From the NCBI GenBank assembly GCA_036873135.1, contig JAPTYO010000009.1:22775756-22839755 (forward strand): a stretch of 64,000 nucleotides of DNA. Reading direction: 5' to 3'. Positions 1 through 64,000 of the stretch are shown here, one piece after another (positions within the stretch are counted from its first letter, which is position 1; every line of letters begins with the position of its first letter). This DNA comes from Clarkia xantiana subsp. parviflora (Eukaryota > Streptophyta > Magnoliopsida > Myrtales > Onagraceae). Both the position numbers and the translations under genes were made by a program. Below the pieces are notes generated by a model that saw only the letters and a list, made by a program, of their open reading frames with translations, was not told the origin of the DNA and searched no databases.

Positions 1-275
1 ACAATCAATATACAACTTTCCATATATGAAGGTCGGCGCATCATCAATGCATGCACCCAACCCTCCACTATAAATAGGTTTGCATATCTCCTATCAAGGT
101 TACACTTTCTTACATTCATACTCTCTATACTTTCAGTTCTTAGATATTCGTTTTCTGGGAACTGACTTGAGCGTCAGAGGGGGATCATCGGGTCCAACCC
201 GATCTGTCCCTTTGTGCAGGTCCGGACGCACCGAAGGTCGAGTCTTGGTTCAGCGTGGAAGATCAAGATCCAACA
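1..275 (+). repeat. Partial 5' LTR of copy A (R/U5 side)
   Basis: These 275 bases match 12529-12803, the last 275 bases of the downstream LTR, with only about five visible substitutions. The LTR ends in CCAACA directly before the PBS. The upstream part of the LTR lies outside the window. Confidence 0.9.
48..76 (+). promoter_or_regulatory. LTR core promoter: RY motif TGCATGCA and TATA box TATAAATA
   Basis: TGCATGCA at 48-55 is followed by TATAAATA at 69-76. The same pair recurs in the other LTR copies (TATA at 12597-12604 on +, and 24024-24031 on -). TGCATGCA contains the RY core (CATGCA) recognised by seed-type B3 transcription factors; whether it is used here is inference. Confidence 0.6.
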
Positions 276-276
276 T

Positions 277-294
277 TGGCGCCGTCTGTGGGAA
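277..294 (+). other. Primer binding site of copy A
   Basis: TGGCGCCGTCTGTGGGAA begins two bases after the LTR end. The first eight bases, TGGCGCCG, are those seen in PBSs of many plant Tat/Athila elements, complementary to a tRNA 3' end. The exact priming tRNA was not determined. Confidence 0.75.
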
Positions 295-328
295 TCTCTT
301 ACGAAAAGCCGTGGCTATTAAGCGAAGT

Positions 329-904
329 ATGTCAGCTAGCCGACAAACTACGGGGGCTCCTTCCAATGGTCCTCGTCAGTCATCAAGAAGAGATCATCCA
401 GCGGAACCAACTCGGCCCACAAATCCACCCCAAGGCCCATCACGTCCGATTAACCGTCAAGAGGGACCTCCTCGCCCTCAGGGAGAATTGTCATCCTCAG
501 CATCAACTCCGTTGGCACCGCGAACAAATGCTAGGGGAATGCCATCACATGGTCCAGCTCCTTCGTATGGGTTTCCTTATGGAATGCCCTCCTACGGAGT
601 ACCACCTTATGGGCCTCCACCATATGAAGTTCCTCCGTATGCAATGCCTTCTCAAGGTGGTGTCCCAAGGAGTGTCCAGGTAACCCCTGACCTTATGGCT
701 GCTCTGGACGCATTATTGGCCTATAGGGAAAGGATAAGGGCACAGGGTGGCATGCCGGTACCACCTCCATCTCAAGTCCCATTTACACCGTTGGTGTCAT
801 CATCTCCGACCGTCAGACAAGGAGAAGTTCCTTCTCAGCCGCAATATCCCCATTATCCTCCTCCTCCTCCGTATCAACCGTACCACCCAGTACCTCTACG
901 GTAA
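329..904 (+). CDS. Proline/tyrosine-rich N-terminal gag ORF (copy A)
   Basis: About 191 residues from the first ATG after the PBS. The open frame actually runs back through the LTR, but a leader start at 329 fits the position after the PBS and the basic N-terminus (SASRQTTGAPS). The middle is rich in Pro, Tyr and Gly with repeated PPYG/PSYG units; a short conserved helix-like block (PDLMAALDALLAYRERI) follows, then more Pro-rich sequence. Its TAA overlaps the ATG of the main gag ORF by one base (TAATG at 902-906), and copy B has the same overlap. In related element C the equivalent Pro/Gln-rich region reads straight into gag in one frame, so this is probably the N-terminal part of Gag separated by an ancestral frameshift, though a coupled two-ORF arrangement is possible. 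Confidence 0.6.
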   Translation: MSASRQTTGAPSNGPRQSSRRDHPAEPTRPTNPPQGPSRPINRQEGPPRPQGELSSSASTPLAPRTNARGMPSHGPAPSYGFPYGMPSYGVPPYGPPPYEVPPYAMPSQGGVPRSVQVTPDLMAALDALLAYRERIRAQGGMPVPPPSQVPFTPLVSSSPTVRQGEVPSQPQYPHYPPPPPYQPYHPVPLR

Positions 905-2845
905 TGTCCCCACCTTTGCCTCCACGGGTTCCTATTCCACCAGATGGGGGAAGGATAACAACCGAGCAAATCGAGGCGCTAATCGCCAAGAAAATGGAAG
1001 AGTCAAAGGTCAAGATAATGCATAACTTGAGGGACCGGGCCTCACATCCTTTCTCCCAGGAGTTGGTCGACATCATTATACCAGAGAGTGTGACGCCAGC
1101 TGAAATCCCTCGTTACTCGGGGAAGGGTGATCCAGTCGAACATGTACAACAACATGAGGCATCATTGCTAGGGCGTACCAAAGATGAGAATCATATTGCA
1201 TTGCTATTCCCGACCACCTTGGCGGGGGCAGCGTCACATTGGTTCTTTGGCCTGCCAAATGGCTCTGTAACCTCCTGGCAATACTTAAAGTCCAAATTCC
1301 TCCAGCGCTACCTAGGAGCCCGACAGTTGCTTAAAGGTTCGAATTCGATAGATGACGTTCGACAGGCACATGACGAAACCCTGGCGAGCTATTACGCTCG
1401 TTTCAATCAAAACTTGGCTGACATAGACGAGGACTTGGGGAAAAAGGAGATTATTAGGGCATTCATGCGGAATCTCGGACGTTTGGGGTGCTTCATTGGA
1501 AAATAATATGACTCTGAAGCCGGTCTACACTTTGGAGGAGTTAGCTACTCGTGTGAAGTCCTATATCAATCTGGAGCAAACAAGGTCTTTCCGCAAAAAT
1601 AAAAAGGCTGCAGAGTCGATGGGGGGAGAAACGAAGAAAAAGGTGGATAAACCTGTTCAACAAACGTCCCGTCGTCCTACGGTAAATTGGGTGCCTCCAG
1701 GGAATACTCCCAGGGGCGGTGTGCGTAGTGAAGACAATCGCCATCGTTCGAACGAGGTCCACGCGGTAGACCCTACACCACTTAATAGGGAGTTTTCGGT
1801 GATCCTACACGAAATGAGACAAAAGGGCCTGGACACCCCTCCGCCTCTGAAGAAGCCTGGTGTACAACTAGGAGGTCATTCAGATCGATGGTGCGAATAC
1901 CACCAGTGCAAGGGACATCACACAGACCATTGTATCATACTGGGAAAGGACATAGAGAAACTGATCCAACAAGGTCATTTGAAGGAGTTCGTTGAAAAAC
2001 CGAATAAAAGGCCACGTAGTCCTGCTCCCCCTCCACCTCCGTCGACTCAGGACAAAGGTAAGAAGGTGGTCGAAGACAACCCTCCAAAGAAAAATATTAT
2101 CAACATGATTCATGGAGGTTTCGCATCAGGAGGAACGGTTAGCAATGCTAGAGAGGTGTATGCCTCACAAGCAGGAGATATTGCGCTGACCAGGAAGCGA
2201 CCTCATTCATCCAATGAAGCAGTTATCTCTTTTTCAGAAGGAGATTTGAGGGGAATAGTTTTCCCACATGACGATGCGCTGGTTATCACTATGAACATTG
2301 CGGAATGTGACGTGAAGAGGATATTGGTGGATGGAGGGAGTTCTTCCGACATTCTATTTTTGGAAGCTTTTACGGCATTGGGAAAAAAGAAGTCGGATCT
2401 TAAGCCACTTGATTTTCCACTTGTGGGATTTGCAGGGTTGACCTCTTATCCATTAGGGTCTATCCTTTTGCCAGTAGTTATCGGTTCAGGACGGAGGAAG
2501 CTAGAGATACATGTTTCCTTTTTAATTGTGGATACTCCCAGTGCGTACAATGGGATCTTGGGTCGAACGACAATTAACCCCTATCTGATTGTCCCTTCAA
2601 CAGCACATCAAGTGATGAAATTCCCGACAAAATATGGAGAGGGAGTGGTGAAGGGGGATCAAACGGCATCCCGACACTGTTATGTCAACGCTCTGAGAAG
2701 GCGATATCAAAAGCCCATGGGTGAAGCTCTTAACATAGTGACGGAGATCGATCCAAGGGAGGAGAAAGGTCGTCCATCTCCAATAGAGGAATTGAAGGAG
2801 GTAGAGGTGGACGGGCCTGAGAGGAGGCTCTGGTCCAGCTCTTAA
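904..2845 (+). pseudogene. Gag and protease of gypsy copy A (frameshifted)
   Basis: Two open frames, 904-1506 and 1496-2845, together encode the capsid-type Gag and the aspartic protease. The retrotransposon gag domain covers about 1030-1500 (ASHWFFGLP, SYYARFNQNLADID, AFMRNLGRLG). A degenerate zinc-knuckle-like block follows (CEYHQCKGHHTDHC near 1890-1930). The protease has the VDGGSSSDIL active-site form near 2330 and the NGILGRTTIN flap-like block near 2550. The frame is lost at a run of G at 1485-1488 that is one base longer than in copy B. A second lesion, a 40-bp deletion near 2821-2826 relative to copy B, cuts the protease from RT. The product would package element RNA in cytoplasmic particles if intact. 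Confidence 0.88.
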
Positions 2846-5800
2846 GGAAATTTAAAGAACTCTTCGCTTGGTCTTCGAGTGATATGCCGGGTATCAGCAC
2901 CGATATCATTTCTCATGAATTGAGGCTCGACCCAGCAATCAGGCCAATCGTTCAGAAGAGAAGGCCTATGGGAGAAGAGAAGAAGGAGGCCATTCGTCAA
3001 GAAGTCGGAAAGTTGATTGAGGCGGGTTTCGTCAAGGAATTACGATTCCAGTCATGGGTAGCGAACCCAGTACTGGTGCAGAAGTCAAATGGGAAATGGC
3101 GGATGTGTGTGGATTTTCGTGACTTGAACAAGGCATGTCCAAAGGACGCCTATCCATTACCAAGGATCGACCAGCTCGTGGATGCTACCTCAGGACATGA
3201 GCTAATGAGTTTCACGGATGCTTATTCGGGGTACAACCAAATCAAGATGGCACCTGAAGACGCCCCCCATACAGCGTTCTATGCAGATAGTGATATTTAT
3301 CACTACGAAGTAATGCCGTTCGGACTTCTCAACGCGGGAGCAACCTATCAGAGGATGGTGAACAAAATTTTCGGAGATCTCATCGGGAAAACCATGGAAG
3401 CATATGTCGATGATATGTTAGTGAAGTCAAAAAGAAGTGCGGATCACGCTGGGGACTTGGCTACGACATTTGAAAGGATGCGTCTACACCAAGTACGATT
3501 GAATCCCACGAAATGTGCATTCGGGGTGCAATCGGGGAAGTTCCTTGGTTTCATGGTGAGTCAACGTGGAATAGAGGTAAACCCGGAGAAGTTACAAGCC
3601 ATAGAGGAAATGCACTCGCCAACGTGCCATAGAGAAGTCCAACGTCTTAATGGTAGACTAGCTTCGTTGAATAGATTCCTGTCGAAGGCCGGAGAGAAGT
3701 CCTTACCATTCTTTGAAGTCTTACGAGCTAACAAGAAGTTTGAGTGGACGGACAAATGCGAAGAGGCGTTTCAGCAGTTGAAGAGACATCTAGTCACTCT
3801 ACCACCCTTGGCAAAGCCTATCCCGAGAGAAGTCTTGTATTTATATCTTTCAATAAGCGATGTGGCAGTTAGTTCTGTATTGATGAAGGAAGAGGTAGGC
3901 GCCCAACTTCCCGTTTATTTTGTAAGCAAGACTTTGTCAAAGAGTGAAATAAACTACTCCGCCATTGAAAAGTATCTTTATGCGTTGGTAATAGCAGCAA
4001 GAAAGTTGCGACCTTACTTTCATGCACATGAAGTGACCGTATTGACTAACCAACCACTCAAACATTTCTTGCAAAAACCCGATGCTTCGGGAAGAATGAT
4101 CAAATGGGCGGTAGAGTTAACGGAGTTTCGAATTCATTTCGCACCTCGAATCGCAATTAAGGGACAAGCTTTAGCAGACTTCATCGTTGAGTCCACAGGT
4201 CCTACTTTGGAAGAAACACCTCCTGTAGAAGGGGAGAAAGGGACCAACCAATCCGTCAACGACACTAGCTTAATATGGTGAATGTACACGGACGGATCAT
4301 CCAACTCAGAAGGCTCGGGGGCAGGCCTCTTGCTAATCCTTCCCAATGAGGGTACCCCATTACGCTACGCTTTAGCTTTAACTTTTAGAGCTACCAACAA
4401 TGAGGCGGAGTACGAAGCATTGATTACAGGGCTACGCATTGCAAAAGGGGTCAGAGTGGAACACATTCGTGTAAAATGTGATACCCAATTGGTTGTCAAC
4501 CAAGTAAGGGGGGATTATGTCGCAAGGTCAGAAAGGATGCAAAAATACTTACACGAAGTCAAAACGTTGGTTGAAAAGTTTGAGAGCTTCGACATAGAGG
4601 CGATACCGCGAGAAGAAAATCAAGAGGCAGACGCATTGAGTAAATTTGCGTTAGGAATCCCCATTATGCAAGAAGTGCAATTTGTGGAGAGGGTCCTCAT
4701 TTCGACAGCGGAACAGGCGAACGTAATGATGGTAGACTCTACTCCTACTTGGATGACCCCCATTTTCCAATACCTATCTGAAGGTATCCTTCCTCAAGAC
4801 TCAGTGGTGGCAACAAGGATTCAACGGTTAGCCATAAATTACATCATTGTGGTTTATATATTATACAAGAAGGGATATTCTACACCTTATCTCAGATGCG
4901 TCGCATACCCAGTGATGGAGAGGATCCTTCGGGAATTGCACGATGGATATGCAGCTTGCCATGAAGGAGCCAAGTCTATAATTCGAAAAGTCCTTAACCA
5001 AGGATATTATTGGCCAACGATGAACAAGGAGGCCATTGACATGGTCCAGGCTTGTGAAGCTTGTCAAATGTACTCAAGGAAGATTACGGCGCCAGCCGCA
5101 CCTCTAACATCAATACCCAGTGCATGGCCCTTCGCTCAATGGGGAATCGACCTAATAGGGCCATTGCCTAAGTCTAAGGGACAACGAACGTGCATCATCG
5201 TTGCGATCGATTATTTTTCCAAATGGATTGAGGTAAAGGCACTAGCTAGGACAACTGAATTTCACGTGTTGAAGTTCCTCAAATCACGGATTGTATCGAG
5301 ATATGGAGTTCCTAGAGTGCTGATTAGTGACAATGGCCCACAATTTGCAGGTTCGAAAATAGCGTGGTATTGTGAACAACTCAACATTGAGCATCGCTTT
5401 GCCTCAGTCCGACATGCACAGACTAACGGGCAAGTAGAATCCGCAAATAAAATCGTGTTAGATGGATTGAAGAAGAGACTGATAGCATTAAGGGTAATTG
5501 GGTTGATGAGCTAGAAAACGTTCTCTGGGCAGTGAGGACTACTCCTAAGAAATCCACAGGCGAAACACCTTTTAGCTTGGTGTACGGAACAGAAGCAATG
5601 GCTCCAGTGGAAGTAGCAGTACCTTCACACCGAGCTATCCACTTTGAGGAGGACACTAACGAAGAAGCACGGCGTCTCGACCTAGACATGGTGGAAGAGA
5701 GGCGACACAAAGCAGAAGAAGCTCAAGCAAAAATGAGACTAGTTACGGCTAGATATTACAATAGGCGAGTCAAGACACGCCAGTTTTTCTTGGGGGAGAT

Positions 5801-5981
5801 GGTATTGAGAAGAAACGAATTCTCGCGACAGAACCGACTAAACAAATTATCTCCAAAGTGGGAGGGCCCCTACAAGATCGCATCCATTCCTGCCGTGAAC
5901 GCCTACAGGTTGGAAGACAATGAAGGAAACATCTCCACCAACACTTTTAGTGGGGAACATCTTAGAAAGTTTTATGCTTAA
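2846..5981 (+). pseudogene. Pol of gypsy copy A: RT, dual RNase H, integrase (broken)
   Basis: RT spans about 2970-3560 (KWRMCVDFRDLNKACPKD, MPFGLLNAGATYQ, catalytic YVDDMLVK). The first RNase H (about 3720-4150) is decayed at its catalytic start: YLSISDVAVSSVL stands where a TDAS-type motif is expected. After a short linker comes a second RNase H (4282-4660) with a full acidic set (MYTDGSSNSEG, NNEAEYEAL, CDTQLVVNQ, ENQEADALS). Integrase follows: HHCC zinc finger (CHEGAKS, CEACQMY), then the D-D-E core (WGIDLIGPLP, ISDNGPQF, HAQTNGQVESA). Lesions: TGA at 4279-4281 where copy B has CGA (a CpG-type transition), and a single-base loss near 5489 that shifts the frame; the correct frame resumes at 5532-5981 and ends in KFYA. 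Confidence 0.92.
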
Positions 5982-6070
5982 ATATATGATAATATTATGT
6001 ATAAAAAATAAGGACGATGTTGACTTCAATTCTGAATAAAGGCATAAGTGATATGTTATAGATATTGGTC

Positions 6071-6101
<31 letters not shown>

Positions 6102-6840
6102 AAAGGGTAGGTGGACGCACCACCCTTCATACAAAGATGATCGACCCGATAAAGGCGATCTTCCCGCAATTACTCCGCGGGAGTATTACGTAAAGGGTAG
6201 ACAAACCACCCTTCATACAAAGATGCTCGACCCGATAAAGACGATCATCCCACAATTACTCCACGGGAGTATTACGTAAAGGGTAGACAAACCACCCTTC
6301 ATACAAAGATTCTCGACCCGATAAAGGCGATCATCCCACAACTACTCCTCGGGAGTCTTACGAAAAAGGGGAGGTAGATAAACCACCCTTCATACGAATG
6401 TGTTCGACCGAATGAATAAATCATTCCGCAACTATAGCCCGAGGGTCTTATGACGGAACAAATCAGTAAAACCTTAAGTTGACGAAAGGGTAAGGATGAA
6501 CTCTAACGACAACGAAAGGACGAATTGATGAACAAGTTGGCATAAGAGTAAGTCGACGAATCATGAAGGTAGCAGAAGAGTAAATCTACATATTCATAAG
6601 CAAGGTAGCAGGTAAATCTACTGAATACTAAATCACTCGTTACCATAAATTAGCATACAACCATTCTCATTCAATGTTATATCATCAAAAGCACAAGTTG
6701 CGAAGAGGGTGGAAGATAATGGTTCCTTCCGAAAATATACATCTTAAACCAAGTTACCATTCCGATAGTAATGTAGAGGTAGAGTCTTAAAAACTAAATA
6801 GTCTTACATTGAAAATAGATAATAAAAGACTTTGAAATGA
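5982..6840. other. Noncoding spacer between pol and antisense gene (copy A)
   Basis: This holds the end of pol, a poly-A tract (about 6080-6103), a four-unit tandem repeat (6108-6400) and about 440 bp of unique sequence. Pol on + and the antisense gene on - converge here, so both transcripts should terminate in it. No open frame of note; the mirror region in copy B is 17234-18091. Confidence 0.7.
6108..6400. repeat. 86-bp tandem repeats with hairpin (copy A)
   Basis: The unit start CCACCCTTCATAC recurs at 6120, 6206, 6292 and 6383, giving periods of 86, 86 and 91. Each unit holds a short palindrome of the type CTCCGCGGGAG (CTCC/GGAG stem) and a conserved TCGACCCGATAAAG block. The mirror array in copy B is at about 17690-17980. 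Confidence 0.88.
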
Positions 6841-7377
6841 AGGATCAATTCAAGGCGTCATCATCGCTATCAGTAAGGTGGACTTCGTCTTCTTCTTCGT
6901 TCGGAACCCTGTTCTCTTGGGAGGCGACGTCGGAATCCTCATCTGAAGGTTGGTCGGAAGAATAGCAGACTTCCTCACGAAGAGGAGATGGGAGATCAAC
7001 GCCTCTTTCACGAAGGTAGAACACGGCATAATCACATATCTCCGGAACCTTGCCAAAGTTAAAATGAGGATCCATGGCATGAAGTAGGGGTGAGCAATGG
7101 TTTAGCAAGACCATAACCGAGCCCAAGACCGCCCAAGACCAAGACCATTAGCCCAAGACCGTTTAGGACCATGACCAATGGTCTTCTTTTATTGGTCTTA
7201 ATTGGTCATGGTCTTAATTTCGGTCCAAGACCATTAAGACCATTTGAGACCATTTAGGACCATTAAGACCATTGTATTATTATAAAAAAAACTGGAAATA
7301 ATAATTTATAATAAAAGTTAAAACCTCCGCTGCGTCGAGAGCAAACTTGAGAAACATTAGATTAGCTGAATAATTAG

Positions 7378-8246
7378 GATTTTTTTGACCAAAATAGGTT
7401 TACATGGACAACCAAATACAAATATAGGCTAGAAAAAAAATCTAATTACAAATATAGAGCTGGCCGGGTTGGGGGAACCCGGCCAAGTGAGTTCCAAAAT
7501 TGGACTTCAGGCCGGGTTCCCCCAACCCGGCCAACTGAATTTTTTTTCTGATTCTACCATAGAGGCCAACGATAGACAATAACTCCTTTTTTTTTTTTCG
7601 GAAAAAAAAAAATAGGAACTCATTTGGCCGGGTTCCCCCAACCCGGCAAAATATGTTTTTTTTTCTAAAAAACCTATTAGAGAATTTGGTTGCGGGTTGT
7701 TGACATCGCAATTAATTAATTTTGAGAAAAAAAAAAGAAACACTACTTGGCCGGGTTGTGGGAACCCGGCCAAATGAGTTCGGAAAAATATAAAATTAGT
7801 AGTTTTGTAATTTTTTTACGAAAACTGGTAAACGGCAAATGTCTGTCAATTTTCCATCTAGGGTTCACCATTTCCAATAGGTTTTTTAGAAATAAATTTA
7901 CAAAACCATTAATTTTTACAAATTCTATTAAAAAAGCCAAAAAAAAAAAAAAAAACAGGAAAAAAAAAAAACGAAAAAAAAATTACATATTTGGCCGGGT
8001 TGGGGCGACCCGGCCAAGTGAGATCCATATTATTATTATTATTTTTTTTTTCAGTTTTCCGAAAAAAAAAAAATCAGTTGGCCGGGTTGGGGGAACCCGG
8101 CCAAGTGAAGTCCAATTTTGGAACTCACTTGGTCGGGTTCCCTCAACCCGGCCAGCCCTATATTTGTAAAGGTTTTTTTTTTTTTTTTTCTAGCCTATAT
8201 TGGTATTTGATTGTCCATGTAACCCTATTTTGGTAAAAAAAAACTC
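7378..8246. mobile_element. MULE-like non-autonomous element nested in the hAT element
   Basis: 869 bp with long terminal inverted repeats of about 60 bp (outer part GATTTTTTTGACCAAAATAG at left; the complement of the right end is nearly the same) and an exact 9-bp duplication AATAATTAG (7369-7377 and 8247-8255). Nine-base duplications with long TIRs are typical of Mutator-like elements. It encodes no transposase; the interior is a set of GC-rich palindromes in A/T-tract DNA. Confidence 0.85.
7462..8153. repeat. Seven dispersed 23-bp palindromes GGCCGGGTT…AACCCGGCC
   Basis: Copies start at 7462, 7510, 7626, 7749, 7993, 8080 and 8131. Each is two 9-base arms around a 5-base core (GGGGG or CCCCC in most), so each can form a hairpin. 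Several are followed by AAGTGAGTTCC-like sequence. They lie in DNA otherwise dominated by A and T tracts. The third copy has lost its last base. Confidence 0.9.
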
Positions 8247-11200
8247 AATAATTAGTTTATGAAGTTGCTTGCTACAGAGAGATGAAAAGTTTATGTTTGT
8301 AAAGTGCAAAGTGCCAAAATACTACATTTTCGTGTTTGATTTATTTTCTGTCTAATATCAGGGAAATTGTAACTTTGTTACACCAAGTTATGTAATTTGA
8401 TAAGTGTCTTATTTGTTATTTATGGATCGTATAACCATAAAACTTATTTGAACACTTTATCAGGTATTGATTACACCAATCTAAACTATTATATATAATT
8501 ATAATAAACATATTTTCAATTTAAAATTATTACAAAATAATATTCGACAAATTTTAAAAAAATAAATTAAATTAAAAAACATAAAAAATAAAATGGTCCT
8601 AAATGGTCCTAATGGTCTGGACCAAAACCAGAACCAAAAAGACCAAGACCATTTGTAAATGGTCCAAATGGTCCTGGTTTGGTCCTAGACCATTTGGAGG
8701 AGGACCATTTACAAATGGTCTTGCATGGTCTTGGTCTGGTCCTGACCAGGACCAGACCACGCTCATGAAGTTGCCTTGCAATTCTTCCATACCCTTTGAC
8801 AATTAGACCCTCACACTTCTCTACAGCATCCTTCTGGAATTGGTCAGAGCCCTTATACCTCTCGACAACTAATTTCTCTAACGCCTCTTGGCGACTAGGG
8901 GATAACTCCAATCCTTCTTCCATCTTCTCCTTCAAGGAGGCTAGCTCCGACTCTTTCTCCTTAAGAGAAGCTATCTCCAAATCTTTTTCCTGAAGAATGG
9001 TGGCGTTCGACTTCGCTTGATTCTCCCACCCTAGAATCGAAGCCTTCAAAGAGGCGACCTCTTCCTGAGAGGTCTTCTTCAACCCTTCGTACTCTTCGAC
9101 AACTCGAACCCGTTCTTGGACGGCTTTCTCCAAGTTAAGCTTCAGGGTGTCCACTTCTTTTTGCAAATCATCCACCTTCACCTTTAAATCGGCGACATCC
9201 TCGGGTTGTTTCACTTCTCTCTCGGCATCTTTCTCACGGAGCTTGGCCAATTTGAGAGACAGCTGGAGAGTATGATACGCAACGTTCTTCTCCATGGCTA
9301 CAACCTGAAAAAGAAAAAGATGGATTCAAATAAAAGACAAGTAAAAAATGAGTAGATAAGGGTGCCATACCTCCGCGAGACGAGACATGTGTTCTCTAAG
9401 CATAATCTGAACTCCCTCGGGGCTAGTGTCCAAGTCGCGTCGATCGCCAGGCGGGACCATAGCATTCAGGAGGTGCAACCCAACATCCTCATCCTGCACG
9501 GAATGACCCCGGCTAAAATTCATATCGCTCAAGGTGTCGAATGGCCTCCAGTCCTCATGGATACGCTCAGCCCGACGCTTAGCGTTCTCACGCTCAAACA
9601 TATCGGTTAGGAAATTGAAATGTCGACCGAAGAAGCCCGGAGGATTTTCATCCGAAACGGCGTAACAACTCGAAGGCTCCAAGTCAGTCGACTTGACCTC
9701 CTTGACGATGGCATTCCAAGAATCAGTGGTGACATCCTTCTGAGGAGTAGGTCTACTCTTGGAAGAGACTACACATTTACCCTTATCCAAGGACAAATCT
9801 ACCTTCTTCTTGGAACCTGCAATGGGAATAAGAAATCATGAGAATTGAATAATGAAGACATAAGTAAAGATAAGAAGTTCTAGGAAGTGCGGGTTAGATA
9901 CCTTTGTTACTATCAAGCGGTCTAGATGCGGAAGCTCCAGGTAGATACGGACGAGATTTCTTCGCCTTAGGGTCGGAAGGGACTCCTGGAAGAAGAGCCG
10001 AAGAGGCTTTCGAAGTCCTGATCGGATCGTCAGAACCATGACTAGCCATGCCCAGTTTGCGCTTCTTACTGCTAATCCCCTGTGTTTTTATGAAAGCATC
10101 AGCAAGACCCCTTACAAAAGAACAGGAATGGATTAAAGTAGTAGGAGTCGTACCAAGGTCTCAAGTACAGGAGATCGAATGCCAGCCCCCACTAAGGAAG
10201 CTTCGTCAATCAATGTATAGTCAAGAGGCACGAAATTATCAGAGCAATGATACTCATATATGAGAAGAAGGGTTTCAGATTCTTGAACACTCAATGAAGA
10301 ATAGGGTGGAGTCGGATCTTTAGAAAGAGGGTTTATCCTCCATGGCACCCCTTTATCTTCACATAAGAAGTAAAACCCTTTCCATCTGGAGTTGTCAACC
10401 TTATGCTTTAATACAAGAGGGCATAGAGTGTCCCATTCAAATTCAGGAGCTCCCGCTCGAAGGCTAGCCCTATCCGTGTACTTCGGCCAGCGGGAAGTGA
10501 GAGTCTTCATTTCAGTATCTTTGATATGAGTAAGCCCAAAAAAGAATCGGAATAGATTCTACGAGTATGGCCAAGAATGGACATTACAAAGGACACGAAA
10601 CCCTACCCACATCCTAATGGCATGAGGAGTTAATTGGGTGGGAGCTACCCTCCAGTAACGACACGCTTCCAAAAGATCGGAACAATAATGGAAGCGAAGA
10701 CCCGCATGAGCATGAACGGAGAAGACAACTGATTCTCCCTCAAGAGGAGGGGTGATAGGAATAGATTCATCCTTGGGACGACGGACTCCAGAAGGGCCAC
10801 GAGTTTTGAGTTCGCCATTGGTATTCAAAAGCTTAACATCCCTTTCGAAATTAACCGGGAGAAGCATATTGGGATGCAAATCTGTTGGAACGAAAAAGTA
10901 TCTAGGAGGAAGAGACTCACTCATGATCTTACGGCGCGTAAGATAATCAAAGGTTATACCGAGAAGAAACTTCTCCTCCTATTGATGAAGTAGGAAATAT
11001 TGAACCGGGTTCGATAACCTTACACCCCTACAAAGAAAAATGGCACATTACACCTTACCAATACAAGTAGTCACATAATCACAAAATCACAAATCGGCAT
11101 ATGGCTAAGGCATCAAGGCATCACATCGAATAACAATACGCTAAGTGGGTAAGTGTACATTTAATTTCGCAAAAAATAATAATAATAATAATAATTTACC

Positions 11201-11960
11201 TCAACAGAGAGGGAGGTGGCTGCAGCTCCGGTGGGCCCGGTAGCTACGGGCTGCGGACCGCGATAACTCCGGAAGCTGAGGAGGTCCTGGATGGCGGAGG
11301 CTCCGGTGGCGCGCGGCGGCGACTCCTGCAGCCGCGACGACTCCGGACAGCAGCGACTCCGGCAGCAGCTCCCGAAAGCGACTCCGGCAGCAGCTCCCGA
11401 CAGCGACTCCGGCAGCAGCTCCCGATAGCAACTCCGGCGAAGGCCGGAGCGGTGGCTGGAGCTCCCAGGACCGGCGGAACCAGCGGCTGAGCACGACAGA
11501 TCCGACGACAGGACGAGGCGGACGTGGCGGCGGCGCAACCGGGGGCAAGAGGCGGACGTCGCGACGGCCACGGCTGACTCTGGTGGTGGCTGGAGCTCCG
11601 GCGGACTCAAAGCTTGAGGAGGAAGGAAAAGCCTTGAAACCCTAACACTCTAAGGAAGGAGATGGAGGCAAATGAGACAAAAAGGGAGAAGGATATGTAT
11701 ATATGCCTTGTATGACTAGGGTTTTGCTCTCCACCTTTAGATCTCTTCCATCTAACGGTTTAAATTAATTCTCTAGTGAATTGAATATCTAACATTTTCA
11801 GTAATTCAAAATACGAAAACTCCTTTAAACGGAACAGATTGGCAAGAATAACTTATCGTTTAAATATCTCCGTATTGGGAAAGTGTTGACATTTTATATA
11901 TGTTCAATATACGTGAATTTTATTAGCAGAATAAAGCCTAATGCAGGTAAAACCTACATC

Positions 11961-11975
11961 AGCCTCGGGGGCAAA
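11961..11975 (+). other. Polypurine tract of copy A
   Basis: AGCCTCGGGGGCAAA sits immediately before the 3' LTR start TGATGG and is the plus-strand primer site. The mirror in copy B is at 13828-13842. Confidence 0.8.
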
Positions 11976-12803
11976 TGATGGATATGGGTCCGTGTCTAAC
12001 ACGAGTATTCACCTTGGACGAACCCCGAAGGGCTCAACGAAACATTTCGGTCGATACCCACTATATAGGAGATACTCGACTCCTCTCCCTAGGGGAGAGG
12101 GTCGACCCCTTTCTACTAAGTGGTGAGGGTCGACCCCTCTCCACTGGTGGAGAAGGTCGACTCCTCTCCACCAGCGGAGTGGGTCGACCCCTCCCCACCA
12201 GTGGAGAGGGTCGACCCCTCTCCACCAATAGGAGAGGGTCGACCCCTCTCTACATAGTATGGAGAGGGTCGACCCCTCTCCAATAAGTGGAGAGGGTTGA
12301 CTCTTCTCCACTAATGGGGAGGGTCGATCCATCTCTATTAAAAGAAGGGTCGACCAAAGGACTGACTTCGTCTTACGAGTATATTCATTCCGTCTCAAAC
12401 GGAAGGTTGTGATATTCACCTTCCTGAAATCGTTATAATTGGGTTTCCTAATAAGGAGTTCAATTAATATATGGAATATACTGAATATTTAATGGCTCCG
12501 CATATAATGAATGATTCCCCGAATAGCAACAATCAATATACAACTTTCCATATACGAAGGTCGGCGCATCATCAATGCATGCACCCAGCCCTCCACTATA
12601 AATAGGTTTGCATATCTCCTATCAAGGTTACACTTTCTTACATTCATACTCTATATACTTTCAGTTCTTAGATATTCGTTTTCTGGGAACTGACTTGAGC
12701 GTCAGAGGGGGATCATCGGGTCCAACCCGATCTGTCCCTTTGTGCAGGTCCGGACGCACCGAAGGTCGAGTCTTGATTCAGAGTGGAAGATCAAGATCCA
12801 ACA
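11976..12803 (+). repeat. 3' LTR of copy A (828 bp)
   Basis: It starts TGATGGATATGG after the PPT and ends ATCCAACA. TATA box at 12597-12604. Its U3 contains the GTCGACC tandem array at about 12100-12330. The next ten bases (12804-12813) are the beginning of a PBS, which is not expected after a 3' LTR and shows that the junction is rearranged. Confidence 0.92.
12100..12330. repeat. 27-bp GTCGACC tandem array in LTR U3
   Basis: GGTCGA recurs at 12128, 12155, 12182 and 12209 and onward, a 27-base period with the consensus GGAGAGGGTCGACCCCTCTC. Each unit is palindromic around GTCGAC. The counterparts at about 13450-13735 and 24290-24495 differ in unit number and account for most of the LTR length difference (829 versus 772 bp). 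Confidence 0.9.
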
Positions 12804-12998
12804 TTGGCGCCGTCCTTTGGTCGACCCTTCTTTTAATAGAGATGGATAAACCCTCCCCATTAGTGGAGAAGAGTCGACCCTCTCCACTAAGTGGAGAGGG
12901 GTCGACCCTCTCCATACTAAGTAGAGAGGGGTCCACCCTCTCCTATTGGTGGAGAGGGGTCGACCCTCTCCACTGGTGGGGAGGGGTCGACCCTCGTC
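12804..12998. other. Scrambled junction between copies A and B
   Basis: 12804-12813 is TTGGCGCCGT, the start of a PBS. It is followed without a gap by an inverted piece of LTR U3 (about 12811-12995, GTCGACC repeats reading as in copy B), which stops mid-repeat at CCCTCGTC where copy B's LTR end begins. There is no target-site duplication. The bases GTC are shared between the PBS and the U3 entry point, so a microhomology join or template switch is likely. Confidence 0.8.
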
Positions 12999-13827
12999 TG
13001 TTGGATCTTGATCTTCCACGCTGAACCAAGACTCGACCTTCGGTGCGTTCGGACCTGCACAAAGGGACAGATCGGGTTGGACCCGATGATCCCCCTCCGA
13101 CGCTCAAGTCAGTTCCCAGAAAATGAATATCTAAGAACTGAAAGTATAGAGAGTATGAATGTAAGAAAGTGTAACCTTGATAGGAGATATGCAAACCTAT
13201 TTATAGTGGAGGGCTGGGTGCATGCATTGATGATGCGCTGACCTTCGTATATGGAAAGTTGTATATTGATTGTTGCTATCCGGGGAATCATTCATTATAT
13301 GCGGAGCCATTAAATATTCAGTATATTCCATATATTAATTGAACTCCTTATTAGGAAACCCAATTATAACGATTTCAGGAAGGTGAATATCACAACCTTT
13401 CGTTTGAGACGGAAGGAATATACTCGTAAGACGAAGTCAGTCCTTTGGTCGACCCTTCTTTTAATAGAGATGGATCGACCCTCCCCATTAGTGGAGAAGA
13501 GTCGACCCTCTCCATACTAAGTAGAGAGGAGTCGCCCCTCTCCTATTGGTGGAGAGGGGTCTACCCTCTCCATTGGTGGGGAGGGGTCGACCCTCTCCGC
13601 TGGTGGAGAGGGGTCGACCCTCTCCACTTAGTTGAAAGGGGTCGACCCTCTCCACTTAGTGGAGAGGGGTCGACCCTCTCCACTTAGTGGAAAGGGGTCG
13701 ACCCTCTCACCTAGGGAGAGGAGTCGAGTATCTCCTATATAGTGGGTGTCGACCGAAATGTTTCGTTGAGCCCTTCGGGGTTCGTCCAAGGTGAATACTC
13801 GTGTTAGACATGGACCCATATCCATCA
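12999..13827 (-). repeat. 3' LTR of copy B (829 bp)
   Basis: On the plus strand it runs from TGTTGGATC to CATATCCATCA, the complement of TGATGG…CCAACA. It holds the longest GTCGACC array in the window (about 13450-13735). Confidence 0.92.
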
Positions 13828-13842
13828 TTTGCCCCCGAGGCT
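13828..13842 (-). other. Polypurine tract of copy B
   Basis: TTTGCCCCCGAGGCT on + is the exact complement of copy A's PPT and abuts the 3' LTR. Confidence 0.8.
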
Positions 13843-14089
13843 GATGTAGGTTTTACCTGCATTAGGCTTTATTCTGCTAATAAAATTCACGTATATTGAA
13901 CATATATAAAATGTCAACACTTTCCCAATACGGAGATATTTAAACGATAAGTTATACTTGCCAATCCGTTCCGTTTAAAGGAGTTTTCGTATTTTGAATT
14001 ACTGAAAATGTTAGATATTCAATTCACTAGAGAATTAATTTAAACCGTTAGATGGAAGAGATCTAAAGGTGGAGAGCAAAACCCTAGTC

Positions 14090-14584
14090 ATACAAGGCAT
14101 ATATACATCTCCTTCTCCCATTTTGTCTCATTTGCCTCCATCTCCTTCCTTAGAGTGTTAGGGTTTCAAGGCTTTTCCTTCCTCCTCAAGCTTTAAGTCC
14201 GCCGGAGCTCCAGCCGCCTCCACCACCGGAGTCAGCCGTGGCCGTCGCGACGTCCGCCTCTTGCCCCCGGTTGCGCCTCCGCCACGTCCGCCTCGGCCTG
14301 TCGTCGGATCTGTCGTGCTCAGCCGCTGGTTCCGCCGGTCCTGGGAGCTCCAGCCACCGCTCCAGCCTTCGCCGGAGTTGCTGTCGGGAGCTGCTGCCGG
14401 AGTCGCTGTCGGGAGCTGCTGCCGGAGTCGCTGCTGTCCGGAGTCGTCGCGGCTGCAGGAGTCGCCGCCGCGCGCCACCGAAGCCTCCGCCATCCAGGAC
14501 CTCCTCAGCTTCCGGAGTTGTCGCGGTCCGCCACCCGTAGCTTCCGGGCCCACCGGAGCTGCAGCCACCTCCCTCTCTGTTGAG
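14090..14584 (+). promoter_or_regulatory. Putative promoter and GC-rich leader exon of the antisense gene (copy B)
   Basis: AAAACCCTAG at about 14080 and a TATATACA stretch near 14100 precede a CT-rich leader and then about 400 bp of very GC-rich, Ser/Arg/Pro-coding-looking sequence. That block ends at a position (14584/14585) where copy A has a clean GT donor (GAG|GTAAATT); copy B has AT there, so the donor is lost. Open frames inside are compositional and are not called as genes. The start of transcription is inferred. Confidence 0.45.
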
Positions 14585-14851
14585 ATAAATTATTTTTTTT
14601 TTTTTGTGAAATTAAATGTACACTCACCCACTTAGCGTATTGTTATTCGATGTGATGCCTTGATGCCTTAGCCATATGCCGATTTGTGATTTTGTGATTA
14701 TGTGACTACTTGTATTGGTAAGGTGTAATGTGCCATTTTTTTTTGTAGGGGTGTAAGGTTATCGAACCCGGTTTAATATTTCCTACTTCATCAATAGGAG
14801 GAGAAGTTTCGTCTCGGTATAACCTTTGATTATCTTACGCGCCGTAAGATC

Positions 14852-17233
14852 ATGAGTGAGTCTCTTCCTCCTAGATACTTTTTCGTTCCAACAGATTTGC
14901 ATCTCAATATGCTTCTCCCGGTTAATTTCGAAAGGGATGTTATGCTTTTGAATACCAATGGCGAACTCGAAACTCGTGGCCCTTCTGGAGTCCGTCGTCC
15001 CAAGGATGAATCTATTCCTATCACCCCTCCTCTTGAGGGAGAATCGGTTGTCTTCTCCGCTCATGTTCATGCGGGTCTTCGCTTCCCTTATTGTTCCGAT
15101 CTTTTGGAAGCGTGTCGTTACTGGAGGGTAGCTCCCACCCAATTAACTCCTCATGCCATTAGGATGTGGGTAGGGTTTCGTGTCCATTGTAATGTCCATT
15201 CTTGGCCATACTCGTTGAATCTATTCCGAATCTTTTTTGGGCTTACTCATATCAAAGATACTGAAATGAAGACTCTCACTTCCCGCTGGCCGAAGTACAC
15301 GGATAGGGCTAGCCTTCGAGCGGGAGCTCCTGAATTTGAATGGGACACTCAATGCCCTCTTGTATTAAAGCATAAGGTTGACAACTCCAGATGGAAAGGG
15401 TTTTACTTCTTATGTGAAGATAAAGGGGTGCCATGGAGGATAAACCCTCTTTCTAAAGATCCGACTCCACCCTATTCTTCATTGAGTGTTCAAGAATCTG
15501 AAACCCTTCTTCTCATATATGAGTATCATTGCTCCGATAATTTCGTGCCTCTTGACTATACATTGATTGACGAAGCTTCCTTAGTGGGGGCTAGCATTCG
15601 ATTCCTGTACTTGACACCTTGGTACGACTCCTACTACTTTAATCCATTCCTGTTCTTTTGTAGGGTGCTTTCATAAAAACACAGGGGATTAGCAGTAAAA
15701 AGCGCAAACTGGGCATGGCTAGTCATAGTTCTGACGATCCGATCAGGACTTCGAAAGCCTCTTCGGCTCTTCTTCCAGGAGTCCCTTCCGACCCTAAGGC
15801 GAAGAAATCTCGTCCGTATCTACCTGGAGCTTCCGCATCTAGACCGCTTGATAGTAACAAAGGTATCTAACCCGCACTTCCTAGAACTTCTTATCTTTAC
15901 TTATGTCTTCATTATTCAATTCTCATGATTTCTTATTCCCATTGCAGGTTCCAAGAAGAAGGTAGATTTGTCCTTGGATAAGGGTAAAGGCGTAGTCTCT
16001 TCCAAGAGTAGACCTACCTCTCAGAAGGATGTCACCACTGATTCTTGGAATGCCATCGTCAAGGAGGTCAAGTCGACTGACTTGGAGCCTTCGAGTTGTT
16101 ACGCCGCTTCGGATGAAAATCCTCCGGGCTTCTTCGGTCGACATTTCAATTTCCTAACCGATATGTTTGAGCGTGAGAACGCTAAGCGTCGGGCTGAGCG
16201 TATCCATGAGGACTGGAGGCCATTCGACACCTTGAGCGATATGAATTTTAGCCGGGGTCATTCCGCGTAGGATGAGGATGTTGGGTTGCACCTCCTGAAT
16301 GCTATGGTCCCGCCTGGCGATCGACGTGACTTGGACACTAGCCCCGAAAGAGTTCAGATTATGCTTAGAGAACACATGTCTCGTCTCGCGAAGGTATGGC
16401 ACCCTTATCTACTCATTTTTTACTTGTCTTTTATTTTACTCCATGTTTTTCTTTTTCAGGTTGTAGCCATGGAGAAGAACGTTGCGTATCATACTCTCCA
16501 GCTGTCTCTCAAATTGGCCAAGCTCCGTGAGAAAGATGCCGAGCGAGAAGCGAAACAACCCGAGGATGCAGCCGAGTTAAAGGTGAAGGTGGATGATTTG
16601 CAAAAAGAAGTGGACACCCTGAAGCTTAACTTGGAGAAAGCCGTCCAAGAACGGGTTCGAGTTGTCGAAGAGTACGAAGGGTTGAAGAAGACCTCTCAGG
16701 AAGTGGTCGCCTCTTTGAAGGCTTCGATTCTAGGGTGGGAGAATCAAGCGAAGTCGAACGCCACCATTCTTCAGGAAAAAGATTTGGAGATAGCTTCTCT
16801 TAAGGAGAAAGAGTCGGAGCTAGCCTCCTTGAAGGAGAAGATGGAAGAAGGATTGGAGTTATCCCCTAGTCGCCAAGAGGCATTAGAGAAATTAGCTGTC
16901 GAGAGGTATAAGGGCTCTGACCAATTCCAGAAGGATGCTGTAGAGAAGTGTGAGGGTCTAATTGTCAAAGGGTATGGAAGAATTGCAAGGCAACTTAATG
17001 CCATGGATCCTCATTTTAACTTTGGCAAGGTTCCGGAGATATGTGATTATGCCGTGTTCTACCTTCGTGAAAGAGGCGTTGATCTCCCATCTCCTCTTCG
17101 TGAGGAAGTCTGCTATTCTTCCGACCAACCTTCAGATGAGGATTCCGACGTCGCCTCCCAAGAGAACAGGGTTCCGAACGAAGAAGAAGAGGAAGTCCAC
17201 CTTACTGATAACGATGATGACGCCTTGAATTGA
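14852..17233 (+). pseudogene. Antisense spliced gene (aORF) of gypsy copy B
   Basis: Best view of the element's extra gene. 5'UTR intron 14585-14748 (acceptor TTTTGTAG). Coding exons about 14852-15621, 15664-15862, 15948-16393 and 16460-17233. Introns 2 and 3 have clear GT and AG ends (AAAG|GTATCT…TTGCAG; GAAG|GTATGG…TTTCAG). Exon 1 has the PF04195-like domain (PHAIRMWVGFRV, RIFFGLTHIKDTEM). Exon 2 carries a basic, nuclear-signal-like SSKKRKLG. Exon 4 is a coiled coil of about 150 residues (LKVKVDDLQKEVDTLKLNLE) ending in an acidic tail (NEEEEEVHL). Lesions: a one-base loss near the end of exon 1, TAG at 16268-16270, and the changed 5'UTR donor. Intron 3 is 66 nt, in frame and stop-free here, so retention would only add 22 residues. 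It converges on pol; function unknown. Confidence 0.75.
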
Positions 17234-17689
17234 TCCTTCATTTCAAAGTCTTTTATTATCTATTTTCAATGTAAGACTATTTAGTTTTTAAGACTCTACC
17301 ACTACCTTACTATCGGAATGGTAACTTGGTTTAAGATGTATATTTTAGGAATGAACCATTATCTTCCACCCTCTTCGCAACTTATGCTTTTGATGATATA
17401 ACATTGAATGAGAATGGTTGTATGCTAATTTATGGTAACGAGTGATTTAGTATTCAGTAGATTTACCTGCTACCTTACTTATGAATATGTCGATTTACTC
17501 TTATGTTACCTTCATGATTCGTCGACTTACTCTTATGCCAACTTGTTCATCAATTCGTCCTTTCGTTGTCGTTAGAGCTCATCCTTACCCTTTCGTCAAC
17601 TTAAGGTTTTACTGATTTGTTCCGTCATAAGACCCTCGGGCTATAGTTGCGGAATGATTTATTCATTCAGTCGAACACATCGTATGAAG

Positions 17690-17980
17690 GGTGGTTTATC
17701 TACCTCCCCTTTTTCGTAAGACTCCCGAGGAGTAGCTGTGGGATGATCGCCTTTATCGGGTCGAGCATCTTTGTATGAAGGGTGGTTTGTCTACCCTTTA
17801 CGTAATACTCCCGTGGAGTAATTGTGGGATGATCGCCTCTATCGGGTCGAGCATCTTTGTATGAAGGGTGGTTTGTCTACCCTTTACGTAATACTCCCGC
17901 GGAGTAATTGCGGGAAGATCGCCTTTATCGGGTCGATCATCTTTGTATGAAGGGTGGTGCGTCCACCTACCCTTTTTTTT
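17690..17980. repeat. 86-bp tandem hairpin repeats (copy B)
   Basis: Mirror of 6108-6400: four units with TATGAAGGGTGG and the CTCCCGCGGAG-type palindromes. It lies between the converging antisense gene and pol of copy B. Confidence 0.85.
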
Positions 17981-18091
17981 TCTTTTTCTTTTTTACTATT
18001 TTGACCAATATCTATAACATATCACTTATGCCTTTATTCAGAATTGAAGTCAACATCGTCCTTATTTTTTATACATAATATTATCATATAT

Positions 18092-21000
18092 TTAAGCATA
18101 AAACTTTCTAAGATGTTCCCCACTAAAAGTGTTGGTGGAGATGTTTCCTTCATTGTCTTCCAACCTGTAGGCGTTCACGACTGGAATGGATGCGATCTTG
18201 TAGGGGCCCTCCCACTTTGGAGATAATTTGTTTAGTCGGTTCTGTCGCGAGAATTCGTTTCTTCTCAATACCATCTCCCCCAAGAAAAACTGGCGTGTCA
18301 TGACTCGCCTATTGTAATATCTAGCCGTAACTAGTCTCATTTTTGCTTGAGCTTCTTCTGCTTTGTGTCGCCTCTCTTCCACCATGTCTAGGTCGAGATG
18401 CCGTGCTTCTTCGTTAGTGTCCTCCTCAAAGTGGATAGCTCGGTGTGAAGGTACTGCTACTTCCACTGGAGCCATTGCTTATGTTCCGTACACCAAGCTA
18501 AAAGGTGTTTCGCCTGTGGATTTATTAGGAGTAGTCCTCATTGCCCAGAGAACGTTTTCTAGCTCATCAACCCAATTACCCTTCAATGCTATCAGTCTCT
18601 TCTTCAATCCATCTAACACTATTTTATTTGCGGATTCTACTTGCCCGTTAGTCTGTGCATGTCGGACTGAGGCAAAGCGATGCTCAATGTTGAGTTGTTC
18701 ACAATACCACGCTATTTTCGAACCTACAAATTTTTGTCCAGTGTCACTAATCAGCACTCTAGGAACTCCATATCTCGATACAATCCGTGATTTGAGGAAC
18801 TTCAACACGTGAAATTCAGTTGTCCTAGCTAGTGCCTTTGCCTCAATCCATTTGGAAAAACAATAGATCGCAACGATGAAGCACGTTCGTTGTCCCTTAG
18901 ACTTAGGCAATGGCCCTATTAGGTCGATTCCCCATTGAGCGAAGGGCCATGCACTGGGTATTGATGTTAGAGGTGCGGCTGGCGCCGTAATCTTCCTTGA
19001 GTACATTTGACAAGCTTCACAAGCCTGGACCATGTCAATGGCCTCCTTGTTCATCGTTGGCCAATAATATCCTTAGTTAAGGACTTTTCGAATTATAGAC
19101 TTGGCTCCTTCATGGCAAGCTGCATATCCCTCGTGCAATTCCCGAAGGATCCTCTCCGTCTCTAGGTATGCGACGCATCTGAGATAAGGTGTGGAATATC
19201 CCTTCTTGTATAATATATCATCCACAATGATGTAATTTATGGCTAACCGTTGAATCCTTGTTGCCACCACTGAGTCTTGAGGAAGGATACCTTCAGATAG
19301 GTATTGGAAAATGGGGGTCATCCAAGTAGGAGTAGAGTCTACCATCATTACGTTCGCCTGTTCCGCTGTCGAAATGAGGACCCTCTCCACAAATTGCACT
19401 TCTTGCATAATGGGGATTCCTAACGCAAATTTACTCAATGCGTCTGCCTCTTGATTTTCTTCTCGCGGTATCGCCTCTATGTCGAAGCTCTCAAACTTTT
19501 CAACCAACGTTTTGACTTCGTGTAAGTACTTTTGCATCCTTTCTGACCTTGCGACATAATCCCCCCTTACTTGGTTGACAACCAATTGGGTATCACATTT
19601 TACACGAATGTGTTCCACTCCGACCCCTTTTGCAATGCGTAGCCCTGTAATCAATGCTTCGTACTCCGCCTCATTGTTGGTAGCTCTAAAAGTTAAAGCT
19701 AGAGCGTAGCGTAATGGGGTACCCTCATTGGGAGGGATTAGCAAGAGGCCTGCCCCCGAGCCTTCTGAGTTGGATGATCCGTCCGTGTACATTCGCCATA
19801 TTAAGCTAGTGTCGTTGACGGATTGGTTGGTCCCTTTCTCCCCTTCTACAGGAGGTGTTTCTTCCAAAGTAGGACCTGTGGACTCAACGATGAAGTCTGC
19901 TAAAGCTTGTCCCTTAATTGCGGTTCAAGGTGCGAAATGAATTCGAAACTCCGTTAACTCTACCACCCATTTGATCATTCTTCCCGAAGCATCGGGTTTT
20001 TGCAAGAAATGTTTGAGTGGTTGGTTAGTCAATACGGTCACTTCATGTGCATGAAAGTAAGGTCGCAACTTTCTTGCTGCTATTACCAACGCATAAAGAT
20101 ACTTTTCAATGGCGGAGTAGTTTATTTCACTCTTTTACAAAGTCTTGCTTACAAAATAAACGGGAAGTTGGGCACTTGCCTCTTCCTTCATCAATACAGA
20201 ACTAACTGCCACATCGCTTATTGAAAGATATAAATACAAGACTTCTCTCGGGATAGGCTTTGCCAAGGGTGGTAGAGTGACTAGATGTCTCTTCAACTGC
20301 TGAAACGCCTCTTCGCATTTGTCCGTCCACTCAAACTTCTTGTTAGCTCGTAAGACTTCACAGAATGGTAAGGACTTCTCTCCGGCCTTCGACAGGAATC
20401 TATTCAACGAAGCTAGTCTACCATTAAGACGTTGGACTTCTCTATGGCACGTTGGCGAGTGCATTTCCTCTATGGCTTGTAACTTCTCCGGGTTTACCTC
20501 TATTCCACGTTGACTCACCATGAAACAAAGGAACTTCCCCGATTGCACCCCGAATGCACATTTCGTGGGATTCAATCGTACTTGGTGTAGACGCATCCTT
20601 TCAAATGTCGTAGCCAAGTCCCCAGCGTGATTTGCACTTCTTTTTTACTTCACTAACATATCATCGACATATGCTTCCATGGTTTTCCCGATGAGATCTC
20701 CGAAAAGTTTGTTCACCATCCTCTGATAGGTTGCTCCCGCGTTGAGAAGCCCGAACGGCATTACTTCGTAGTGATAAATATCACTATCTGCATAGAACGC
20801 TGTATGGGGGGAGTCTTCAGGTGCCATCTTGATTTGGTTGTACCCCGAATAAGCATCCATGAAACTCATTAGCTCATGTCCTGAGGTAGCATCCACGAGC
20901 TTGTCGATCCTTGGTAATGGATAGGCGTCCTTTGGACATGCCTTGTTCAAGTCACGAAAATCCACACACATCCGCCATTTTCCATTTGACTTCTGCACCA

Positions 21001-21236
21001 GTACTGGGTTGGCTACCCATGACTGGAATCGTAATTCCTTGACAAAACCCGCCTCAATCAACTTTCCGACTTCTTGACGAATGACCTCCTTCTTCTCTTC
21101 TCCCATAGGCCTTCTCTTCTGAACGATTGGCCTGATTGCTGGGTCGAGCCTCAATTCATGAGAAATGATATCGGTGCTGATACCCGGCATATCACTCGGA
21201 GACCAAGTGAAGAGTTCTTTAAATTTCCTTAAGAGC
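18092..21236 (-). pseudogene. Pol of gypsy copy B: RT, dual RNase H, integrase (broken)
   Basis: Same domains as copy A, in order from about 21236 down to 18092: RT (YVDDMLVK ends at the first stop), decayed first RNase H, second RNase H with a complete acidic set (MYTDGSSNSEG), and integrase HHCC plus D-D-E. In-frame stops (minus strand) lie at 20645-20647 and 20135-20137 (both TCA to TAA), 19073-19075 (CAA to TAA) and 18479-18481 (GAA to TAA). Copy A is intact at all four sites, and copy B is intact at all four of copy A's pol lesions. The link from protease to RT that copy A lost is present here in one frame (22426-20645). Confidence 0.92.
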
Positions 21237-23208
21237 TGGACCAGAGCCTCCTCTTGATCCTTGGGTAATAAAGCTCTTATACGAACGACCTTCTCAGGCC
21301 CGTCCACCTCTACCTCCTTCAATTCCTCTATTGGAGATGGACGACCTTTCTCCTCCCTTGGATCGATCTCCGTCACTATGTTAAGAGCTTCACCCATGGG
21401 CTTTTGATATCGCCTTCTCAGAGCGTTGACATAACAGTGTCGGGATGCCGTTTGATCCCCCTTCACCACTCCCTCTCCATATTTTGTCGGGAATTTCATC
21501 ACTTGATGTGCTGTTGAAGGGACAATCAGATAGGGGTTAATTGTCGTTCGACCCAAGATCCCATTGTACGCACTGGGAGTATCCACAATTAAAAAGGAAA
21601 CATGTATCTCTAGCTTCCTCCGTCCTGAACCGATAACTACTGGCAAAAGGATAGACCCTAATGGATAAGAGGTCAACCCTGCAAATCCCACAAGTGGAAA
21701 ATCAAGTGGCTTAAGATCCGACTTCTTTTTTCCCAATGCCGTAAAAGCTTCCAAAAATAGAATGTCGGAAGAACTCCCTCCATCCACCAATATCCTCTTC
21801 ACGTCACATTCCGCAATGTTCATAGTGATAACCAGCGCATCGTCATGTGGGAAAACTATTCCCCTCAAATCTCCTTCTGAAAAAGAGATAACTGCTTCAT
21901 TGGATGAATGAGGTCGCTTCCTGGTCAGCGCAATATCTCCTGCTTGTGAGGCATACACATCTCTAGCATTGCTAACCGTTCCTCCTGATGCGAAACCTCC
22001 ATGAATCATGTTGATAATATTTTTCTTTGGAGGGTTGTCTTCGACCACCTTCTTACCTTTGTCCTGAGTCGACGGAGGTGGAGGGGGAGCAGGACTACGT
22101 GGCCTTTTATTCGGTTTTTCAACGAACTCCTTCAAATGACCTTGTTGGATCAGTTTCTCTATGTCCTTTCCCAGTATGATACAATGGTCCGTGTGATGTC
22201 CCTTGCACTGGTGGTATTCGCACCATCGATTTGAATGACCTCCTAGTTGTACACCAGGCTTCTTCAGAGGCGGAGGGGTGTCCAGGCCCTTTTGTCTCAT
22301 TTCTTGTAGGATCACCGAAAACTCCCTATTAAGTGGTGTAGGGTCTACCGCGTGGACCTCGTTCGAACGATGGCGATTGTCATCACTACGCACACCGCCC
22401 CTGGAGTATTCCCTGGAGGCACCCAATTTGTCGTAGGACGACGGGACGTTTGTTGAACAGGTTTATCCGCCTTTTTCTTCGTTTCTCCCCTCATCGACTC
22501 TGCAGCCTTTTTATTTTTGCGGAAAGACCTTGTTTGCTCCAGATCGATATAGGACTTCACACGAGCAGCTAACTCCTCCAAAGTGTAGACCGGCTTCAGA
22601 GTCATATTATCTTCCAATGAAGCACCCAAACGTCCGAGATTCCGCATGAATGCCCTAATAATCTCCTTTTCCCCCAAGTCCTCGTCTATGTCAGCCAAGT
22701 TTTGATTGAAACGAGTGTAATAGCTCGTTAGGATTTCGTCATGTGCCTGTCGAACGTCATCTATCGAATTCGAACCTTTAAGCAACTGTCGGGCTCCTAG
22801 GTAGCGCTGGAGGAATTTGGACTTTAAGTATTGCCAGGAGGTTACAGAGCCCTTTGGCAGGCCAAAGAACCAATGTGACGCTGCCCCCGCCAAGGTGGTC
22901 GGGAATAGCAATGCAATATGATTCTCATCTTTGGTACGCCCTAGCAATGATGCCTCATGCTGTTGTACATGTTCGACTGGATCACCCTTCCCCGAGTAAC
23001 GAGGGATTTCAGCTGGCGTCACACTCTCTGGTATAATGATGTCGACCAACTCCTGGGAGAACGGATGTGAGGCCCGGTCCCTCAAGTTATGCATTATCTT
23101 GACCTTTGACTCTTCCATTTTCTTGGCGATTAGTGCCTCGATTTGCTCGGTCGTTATCCTTCCCCCATCCGGTGGAATAGGAACCCGTGGAGGCAAAGGT
23201 GGGGACAT
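21237..23208 (-). pseudogene. Gag and protease of gypsy copy B (frameshifted)
   Basis: The gag domain runs from ATG at 23208 (MSPPLPPRVPIPP) through SYYTRFNQNLADID and RLGASLEDNMTLKP. A single-base loss near 22400, in a C run, shifts the frame before the zinc-knuckle-like block (CEYHQCKGHHTDHC). The protease (VDGGSSSDIL) then reads on into RT with no stop. As in copy A, the gag ATG overlaps the upstream ORF's TAA. Confidence 0.88.
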
Positions 23209-23771
23209 TACCGTAGGGGTACTAGGTGGTACGGTTGATACGAAGGAGGAGGAGGATAATGGGGATATTGCGGCTGAGAAGGAACTTCTCCTTGTCTGAC
23301 GGTCGGAGATGATGACACCAACGGTGTAAATGGGACTTGAGATGGAGGTGGTACCGGCATGCCACCCTGTGCCCTTATCCTTTCCCTATAGGCCAATAAT
23401 GCGTCCAGAGCAGCCATAAGGTCAGGGGTTACCTGGACACTCCTTGGGACACCACCTTGAGAAGGCATTGCATACGGAGGAACTTCATATGGTGGAGGCC
23501 CATAAGGTGGTACTCCGTAGGAGGGGAAACCCATACGAAGGAGCTGGACCATGTGATGGCATTCCCCTAGCATTTGTTCGCGGTGCCAACGGAGTTGATG
23601 CTGAGGATGACAATTCTCCCTGAGGGCGAGGATGTCCTCTTGACGGTTAATCGGACGGGATGGGCCTTGGGGTGGATTTGTGGGCCGAGTTGGTTCCGCT
23701 GGATGATCTCTTCTTGATGACTGACGAGGACCATTGGAAGGAGCCCCCGTAGTTTGTCGGCTAGCTGCCAT
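23208..23771 (-). CDS. Proline-rich N-terminal gag ORF (copy B)
   Basis: Counterpart of 329-904, starting at the first ATG after the PBS (MAASRQTTGAPS). A central stretch (DILALRENCHPQHQLR…) is in a different frame from copy A: two compensating indels restore the frame at GFPSYGVPPYG, and the second removes a few of the PPYG-type units. It ends in the same TAATG overlap with gag. Confidence 0.55.
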   Translation of the reverse strand: MAASRQTTGAPSNGPRQSSRRDHPAEPTRPTNPPQGPSRPINRQEDILALRENCHPQHQLRWHREQMLGECHHMVQLLRMGFPSYGVPPYGPPPYEVPPYAMPSQGGVPRSVQVTPDLMAALDALLAYRERIRAQGGMPVPPPSQVPFTPLVSSSPTVRQGEVPSQPQYPHYPPPPSYQPYHLVPLR

Positions 23772-23805
23772 ACTTCGCGTAATAGCCACGGATTTTCGTA
23801 AGAGA

Positions 23806-23823
23806 TTCCCACAGACGGCGCCA
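23806..23823 (-). other. Primer binding site of copy B
   Basis: Complement of TGGCGCCGTCTGTGGGAA, two bases inside the 5' LTR; identical to copy A. Confidence 0.75.
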
Positions 23824-23824
23824 A

Positions 23825-24596
23825 TGTTGGATCTTGATCTTCCACGCTGAACTAAGACTCGACCTTCGGTGCGTCCGGACCTGCACAAAGGGACAGATCG
23901 GGTTGGACCCGATGATCCCCCTCCGACGCTCAAGTCAGTTCCCAGAAAACGAATATCTAAGAACTGAAAGTATAGAGAGTATGAATGTAAGAAAGTGTAA
24001 CCTTGATAGGAGATATGCAAACCTATTTATAGTGGAGGGCTGGGTGCATGCATTGATGATGCGCCGACCTTCGTATATGGAAAGTTGTATATTGATTGTT
24101 GCTATTCGGGGAATCATTCATTATATGCGGAGCCATTAAATATTCAGTATATTCCATATATTAATTGAACTCCTTATTAGGAAACCCAATTATAACGATT
24201 TCAGGAAGGTGAATATCACAACCTTCCGTTTGAGACGGAAGGAATATACTCGTAAGACGAAGTCAGTCCTTTGGTCGACCCTTCTTTTAATAGAGATGGA
24301 TCGACCCTCTCCACTGGTGGGGAGGGGTCGACCCTCTCCGCTGGTGGAGAGGGGTCGACCTTCTCCACCAGTGGAGAGGGGTCGACCCTCTCCATACTAA
24401 GTAGAGAGGGGTCGACCCTCTCCTATTGGTGGAGAGGGGTCGACCCTCTCCACCAGTGGAAAGGGGTCGACCCTCTCCCCTAGGGAGAGGAGTCGAGTAT
24501 CTCCTATATAGTGGGTGTCGACCGAAATGTTTCGTTGAGCCCTTCGGGGTTCATCCAAGGTGAATACTCGTGTTAGACATGGACCCATATCCATCA
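23825..24596 (-). repeat. 5' LTR of copy B (772 bp)
   Basis: TGTTGGATC to CATATCCATCA on +. TATA box complement TATTTATA at 24024-24031. Shorter than its partner because it holds fewer GTCGACC units (about 24290-24495). Confidence 0.92.
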
Positions 24597-24643
24597 GAAG
24601 GTGATTGCATTAGAGTTCTTTTGGGTTTTCTAGCCTCATTGTT

Positions 24644-24793
24644 ATGACAATGGTCAAAGTTATGATAGAAGAACCAAGTCACCATTCCCACAGTCCAGGC
24701 CGGGCCGGAAATATTAGAAGTGCAGTGGAGGATGTGGTGGTGGCGGCTATTTCGGTTTTTGGCATAAAAGCTAGCAAATTGTGGTCTGAATAG
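24644..24793 (+). other. Possible small coding fragment beside the LTR of copy B
   Basis: ATG to TAG, 49 residues (MTMVKVMIEEPSHHSHSPGR at the start, ISVFGIKASKLWSE at the end). Codon use looks protein-like and it lies just outside copy B's 5' LTR. It could be the 3' end of a host gene interrupted by copy B, or chance. No family recognised. Confidence 0.22.
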
Positions 24794-25579
24794 GTTTCTT
24801 CTCTATTTGCTGACCTGAGCTGAGTAGGAGGATCTTGATCCCTTATGATCTTTGATTTTGACGAGATGGGTGTTTTTGGTACTAATTACAAGAAGAGCAT
24901 TAGATAATAGATTGTTCATAGTTGTGTGTTTGGCAAATTGCATCCTAATGTTTGGGTTAGGTGGGAAATTGCAACCTTAAAAATGTTGCAATGTTCATCT
25001 TAAAATTTTCATGTAGCAAAGTGTCTCTTCCTTTCAATTGGTTATAAAATAGCGAAAATCCACTAAAGTTTTGCACTGTGTTATTATTTATAGCAAAATT
25101 AGATTTTGCCATAATATTAGCGTACTCTATGTAAAGAGCCAGAGCCCTTACGACTAAGTCATAATATATATATATATATATATATATTTTGGTTTTCTGC
25201 GGGGCGGTCCTAGGCCCTCATTAGAAGTCATAATATTTGCCACAATAGTTTTAGAATCACCACAATAAATATAAATAAAAGAATAAAAGTTCCAAAAGAT
25301 GTAAAATATAAACTATTATTATTAGCAATACTTGTCACCCTACGACTAGCATGCGATGCAGTCTTAATAAACAATACATTTTATAAACTTTTAAATTACC
25401 CACATGCCTTCAGTCTGTGCGACATGTTATTATAGAATCACAAGTTTTAGCAATTTCATAGTAAATGTTTGCAGTATTCTATCTAAATCTAAATAGTAAA
25501 ATAATTAGAAAAAGAAATATAGAAACAGACATGACTTCTTGGCCAAAAAAGAAAAAGAAACATACATGACTTAACTAAA

Positions 25580-25738
25580 CAAACAGAAATGATATAAATT
25601 CCGATTTGGAATTCCGTAAAGTTCCGACATCTGACGAAGTGGCATATCTTGTAAATTCCAGCAACTTTTGGGACTATTATGTTACTCTCACAAATCGGAA
25701 CTTCACGGAATTCCAAATCGAAATTTGTATCATTGTTC
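25580..25738. mobile_element. 159-bp MITE with 10-bp duplication
   Basis: Terminal inverted repeats of about 45 bp (ATGATATAAATTCCGATTTG at left, near-complement at right). CTTAACTAAA flanks it at 25570-25579 and 25739-25748. TIR length and 9-10 bp duplication suggest Mutator-type origin. Confidence 0.7.
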
Positions 25739-26017
25739 CTTAACTAAATTAGTGTCGACCGTAGATATTTACAGTATAGAGAAACAATTTAAATTTCAGG
25801 AAATAGAAAAATAATAAGAGCTTAACCGTTTCGATGATCTAAATATGGATAGTCTAACAACCAGTTGTAAATTGAACGGTTAGTACATTCACACTAGTTT
25901 TAACCGGACCTAGACAACATAAAATAAATAAATAAATAGCTAGCGTAGGTTTCATGTTTTGTTGCAGGAGGTTTCATGTTCCAAGCTAGCAATTTTACGG
26001 CATTTGAGGACATGAAA

Positions 26018-26027
26018 TATATAAAAG
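26018..26027 (+). promoter_or_regulatory. Putative TATA box of the DUF604 gene
   Basis: TATATAAAAG lies 116 bp before the start codon at 26143, a normal distance for a plant core promoter with a short leader. Confidence 0.5.
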
Positions 26028-26142
26028 AAAGCCATGAGTTCACATCACATGGATTAACCAGGCAACCACTAATGCAGCTTAGCTTCTGTTTATACAATAA
26101 TACTAATTATCATTATCAAACAAAGCAAATTAGACTCCAGTA

Positions 26143-28536
26143 ATGTCTACTCCTAAAACTAGCAGAGTCCCTGTTGGTCGGGCCCTCTCAGCCTTGCTCC
26201 TACTTGTGTTCATCCACATATGCTGCTTCACCTATCATTACATCCACCCAATCGCAATTACAGACCTCTTTCCGGTCGCTGCCGATGTGGGGCCCACCTC
26301 GGAGCCCCCCACCAACCTCACCCACCTAGTGTTCGGTATAGTCGGTTCCTCCTCATTGTTGGAGAAGAGGAAGCCATACTTAGAGTCCTGGTGGAGGCCT
26401 AATGTCACTAGAGGCTACCTATTCCTTGACAACTACCCGCAGAACCGGTCCGCTTTGTGTCCCGCCACGTGCCCTCCGGTTCGGATCAACAAAGATATCA
26501 GGGGATGGAAGGTTTACCGCAAAATAGACCCAACTCGAGTTCGTATTGTCCGCAGTATTATCGAACTGTTTCAACAACAAGACCACGACGTGAGATGGTA
26601 CCCTATGTTTGTCAACTTTTGGTACCACATGTTTGGTTTTGCCTATTTTTGGTATCATACGTTTGCTAATTGTATACTTTTGGTCTGATCGTTAGAGTTG
26701 ACCATTAAATAGTCATGTGACTTGCACATGCCTAGCTCTAAATTTTGATTTTGTCCAGTTTAGTCCTCAAATTTTTTTCTCCTAACTTTTTATTTTTGCA
26801 ATTTAGCCCTTAAACGTTTTCAACCGCACCTTAGGAACAAATTGACATAGGCATGGATCGGACCATGGCTAGGACAATTTAGCATTAGGATCCAATTGGA
26901 CCAAATTGCTAAATTGACATAACTATGGTTCGACTCTTAAAACAATTGGTCAGTCAGTCTAAAATTTCATATTACATTATTATGATAAAATGTAACGGGG
27001 TTGAGCTATGTATCTAATATTAGTGGTACGATCGACTCTTGTTAGGTATGTCATGGGGGATGATGACTCGGTTATGTTCGTGGACAACATGGTTAGGGTG
27101 CTGTCCAAGTATGACCATACAAAGTACTATTACATTGGGTCTCAAGGTTCCGAGTCTGTTTTTTCAAACATGGCTTTCGCGTTCAATATGGGCTTCGGTG
27201 GGGCTGGTATAGCCCTGAGCTACCCGATGGCAGCTGCACTTGCCAAGACGCTCGACGGATGTATCGAGAGATATACACACAAGTGGACCTCTGATTTTTA
27301 CACCTATATCTGCATTGCTGCCCTTGGAGTCCAGCTTACACCACATAAAGGCTTTCATCAGGTCATTTTCCTCATCGGTGGTATCCTATTACACTCCAAC
27401 AAAATCAGCACTTTGTAAATGCAATTTTCCCATAGAAATACTTCCTTATATTGTTAAGGTTTGGGTTAAAAACCTAAAAACAATCTCAATTATTTGACGT
27501 CATGTTAATCGTTGTCCCAAATTTAAAATATTGATATTCAGTGTCTCAACACTGATTGGTAGATTTCCATTTTTTTCAACTGTTTTTTGCGTTAAAATTG
27601 TCATTTTAAGTATTCAAAACTTATTGTTTTCCACTTTTTTGAATTATTATATTTTTTACTTATAGTTTATGCTTATTTGATACTTAAAAAATATGTTTTT
27701 ATTTCGTCAAATTTAAGATAAAAAAGTGGAAATCAAGCAATCTGATAGTTGGGACATCGAATATCAACATTTTAAATACAGGACAACGATTAGTAGCATG
27801 GCATATAATTGAGACTGTTTTTAAGTTCTTAACCCAAATAATTAATGAAAAAGTATGTAATATGTTTAGTTACATATGTTTGCAGATTGATCTTCTTGAT
27901 GACCTATCAGGGTTCTTATCATCTCACCCACAAGATCCTCTCTTGTCCCTCCACCATGTCGACTTGGTCAACCCGATCTTCCCCAACATGACCCGACACG
28001 AGGCCATACGCCACCTGCTCAAGCCGGCAAACCTCGACCAATCCCGCCTCCTCCAACAATTCATCTGCTACCACCACGACATGAATTGGTCGGTCTCCGT
28101 CTCTTGGGGCTACTCAGTTCAAGTCTACGAAAGCATTATCGCTCGAGCCTATCTGCAGCGCCCGATCGAGACATTTCAACCGTGGAATGCGAAAGCCAAG
28201 TTCCCGCATTTCGCGTTCAATACTCGACCCTTCACAAATGACTCGTGCGAAACTCCGCATTTGTTCTTCTTTGACACATTAGAGATCAATAATCCTGCTG
28301 GAGAACTAACAATCATCGTAACTACTTACAAGAGGGCACGACCAAGAGGATTAGAGGCATGTGCAGTTACCCGAAACCATTCTGCGGATGGGGTAAGTAA
28401 GATTAGGGTCATTTCTCCGGAGAATAGCCCGGTAGAGGAGGGAAGGATAGAATGTTGTGATTTGGCCATGGCTGCAGATAACAACATTGCAACAGTAACA
28501 CTCAGACGTTGCCTAGAAGCTGAAGAAATTGTGTAA
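26143..28536 (+). CDS. DUF604 / fringe-like glycosyltransferase, type II membrane protein
   Basis: Three exons: 26143-26597, 27046-27361 and 27886-28536. They add to 1422 nt (473 residues) with consistent phases and GT-AG ends (AGATG|GTACCC…TTGTTAG; CATCAG|GTCATT…TTTGCAG). The N-terminus has a signal-anchor helix (residues about 13-30, ALSALLLLVFIHICCF). Exon 1 continues with the luminal start (HLVFGIVGSSSLLEKRK). Exon 2 begins with YVMGDDDSVMFVDN, the D-D-D metal-binding motif of GT31/fringe-like enzymes, then YYIGSQGSES and FGGAGIALSYPMAAAL. Exon 3 carries the DUF604 (PF04646) block (LHHVDLVNPIFPN, SVSWGYSVQVYE). Expected in the Golgi, transferring a sugar from a nucleotide sugar; the substrate is unknown. 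Length is normal and there are no breaks, so it is probably functional. Both introns hold transposon-derived sequence. Confidence 0.92.
26603..26790. repeat. Transposon relic in intron 1 of the DUF604 gene
   Basis: Phrases such as TTTTGGTACCACATGTTTG, TTTTGGTCTGATCGTTA and GACTTGCACATG recur, slightly changed, in the MULE-like foldback at 35345-35857. It is therefore a diverged relative or fragment of that family, and it starts within a few bases of the splice donor. Confidence 0.5.
27460..27838. mobile_element. MITE in intron 2 of the DUF604 gene
   Basis: About 379 bp with inverted ends: TTTGGGTTAAAAACCTAAAA at left, and the complement of the right end is TTTGGGTTAAGAACTTAAAA. A second internal matching pair is ATCGTTGTCC/GGACAACGAT. 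No clear duplication was found. It fills most of the intron without touching the splice sites. Confidence 0.65.
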
Positions 28537-28838
28537 ATTTTTTTTTTCGTTCTCCATAGAAGATGTATTGATTTTTTTTTTTTTTTTGCCAATGATGATG
28601 TATTGGTTTTTTTTTTCGATAAAATTTTGTGTGGGCTTTGAGTTTTTCATTAATATTATAAATAAATAAAACTAAATGCGGCGGAAGACATAAAGTCATT
28701 AGTAGTCACTTTCTTAAAACAGGAAAAACCATCCAACAAGATCTTCCCTAGACGTCATTCATTGACCTCCTTGCAGCACTACGTCTTCCACCGAAAAGCC
28801 GTCAAAGCAGAGTCGCATTCCCGTCTATACGACCATGC

Positions 28839-29860
28839 AACATGGAAAGTCATTCGTCCCCTGAAACGTAGGTCAGTTTTTGACAATCTTCCTTCCGCGT
28901 GTTGATCGTAGATGACTTCAAGGATGAGTTGGTAAGTAGTTAATTATATGAATTTACTTTTGCCATACTCATAGATTTATACACTGTTGAACTAAGTTTG
29001 GGGATTTACAGTCATAAACATATGTCGACACTTTCAATTGTAGAAATTGCCTCAAGATTGAACTGAATGTTTAGATAACGTTGGTACTAACTACGTATCA
29101 CGTATGAGGTGAGAATTTTTTAGGCATGTCGTATTTAGGGAGTGGAAGTTTCTACGAAAATGAGACACCGCCACCGACACTACCTGTTACAGCATCTGCG
29201 ACGGTTGGAGTCAGTTTACACACAATGTCTACCTGACGACTTTGGATACGATTCGCTTCAAACTGAGGGGAAAAAATATGTTCAAGGTTGAAGTGTATAA
29301 TGGACGTGGTTTTCTTAAAAATCCACATGTGGACGTGGGAGACAGTTCATCTGGTGAGGAATCAGACAGTTCATCTGATGATGACTGAAGTTGTTTAGGT
29401 GAGGGTAGTGTTGGCAGCGGAGGTGGGAGTCAGTGCAACATCAAAGTACCCAGTAGCTGGTCAAAATGCGTAAATAACATCTTTAACCTTGTGTCGTGTT
29501 TGAATGATTACTGAAGAGGTTTTTGGTGTGTTCCGATGTCTGGCTTATAAAAATTGAGATAGTCATTTTAATGTGCATAAAATTCAGAAGAAGTTTGCCC
29601 TCGCCAATGCATTTGACGGCTTAAGAGAAGTGAAGATTATAGATCTTGTAGGAAGGTAGTGGTAAAATCCAGACCTGCTAATCCATGTTTCGATTATCCC
29701 CCTGGGGATACAAGTCATTTCCGATACGAGTTTACGAAAGGGTGGAACAAGTTTTTCCAACCGAACCAACTATCACCGGGCATGTTCGTTCACTTCAATG
29801 TTACTGATGAAGGTACTTTAGTTGCCGCCATATATTTTTGGGGTTTTTTCTTTGGTTAAA
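28839..29860 (+). pseudogene. Decayed two-domain B3 (REM-type) transcription factor gene
   Basis: Remnants of plant B3 DNA-binding domains. The first starts near 28839 with a B3-type opening (FLTIFLPRVDRR, about 28885-28910). A plausible donor lies near 28931 (GTTG|GTAAGT), and the next exon resumes after TTTTTTAG at about 29124 (WKFLRK, then DGWSQFTHNVYLTTLDTIRF and FKVEVYNGRG), ending in an acidic serine tail (DSSSGEESDSSSDDD) at about 29389. A second B3 block follows at 29590-29830 (KKFALANAFDGLREVKIIDL, then KGWNKFFQPNQLSPGMFVHF). There are in-frame stops (for example TGA inside the first domain, and TAG/TAA near 29657) and a frameshift. B3 proteins of this type act in the nucleus; this copy looks dead. 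Family call rests on the GW..F…L…F pattern only. Confidence 0.5.
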
Positions 29861-30189
29861 TTGGTTGTAGTACCTTTTTTGACTGCTTATACTTTTTCCT
29901 TGCTATGTGTTGCTTCTATTGTCTGAGTGGACCCTTTTGGTATTTGCGTTCAAGTGTCTGTTTGTATATGTGCTGAACCTATGCAATTGTTGTGGCTACA
30001 CCTTATGTGGCCATAAGATACTATTATCGCGAAAAAAAAAATAACATAGATAAATAAGTAACCTGAACAACATACTCATGAGCGCACATACAGACCCTCG
30101 AACAACCGACCAATAAATACATGCCGACAAAGTTGTAATACGGTAATTCTAAAGAATGTCAATGGAACGTCCTATGTTGCTTCCGGTTC
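29861..30189. other. Spacer with no recognisable gene
   Basis: AT-rich sequence between the B3 relic and the copia relic. Nothing supportable seen. Confidence 0.5.
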
Positions 30190-32390
30190 CAGAGTCCGTC
30201 CTCAAGCTGCAGTCAGCCTGCTTCTTCAAAAGAATGTGAAGGTGATCAGAAGTGATAATGAAGGAGAATTTGTGAATGATATGTCAAAAGCTATGTTTCA
30301 ACAACTAGGAATCATTCATCAAACTAGCTGTGCTCACACACAGCAGCAAAATGGGAAGGTGGAACCCAAACATCGCCATCTTCTCAATATAGCAAGAGCT
30401 GTGAGATTACATGCTACTATTCCAATAAGATTTTAGGGCTATTGCATCCTTGTAGCTTGTTATATGATCAATTTCATGCCATCAAAGATTCTCAATCATA
30501 AAAATCCATATGAGAAACGATTTGGCAAACCTCATTCTCTCCAGCATCTAAGATTTTTTGGATGCCTTTGTTATGCCACTAAAATGAATGTCAGAGACAC
30601 GTTTGCAGCAAGAGTAGAGGTAACTATCTTCATGGGATACTCTCTAACACGGAAAGGATATCTTGTGATGAATATCTATGATTCTGTCTTTTATATCTGC
30701 AGAGATGTCAGTCTTGAAGATTTCACTTTTCCTTTTAGAATGAGTAAGAGGGAGTCGCTTACAAAAAAATTCCTTTGAAAAAGGAATCTATTTCTGAATC
30801 TGTATTTGGTCATCTTGAAGAAGTCATACCAATTGATGAAACGAATGCTATAAATGATGAAGAAAGTATTCCTCCTCCTTTAGAAGATCAAGATGATGCT
30901 ATTGTTGCTGACCCTGATCCATCTCTAAGAAGATCAAAAAGGAATAGGAGTGCTCCAACTTGAAATGTTGATTTCGTAATACCAGGAAGAACTTAATCTA
31001 ATATTGATGGTAACACTGTTTTTGGATTAAAGAATTGTCTTTTATGAGAGACTGTCTACTGAGCACAAAATCTTCTTGGAAAATTTGGCTAAAGTTAAAG
31101 AGCCTTATTGTTACAAGGAAGCTGTGTTGGATGATAGCTGGGCTAAAGCCATGAACGAGGAAATTACAGCACTTGAGGCTAACAAAACTTGGTTCATTAC
31201 TGATTTACCTGAAGGAAAGAAGGCAATATGGTGTAATTGGTTATTCAAAGCTAAATATAAACCAGATGGGAATTTGGAGAGATATAAGGCACGACTTGTT
31301 GCCAATGGCTATACATAGATAGAAGTAGCAGACTTTACAGAGACCTTTTCTCCAGTAGTTAAGATGACTACTGTCAGGGTTTTGGTTGCTACAGCTGCAG
31401 CTAAATGATGGAACATTTGTCAAATGGATGTGAGCATTGCCTTTTTGCAAGGGGATCTAGTAGTTCAAGTCTATATGGAAATTCCAGAATGAGTTTCAAC
31501 TTTCAATAAAAAATCAAAGGTCAGAAGGTTAGTTAAATCTTTTTATGAGTTGAAACAAGCCTCAAGACAATAGAACATTAAGCTCACTCAAGCATTGAAA
31601 AGTAGTTGCTATAAAAAAAAATTCAATCAAATTATTCTCCTTATTCACTAAGACAAGTGGTCAATATCATGTATTCTTACTTGTGTATGTGGATGATCTG
31701 CTCATCACAGGTTCTTCTATGAAGTTGATAAATGAGTTGAAGAAAGTCTTGCAACAACATTTCAAAATCAAGGACTTGAGTAGATTAGGATAATTTCTTG
31801 ATATTGAAATAGCACGATCTGCAGAAGGCATATTGATGAATCAAAGAAAATATGCACTTGAATTGATTAATTATGGAAGTTGGTTTAGGAGCTGAAAGGC
31901 CTTCACCTACTCCAGTGGAAACAAATCAGAAGCTCACCAGTAAAGAGTTTGGTTAGTATTTTGGCTTGAACAATAAAGATCACAGCTTTAGAGATATTAG
32001 GCAGTATAGAAGACTCATTGAGAAGCTTTTGTACTTGACGATGACTAGACCTGATATAGCATATATATTTCAATAACTCAGTCAACTTGTGCATGATCCA
32101 AAAAAATTCCGCCATGACGCAGCCATAAGAGTGATCAAGTATGTCAAAGGAACACCAAGACATGGCCTTCTCTTCCCAGCCAATAATGTGCTCGATTTGA
32201 AGATATATTGTGATTCAGGTTGGGGATCATGTTTGTTCTCTCAAAAATATATAAACTCTTACCGTGTTAAGTTGGAGAAGCTACAGTTGGGTGGGAAATT
32301 AAGAAGCAACAGACTATTACTAAGTCTACTGCAGAAGCGGAATACAGAAGACTGAGTAAAGCTGCAGATGAAGCAGGCTGGATCAGAAGT
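30190..32390 (+). pseudogene. Ty1/copia relic G: integrase, RT, RNase H
   Basis: Integrase core remains (VIRSDNEGEF, QQNGKVEPKHRH, LRFFGCLCYATKMN). RT begins near 31076 (KAMNEEITALEANKTW) with MDVSIAFLQGDL and YVDDLLITGS-like pieces, and RNase H ends near 32390 (TAEAEYRRLSKAADEAGWI). Many stops and frameshifts. No LTR of its own is visible; the 5' part (gag, protease) is missing. It is cut off at 32390 by the LTR of element F. Confidence 0.85.
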
Positions 32391-32988
32391 TGTTGACATA
32401 TTGAGATTGGGCCGCCGTAATTAGGAGCCTATTAATATAAGCCTGTGACCTAAGACAATTGGGTTATGTCACATTAAGGATTTTGGGCTAAGCCTAAAAT
32501 CCCAATTGACATGAGATGCCCAAAATTGGGTCTTCCTTGCTTACATAGGTCAGCCGACTTTATAGAAGGGCAAAGTTGACTTTTGTCCACTTTGCTCCTC
32601 TTATAAATAGGGAGTCCTAGGTGATTTATTAGACGTTAATTCTCTACTCCTTTGCTGTGAGATTAAAAGAAATCCCTCCTCCCTAAACATACAGTGGTTC
32701 GGCCGAAAATACTGTCTCCCTAGGAGGTGCGAAATTGCGTCAAGCAATTTACTTTGGTGATCCATCCCGTTGAAGAATCGACAGAGGCTTTGCTATGAGA
32801 CATAATCCTCATAGGGATTCCTTAACTAGAACCTCTATGAGAACCGTCCGGCAGATCGAGAACTCCCCACGGTGATATTGGGACTACAGGAAACATTGTA
32901 TCTATGTGCACTGTCTTCCAATGCGTATTAGTTACCATGCACGTATTTAGGGTTTTGTTTCCCCAGTATTTAACCCCGTAATTATACA
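32391..32988 (+). repeat. 5' LTR of copia element F (598 bp)
   Basis: Begins TGTTGACATATTG and ends GTAATTATACA, one base before a PBS. TATA box TATAAATA at 32602-32609. It lies in the RNase H of relic G; the flanking bases GAAGT (32386-32390) would be the target site, but the partner is not in the window. Confidence 0.75.
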
Positions 32989-32989
32989 G

Positions 32990-33003
32990 TGGTATCAGAG
33001 TCA
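32990..33003 (+). other. Primer binding site of copia element F
   Basis: TGGTATCAGAGTCA closely resembles the standard copia PBS TGGTATCAGAGC, complementary to initiator methionine tRNA. Confidence 0.75.
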
Positions 33004-33525
33004 GTGTTGGGGAGTTCTTAAATTTTGATAAATTGGTGTTCTTGGATTTATAAGATTCAGCCGAAAGTTTTTAAAATTGAGTTTTAAAATTTTCGGATTT
33101 CTTAAATTATGGTGCCGAAATTTCATGATGTTCATAATAAAATTTGATGTTCATGATCTTCAAGAAAACCATAACTTTTATCAAAATTAAACTTTGGATT
33201 CTTGATCTTGATAAGTTTTGATCTTGAAATTTGTCCACTAACCCTAATTACATGTTAGTTTCGGCCGAACCTTATAGGAATTACAAAGTAAATTTTTTAA
33301 TTTCTTAGGCCCCAAGTAATTTTAGTTTCGGGCGAAATATATATTGTTACTATTTTTAATTAAAAAAATTTGGTAACAATATTACATGTAATTGGTTAAA
33401 ATTAGGATTAGATTCACAAGATAATTGTGGATAGAAACTATCAATATATTGATCACAATATTAGAAATATAGATAATATATATAATATTTTCAATATTGA
33501 TAGATATTAGCTACCTAAATATTGG

Positions 33526-33588
<63 letters not shown>

Positions 33589-35335
33589 ATAGATTTATAT
33601 CTCTAAATATAAAATCTTGACAACATATATATATATAGATAGATAGTACCAAATATATATTGTTGATTGGTTTATATCTCTAAATATAGAATCTTGAAAA
33701 TAAATAAATATATATATATATATAATTTCGGCAGAGATTATATATATAGAACGCAAAATTCAGTTATTTCAACTACATCAAATGATCTTTCAAATTGGTC
33801 AAGTAGCCCTGAAGTGTTGCGAAAGACTGGGATGTCTAACTCACTCACTAGCCTTTTTGTCCAAGGTTTTGGTATGCTTTGGTGAATACCTGATCTTCAT
33901 CTTCGGATGCATCTTCTTCTGATTCAGAGTCTTCTTCTGACCCCGCTTCCGTGTAGGGAGGGACTTATGTCACCACAAACAGAGACTAAAGCAAGTGTTG
34001 CCTCCAAGTGTTGTGTGTGTGTGTGTGTGTAAATATTGGAAACTATATCTATAGTTATTATTACTTGGAGGCTAAGTTAAGTTTTTGGTGGATTTTAAAA
34101 CCCTATTTAGCCTACAAGTAACAATTTCGGCCGAACCCTATAGGTTAATGGGTCGATCCAATTTTGCACAACCGGGTTGGGTCAGCCAACCGGGAAGACC
34201 AATGGAACTCGACCGGACCGAACCAGGTCGGGTTCACGGGTCCAAAACCGGTGCGGGTCAGCCCAGTCGGGTTTTCTCAATCGCTCCAACCCATTCGAGT
34301 CGGGTCGGACCAGGGCGACTAAAAATGGGTCAAACTGACCCGGTTTGAGTGAAGAACCGAACCGAATTCCTATTTTAAAATCAAACAGGTCCGGCAGAAC
34401 CTTATTAGACCAAACCGGACGAACCGGATTTTGACTGAACCAGACCCTTAAAACCGGACCAAACTGTGTCAAAATTTAAAATAGGATGGTCAAATTTTAA
34501 AATCCAAATGTTTTCGAACTTCAAAATTTTCTACACAGCGCTTATCGGTTTATACATGGTGCCTAGTTTCGATCATGGGGGTGGATCTCGGAAATGCACG
34601 ATTTTGGGACTGGGTCATTTAGTGGGCTGAATTGCAATTGCTATTTAATTGATATAGTTGCATGATTAGAACTATCGTCCTGACTATGTCAAGCTAGCTG
34701 GATAATACATGTTGTGGGCGGAGCCCTGGTTTTCAATTAAAGAGGTGCGCACTAGGATAGACATGCTGTGATAGTTGCAAATGCCTAGGATTCATGTCTA
34801 GAAGTACGCGTGTTTGATTGATACCATGAATTGCAAGTCAGCCCCAAATGTTCTAAAACCGAATATCAGTCGCCACATATGCATATTTGTTATGGAATTA
34901 TCACATATGATGCGTATGCATGAATGGGGAGGATGTACAAGCATGTGATAATTTACATAGGAAGTAGAATTATATATATGCTAGCATCCTCTGATCATTA
35001 GACTCATGACGCATACGCATGATGAGTGGTTTGTTTCGTGGATGTAACTTGCGCATGATGATTTGCTTGCGAAGTAGAATTGTATGTGCAAACTTGAAAT
35101 CCTCGAAAAGTTTTAAAAAGGGTCTTGGGAAAGTCAATATCGGGTGTTTTAGAATCACTCGTTCCGGTGAAAGCGATATAACCATTTTAAAAGACTGATC
35201 TATTAGAAAGAAGACGTCGGTAATGTGAACTCTTTCACGACCCCCTTCCCTCGGTTTACTGTCGGTCGGTTGGGTTAGATATCTGAGGAATCATTATTTG
35301 TCGCCTTCTATCTCATAGATATCTGATGTAAGCAA
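33004..35335. other. Leader and insertions of element F, no gene seen
   Basis: A long noncoding region with several TTTCGGCCGAA-type motifs (33260, 33325, 34123), an (AT)n microsatellite at about 33529-33582, a (GT)n run at about 34011-34031, and a CCGG/GGGTC-rich block (34150-34460). Open frames here are short and low-complexity. Confidence 0.5.
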
Positions 35336-35344
35336 TTCTTTTTT

Positions 35345-35857
35345 GGGTTAACAGGTTTTTAGGTCCATGATGTTTGACCACTTTTGGGTTTTGGTCCATG
35401 ATGTTTTTTTTGCCTTTATTTTTGTACCATATGTTTGCAGATTTTTCTAGTTTTGGTCCGACCGTTACATTCCACCCATTTTTTTCGTTAAATGACATGT
35501 GCAAGTAACGTGATCCACTCTAAACTTTCAATTTTGTTCAAATTTGGGGGAATTGACACATAAACCTAGTTCAATTTGGGTGAATTGAACTAGGTTTAAT
35601 GGGTCAAATTTGGGGGAATTGACGCCTTAAACCTAGTTCAATGGGTCAATTCCCCCCAAATTTTGAACAAAATTGAAAGTTTAGGGTGGATCACCTGATT
35701 TGCACATGTCACTTAACGGAAAAAATGGACGGAATGTAACGGTCGGACCAAAACTAGAAAAATCTGCAAACATAAGGTACCAAAACTAGGCAAAAAAAAC
35801 ATCATGGACCAAAACCCAAAAGTGGTCAAACATCATGGACCAAAGACCTGTTAACCC
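35345..35857. mobile_element. MULE-like foldback element (513 bp)
   Basis: Near-perfect inverted repeat over about 230 bp per arm, starting GGGTTAACAGGT at both ends, with a 9-bp duplication TTCTTTTTT (35336-35344, 35858-35866). The arms carry repeated GGTCCATGATGTTT. Non-autonomous. Related sequence sits in intron 1 of the DUF604 gene. Confidence 0.82.
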
Positions 35858-35935
35858 TTCTTTTTTTTCAAAATGTTATTGTCTCCCTGCTTATGCATGA
35901 TTATCAATATGCTAGTATCAAATAGTTGTACAGAT

Positions 35936-37723
35936 GGATTCATCATGTGCTGATGAGCTTTTGAATGAGACGAATTATGACTCATGGTGCAAACTCATCA
36001 ATGATCTGTTGGGTGATAAAGGTCTGATAGACCACATTCAGAAGACGATGAGCTGTCCAGGTGCATGCCTGGCTAAGGGGCTAACATATGCCCACTTCAA
36101 GTAGGAGCATGATGACAAGAGGGCTAAGGAGATATTGCTCTCACATTTGTCTTCGGACTTCAAAGAGGAGTATAAGGATATTCCGGTTACAAAGGATAAC
36201 TGGGATGCACTGTTCCTGAAATATGGAAACGTCTTAGCAGTTATACTGCACCCACGTATACCCTCTTTGGACGAATGTCTAAAGAGAAATAACATTGGTG
36301 TGCTTGAAAAGGCATACCAACTCCTAAAGCATGATCGAGCCACTAGAGCAAGATAGTCAGATGACTGAATGAGACAAAATTCAGGCCATAATCGGGACTC
36401 TCCGGAAGTTCTAAAGAGCCACCAGGACTATGCTGACTATTTATAGCTCAGTGTTAGATCTCCCAACCTTCATGAAATTAATCGAGATGGAAGAAGCTCG
36501 ATTGGCATCGATAAGAAAGAAACCAAAATGACAGGGCAACCTGCTGGACAGAAGAAGAGGAAATCAAGGAGCAAAGGAAAGAAACAACAGATTGTCGACG
36601 GTAAATTGTTGACAAAGCCTGAACAAGGCAAACTCCAGTTAAAATCGGAGATAGTTTGCAAGGACTCTAGCCCTCGCTGCATCGGCGATAGTGCTGGGTC
36701 CAGCAAATCGCATACTGCCAAGGTATGCGACATTGGATATGTTATGGAAACTTTAGTTTCCTCTATTGTCATGATAACTGATTCAAATCCATCTTGGATT
36801 CTTGATTCAGGTGCGACGGACAACATAAACAATGATAGAGGATCATTTTCCATGTTCTGACGGATGCCGAACGATTCAAAAAGGATATGCATTGGCGACA
36901 ACTCTCAAGTTGACGTCGAAGGAATAGGGAACTGCAGATTTTCTATGCGCAATGGCAACACCTTACTTCTCGAAAATGTCCTTTTGCTCCAGAAATCCGA
37001 AGGAATTTTATTTCTGTAACTTCTCTTATGAATAATGGATTTGCTTTATCATTTGAGAACTCTCTTGTTCGTATTAATAAAGGCAATGTCTTTAATGATC
37101 TTGCATTTTCCTCTAATGGTCTCATTGTTATGGATTTGAATGAACATGAAAATTCGAACTGAATGTACTTAATATCGTCAAGGGAAGCAGAAACCGATGC
37201 GGCCAGATGGCATGCGAGGTTGGGACATATAGGCTACAATAGGGTTCAAAGTCTAGCCCGGAGAGGAATACTCCCGGGAGCATCCCAAGTGGTGAAAACC
37301 ACTTGTGAGGACTGTCTAGCCGGAAAGTCAACACGCAAGCCATTTGGTGAATCGTTACGAGCCGAATACCCATTGCATCTAATTCATTCAGATGTGTGTG
37401 GACCCATAAATTTCACCACAAGGGGTGGTAAACGTTACTTCGTGACTTTCATTAACGACTTTACCCGTTATGGGTTTACTCATTTGATCTCTCATAAATC
37501 CGAAGCTATTGACTGCTTCAAAAGCTTTCTTAACCTCGTAGAATATCAACAGGAGTGAAAGGTGAAAACTATTCGCACTGATAGAGGTGGATAATATCTC
37601 TCTAATGAGTTTAACAAGTTATGCGATGAAAGATGGATTGTACGTCAAACTACAATCCCTTACACACCACAGCAGAATGGTGTGGCTGAGCGACGTAATC
37701 GTACACTATTGGACAAATACTAA
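35936..37723 (+). pseudogene. Copia element F: gag, protease, pre-integrase, partial integrase
   Basis: The gag-like start MDSSCADELLNETNYDSWC is followed by stops; the basic tail (KKRKSRSKGKKQ) and protease (SWILDSGATDNI near 36794) are recognisable. A pre-integrase zinc region (WHARLGHIGYNRVQ, CEDCLAGKSTRKPF) leads into integrase (HSDVCGPINF; QQNGVAERRNRTLL near 37690). It stops abruptly at 37723 where gypsy element C begins. The right half is absent from the far side of C. Confidence 0.82.
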
Positions 37724-37982
37724 TGATGGATATACGCCCAATTTGAAACTCGTCGCCCTTCAGATTGTCTTATTTTAATCGCCCCACTTACGATTATAAA
37801 TCGAAACTTGGAACCGAGCACTTCACTCGCAACGCGAACGGCCCGGACGAGCCAAAATATTCGTCCGGACCGGTCCGTTGGTCTCACCTAGGTGAGATCG
37901 GGCTAGCCGGCCCAATCTCTCCTAGGAGGGATCGGGTCAGCTGACCCAGCCCCTCCCAAGAGAGGTCGGGCAAGCTGACCCG
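37724..37982 (+). repeat. 5' LTR of element C, left part
   Basis: TGATGGATATACGCCC… matches the start of the 3' LTR at 51186. It is interrupted after ACCCG by element D. Confidence 0.9.
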
Positions 37983-38137
37983 TATAGGATACATGGTTTC
38001 CATGTACATGGTGCAAGGCACCACCCTCCACTAGTTAGCATACTAAACACTTACATAGTTAGTTAGAGTTAGTTAGATGCTCTATGTGTAAATACTAACT
38101 CATGTAAATCTTATCTCCTGATTTGGATGATTCAATA
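37983..38137 (+). repeat. 5' LTR of copia D (155 bp shared; may extend to 38181)
   Basis: Starts TATAGGATACATGG and matches 42175-42329 almost base for base. The PBS starts only at 38182, so the functional LTR may end at TTCATA (38181), with the 3' copy shortened by 44 bp. Confidence 0.8.
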
Positions 38138-38181
38138 CAATCCCATATTCATATTCAGACCCTCTCTACTCTTAGTTCATA

Positions 38182-38193
38182 TGGTATCAGAGC
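38182..38193 (+). other. Primer binding site of copia D
   Basis: TGGTATCAGAGC, the standard initiator methionine tRNA-type copia PBS. Confidence 0.85.
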
Positions 38194-38866
38194 AAATGTG
38201 GCGATTTCTTGAGGACCAAGCTTTGGAAACTGTGAGGTGGATTGCTTTGTCTCATTGCCAACTATTGCCAGCTTGCAATTTCGTCCTATTCTTGTGGAAT
38301 TTTGTGGCTATTTCGTCCAGATTGTTGATATTTCTTGCATTGCAAGACAAATTTCTCTTTATATACTGAATTTAAGGAGCATTTGAGGAGTATTTCGTAG
38401 CACTTGGAGCTGTTCTTCAAGTTTGAAGTTCATGGAGCTGATTTGTTTTCAGTTGGAGTTGTTCCTCTTCATTCAGCTTCTGTAGGTTGAATTGAAGTTT
38501 GTTTCACCATTCTCTGCAACAAATTGACTCTCTATAGGTTCTATTGCTGAGAATTGAGTTGATTTTCAAGATCTGCAATTCGAATTTGGGCCGTTTCTTG
38601 ATTCTGTTCCATCTGCAATTGTTATTGCTCATTGCGATCTTGATTCTGGATTGCTTGGATTTGATTCTGTTGCTTATGATCTTGAATCTTGTTCACGATT
38701 TGATTTCGTGAATTAGAATTGCTTGATATTGGTATTGCTTGATGCAATTTGGATTTGGTTGCTGGATTGCTGAATTGATTCACCTAGATTGCAATATTGC
38801 TTGGATTGCTGGATTTGAGTTGGATTTCAGCTGGACTTCAGTTGGATATAACTGGATTTTTTCATT
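38194..38866. other. Leader of copia D, gag missing
   Basis: Where gag should be there is low-complexity sequence rich in GATTGCTTGGATT-like repeats with no gag motifs. Either gag was deleted and replaced or the element never carried it. Confidence 0.55.
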
Positions 38867-40437
38867 ATGGCTGCTGGTGACAAAAGAATTTTTGGCTCAG
38901 ATAGGAGGGTTCAACATGTTGATCATTTGCCATTAAGTTTTGAAGATGTTGATCAAGTTCATGTGAACATGGCAGGTGTCTCAAATTCCTCTATGATTTG
39001 GATAGTTGATTCAGGGGCAACTAACCATATTACTCATCAAATGAGTTGGCTACATAATCTGAGGGAAAGTGATTCAGATCATCAATTTGTTCACTTACCA
39101 AATGGTCACAAGTGCAAAGTAACACACATTGGTTCTTGCTCCTTCTCATTTGGATTTACTTTGAATGATATCCTTTTGGTGCCTGATTTCAAATTCAGTT
39201 TGATATCAGTGTCTAGGCTTCCTACTCAATTGAATTACAAAGTGATCTTTACTTCTGATAATGTGTTGCTTCAAGGCCAAGCTGGGAAATCAATGGTGAT
39301 TGGTGAGAGGAGTAGGGGACTCTACATTCTAAAGGATTCAGTGCCTTCAAGCTCAAGAGTGGTGGCTGCTCCTTCCTTTGCATTAAATAAAGTGGATACT
39401 TGGACTTGGCATAGGCGTTTGGGCCATGTATCAGCTACACACATGAGTCATTTGAATGATGTATTGAATTTGCTACTGATTGTATCAAACAGTGTACCAT
39501 TTTCCCTATTGCTAAGCAAACAAGATTATCTTTCCCAATCAGTGATTCTCATGCCTCTAAACCCTTTGATTTAATTCATATGGATCTTTGGGGTCCCTAC
39601 AAGGTACCCACCATCAAAAATTATCAATACTTCCTCACAATTGTTGATGATTTCTCAAGGGCTACTTGGGTGTTTCTAATGAGGAACAAGAGTGATACAT
39701 TCCTCCACATCAAGAGCTTCCTTTTGATGGTCAAGAATCAGTTTGGGGCCATGGTTAAGATTGTAAGGAGTGACAATGGTACTGAGTTCACCAACTCTAT
39801 TTGCAAGGATTATTTTCTTCAAATGGGAATTCAGCATCAAACAAGTTGTGTACACACTCCTCAACAAAATGGTAGAGTGGAACGCAAGCATAGGCACATT
39901 TTGAATGTTGCTAGGGCAATTCGATTTCAAGCTTCTATGCCTATCAAGTATTGGGGCTATTGTGTCCTTACAGCTTGCTATTTGATCAATCGTCTACCAT
40001 CCTCCTTGTTGAACTTCAAATCACCAATGGAGGTGTTGTATGGAAAGAGGTCTTTAATCAGCCATTTGAGGATCATTGGTTGTCTGTGTTTTGCCACAAA
40101 ATTGAACAACTTGGATAAGTTTAGTTCAAGGGCTGAGCCTTCTATCCTAATGGGGTACTCCACTTCACAAAAGGGGTATCTTGTGATGAGTTTCTCAGAC
40201 TCAACTTTTCAGGTATCAAGAGATGTTGTCTTCCATGAACACATCTTTCCCTTTAGCATGTCTAAGGAGGAGTTGAGATCTTTGTTGCCATCTTGCTTGG
40301 GTACCAAGACACATGTTCATGAGACTTCAAATGAAGATCCTTTCATTATTGAGGAGGTTCCCCTTGTCCCTCCTTCTGTTGAGATGCTCCCCAACCAGCT
40401 CCTCCCATTGTTGATGTCCCACAAGTGCCCATTTTAA
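38867..40437 (+). pseudogene. Copia D protease, pre-integrase and integrase (two frameshifts)
   Basis: First frame 38867-39574: the last few residues of a gag-like tail, then protease with WIVDSGATNH (D48), then pre-integrase (WTWHRRLGHVSATH). A single-base change near 39465 shifts the frame. Second frame 39580-40437: integrase core with DLWGPYKVP, VRSDNGTEF and NGRVERKHRH as the D-D-E triad, and LRIIGCLCFATKLN. A second frameshift near 40390-40430 separates it from RT. Reading order is that of Ty1/copia (integrase before RT). Confidence 0.9.
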
Positions 40438-42179
40438 GGAGGAGTGCGAGGATTGCTCAGCTTAAGGCAAGATCAAATTCAAATGTTGCTTTTGGGATTG
40501 AAAAGTATGTCTCTTATGAGCACTTGAACCCAAAGTTCAATTGTTTTTTAGCTTCAATTGACAAGATAAAGGAGCCATCAACTTACAAGCAAGCAGTCAA
40601 GGACTCAAATTGGGTTGTAGCTATGAAGGAGGAGATCAAAGCTCTTCAAGACAACAACACTTGGCAGATTGTTGATTTGCCTCATGACAAGTCCTCTATT
40701 GGATGCAAATGGGTATTTAGGGTCAAGTACAACTCTGATGGTTCCATTGAGAGGAACAAGGCTAGATTGGTTGCTAAGGGCTTTACACAGGTAGAAGGGA
40801 CTGATTTCAATGAGACTTTCTCTCCAGTGGTCAAGATGACAACTGTGAGAATTGTGTTAGCAATGGCTACAACTTGCTCTTGGGGCTTGTTTCATATGGA
40901 TGTGAACAATGCCTTCCTTCAAGGTGATCTACATGAAGAAGTTTATATGGATATCCCTCAAGGATTTGATTCAAACAGGTCTGAGATAGGGTCACCTAGG
41001 CGTGTATGCAAGCTATTGAAGTCTCTTTATTGTCTTAAACAAGCTTCTAGGCAATGGAACATCAAGCTTACCCACACCTTGATAGAGAATGGATACACTC
41101 AAAGTGTTTCTGACCATTCCTTGTTCACCAAGGCTGAGGGAAAAGATAGAGTTTTTCTACTCATATATGTGGATGATTTTCTTATCACTGGTTCCAATGC
41201 AAGAATGGTTGATCAATTGAAATCTACTCTCCAATCACACTTCAAACTCAAGGACTTGAGCAACTTGAGATATTTTTTGGGCTTAGAGAATGCTAGATCA
41301 CAAGAGGGATTAGTTATCAACCAGAGGAAGTATGCACTTGAGCTCATTGAGGAAGCTGGATTGGGGGCTGCCAGGCCAACTGAGACTCCTATGGAGTTCA
41401 ATACCAAACTAACCACTTGTGACTATGATGAAGCAACTAAGTCCAATGGTGATGATTTCCCTCTTAAGGATGCTACTTCTTATAGGAGGTTGATTGGTAA
41501 GCTCCTCTACTTAACCATGACAAGGCCAGACATCACCTTTTATGTGCAAAGGTTGTGTCAATTCGTTGATAAGCCCAAAAAGTCCCACCTTGATGCTGCC
41601 ATGAGGGTGATTAGATACATCAAGGGGTGCCCTGGCCAATGTCTAATGTATCCTTCCAACAATGCACTAAACTTGAGTCTCTTTTGTGATTCTGATTGGG
41701 CAGCTTGTCCTTTTAGTAGAAAATCCGTAAGTGCATATTGTGTTAGACTTGGTGATGCTATGGTGGGTTGGAAGGTGAAGAAACAGGATACAATATCCTT
41801 GTCAAGTGCAGAGGCAGAGTATAGGTGCCTAAGAGTGGCCATTCAAGAAGCTCTATGGGTTGGCAGACTACTAAAGGAGTTGGGTGTCCAGGTGAGCTTA
41901 CCAATTCCTATCTATACAGACAGCCATTCAGCAGTGAAGATTGCCAAGAATCCTATGTTTCATGAACGCACCAAACACATAGAGCTTGATTGCCACTTCA
42001 CCAGGCATCATATAGAGTCAGGGGTTATAGCTGCCACTTATGTTGCTTCAAGGGATCAACTAGCTGACCTGCTTACCAAGGCATTAGTGAAGAAGCAACA
42101 TATAGCTCTGCTCAAATTATATGGCATAAAGGATGTATTTCACGAAAAGAAAGGAGAAGAGAAAGGTGGGGGAATATAG
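40425..42179 (+). CDS. Copia D reverse transcriptase and RNase H
   Basis: 584 residues without a stop. RT: MKEEIKALQDNNTWQ, FHMDVNNAFLQGDLHEE, catalytic YVDDFLITGS. RNase H: CDSDWAACPFSRKS, SSAEAEYRCLR, YTDSHSAVKIAKNP, ending in LADLLTKALVKKQH. The ORF ends in the PPT region just before the 3' LTR. The first ATG chosen is within the C-terminal integrase overlap; in the intact element this would be part of one polyprotein. Confidence 0.92.
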   Translation: MPILRRSARIAQLKARSNSNVAFGIEKYVSYEHLNPKFNCFLASIDKIKEPSTYKQAVKDSNWVVAMKEEIKALQDNNTWQIVDLPHDKSSIGCKWVFRVKYNSDGSIERNKARLVAKGFTQVEGTDFNETFSPVVKMTTVRIVLAMATTCSWGLFHMDVNNAFLQGDLHEEVYMDIPQGFDSNRSEIGSPRRVCKLLKSLYCLKQASRQWNIKLTHTLIENGYTQSVSDHSLFTKAEGKDRVFLLIYVDDFLITGSNARMVDQLKSTLQSHFKLKDLSNLRYFLGLENARSQEGLVINQRKYALELIEEAGLGAARPTETPMEFNTKLTTCDYDEATKSNGDDFPLKDATSYRRLIGKLLYLTMTRPDITFYVQRLCQFVDKPKKSHLDAAMRVIRYIKGCPGQCLMYPSNNALNLSLFCDSDWAACPFSRKSVSAYCVRLGDAMVGWKVKKQDTISLSSAEAEYRCLRVAIQEALWVGRLLKELGVQVSLPIPIYTDSHSAVKIAKNPMFHERTKHIELDCHFTRHHIESGVIAATYVASRDQLADLLTKALVKKQHIALLKLYGIKDVFHEKKGEEKGGGI

Positions 42180-42329
42180 GATACATGGTTTCCATGTACA
42201 TGGTGCAAGGCACCATCCTCCACTAGTTAGCATACTAAACACTTACATAGTTAGTTAGAGTTAGTTAGATGCTCTATGTATAAATACTAACTCATGAAAA
42301 TCTTATCTCCTGATTTGGATGATTCAATA
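42175..42329 (+). repeat. 3' LTR of copia D (155 bp)
   Basis: TATAGGATAC to GATTCAATA, followed directly by the ACCCG duplication. Compared with the 5' side it lacks the 44 bp that run up to the PBS. Confidence 0.85.
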
Positions 42330-42334
42330 ACCCG

Positions 42335-42827
42335 GTCCTAGGCCTTAGGGGTCGGATTTTCCGTCTGACCCCGAGGGTCCCGACATCCATTTTACCCGAC
42401 TCATACTTAGACTTTTTCACCCACCTCTCCGCGTCTTTAAAGGTTTTAATCCTGCTGTTATGTGTTAATAAAGTACGTTTAGGGATTAACGGTGTCATTA
42501 AGCCACCTTAATCCCCCCATAGCCTATATATACTTCGCAAGTTCTATTCATTTGGACAAGTTTACATCTTCGCACGTTTTAGCTCTGCCTTCTCTCTAGG
42601 TTTTTCTCTCTCTAAAGAGCCCGAACTTATTTAGGCATCGGAGAGGGTTCACGGAGAACCACCCCCCCCCCCCTCTCCGTGCTCGATACTGCCCATTGTG
42701 CAGGTTTGCGAGGAGCAGAGGAACGGATCACATCGACAAGCTAAGCGGATCAGGAAGAAGAGCGAAATACCCGTGAGAGGTGTCACTCGGATTAGAGTCC
42801 CATCAACCCGAGGCACACGTCTTAACA
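42335..42827 (+). repeat. 5' LTR of element C, right part
   Basis: Continues the LTR from 37982. TATA box TATATATA at 42525-42532; a run of C's at about 42661-42673; ends GTCTTAACA before the PBS. Confidence 0.9.
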
Positions 42828-42829
42828 CT

Positions 42830-42845
42830 TGGCGTCGTCCGTGGG
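42830..42845 (+). other. Primer binding site of element C
   Basis: TGGCGTCGTCCGTGGG, two bases after the LTR end and similar in form to the PBS of copies A and B. Confidence 0.7.
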
Positions 42846-43097
42846 TTTTGAATAAAAAGCCTGGCTTTCACAAGATCTATGACGAACAGCCTGCCATCCA
42901 GAGACAACCGTCCACAGGGGGACGGTAGGCAACCAAACAATCAAAGAAGACAGCCCGTACCCCCGGAAAGACAACCCACTCCTTAGGGGCAACCTGCACC
43001 CCCTGCACGTCAAACAACCCCCCAAGCTCCACTAGCAAACAATCAAGGAGGACCGTCACGCCCAGCTGGGGTTGAGTCCTCCACTGCCTCGACTCCT

Positions 43098-45522
43098 ATG
43101 AGTCAGCGACCACAGGAGCAGGGTGCACGACAAGGGGTACCGTCTCAAGGATACCAATATACGGCACCCCCACAGGGGTACCACTATGAAGCACGTCCTC
43201 AAGAGTATCTGTACGGAATGCCAGCACAAGGAAACAATAACCGGGCTCATACCACTAACACGAGGCCTATGCATTCACAGGGAGCACAAACAGTGACTCC
43301 AGGGTTCATGAATGCATTAGATAAGCTTTTGGCTTATAGAGAGGCTGTGAGAAACAGGCAGGAGAGACAGTATACGCAAGCGGAGCAACACCCGCAGGCG
43401 AATCAATAAGAGCAGTACTAGCAGGAAGAGCAGTTCCCAGAAGAAGAACAAAACACACGCCCTCCAACAGGGCAGCATGAAAGTCAAGGCATAAACGAGC
43501 AAGTACCACCTTCAACAGACAGGCAGCAGTCCGTCCCTCCAATGCAACCCCAAACACCGAAAGCATGGACATACACTCCATTGAGGGATAATGCACAGCC
43601 TCAGCAACCAAGGAGACAAGAATTCCAGCATCCACCCCCACAGGGATATCCACGTTACACATACAGTCCTTATCATCATGGACACAGAATCCCTGCAAGC
43701 CCGGTGATAAGCTATGATGGACCTCAAAGAAATTATAGCCTATCACCAGTGATGCTAACTCAGGAAGACATAGAAGCAATGATTGCGAAGAAGATGAATG
43801 AATCTAAGACGAATGGATTGTGAGTGATAGCACAAATCACCCATTTACAAGGGAGCTAGAGAACAACAAAGTGCCTGACGCGATGCACATGATAACGATA
43901 GAAAATTATAATGGCAAGACTGATCCCTTGGATCACATCCAACAACACAAGGCCTCCCTCTTGGGTAGGACAACGGATGATCGCTATAAGGCACTATTGT
44001 TCCCAAATACATTATCAGGGGTAGCATCGCACTGGTTCTTCAGCCTACCAAATGAGAGCATTCATTCATGGGCACAACTGAAAGCTGAGTTCATCCAAAG
44101 GTAATTGGGAGAAACGAAGTTACTCAAGGGAACAAGTTCGCTTGACAATGTGAAACAAGAGAGGAGACGCTAGCAAACTATTACACCAAGTTCAACCATA
44201 ACCTAGCTGATATACAAGGGGACATAACTGAGGGTGAGATCATAAGAGCTTTCATAAGGAACCTTGGACGCTTTGGCTCAACATTGGCGGAAAAAATGGC
44301 TAAAAAACCCGCTGGCACACTGGAGGAGCTTGCGGCGAGAGTGAAAACCCACATTGATCTGGAAAGGCATAGAATAAGCAAAAGGGCAAAGATTCAGGCC
44401 ACCAAGGAAGAGAACACAAAAACAAACAGAGGAAAACCACCTCAGGTTCCCCAGCCAATTAGACAACAAGACTGGCGTCCGCCCCAGCCAAGAAACCAGA
44501 CATGTGAACAACCGAGAGCAAAGGAAATCAATGTCATCAAGTTCGTACCATTAAATGCGACCCCGGCAGTCGTATTAAGAGAAATGAGGAACTTGAAGAT
44601 ATGGACACCCCCAGCAAGATGGAGAGCCCCAATGGTAGGAAATGAAAAAGAAAAATGGTACGACAACCATGAAGCACATGGCCATGATACAAACGAATGC
44701 TTCAGTTTAAAACTAAGTATAAACAATGCACTGCAAAGGGGAGAATTGAAGCAATTTGTAGATCACGGGGGCTGCAGTGCACCCGCAAGGCCAATGCAAA
44801 AAGACAAAGGAAATGAGAATGCTGATTACAATCCCTTACCTACCAAAAGGGGAACGATCAACATGATACATGGTGGAATCGCGGCAGGCGGATCAACGGT
44901 AAATGCAAGAGATGTGTATGCCTCTAGGATAGATGCAACAACAAAGTGGAGAAAGAGACCAGGGGAGGAAAAGAAAATGGTAATTGAATTTTCTGAGAAG
45001 GATAAGAGCCATATCGTTGCATGACGATTCTCTAGTGATAACAATGGACATTGACAACTTTGATGTGAAAAGAATACTTGCCGATGGAGGAAGTTCGACG
45101 GATATACTACAAATGTGAGTGCTTGAAGAGATAGAAAATCCAAGGCGGATATCAAGCCGGTGAACCTTCCTCTAGTCGGATTCTCAGGAGCGAAAAGTTA
45201 CCCTCTATGCATGATAACCCTACCAGTAACACTAGGGCAAGGATGGACACAGCTGAGGATAAACGTGAACTTCTTGGTAGTGGAAAACTTAGGAGCCTAC
45301 AATGGTATCCTAGAGAGAACCACAATAAACCCATATGAGATTGTACCTTCAACAGTGCATCAGAAATTGAAGTACATCACTGAGAATGGAATAGGAGAAG
45401 TCCTGGGTGATCAGCGCACCGCAAGGCAGTGTTACGTCAATTGCATGAGACGTAGGTCACAACAATCAGACACGGTAGCAGACAGAGAAAGAATTCTCAA
45501 AAAGAGGAGAAAAAACTGCTAA
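43098..45522 (+). pseudogene. Gag and protease of gypsy element C
   Basis: The N-terminal Pro/Gln-rich part (GVPSQGYQYTAPPQGYHYEA, then TPGFMNALDKLLAYREAV) corresponds to the leader ORF of A/B. It runs, after stops near 43410, into LTQEDIEAMIAKKMNESK (43542-43823) in one frame, unlike A/B. Gag core: 43820-44104 (GVASHWFFSLPNESIHSWAQ) and 44284-45024 (GTLEELAARVKTHIDLERHR, zinc-like YDNHEAHGHDTNEC). Protease: ADGGSSTDIL-like at about 45080 and 45160-45522 (LVGFSGAKSYPLCM). Several stops and frameshifts. There is no RT downstream. Confidence 0.85.
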
Positions 45523-45572
45523 GGCAAGGGAAGAAAAAGGCAGGAGTCACACTCCTCATAAGCAAGCAGATA

Positions 45573-46230
45573 TTGGGAAGATTGGCCAAGAGAACAGGAA
45601 ATGGAGAGGTTGTAAGGATAACAAGCATGCTCTGGCAGCCAGACAATGAAAATGGAAGGAGAGTGAAAAGATCAATTGAAAGAGGCTTCAGGTACATAAA
45701 AGATGTAAAGCAAATGCCAGGGGAACCCATTGCAAGTTACTTTGAAAGGTTCGTGGAATATGGGGCCAACATGGAGGTAACAAGAGGGGAGGCTGTAAGA
45801 GCTTTCCTTAGAAACATGCATCTAACCTCTTTTGAGGCCTTTGGAGGTCATTATGAAGTATTGATGACAAGCACGATGCACGAACTTAAAGAAAAGTTTG
45901 ACAAGGCATTCGAGAAAGAAATAGGCAGCAGGATGAAGAATTCAATGAGGAAGAGGCTCACATACAAGGAGGGGGTGTAAATTTCAACTTTACACCTCTT
46001 AAGGTGCAAGTTGAAGAACTTTTCAAGAAACACCTGAGCAAGTAGCTGCCAGAATGCAAGGAGGAAGGTAAGGCCTTCCTTGGAAAGAACACAAGAGGAT
46101 GGTGAATACCATGGAACATGGGGACATAAGAAAAATGATTGCATGGTGTTGAAAATTGAGATTGAAGAGATGATTTACAAGGGAGGACTAAAAGAATACA
46201 TAGCACCCGTGCCATCCACCACTAACTAAG
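45573..46230 (+). pseudogene. Second gag-like module of element C, in place of RT
   Basis: Open at 45573-45980 (135 residues): DVKQMPGEPIASYFERFVEY, TRGEAVRAFLRNM and STMHELKEKFDKAFEKEIG follow the same order as the gag block SYYARF…EIIRAFMRNL…LEELAARVKSYI. After a stop a zinc-knuckle-like piece is visible (YHGTWGHKKNDCMVLKIEIE, 46105-46170) ending KGGLKEYIAP, which parallels QQGHLKEFVE in copies A and B. It looks like the C-terminal half of a second, more distant gag. Alternative: an old fragment of another gypsy element inserted here. Confidence 0.55.
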
Positions 46231-46450
46231 AAAACCACACCAACGGAACACCATATCCTTTGTTTTATTTTCTATATAATGCATGTTTAATTGTTTATTT
46301 CCTAAAAACAACTCTTGAGGCGGAAAACTCACAAAGTTTCTCCAACTCTTCGACTATCTTTTGTTTCCTTAAAGGATGTCCTGGACCACCCATGACACCC
46401 TTCCACAAACTCCTTACTTAGATATGACAACCAAGTGCATGAAACTTTCT

Positions 46451-46890
46451 GTGCCCTCCGAGAGCCTATCTCGCGAAAAATTATGTGCCTTCCGAGAGTC
46501 TATCTCGTGAAAAATTATGTACTTTCCGAGAGCCTATCTCGCGAAAAATTATTTGCCTTCCGAGAGCCTATCTCGCGAAAAATTCTATGCCCTCCGAGAG
46601 CCTATCTTGCGAACTAATTTCGTGCCCTCCGAGAGCCTATCTCGCGAACATATTTTATGCCCTCCGAGAGCATATCTCGTGAATATATTATGTGCCTTCT
46701 GAGAGCCTATCTCGCAAAAAATTATGTGCCCTCCGAGAGCCTTTCTCGCGAATTAATTTCGTGCCCTCCGAGAGCCTATCTCGCGAACATATTTCGTGCC
46801 CTCCGAGAGCCTATCTCGCGAACTAATTCCACACCTTCCGAGAGCCTATCTCGCGAACACATTCTGTGCTCGCCGAGAGACTATCTCGTA
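46451..46890. repeat. 34-bp tandem hairpin array of element C (about 13 units)
   Basis: CCGAGAGCCTATCTCGCGAA recurs every 34 bases (46458, 46492, 46526, 46560 and on). CGAGA-GCCTA-TCTCG is a perfect 5-base stem with a 5-base loop in each unit. It occupies the same place, between gag-side and antisense genes, as the 86-bp array of A/B. Units are contiguous. Confidence 0.92.
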
Positions 46891-47299
46891 AAAATTTTTA
46901 AAAAAAAAATGACTCCAACAACGTACCTTGAAAAACCTTACTTTTTAAAGCAAGGATACGTGATATGAGAAACACACAAGTTTGTTCATGATGACATTAC
47001 ATGTATCATGACACAAGGGAAAGCTAAAGAGATATCAAATAAATGCAAACACAAGAAAGGAGTATGCAAAGAAGGAACCACACAAACAACCACAGTCAAG
47101 TAACAAGTTATCCTACCATCCACGCCAGAAACCAAGGCAAACATCATAAAGAAAGCAAATACAAACAAGTCTAGTAGCAACTCCATAAAGTGCCTAAGTA
47201 TGAGGTCTTCGAAATATACTCAACCCAACACGGGGAGAAACCACTCAACCCATCAAGGGGAGGAAAAGCAAAGGAATATGTACAAGGATAGGGATGTCA

Positions 47300-50200
47300 G
47301 ATAATCAACCAGACGCCACTGGGGAGTCCTCACGGTCCTGATGCTCAGAAGAAGAACCACTAATGGAACTCGAAGAAGATGAAGAGGAATCTGAATTAAC
47401 GACATCGATAGGGGTAGTATCCTCCTGCACATGGGCATCAGGCACGTTCTCAGCAACAACAGCCTGCCCCCTAAGCACAGCAACATAGCCACTAGCATAA
47501 GGATTGGTCACCCAAGTCGTGAACCGGAAACTGAGGATCAATCATGAATATCTGATCTGTAAGATACTCTCCAAACTGGTTCATCTCCTTGGTGCACCGA
47601 ACCTGAAAATCAGCAGCATAGGCAGGGGAAGACTTATACTCAGCCACTGCAGTAACTCTCTCCTCCTTGCGACACTTCTCCTCAATATTCTTCAACTCCG
47701 CAGCATGGAGTGAAGAATCAACATCAGCTTGCCGGTGCAAATCAGCAATAGTAGTCTCAAGCGAGGCTACCTGATCTCGAAGTTCCTGCATCTTCAAATC
47801 AGAAAGGCGTGTTTTCTCCACGGCACTGCTAAGCTCAGCCTTTAAGGATACTTGTCTATCCTCAAGTACCTTGTTCTTCTCAGATAGCACAATGGCAACA
47901 GACGAGAGATTAACCATGTCAGACATGCCCTGAGACAATAAATAAACATTAAGTAGCATAGTAAACAACTACTTCAATTGGAAAATAAAAGAAAGAGATC
48001 GCTTACTGGGGCATAACGAGACAGGACCCCTTGAACAAAACGTCTGGTTTCCTTAGGAGACTTGGGAAGAGAGATGCGACCTCCAGGAGCAACAGCACTA
48101 CGTAAGACACGAACCCCAACCTCAGGAGTGTGCATTGAAGAATGGTTGTCAAAATGATACTCCTTCAATCCAGCAAAATGAGTCCACACAGCCCCAACAA
48201 TATCCTCGTCAGTCACACGAACCAAGTCTTTGCGACTCAAGGCAGGGAGTCGGACTGTATCAACAAGTTAGAAAATGAACACAAGCAACAAGTACCAATA
48301 CATCTACAAGTTATGAAGTAGAAACAAACCTGAGACTCGTTCCCTCGGCTGGGGGGCAATGGATGGAGAAGAGGCATCAACACCTATGGTCATCCCACCA
48401 CCATCGACAGGTCGCTTCCCTTTGTTAAGCAAGGAAGGCGCCTCTTCGACCACTATCTCTTTATCACGACAAGGTGTCGGCAAACGGGCATTCGAAGGAG
48501 AGTCTCTTGCAGTCTTTTTCTTCTTGACAACCGAGGGACCGACCTCAGAGTCAGGTTTCAGTGCCTTAGACTTTGATTAGCTCGAACTCTTGCTCACAGG
48601 AACGACACGCTCGGTGAGCAATGGCGAGTGCCCTGATAACATAAAGAAAACTACATGAGAACGGTTATAAGTATATCATAAAAGAAAAAGAAGAGAAGGA
48701 AGAACGTACTGGAAGCCTCTGCAGCCCTCCCCGACTTAGAAGATTTATTGGGAGCAGAGCTGGAGGGTCCCTTCCTCTTGCTCAAATCAATGGGCTCCGC
48801 CTGCACAGTATATCCGTGAAACCAACCTACAAAGGAAAAACAAAAGATGAATGAAAACGAGAAGACTAAGTGACATACCAAACCCTCGGAGGAAGGCGTC
48901 AAGCGAATCCCCGCCTCATACAGATCCGTCTCGGTTACCACAGACACAGGACAATAAGACTTGGTATGATGGCTTTGATAAATAACCTTCATGGTCTTTA
49001 TGTGTGAGGAAGATAACTCCCCAAAGGAAGGCCAGCCATCCGATCAATTCTCATGAAGAACCGACCAAGTCACGTAGCGATCGGTGATGAAAAAATAATA
49101 CTTAGACCAATGACTCGACGAATTATCAAGGGGAGCCACAAAGCGAAGGTCGTTGTTCCACTCGACCTCACCCAACCCCAAATCCTCAAATCAGGTGTCT
49201 TTAAGAAGAGGATAACGAGTCACCAAGCTCGCGAAACCGATCTTTTTCTGATATTGGAAGCGATAAAAACAACGGAATAGAACCAAGGAATACTTCCATG
49301 AGTACCACTGGCATAATACACGGAATCCTACCCAGACACGGATAGCATGGGGCCAAGGTTCACAGGGGAAATCCTGAAGAACCGGCAGAGTTCGATGAGG
49401 TCGTGACAATAGGGGAAGCGTAACCCGTATCGAATCTGAGAGGTGTACTACAACCTTCCCCTCCGGGGGCACTGTTACGGTCTCTCGAATATTCTTCAGA
49501 CACGGAAGGAAGGGGTATAAAGGTTCATCTAAGAGACTAATGTCAACTAACTCAACATGCTCGTTATAGTCACTCCGACCAAATGGTTCCCCGACAATGG
49601 CGCAAGACCTAACTCGAAAGCAGTAGGAAATTCCAAACTTGAGACAGACTCCGACTCAGACCAATATTCAAACTCAGTATCTGGCTCAGAATCCGACTCT
49701 GAGCTAACGTCAGGAAAGAAAGTAACGCGACGAATTGAGGGGATGAAAAACTTACTCATCCTGCGTAGAATGTAGCGCCGTTGCAAAGTCGAGTTTTGGG
49801 GCACCACCACGAGTATAATACCTGCCATACCAAGCTAAGTGTCAGAACAGAGCGATTTCCCAGGAAAGCTCGGAAATAGCCCAATATCGACATATCGACA
49901 ACTATGCCACATAACGATCAACAAGCAACAATCAAGCCTCAAGGATACCCAACAACAACGGCTACGTACGAGCAATTTTACGACATCAAAACCAAACAAG
50001 GAAAATCCAACGGGGCAAAAACCACTTCCGAGCAAACGAATATCTACTCACTACGGCAACCACAAGTCAAGCATTCGGGAAGTTATCACAAGTCTAGTCT
50101 AAGCAATCGAAATACGAGCATTTAATATGTCACAAGACGGAAAAAAGATCGAACCTTGGAAATCCCGAGCCAATTCGAAATCCCGAGCCGGAGTCAAGAC

Positions 50201-50576
50201 CTCGCTGTGGTCGGAGGGACGCTATCATCGCCGGTGCAGGGCCGTCACCGTCGTCGCCTGCCTCTGCCGGAAAAGGTGTCGTCGTCGCAGGTGGAAGCTC
50301 ACTGTGACCACCGCCTTCGCCACCGGGAGTCGCGCCGCGCCAGGAATCGAGGAAGTCCCGCCGGAGGAGTCTCGACTTCCCGCCTCCGCTGCTGGTCACC
50401 GCTACTGGAGCACCGCCGCGCCGAGTCGCCCTGTCCAGCTGCTGATCGCGCTGCCCGTCCCAGCTAAGAAGCTCGCCGTGCCACCGCGCCAAAGCTCCCT
50501 TTCCTTCACCGGAAAATTTGGTCGGCCACCTCCTAATTCTAGGGCTGGAATTTTTTCTTGGTCCCCAAGAATGTGA
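47300..50576 (-). pseudogene. Antisense spliced gene (aORF) of element C
   Basis: Same architecture as in copies A and B, diverged in sequence. Near 49300 (minus) is PHAIRVWVGFRVLCQ, the PF04195-like block; KYYFFITDRYVTWSV near 49080 parallels FYFLCEDKGVPWRI. YCPVSVVTETDLYEAGI (48900-48960) parallels the end of exon 1. A basic patch (SKRKGPSSSAPNKSSKSGR, about 48720-48790), a coiled coil (47492-47930, LKAELSSAVEKTRLSDLK) and an acidic/serine tail (NSDSSSSSSSSISGSSS near 47380) follow. A GC-rich leader exon lies at 50130-50576. Several stops are present. It converges on the gag modules. Confidence 0.7.
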
Positions 50577-51170
50577 AGTGAAGAGGAAAAGATGATGGAG
50601 GCTCTAAGTGAGGTAATTCTATTTCTTTATTTTATGAGTAAAGGTGTGTATGGTTTTTAGAGGAGACATAATCACCACCATCAATATGAATTAAAGGAGA
50701 TCTAAAGGTTAGATAGAAAGCTATCATCTTTACCACATATTTATCATCTTTTTAACTCCATAGGCATATATCTCAATTTCCCATACTTAGGAAATTTTTG
50801 GATCCGGTCTAAATATTTTTTTCACGGACAGGATTCACCCATGCATGCTCACGTATTGATTGTGATGACACGAAATTAGATCACATTAGTCCATATTCAT
50901 GTTTGCACAGCATCTCCAGACATATACGTATTTTTAAATGCATATAAAGAAGGATCGGGTTTTTATATCCACATTTTTCGGACACATGTCTAGGCACGTC
51001 CCCTCTTTGCTCTAACATTTATTCTTCCTCTATTTTGAGAAATTGAGGATAAGACCCGATAAAGGCGCCTACAGAAAAGCAAAGGATTCGTCAAGAGGTA
51101 ACAACACAGTTTCAAATTGTGCGTATCTTCCCATCGTAAAATAGAGTCAATCAAGGGTTAAGCCATTGGT

Positions 51171-51185
51171 TGACTCGGGGGCATG
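51171..51185 (+). other. Polypurine tract of element C
   Basis: GACTCGGGGGCATG-type sequence directly before the 3' LTR start TGATGG; same core as in A/B. Confidence 0.75.
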
Positions 51186-51973
51186 TGATGGATATACGCC
51201 CAATTTGAACTCGTCTCCCTTCGGATTGTCTTATTTTAATCGCCCCACTTACGATTATAAATCGAAACTTGGACCCGAGCACTTCACTCGCAACGCGAAC
51301 GGCCCGGACGAGCCAAAATATTCGTCCGGACCGGTCCGTTGGTCTCACCTAGGTGAGATCGGGCTAGCCGGCCCGATCTCTCCTAGGAGAGATCGGGTGG
51401 CCTTGATCGATCTCTCCTAGGAGGGATTGGGTCAGCTGACCCAGCCCCTCCCAAGAGAGGTCGGGCAAGCTGACCCGATCCTAGGCCTTAGGGGTCGGAT
51501 TTTACGTCCGACCCCGAGGGTCCCGACATCTATTTTACCCGCCTCATACTTAGACTTTTTCACCCACCTCTACGCGTGTTTAAAGGTTTTAATCCTGCTG
51601 TTATGTGTTAATAAAGTACGTTTAGGGATTAACGCTGTCATCAAGTCATCTTAATCCCCCCATAGCCTATATATACTTCGCAAGTTCTATTCATTTGGAC
51701 AAGTTTACATCTTCGCACGTTTTAGCTCTGCATTCTCTCTAGGATTTTCTCTCTCTAAAGAGCCTGAACTTATTTAGGCATCGGAGAGGGTTCACCGAGC
51801 ACTACCCCCCCCCCCCCCCTCTTAGTGCTCGGTACTGCCCATTGTGCAGGTTTGAGAGGAGCAGAGGAACGGATCACACCGACTAGCTAAGCGGATTAGG
51901 AAGAAGAGCGAAATACCCATGAGAGGTGTCACTCGGATCAGAGACCCATCAACCCGAGGCACACGTCTTAACA
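51186..51973 (+). repeat. 3' LTR of element C (788 bp)
   Basis: TGATGGATATACG to GTCTTAACA. Contains tandem TCTCTCCTAGGAGAGATCGG-type palindromes (51375-51440), a TATA box at 51668-51675 and a C run at about 51806-51819. It has one more palindromic unit than the 5' LTR and is uninterrupted. Confidence 0.9.
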
Positions 51974-53371
51974 CCTAATATTAATATATATTGATAGTGA
52001 ATATAAAAATAAATATCTATATATAATAAAATTTCACACCGAGTTCAAAATTTAAGCTAAAGTTTATCATTCACTTTTTAAAAAAAAAATGTTACATTTG
52101 CTTAAATTTAAGGAAGATAAAAAAATCAACGTCCAAAATATAAATAAGATTTAGGAAAAATGATAATATAATTAATAATAAGAAATTTAATAAAAAAAAT
52201 TAGTCAATATAACTAATATAGAAATATTTATTTTTTTATATATTATTTAATGAAATAAAACTCAAATGAATTTTATTATACTTTGTTATTATATGCATAA
52301 TCTTATTAACTTTCGGCCAAAAAAAAATCTTATTAACTAACAAATAGAATATATGTTCAAGCATGTTGCATACGATGTTCGATTAAAATAGAATTATGTA
52401 AGTTAAAGTAATATATATATACTTAAATATGTTTAGTAGTGTTTTGTTTGCTTTGAATAAATCTATTTTAAATAATATAGACCGCCAAAATTAATTATCA
52501 AATTCAAATATGAGATTTTCGCAATATTTCAAGAATTTATAAATAAATTACTTACAACGCAACACGCAGTTCAGCCAGCTAGTAATGAGTATAACTTGCC
52601 AAGTTAAACTTGGTGTCTTGGTCTATTCCAAGATTTCCACCGTCCCCATAAGAAAGAAGCCAAGACCTCAAGACCCTGACCAAGAACTCCCTTCGTCGCT
52701 CACTTCGATCTTCAGTCTTCAATCTTCACATTTGCCACTCCGGCCAAGAACTTTGGTCGTTGTATTTGTTCTCTGTCCAAAATGTATTTAATCCTCTTCT
52801 CCTCATCTTCATGTCGTGATACAGTAACGTGCTCTCTGTTTTTTGTTATGTATTCAAATTTTTTTATTCAAACTCGGGTTAGCCCGAACCCGAGTCCCGA
52901 TATCCCGACTCGGGCGAGACATTTTCCTTAGATTCGGGACCGGGCTTTTAACGTGAGTCCCGAACTTTTCGGTCTCGGGCTTAGCAAAAAGCCCGACCGT
53001 CCCGAGCTCACTCCTAGTTCCACTAAGTTTGGTAATTTGGATTTGTAGTTAAATTTTAAATATTGTGATTCGAATTTGGATGGTGAATATATAGTTTTGG
53101 GTTTATAATTGGTAATAATATATTATATTCATTGTGGGGTGACCAACGGGACGACCCGTCCCGCTATATATATGGGACAAGTATGAAACGATCGTGTCAG
53201 TCTGCGGGGCGGGTCCAGGCTGACGATACCCGCCCTGCCCATTAATACCCTTAGCAGGCACCACTCACCAGAGGATAGAAATGACATTTCATAAGTTGAA
53301 AGGTCAACTTAAATAATTATAATTGGGTAAAGGAGTCTACCATAGTAGAAGCTCCGTTTACAATCACTACC
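51974..53371. other. AT-rich spacer with hAT-like scraps
   Basis: Mostly AT-rich and without genes. A block of CCCGA/TCGGG repeats (52870-53015) ends in GAGCTCACTCCTAG, the complement of a hAT-like terminus (CTAGGAGTGAGC). A second GC-rich scrap is at 53135-53260. The open frame near 52585-52791 has no recognisable motif. Confidence 0.5.
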
Positions 53372-53541
53372 TATAAATACTCATCCCATTCACTTCTATA
53401 TACATTGACATCTCCCTATAAGTATTCTCAATTTAGCATTGAAGGGTTACCGGGCGACGATCCGGTTGAACCTTTGCAGGTCTTGATTTTGTGCGGTGCG
53501 ACCAAGGAGCTCAGCTGAAGTACATTCACAGGGATCCAACA
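53372..53541 (+). repeat. Probable solo LTR end (Tat-like)
   Basis: TATAAATA at 53372-53379, then a leader, CGATCCGGTTGAACC, TTTGCAGGTCTTG and a terminus GGATCCAACA. This is the same order as the LTR of A/B (TATAAATA, ATCGGGTCCAACCC, TTGTGCAGGTCC, AGATCCAACA). The next bases (GTTAG…) are not a PBS, so it is not a 5' LTR. The LTR start was not found. Confidence 0.45.
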
Positions 53542-53607
53542 GTTAGCACTTCTTTCGAGGTAACAAAATGAATCTTGTTTGATATGCTTCATTATACGAA
53601 CAAAAGA

Positions 53608-54103
53608 AGGGTTAATTGGTAAAATAAACCACTATCTTTTGATCGTCTTGCCAGATACACTATATTGTTTTCTTGTGTTGTCAAATTGATATTTTTGAAA
53701 TGTTGTCAGATGCACCATTATGTTATTCCACCGTTGAACACTATGTACAAAATGACGACGATCCAATGCTACTAACGTGAAATATATTTGTGTTTTTTGT
53801 AATATTTTTAATATTATCAAAATAAAATTTGTTTCAATATTTTTAAAATTTTATTAACTTATTTGTGATTTTTTTGCTCTTTTTTAGTTTTTAATTAATT
53901 GTCATGTAACGTTATTATAATGTTGTTGTCAGTTTTACGCCAATAACATGTGCATCGTTAACATTTTTACATTAAAATTTATTAGTAGATTAGTAGAGTG
54001 GTGCATCTAGTAACATTTCTAAACATGATAGTGCATGAGACAATATATGTGGTGCCTTAAGCAACATAACAAAACATATTGCTGTATTTGGCTAATTAAC
54101 CCT
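53608..54103. mobile_element. MITE with AGGGTTAATT termini
   Basis: About 496 bp; ends AGGGTTAATTGGTAAA and, as complement, AGGGTTAATTAGCCAAA. Inside, GATACACTATATTG and related phrases recur inverted. The duplication is not clear. Confidence 0.6.
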
Positions 54104-54477
54104 CATAAGAATTAGCTAGCTTACGTGAAGAACCAAAATCCTTATTCTCCACAAATCAGTTCCTTTTAGTCAGTACCGTTTAAAGGTGACAGTAAAGGGA
54201 AGAAAACCAAATGCTTTATTTATTTTTATTTTTTGCATTAAAAGAAGTAAAAAAAAAAACACGAGTATTACAGAGCTTCAAAGACAACTATGATTATGAA
54301 AAGGCCAAAACAGCAGCAGCAGCAGGGTAGTTTCTAATTAAGAAAAAGATTGTAGTATATGATAATGGAACTGTTGTAGCTACAAAGTTCACGGACCAAA
54401 TCCCATGTGAATCCGAAAACCAAACATGTATAAAAATACCTGTTCTGCTTCAAAGAATGATTTTTTCATCTTTGTTT

Positions 54478-57400
54478 TTACTGAATACCGATCAAACGTG
54501 CATAATCCACCCACCTGAGAAAAGGAGCGATTCTCAGATTAACAATAAGACATTAGCTAGAAACCGAAACAAGAGAAGGAACATATTAGCAGTAACGGGT
54601 GGTGTAAAGAAAGTCTTACAGCAAAGATCCCAAGAAGGTGTTGCCAGTCCGAACAGCAAAGCAGAGTGCACTCAGCATGAGCTTGTGTTCATGTAGTAAA
54701 GGCTCAAGGAGACGCTGTTCGATTACACCAGCAACCACTTGATATCTACATGCCACATTATATACAGTTTAGGTTAAGATGATACCAGAGTCTGTTGTAA
54801 TTCACCCTTCTAGACAGAACCATCTATTTCATCCATTCAGATGAGTACACATATATTGAAAGTATAATTTGGATCCCACCGATGAAAGTCATAAAATGCT
54901 TCATCCAGGCAAATAAATTGTATGGTATAACTTTATTCAGTCTGCAGAAATTGTATCCTTCCTCCGGAAGTAATTTTTCTATCGAGTTTATTGATTGGAG
55001 AAAAAATTTAAGCTTAGACACCAAACCAGACAAACAGACAACTTGAAATGAATCCCTTAGAGAGCATACCTGAGGTTACTTGAGACAGCCATATACACAC
55101 CATAGGCAGCACTGGTGGATAAAATTGGCACATTCTCCACTTCATCTGAGGAAGACTTGTCCACAGCCTTCTTAGCATTGATTAAGGCATTTGTCAGCGT
55201 TGTGCCGACCTGACAAGGAAAACATGCCAATACTCTTAGAATACACCAACAAATGACCATATTCATGGAAATTGCAAACTAAATGGACCTTGATGAACTC
55301 ATGCACTCTATTTACTCTTGCTTGTTTTACAGTAAGTAAACCAACTTTAAATAGTCGCTTTCAAATTGAAAGGCGGGAATGTTTCTGCAGATTAGAAAGT
55401 CTAATACAACCACGGACTCATCCCAAACAGATCAACCATCGGTATTTTTATCATATGATACCATCCCATCCCTCTAGTAAGAAACCGTAGCTCGAATATG
55501 GCAGTGAGCAAACACATACATGGAAGGATGTTTGAAGCTACTATACTATTAGTCAGACAAAACAGGATGGTGGAATATATCTGTGAAATCTTGAGTATCA
55601 TCATGCCGGAGATAATAGAGAAACATGCAAGCGGATATAATATCACCAAGCAAAGAAACAGAAGCTCACCAATGAAGCAGTAGTACCAACAGCAAAAAGC
55701 TTTGCTCCATTGCGCTGCACAAACCCATTGGTAACATGGTTAATTTTGTTTACCGTGAAATCTAAGATCAACTAAAACATGTATTGTGTCATAAATTATC
55801 TAATTAGGGCTTTGATACTTGCTTCATAAGTATTGGCAATTTGAGAAGATATTATATAGATAGATCTTATCTTCTAAAACTGACTCCGAACCAAGTAATG
55901 AAAACCGAATTAGATAAATTTATCTGTAACATAGTGCTAGAAAGGAGAGGGAAAACTTACTCCTATAGCACCTAACCTCTGCATTAAAGAATATGAGGTC
56001 CCAGAGAGAGCAACCTGTGAAAGAAAGAAAACAATAAGTAAATAAATCTTCCTCTAATATCTCCAAATAGTTTGTTGGTCACTGAGTTTCTGAAGGACAT
56101 TATTCAAAAAAAATCTATTGATTGCAACATCAATAAAAGAAACAGGCAGGAATACACTTAAAAGAGTACTGGAATAAGAATCTCTGATTCAAATCACCTG
56201 GAAAGCATTGTCAGGACAACCATGGAAGAATTTCGCAATTGATCCAGCGCTTGTAGCAAGAGCTGGACGGAGAGCAACAGTAGGTGCAGGAAGATAGACA
56301 AGCATGAAATCCGCAATTATTGCCATTAGCTGAGGAAGAGATCACATGCACATCAATACCCCTTATTAAAGATGCAGAGCCCAGCCTAAAACCTAAATGG
56401 ATTCACTCAACTCCACTCGCATATGAATCCAAGATCGTCGTATTGGAACTCTCATTTCAGGATAAGTGTATTGCTAAAGCATGTAACAGTAGCAACTTTG
56501 CAAGATTTAGGAGATCTAGAGACAACATTTTGCAGAGCGCCCTACTAACAAGGAGTTAGGCTTTAATGAAGGCAGCCCTCTTTTGCAATGGAACCTACCA
56601 CCTAAATATAGGTAATATGAAAATCAATATGTCACAGTTGTACTCAACTTCCAGGAATTAGGAGCTTGTTGCCTTGTTAATCATGTGTCAGAAAAAGGTT
56701 ATAGGCTAATGATCCATATAAGAAAACCATCTTGAAGAAAGAAATGGCACAGATCTGTGACGTATAGATCCTTACCACGTCTGCAAATACAATTTCGAGC
56801 TCGTTGAAGAAATTTTCTCTGCGTTTTTCGTACTCTGCAGCAGTCTACACAGAATTGAACCCAGAAGAGTGTCAGTTTTCCAGCTACTCCATATATATAA
56901 AAGATGTTGGAGAGAAATACATTGTTTAACTCATCAACAACAAAAATGAGCCATCTTTACTCTTGGAATGCAGCAAAAGCAAGCATAGCTTGCAATCAAT
57001 AGCTACCATAATTTGGAATATGCTTATCTCAGGCATAAAAGAAAGTCCAATAACTGTTTGTAACATGTAGTACGTTGGGATGAAGTGCAACTATAGAAGG
57101 CTGGAACAATGTAACACGTAGAAAAATCAGAGCTTTGGGCTACTAATCTCCAGTCCTGTAAATTACAGTGATCTGTACAAAATAGCATCGGATTATCGAT
57201 TCCCATGGATTCCCATGCCCTCCATAGTCTCTCTCATCAATCTCTACCAGAAGTGAACACTATCAGATGAGCTATGAGATCCAACAGAGATGGCAAGGAA
57301 TTAGAGAATATCACATTCGACATGTAAAGAACGAAATTTCAAAATTCTAAAACAAAATGAGTTTAGTTTTTTTTTCTTTTACCAAATTACAGACAGAATT

Positions 57401-57982
57401 CCACAGAGGGAAAAGTGGAAAGAACCCACCGACCTTAGTGAAAATCCCTACGCCACATTCCATGCCGACCTTTGCCAAGAATAGATCGTCAGCCAGAAGC
57501 CTTTCCCTGAATCCCCCGAACTGCATCAACCAACGCAGAAACGAGGATTTGTCCAGCTCCAGAAACCTGGACACTACCGATCCGGGGATCCTCCCGGCTG
57601 CAATCGCTGCAGCCAAATCCTTCGGTAGACTCTCCAAAAGCCGATCAGACTCGGCCAACACCATTAAAGCCTCCTTCTTGTTATTGTCCCCAGCACTGCC
57701 GGAGCCGCCATCATGATCTCCACCTCCACCGCGTCCACCGGAGGAATTTCCGTCATTGCCGCCGATGTAACCACCATCATCGCCGGAGGCAAATGGCACG
57801 AAAATTGTTCGGAAGCCCCGATCGACCCGCCTAGTGGAAATCAGGGTGGAGGCTGACGGAAGAGAGAGGCGGAGCGGATGCAAGAGTGGTGGTGCCGCGG
57901 ATGATGCGACATGAAAGTGGAGGGTACTGGGTGGGGAGAGCTGAGAGGAGGAGGGAAGAAGGAGAGCGGCGGCGATTGCCAT
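54478..57982 (-). CDS. RER4: RETICULATA-RELATED (DUF3411) chloroplast membrane protein
   Basis: Eight exons on the minus strand: 57434-57982, 56776-56844, 56198-56329, 55961-56014, 55670-55714, 55070-55209, 54620-54745 and 54478-54514. They sum to 1152 nt (383 residues), all with GT-AG ends and consistent phases. The N-terminus is a Ser/Ala-rich chloroplast transit peptide followed by a Gly/Asp-rich linker. The family core starts with RLLESLPKDLAAAIAAGRIP and FGGFRERLLADDLFLAKVGM, continues with hydrophobic segments (MAIIADFMLVYLPAP), GTTLTNALINAKKAVDKSS and STSAAYGVYMAVSSNLR, and ends in WVDYARLIGIQ. Members sit in the plastid envelope and affect mesophyll development and leaf reticulation. 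RER3 and RER4 are close, so the symbol is the nearest family label. No lesions seen; probably functional. Confidence 0.92.
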
Positions 57983-58438
57983 GCTTGAGCGCTGTATTGC
58001 GGCTGTTAATGCGGGTTGTGCTAGCTACTCGCGATCTCTGTTTCCTACCTGTGAGATTCTTCAGTTATTTTGTCACAGTAGAAATGTACTCAACGAAGCT
58101 CTGCCATTGGCCAACTGCCAAAACCCAAAAGTATTTTCTTTTTCTTTTTCTTTTTTCGGGGCTGACTTTTAAGCAAATATATGATAAAACAGAACAAAAA
58201 AAAATCAAAATCAGAACGTGACAACGACCGGTAAATTTCAATAGGCCTGTCATTCGGACATATAGAGAAGAAAATTTTGGATTTTGGCTTCCATTTTCAA
58301 AATGTTTTGTTTTTTCAATACACTTAAAAATGTTTAGACAGTATAAATAAACCAATAAATCATAGAGTGATAGTGAATAAGTCAAGTTTATTAAATAAAT
58401 AAATAAATAAATAAATAAGTAAGTAAGTAATCTAGGAG
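57983..58438. other. Upstream region of the RER-like gene
   Basis: About 450 bp between the start codon and copia E, presumably holding the promoter. It includes an AAAT tandem run (58391-58418). No clear TATA box chosen. Confidence 0.4.
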
Positions 58439-58633
58439 TGTTGTGAAATAAGAGAAGTAATATGAGAGAGTAATGAGAAATGTGTAATTCACATGTACAA
58501 TGATCCTTTATATAGAGTATACATAGACTTGGGGAGCAGGAAATTTATCTAAATAATATCTACTGATAATACTATTTACAGATAATATCTACTCTATAGA
58601 TAGAGAACATCCACTACAGATATATTCATAACA
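58439..58633 (-). repeat. 3' LTR of copia E
   Basis: Pairs with 63123-63317. On the minus strand it follows the PPT AAGGGGGAGTG. Confidence 0.85.
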
Positions 58634-61600
58634 CTCCCCCTTGAATGTTCATAAATGGATTGTGTCTCGTTAAAATCTTACTAGAAAAAACTCAGTGGGA
58701 TAAAAATTTAGTGAATGAAAAAGAGTACACAATTATGAATCCCTTTTGTAAGTTGCCTCATTAAAAACCTTACCAGGAAAACCCAGTGGGATAAAACCTT
58801 GGTTAAGGGAAAAAGAGTGCAGCGGTGTAGATTTTCCCATGGTGTTGACATCATGTAATATCTTTAAGTCGACGCAATCCAATATTGTTCACCAATCTTC
58901 AAAATTCGCAGTCGGTAAACCTTCGAGATTAAATCCGCACAGATTTGTTGGATGGTAATGTCACATTTCTTCTTAAGATAGTTGCTGAAGAATAACTTGA
59001 GGTGAATGTGTTTTGTATGTCTCCTTTGATATAACAATCTTCAATTCGAGCTATATAACCTGCATTATCTTCATATATACAATATAATGGTACATTTCAT
59101 GATATAACTTGCATCTTGCATAGCCAAGTGATTTATGACTTGATTCAATCTGATAATAAACTCATGTAATTCGTCCCTCGGAGATACATAAATATTTTCT
59201 TAATTTTATTCCAATTTTTCTGTGTTTGAGAAGAACTAAATCTTGCATTTAACCAATAACATGTCATTTCCACTGTAATTAGCAAGATATACTAGAGCTT
59301 ATGTAGCATTATAAGGTACTTCTGAACTATTATGTTCTTCGTCAATCTCACTAGGACGGAAACTACATTTATCCACATCTTACGATGTTATAACCATTAA
59401 TATACTCAACATATGCGGTTTATCCATGTAAAATATTTTCAAGACGTTTTTTATTACTATATGACAATAATATTATCAATTAATATCTTAAGTACTCGAT
59501 CTTCAGGCTGAGCCAAACCTTTTTCCTTTCAATATATTTTTCTGAATCTTAACATCATCAATAAATTGATTGTATATAAAAACTCTTCAGGAGTTTCAAT
59601 ATCTTCAAATTCTCCCCCTCACGTGATGCCCCTTTCGGCTATAGCGTGATCAATTCAACTTATCAAATATGAGTTTCATTTATTCACATATTAGCATATG
59701 ATGCAACTTAGCTCAAATTTGTTGTACACTATGGAGAATATAACATAACCAGCCTGTATTATTTTAAATGGTACAATCTGTCTATTGTCCAACATTCTTG
59801 GAAGATTTTCCATACTCGCAATTTAAATTTTTGGAATTTCACTATCAAATTAGCCACCCAAATAGGCTATAAGTAATTCATATCATGAGACGCATAAAAA
59901 AATAACCTTGTTTATGTACTGCCAACGTAATAATATATTTGAAGGTGATTGCTCAACTAAATAATTCACATAATAATTGCCAGGATTCTGCATATAACAT
60001 TTGTACCACGGGCTGTGCGTATATATCTTATGACACAATTTATTTATGCGGGAAATAATTTGTATCTACTGGCTTCCACCTTCTGCATTTTTCATGCTAA
60101 TACTTGCGTCTTTTCAAACTTTGGCCAATTATAATGATTATTTGACATATTAAGCTCAAGATCCTCATCTTGTTATAAATTTTCACTCGTGAATAATATT
60201 CAAAATTGTTGTCGACTACATTATATTTTACGGTTCCATAAATTCCCATTAATGACATAACTCATTGAGATATCTTTATTGTAATTACTTTCAGGTACCT
60301 GAACCACTTCTGTGGTTTCGTATTTAGTTATGTCTTTACTTCTTTTGTAAATCACCTCCATAATAAGACCATATTTATTTCTTTTCTTTCCATGCTCCAT
60401 TATTCTTTCAAAAATTACTTTGGAACCGGTATCGCACGTTTCAGGCGTGTGTAATTTTACATTATAATTTGTCACCCCGAGACATTTCAAATTGGAGCAT
60501 TTGCATCCGGTAATTGACTTATGACTTTTTGGGTCTCATAAAGTCACTTAATAGGCAGTATCTGAAAATTTTGATCTCTTTGAACTTCAGGTTCATATTA
60601 TCATTATGTGAGAATCTAAATGAGATAATAAGACCCTTTTTTTCAGTCAATCTCTTTTCTGCCAGCTGCTTCTTTTGTCCCCCTAATGTTGGGAAAAGTT
60701 GTTCATCAATAACAACAGCAATTTTCGCTTTAAATATATATCAGTCATTGTTCTCAGATAATTGATTTATAGACAACATATTTTCGCAACATTCCAGACA
60801 CATGTTTGTGCCTTGCGGTGGAGTAATTCAAACATATATCGCACATCATTAATATATGGGAGATTTGTCTCTTCACCAAAATTTGGTTGTAATGGGGAGA
60901 ACTGTGATTTGACATTGGTTTGATGCGCAGTTAATTGCCGCTCTCATAATAGCATGCATTTGTACTCAATTTGCTCTCATTAGTTGCAGTCTAGCTATTT
61001 GATTGGTGGCTCTTTGTAACTTTTATGCTGTACTGCGAATCTGGACATGCAATTGTCTGATTCTTGTATTAATATCAACTTTTAATATCATCATTCTTAT
61101 ATAATTCGGAAACTTTGCTCTTGCAATTTTATACGTGCACATGTGACCATATAGTAGATGCATCTTTTAGTAATAATATTGTGGTCCACATGGCAGGTGA
61201 ACGGGCCCATATACACCTTTATAATTTTCATAAATAAGGGGATTTCATCCAGAACTTAGTTGATGATGATCACATAATGATTTTTCTTTGAGAGCAAATA
61301 TCATAATAATTTATGGAGAATCTTCAGGTTCTTCCAAATAATTTATTACGCAACGTAAGTAGTCCGGAATGGTCAGTAACCGGTCATGCCAAAAATTATA
61401 TTATATGGGTAAAACTTCTGGTTTACCTCAATGCATCAGTAAACTTCTGCCATACCGATATATTTAATCAATCATGTCAATATTGGTGGTAAACTTCTGG
61501 TTTACCTGATATGTATGTCTTTCATAATCTGCAAGAGATATATTTCATATCTCTTGTAACACATTCCGCATGTTTTTATTTTATTCATCTTCATCTCAAT

Positions 61601-63103
61601 AACGATTGGGGAGTATTCACATTCTTTATAAAAAAAAAAATGAAGTATATGATATCATATAAATAATATTAATAAAAAAATGCATAAAGCATAAATAAAT
61701 AAATAGTAAATGCTCGATTTCATGATCATGGATCATTTATAGCTCAATTTTTTTTAAAGGATCTTCATTATTCTTATTTGTAGCTCAATATCTTTAAGAT
61801 TTTTTTTTTTCATATCTCAAAATCTCTTAGGATATCCAGATCTATTCAATATCATTTATTCGAAATAATTCAGGATCTTTAGGATCTCTGTTCATAATTC
61901 AAAATCTTTAGGGAACTTCAATCCCGTTAATTCATAGTCTCATATATTTAGGATCTTCAGGATCCTTTATTCATTTCAGATCTTGTAGGATCTACATGAT
62001 CATTTATGATAATTCATGATTTTTTAGAATCTTCAGGATTCTTTATGTATAACCCATGCGTTACATGATTCACTTTTCATACTTGAAGATCTTTACTTCA
62101 TTAAATCATTTTTTATACATTATAGGATCTTGATCCTAAATGTAGTAATTCTTGAGCTTTTGAATAACTCTTGATCTTCTAAATCATTTTATAATGAAAT
62201 ACAATGAGCACAATAATATAATGCAGTGCAGAAAATAAAAGTGTAATTGTAGATGCAATGCAAGAAATATAAAATATAACTGTAAATTCGAAAATTTAAA
62301 TAAATATTAAAATTTATAATCTTGATCTTCAGGATCGTAATATCGAATCTTCTTCATGATACGATATTCATAAATAATGCATTTTTCTTAATCGTAATAT
62401 CCCATATTTGTATTTCTACTCTTAAAAGGTCATTATAAATTATATCACTCACTTCAGGGATTTGAATATATTCTCATTGTAATCATAAACTCGCTTCAGG
62501 GAGTGAATCATAAAGTGCACCACTCACTTCAGGGAGCGAAGCATCTAGTGGGCGATGCATATAATTTTTGCTCATCAATTACATATGAATATACAGTATC
62601 TAGCCACACTATTTTTTTATGATAATTCACTTGCTACTACGAGTGTAGCATATTGATGCATATAATGTTATGTTGTATGCAACGGAAATCGAGTCCCGTA
62701 AGATCTAACACGTTGCGTGATCATAAAAATCGACTCGGCAATTCCAACATGATGCTGCAACATAACAACAATATTGATTAGACATCAATTAATCAATAAA
62801 ACTAGATTATTTAAAATAATAATTAGAATATAGAAAAATGGTGTAGAATAAAATAGTCTCCCTTTTCGTTAACCATGCACAGAAAAAGAGCATTATCATA
62901 TTGGTCTTAGGAATAGGCAGGAATATGCATCATTGCTATCCATCATCATATTGGTGATCTTCAGTATCGTAGGTGGAAGAAGACTTGGCTCAGGTTGAGC
63001 CCCCCTATGCCGAGTGACGATCTATTGTGTATACGTATGTCACTGGTTTACGACTGACAGTACGGAACTGAATGTAAATCTGAGACAAAAAAAATAAAAT
63101 AAG

Positions 63104-63122
63104 CGACATCGTGCTGATAACG
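63104..63122 (-). other. PBS-like site of copia E
   Basis: The minus strand reads CGTTATCAGCACGATG directly after the LTR end ACAACA. It shares TATCAG with the usual copia PBS but is otherwise different, as in other plant copia elements with a non-standard primer. Confidence 0.5.
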
Positions 63123-63317
63123 TGTTGTGAAATAAGAGAAGTAATATGAGAGAGTAATGAGAAATGTGTAATTCACATGTACAATGATCCTTTATATAGA
63201 GTTTACATAGACTTGGGGAGCAGGAAATCTATCTACATAATATCTACAGATAATACTATTTACAGATAATATCTACTCTATAGATAGAGAACATTCACTA
63301 CAGATATATTCATAACA
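63123..63317 (-). repeat. 5' LTR of copia E
   Basis: TATA box on the minus strand (complement TTTATATA at 63191-63198). Confidence 0.85.
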
Positions 63318-63951
63318 ATGAGAGATTAAAAAATGGGTCATGTATATTATTTAGTGGAATAGAAGAAAAAAAATATCTCATTCTTTCCTATACGTAAACA
63401 ATTATCCATAAAAAAATTACTCATTGTAATTTGTAAGTGCTCTAAGAGCATCCACAATGCTTTTACTAAATCGCTTTCCTTAAAAGTGTCACGTAGGATT
63501 TTATTTGTGGTTTAAGGAAAATATAAATTTATGTAATGCTTAAATAATAATAGGTCCACAATAGTTTTACTTAACCATTTTACTTAAAAATATTTAATTA
63601 TTAAACTTTAACCACCAATTTAAAAAGTAATTAATTTATAACGGATATGCAATTGGACGCAGGAATTCACGACGCTATATACATATACATACACATACAT
63701 ATATATATTTATTTATTTATAGTACTCAAGATTCGATGATTTCTGGTGATCCACTTTCAAAAGAAGTAAGCTAATATGTGTACCATCTTATTATATATAG
63801 AGCTATGATGCACAGTCCGATTAGAACGGGCAGAGTTGTTCCGATCCAGATACAGGGGTATCAATTGTAATATTTGTAAACTTTTAGGGCAAAATTTTCT
63901 TCACTGGGTCGGAACATCTCGGACCATGAAAGTCGGATCATATATAATTTT

Positions 63952-64000
<49 letters not shown>
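63318..64000. other. AT-rich end of window with MITE scrap and (TA)n
   Basis: AGAGCATCCACAATGC near 63447 looks like a MITE terminus of the common GAGCATCCACAATG type; no right end is seen. A (TA)n run fills 63953-64000. No gene. Confidence 0.45.

What the first reader, a model, noticed from the sequence alone, without database searches (positions are those of the whole stretch)
14090..17233. A spliced, promoter-bearing antisense gene inside a retrotransposon
The extra gene has a leader exon, a 5'UTR intron and three more introns on the strand opposite to the genomic RNA. Its splice signals are therefore invisible to the packaged sense transcript, so the introns survive retrotransposition. 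It encodes a PF04195-like domain, a basic patch, a coiled coil and an acidic tail, a layout that would suit a nuclear regulator. Extra antisense ORFs are known in Tat-lineage elements, but the intron layout and role are unclear.
Basis: partly seen in the sequence, partly recalled or inferred. Interest (0 to 1): 0.75.

Follow-up and report, generated by a model that had tools for sequence, protein, structure and literature searches.

The report
Spliced antisense gene in plant retrotransposon
The extra gene lying backwards inside this plant retrotransposon looks like a real, ancient, multi-exon gene of an already described family (the Retand TRP28 gene); its conserved intron layout and promoter are the fresh part, and the copies in this window are broken.

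Summary
An antisense gene lies between pol and the 3' LTR of two 98% identical Retand-type Ty3/gypsy copies (A and B). It has PF04195 (Transposase_28) in exon 1, a leader, a 5'UTR intron and three coding introns. Both copies are dead genes: A has a stop in exon 1 and an insertion in exon 4; B has a frameshift, a stop in exon 3 and a lost 5'UTR donor. A third, divergent element (C) in the window carries the same gene, also broken. The gene is already known as a class: antisense PF04195 ORFs occur in 97% of the Retand clusters of one survey (PMC11963269). New evidence comes from the window's own genome. Intron positions and phases 0-1-0 recur in three families and partly in others. Codon periodicity stops at introns 1 and 2 and resumes in phase. 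In A and B upstream ATGs are confined to the 5'UTR intron. One group keeps a TATA box before the 5'UTR donor. Median dN/dS is 0.26-0.28. 18 of 20 sampled copies show no RT or integrase within 9 kb. Best reading: a nuclear accessory regulator with its own promoter. Function is inferred; no RNA data were available.

The parts
14100..14105 (+). TATA-like box of the antisense gene, copy B
   Evidence: Sequence, unchanged in copy A; role inferred. Group Y has a conserved TATA box at the matching place
14130..14584 (+). Leader exon, copy B (start inferred from the TATA-like box)
   Evidence: No ATG in the 558-nt spliced 5'UTR of B
14585..14748 (+). 5'UTR intron, copy B; donor GT is AT here, GT in copy A
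   Evidence: holds 7 ATGs
14852..15621 (+). Coding part of exon 1 with PF04195 (B has lost 1 nt near 15602)
15622..15684 (+). Intron 1, phase 0; a second, nearer AG ends at 15663
15685..15862 (+). Exon 2, basic (12 K/R in 59 residues)
15863..15947 (+). Intron 2, phase 1
15948..16393 (+). Exon 3; premature TAG at 16268-16270 in B
16394..16459 (+). Intron 3, phase 0
16460..17233 (+). Exon 4, heptad-like stretch and acidic tail
8764..11673 (-). Same gene in copy A: introns 11199-11028, 10153-10080, 9901-9817, 9370-9305; TAG at 10561-10559
7086..8763 (.). Insertion that interrupts exon 4 of copy A
47306..50155 (-). Divergent relative in element C: introns 50154-49822, 48878-48801, 48709-48633, extra 48329-48255, 48006-47930; broken by stops and frameshifts
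13447..13727 (.). Tandem array of dyad-symmetric ~27-nt units in the 3' LTR of copy B (also 12076-12335 in A, 24293-24496 in the 5' LTR of B)
51343..51480 (.). Tandem array of dyad-symmetric 34-nt units in the 3' LTR of element C
17682..17958 (.). 86-nt tandem array between gene and pol, copy B (6119-6409 in A)

Best explanation
This is the TRP28 (PF04195) accessory gene of Retand-type Ty3/gypsy elements: a true multi-exon gene on the strand opposite to the genomic RNA. It has its own TATA promoter beside the 3' LTR, an untranslated leader, a 5'UTR intron and three coding introns in phases 0, 1, 0 (four in element C). Shown by sequence: the layout, its recurrence across families, purifying selection on exon 1, and that the copies in this window are dead. 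Inferred: the transcript is spliced in vivo; the introns persist because the packaged RNA carries them as unspliceable reverse complements; the protein (PF04195 domain, basic patch, coiled coil, acidic tail) enters the nucleus and regulates expression of its own element or family. It is kept in elements without a detectable pol, so it probably helps its own element rather than supplying an enzyme.
For: Domain. Same intron places and phases in A/B, in relatives 54% identical to B, and in C. Third-position excess in exons 1 and 2 of groups Y, Q and V and in exon 3 of V; none in intron 1 (Y, Q, V) or intron 2 (Q, V; not tested in Y); the frame resumes in the predicted phase. 0 ATGs in the 558- and 577-nt spliced 5'UTRs of B and A against 7 in each 5'UTR intron. 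Group Y: 5'UTR donor in 10 of 15 loci, TATA 99-110 nt before it in 9 of those 10. dN/dS medians 0.274 (104 of 105 pairs), 0.282 (18 of 36), 0.259 (10 of 15). RT/integrase was found in 2 of 20 sampled 9-kb stretches, antisense to the gene in both; gag antisense in 7 more.
Against: No RNA evidence. No spliced, intron-less copy found (0 matches each). Intron 1 of the A/B family is 75 nt and stop-free in the four cuts made (L053-L056), so it could be retained there. A nearer AG precedes the coding acceptor in many copies. Gag lay only on the same strand as the gene in 4 of 20 stretches, three of which also hold an inverted second copy, and on both strands in one. The 5'UTR donor was not seen in 5 of 15 Y loci and hardly in Q and V. 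The predicted fold is unusable (mean pLDDT 44), and the PDB profile search gave only weak hits.
Confidence: 0.78

Rival explanations
1. The antisense transcript, not the protein, is the product: antisense RNA pairs with genomic RNA and feeds or tunes silencing; the reading frame is a relic.
For: PMC7264820 raises this possibility (sections read). Both copies here and element C carry broken frames.
Against: Exon 1 is under purifying selection in three groups, and codon periodicity resumes in phase after intron 1 in three groups. An RNA-only role needs neither.
Confidence: 0.12
2. The protein acts in particles or in nuclear import of the preintegration complex (structural helper), not in gene regulation.
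For: Basic patches in exons 2-3 and a likely coiled coil. Gag is antisense to the gene 4.3-6.6 kb away in 7 of 20 stretches, none of the 7 with detectable pol. PMC7264820 suggests such roles by analogy with retroviral accessory proteins.
Against: A gene with its own promoter and introns is expressed apart from gag-pol. DNA binding is predicted for the domain in PMC11963269 (results read).
Confidence: 0.2
3. A recently captured host gene carried passively.
For: It has introns, as host genes do.
Against: Shared in the same position by families about 32-45% identical in exon 1 protein and, by PMC11963269, present in 97% of Retand clusters of flowering plants.
Confidence: 0.04
4. The introns are chance GT..AG pairs in AT-rich stretches and the gene is a string of unrelated ORFs.
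For: Introns are short (63-97 nt) and T-rich, where GT..AG pairs are common.
Against: Residue-level agreement of introns 1 and 3 and phase agreement of intron 2 between families. Exon 2 and exon 3 lengths of the A/B family and of the 54% relatives differ by 9 and 48 nt, multiples of three, while intron 3 differs by 10-11 nt (after correcting a one-base offset in the script's exon 2 start).
Confidence: 0.05

Closest known systems
Retand-lineage TRP28 (PF04195) antisense ORF (PMC11963269; abstract to conclusions read, not the references or supplements)
   Same: Antisense ORF with PF04195 between pol and 3' LTR, long pol-3'LTR region, tandem arrays; 97% of clusters have it
   Different: That paper predicted ORFs with ORF Finder; the word intron does not occur in its main text. 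Here the gene is resolved as multi-exon with conserved phases and promoter.
Grande gene23 of maize (Gomez-Orte 2013; not held, seen only through PMC7264820)
   Same: Antisense accessory gene in a long 3' internal region, own promoter, nuclear protein
   Different: Whether gene23 has introns could not be read; Grande was not compared by sequence here
Ogre intron (sense strand; PMC6317226, passages)
   Same: Spliced plant Ty3/gypsy element of the Tat clade
   Different: [quoted passage not shown] here the introns are on the antisense strand
VANC anti-silencing proteins of VANDAL DNA transposons (PMC5735166, passages)
   Same: Element-encoded accessory protein; family-specific tandem repeats in non-coding parts of the element
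   Different: Different transposon class; no sequence relation tested; binding of the arrays here is a guess

Membership tests
Retand lineage (Tat clade, Ty3/gypsy) | Additional RNase H between RNase H and integrase (feature named in PMC6317226 for Ogre and Retand) | tested here: met
   RVT_3 (PF13456) at residues 3-123 of window:4282-5514, integrase core after it, RT/RNase H before it
Retand lineage (Tat clade, Ty3/gypsy) | PF04195 antisense ORF between pol and 3' LTR | tested here: met
Retand lineage (Tat clade, Ty3/gypsy) | Pol-3'LTR region of about 2.9-6.6 kb, often with tandem arrays | tested here: met
   Copy B: about 4.26 kb (pol ORF ends at 18092, LTR edge at 13827); 86-nt array
Retand lineage (Tat clade, Ty3/gypsy) | RT groups with Retand in a phylogeny | not tested
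   No reference RT set was fetched
TRP28 / Transposase_28 (PF04195) | Match over Pfam's curated cut-off | tested here: met
   27.7 bits against 26.2 for copy B exon 1
[quoted passage not shown]
   Only TATA conservation and basic patches seen
VANC-type anti-silencing system | Protein binds the element's own repeat motif and removes methylation | not testable with these tools
   Only the arrays were seen

The most novel reading that the evidence does not exclude
Gene and LTR array form one module. The TRP28 protein, dimerised by its coiled coil, binds the family-specific dyad-symmetric tandem array that sits near the edge of the 3' LTR facing the gene, a few hundred bases upstream of the antisense promoter, and keeps both the LTR promoter and its own promoter open. 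This would be a retrotransposon counterpart of VANC anti-silencing, kept even in elements that lost pol. Dyad-symmetric arrays occur upstream of the gene in A/B, in C, near L040 and near L028 (0 of 400 shuffles each), but not in the tested arrays near L018, L030 or L002, nor in a third array near L028.
Probability: 0.13. Interest if true: 0.8.

Novelty: new variant of a known kind. Interest (0 to 1): 0.5.

Why it matters
TRP28 genes are near-universal in the surveyed recently active Retand elements (PMC11963269), yet their function is unknown and they were scored there as ORFs. A reliable exon map gives the full-length protein, explains why ORF-based annotation cuts it short, and makes expression and localisation directly testable. 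It also points to a natural gene that keeps spliceosomal introns through an RNA-based life cycle by lying antisense.

Tried and rejected
Protein database search with exon 1 and with an alignment: 1 and 2 hits only. Viral and prokaryote genome collections: 0 confirmed relatives in 4 answered scans. AlphaFold of exon 1: mean pLDDT 44, so no fold search was made. PDB profile search: 4 hits at E 0.05-0.22, to chitosanases, taken as chance. Spliced, intron-less copies: 0 matches for one A/B junction and one group Y junction. I first suspected that the stretch between the two AGs of intron 1 is coding; codon periodicity is absent there in three groups, so I dropped that. I also briefly misread '-' loci as an odd protein type; they had simply not been reverse complemented.

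Results against, or limits: for the dyad arrays, a second consensus unit of the B array scored only a 10-nt palindrome (P 0.034) and no perfect palindrome of 14 or more lies in the B LTRs, whereas C has three; the array near L023 was not put through the shuffle test. The heptad count of exon 4 had no control. The low ATG count of the leaders is only mildly unusual on its own (shuffle P 0.031, 0.044 and 0.021 for A, B and C).

Rows dropped before counts: 5 of 15 Y, 2 of 6 V and 4 of 9 Q loci were left out of the periodicity alignment, pairs with dS at or below 0.03, saturated dS or fewer than 40 usable codons were left out (1 of 105, 18 of 36, 5 of 15). In one search the leader start is assumed from the TATA-like box. 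In some searches the nearer AG was found by a pattern that looks for it, so no count of it is claimed.

Full report
What is there. The window holds two near-identical Ty3/gypsy copies lying tail to tail, A (sense on +, up to about 12.8 kb) and B (sense on -, LTRs at 12999-13827 and 23825-24596), plus a more distant element C at about 37.7-52.0 kb. A has RT/RNase H, then an RVT_3 RNase H, then integrase, which with the antisense PF04195 gene fits the Retand lineage; no RT phylogeny was made. Between pol and the 3' LTR, on the opposite strand, lies the gene of the finding.

The gene. Copy B, + strand: TATA-like box 14100-14105, leader to 14584, 5'UTR intron 14585-14748, ATG at 14852, exon 1 to 15621 (PF04195, E=3.2e-6), intron 1 15622-15684 (phase 0), exon 2 to 15862 (basic), intron 2 15863-15947 (phase 1), exon 3 to 16393, intron 3 16394-16459 (phase 0), exon 4 to 17233 (heptad-like stretch, acidic tail).

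Both copies are dead. A: TAG at 10561-10559 and an insertion of about 1.68 kb in exon 4. B: one base lost near 15602 relative to A and to four other family copies (L053-L056), TAG at 16268-16270, and AT in place of the GT donor at 14585. A vs B dN/dS is 0.72 over 634 codons, against 0.89 for gag-pol over 1654 codons: decay after insertion, uninformative about selection.

A second family in the same window. Element C carries a relative on its antisense strand (32% identity over 197 residues, E=4.8e-24), also broken. Its introns stand at the same places: after exon 1 in phase 0, after a short basic exon 2 in phase 1, and in phase 0 directly after a shared motif (A ...SRLAE, B ...SRLAK, C ...SRYAP). 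It has one extra phase-1 intron, 48329-48255. In 253 residues of the best aligned pieces 101 are identical; pS is 0.74 (saturated) and pN 0.46.

The wider genome. The window's own assembly is held (695.6 Mb). PF04195 gave 150 scored matches of 11371 candidates, all above cut-off. Thirty loci fall by eye into three groups: Y (15), Q (9), V (6). Exon 1 dN/dS medians over 120 codons: 0.274 (Y, 104 of 105 pairs), 0.282 (Q, 18 of 36), 0.259 (V, 10 of 15); the other pairs were filtered out. Exon 1 carries its excess of differences at third codon positions up to the intron 1 donor (for example Q: 0.149, 0.096, 0.320); intron 1 does not (0.200, 0.242, 0.247), and exon 2 does again in phase 0 counted from the second AG (0.232, 0.190, 0.322). 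Groups Y and V agree for exons 1 and 2 and intron 1; exon 3 was tested in V only (0.136, 0.170, 0.231 in phase 1) and intron 2 in V and Q only (no excess). The stretch between the two AGs of intron 1 is not periodic, so the second AG is the coding acceptor. Eight further cuts, four from the A/B family and four from relatives about 54% identical, agree: intron 1 has GT and the coding AG in 8 of 8; intron 2 has GT..AG in 7 of 8 (one donor changed); intron 3 is present in the 6 of 8 that still align there. Exon 2 is 178 and 169 nt in the two families and exon 3 446 and 494 nt, differences that are multiples of three, while intron 3 is 66 against 76-77 nt (its exon 2 start for the A/B family is off by one base and is corrected here; one of the three relatives measured has an extra base in exon 2). 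A pattern for the intron 3 motif followed by GT matched 3 of the 50 loci scanned, all three in group V, which has 6 loci; many of the 3.2-kb loci may end before that intron.

Promoter and 5'UTR. In A and B the spliced 5'UTR (577 and 558 nt, start inferred) has no ATG, while the 5'UTR intron has 7 in each. In group Y a strong donor lies 741-858 nt upstream of the domain in 10 of 15 loci, and in 9 of those 10 a TATA box stands 99-110 nt before it; an alignment of 8 Y loci shows the box, the donor, the acceptor region and a start ATGAGT[A/G]A in one layout. The start ATGAGT is shared with A/B and with C. In Q and V the same scan found donors of this kind in only 2 of 9 and 1 of 6.

Where the gene lives. 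In 20 stretches of 9 kb picked down the table, RT or integrase was found in 2 (L042, L048), antisense to the gene in both. Gag was antisense to it 4.3-6.6 kb away in 7 (one, L034, has another gag on the same strand as well), on the same strand only in 4 (L032, L039, L040, L049; all but L039 also hold an inverted second copy, which may own that gag), and no gag, RT or integrase was found in 7. So 18 of 20 sampled copies lack a detectable pol nearby; nested insertions or the 9-kb limit could hide some. Five Y loci are among these 20 (L031-L035) and none showed RT. Persistence of the gene where pol is gone argues for a benefit to the element itself. Element C also shows no RT-like ORF of 120 aa or more between its LTRs apart from the inserted copia element (read by eye).

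How it probably works. Shown: architecture, conservation, selection. Inferred: the promoter near the 3' LTR makes an antisense pre-mRNA, splicing joins five exons, and the protein goes to the nucleus. The genomic RNA is sense, so reverse transcription copies the introns unspliced; this is the reverse of the logic of intron-bearing retrotransposition reporters, which the review PMC12786077 describes (passages only). That review also says that plant LTR retrotransposons generally lack introns, naming Ogre and EVADE as exceptions.

Against what is known. PMC11963269 (abstract to conclusions read) reports antisense TRP28 ORFs in 97% of Retand clusters, predicts DNA binding and proposes regulation; the word intron is absent from its main text. 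PMC7264820 (introduction to conclusion read) summarises Grande gene23 as antisense, nuclear and transcribed from its own promoter, and asks that antisense and spliced transcripts be looked for. I saw no description of an intron layout for these genes in the listings of searches or in the passages read, but Gomez-Orte 2013, the most likely place, is not held. So the gene is known; the multi-intron layout and its conservation are the addition.

A lead. Upstream of the gene, in the LTRs of A/B and C and at comparable distances near L040 and L028, lie short tandem repeats with strong dyad symmetry (0 of 400 shuffles each); other arrays near L018, L030, L002 and a third near L028 lack it, and so do the 86-nt array of A/B and the 35-nt array of C between gene and gag-pol. 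Whether the L040 and L028 arrays lie in an LTR was not shown. With a coiled-coil protein this suggests a factor-and-site module like VANC of VANDAL transposons (PMC5735166, passages). This is a guess.

Noticed in passing
window 12076-12335, 13447-13727, 24293-24496, 51343-51480; L051; L061: Tandem arrays of dyad-symmetric units in LTRs of two families (A/B and C) and upstream of the gene near L040 and L028, each with a different sequence.
   Followed up: partly
L031-L050: 18 of 20 sampled copies have no RT or integrase match within 9 kb downstream of the antisense gene; 7 keep gag antisense to it: apparent non-autonomous gag-plus-TRP28 elements.
   Followed up: partly
L053-L056, intron 1: In the A/B family intron 1 is 75 nt and free of stops in frame, so exon 1 to exon 2 reads open (frames of 361-373 aa for these four); the four relatives at 54% identity have an in-frame stop there. 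It may be optionally retained. A and B share a one-base loss in this intron.
   Followed up: partly
window 15657-15684 and matching places in groups Y, Q, V and C: Two AGs some 26-35 nt apart at the end of intron 1 in many copies; the stretch between is not codon-periodic. Possible alternative acceptor.
   Followed up: partly
window 12.8-13.0 kb; L032, L037, L040, L049: Copies A and B lie tail to tail with 3' LTRs almost abutting; several sampled stretches also hold a second copy of the gene or element in inverted orientation.
   Followed up: no
window 37983-42329: A Ty1/copia element (155-nt repeats at both ends) sits inside the 5' LTR of element C.
   Followed up: no
window 7086-8763: Insertion of about 1.68 kb in exon 4 of copy A, of unidentified type, with repeated GGCCGGGTTGGG-like stretches.
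   Followed up: no
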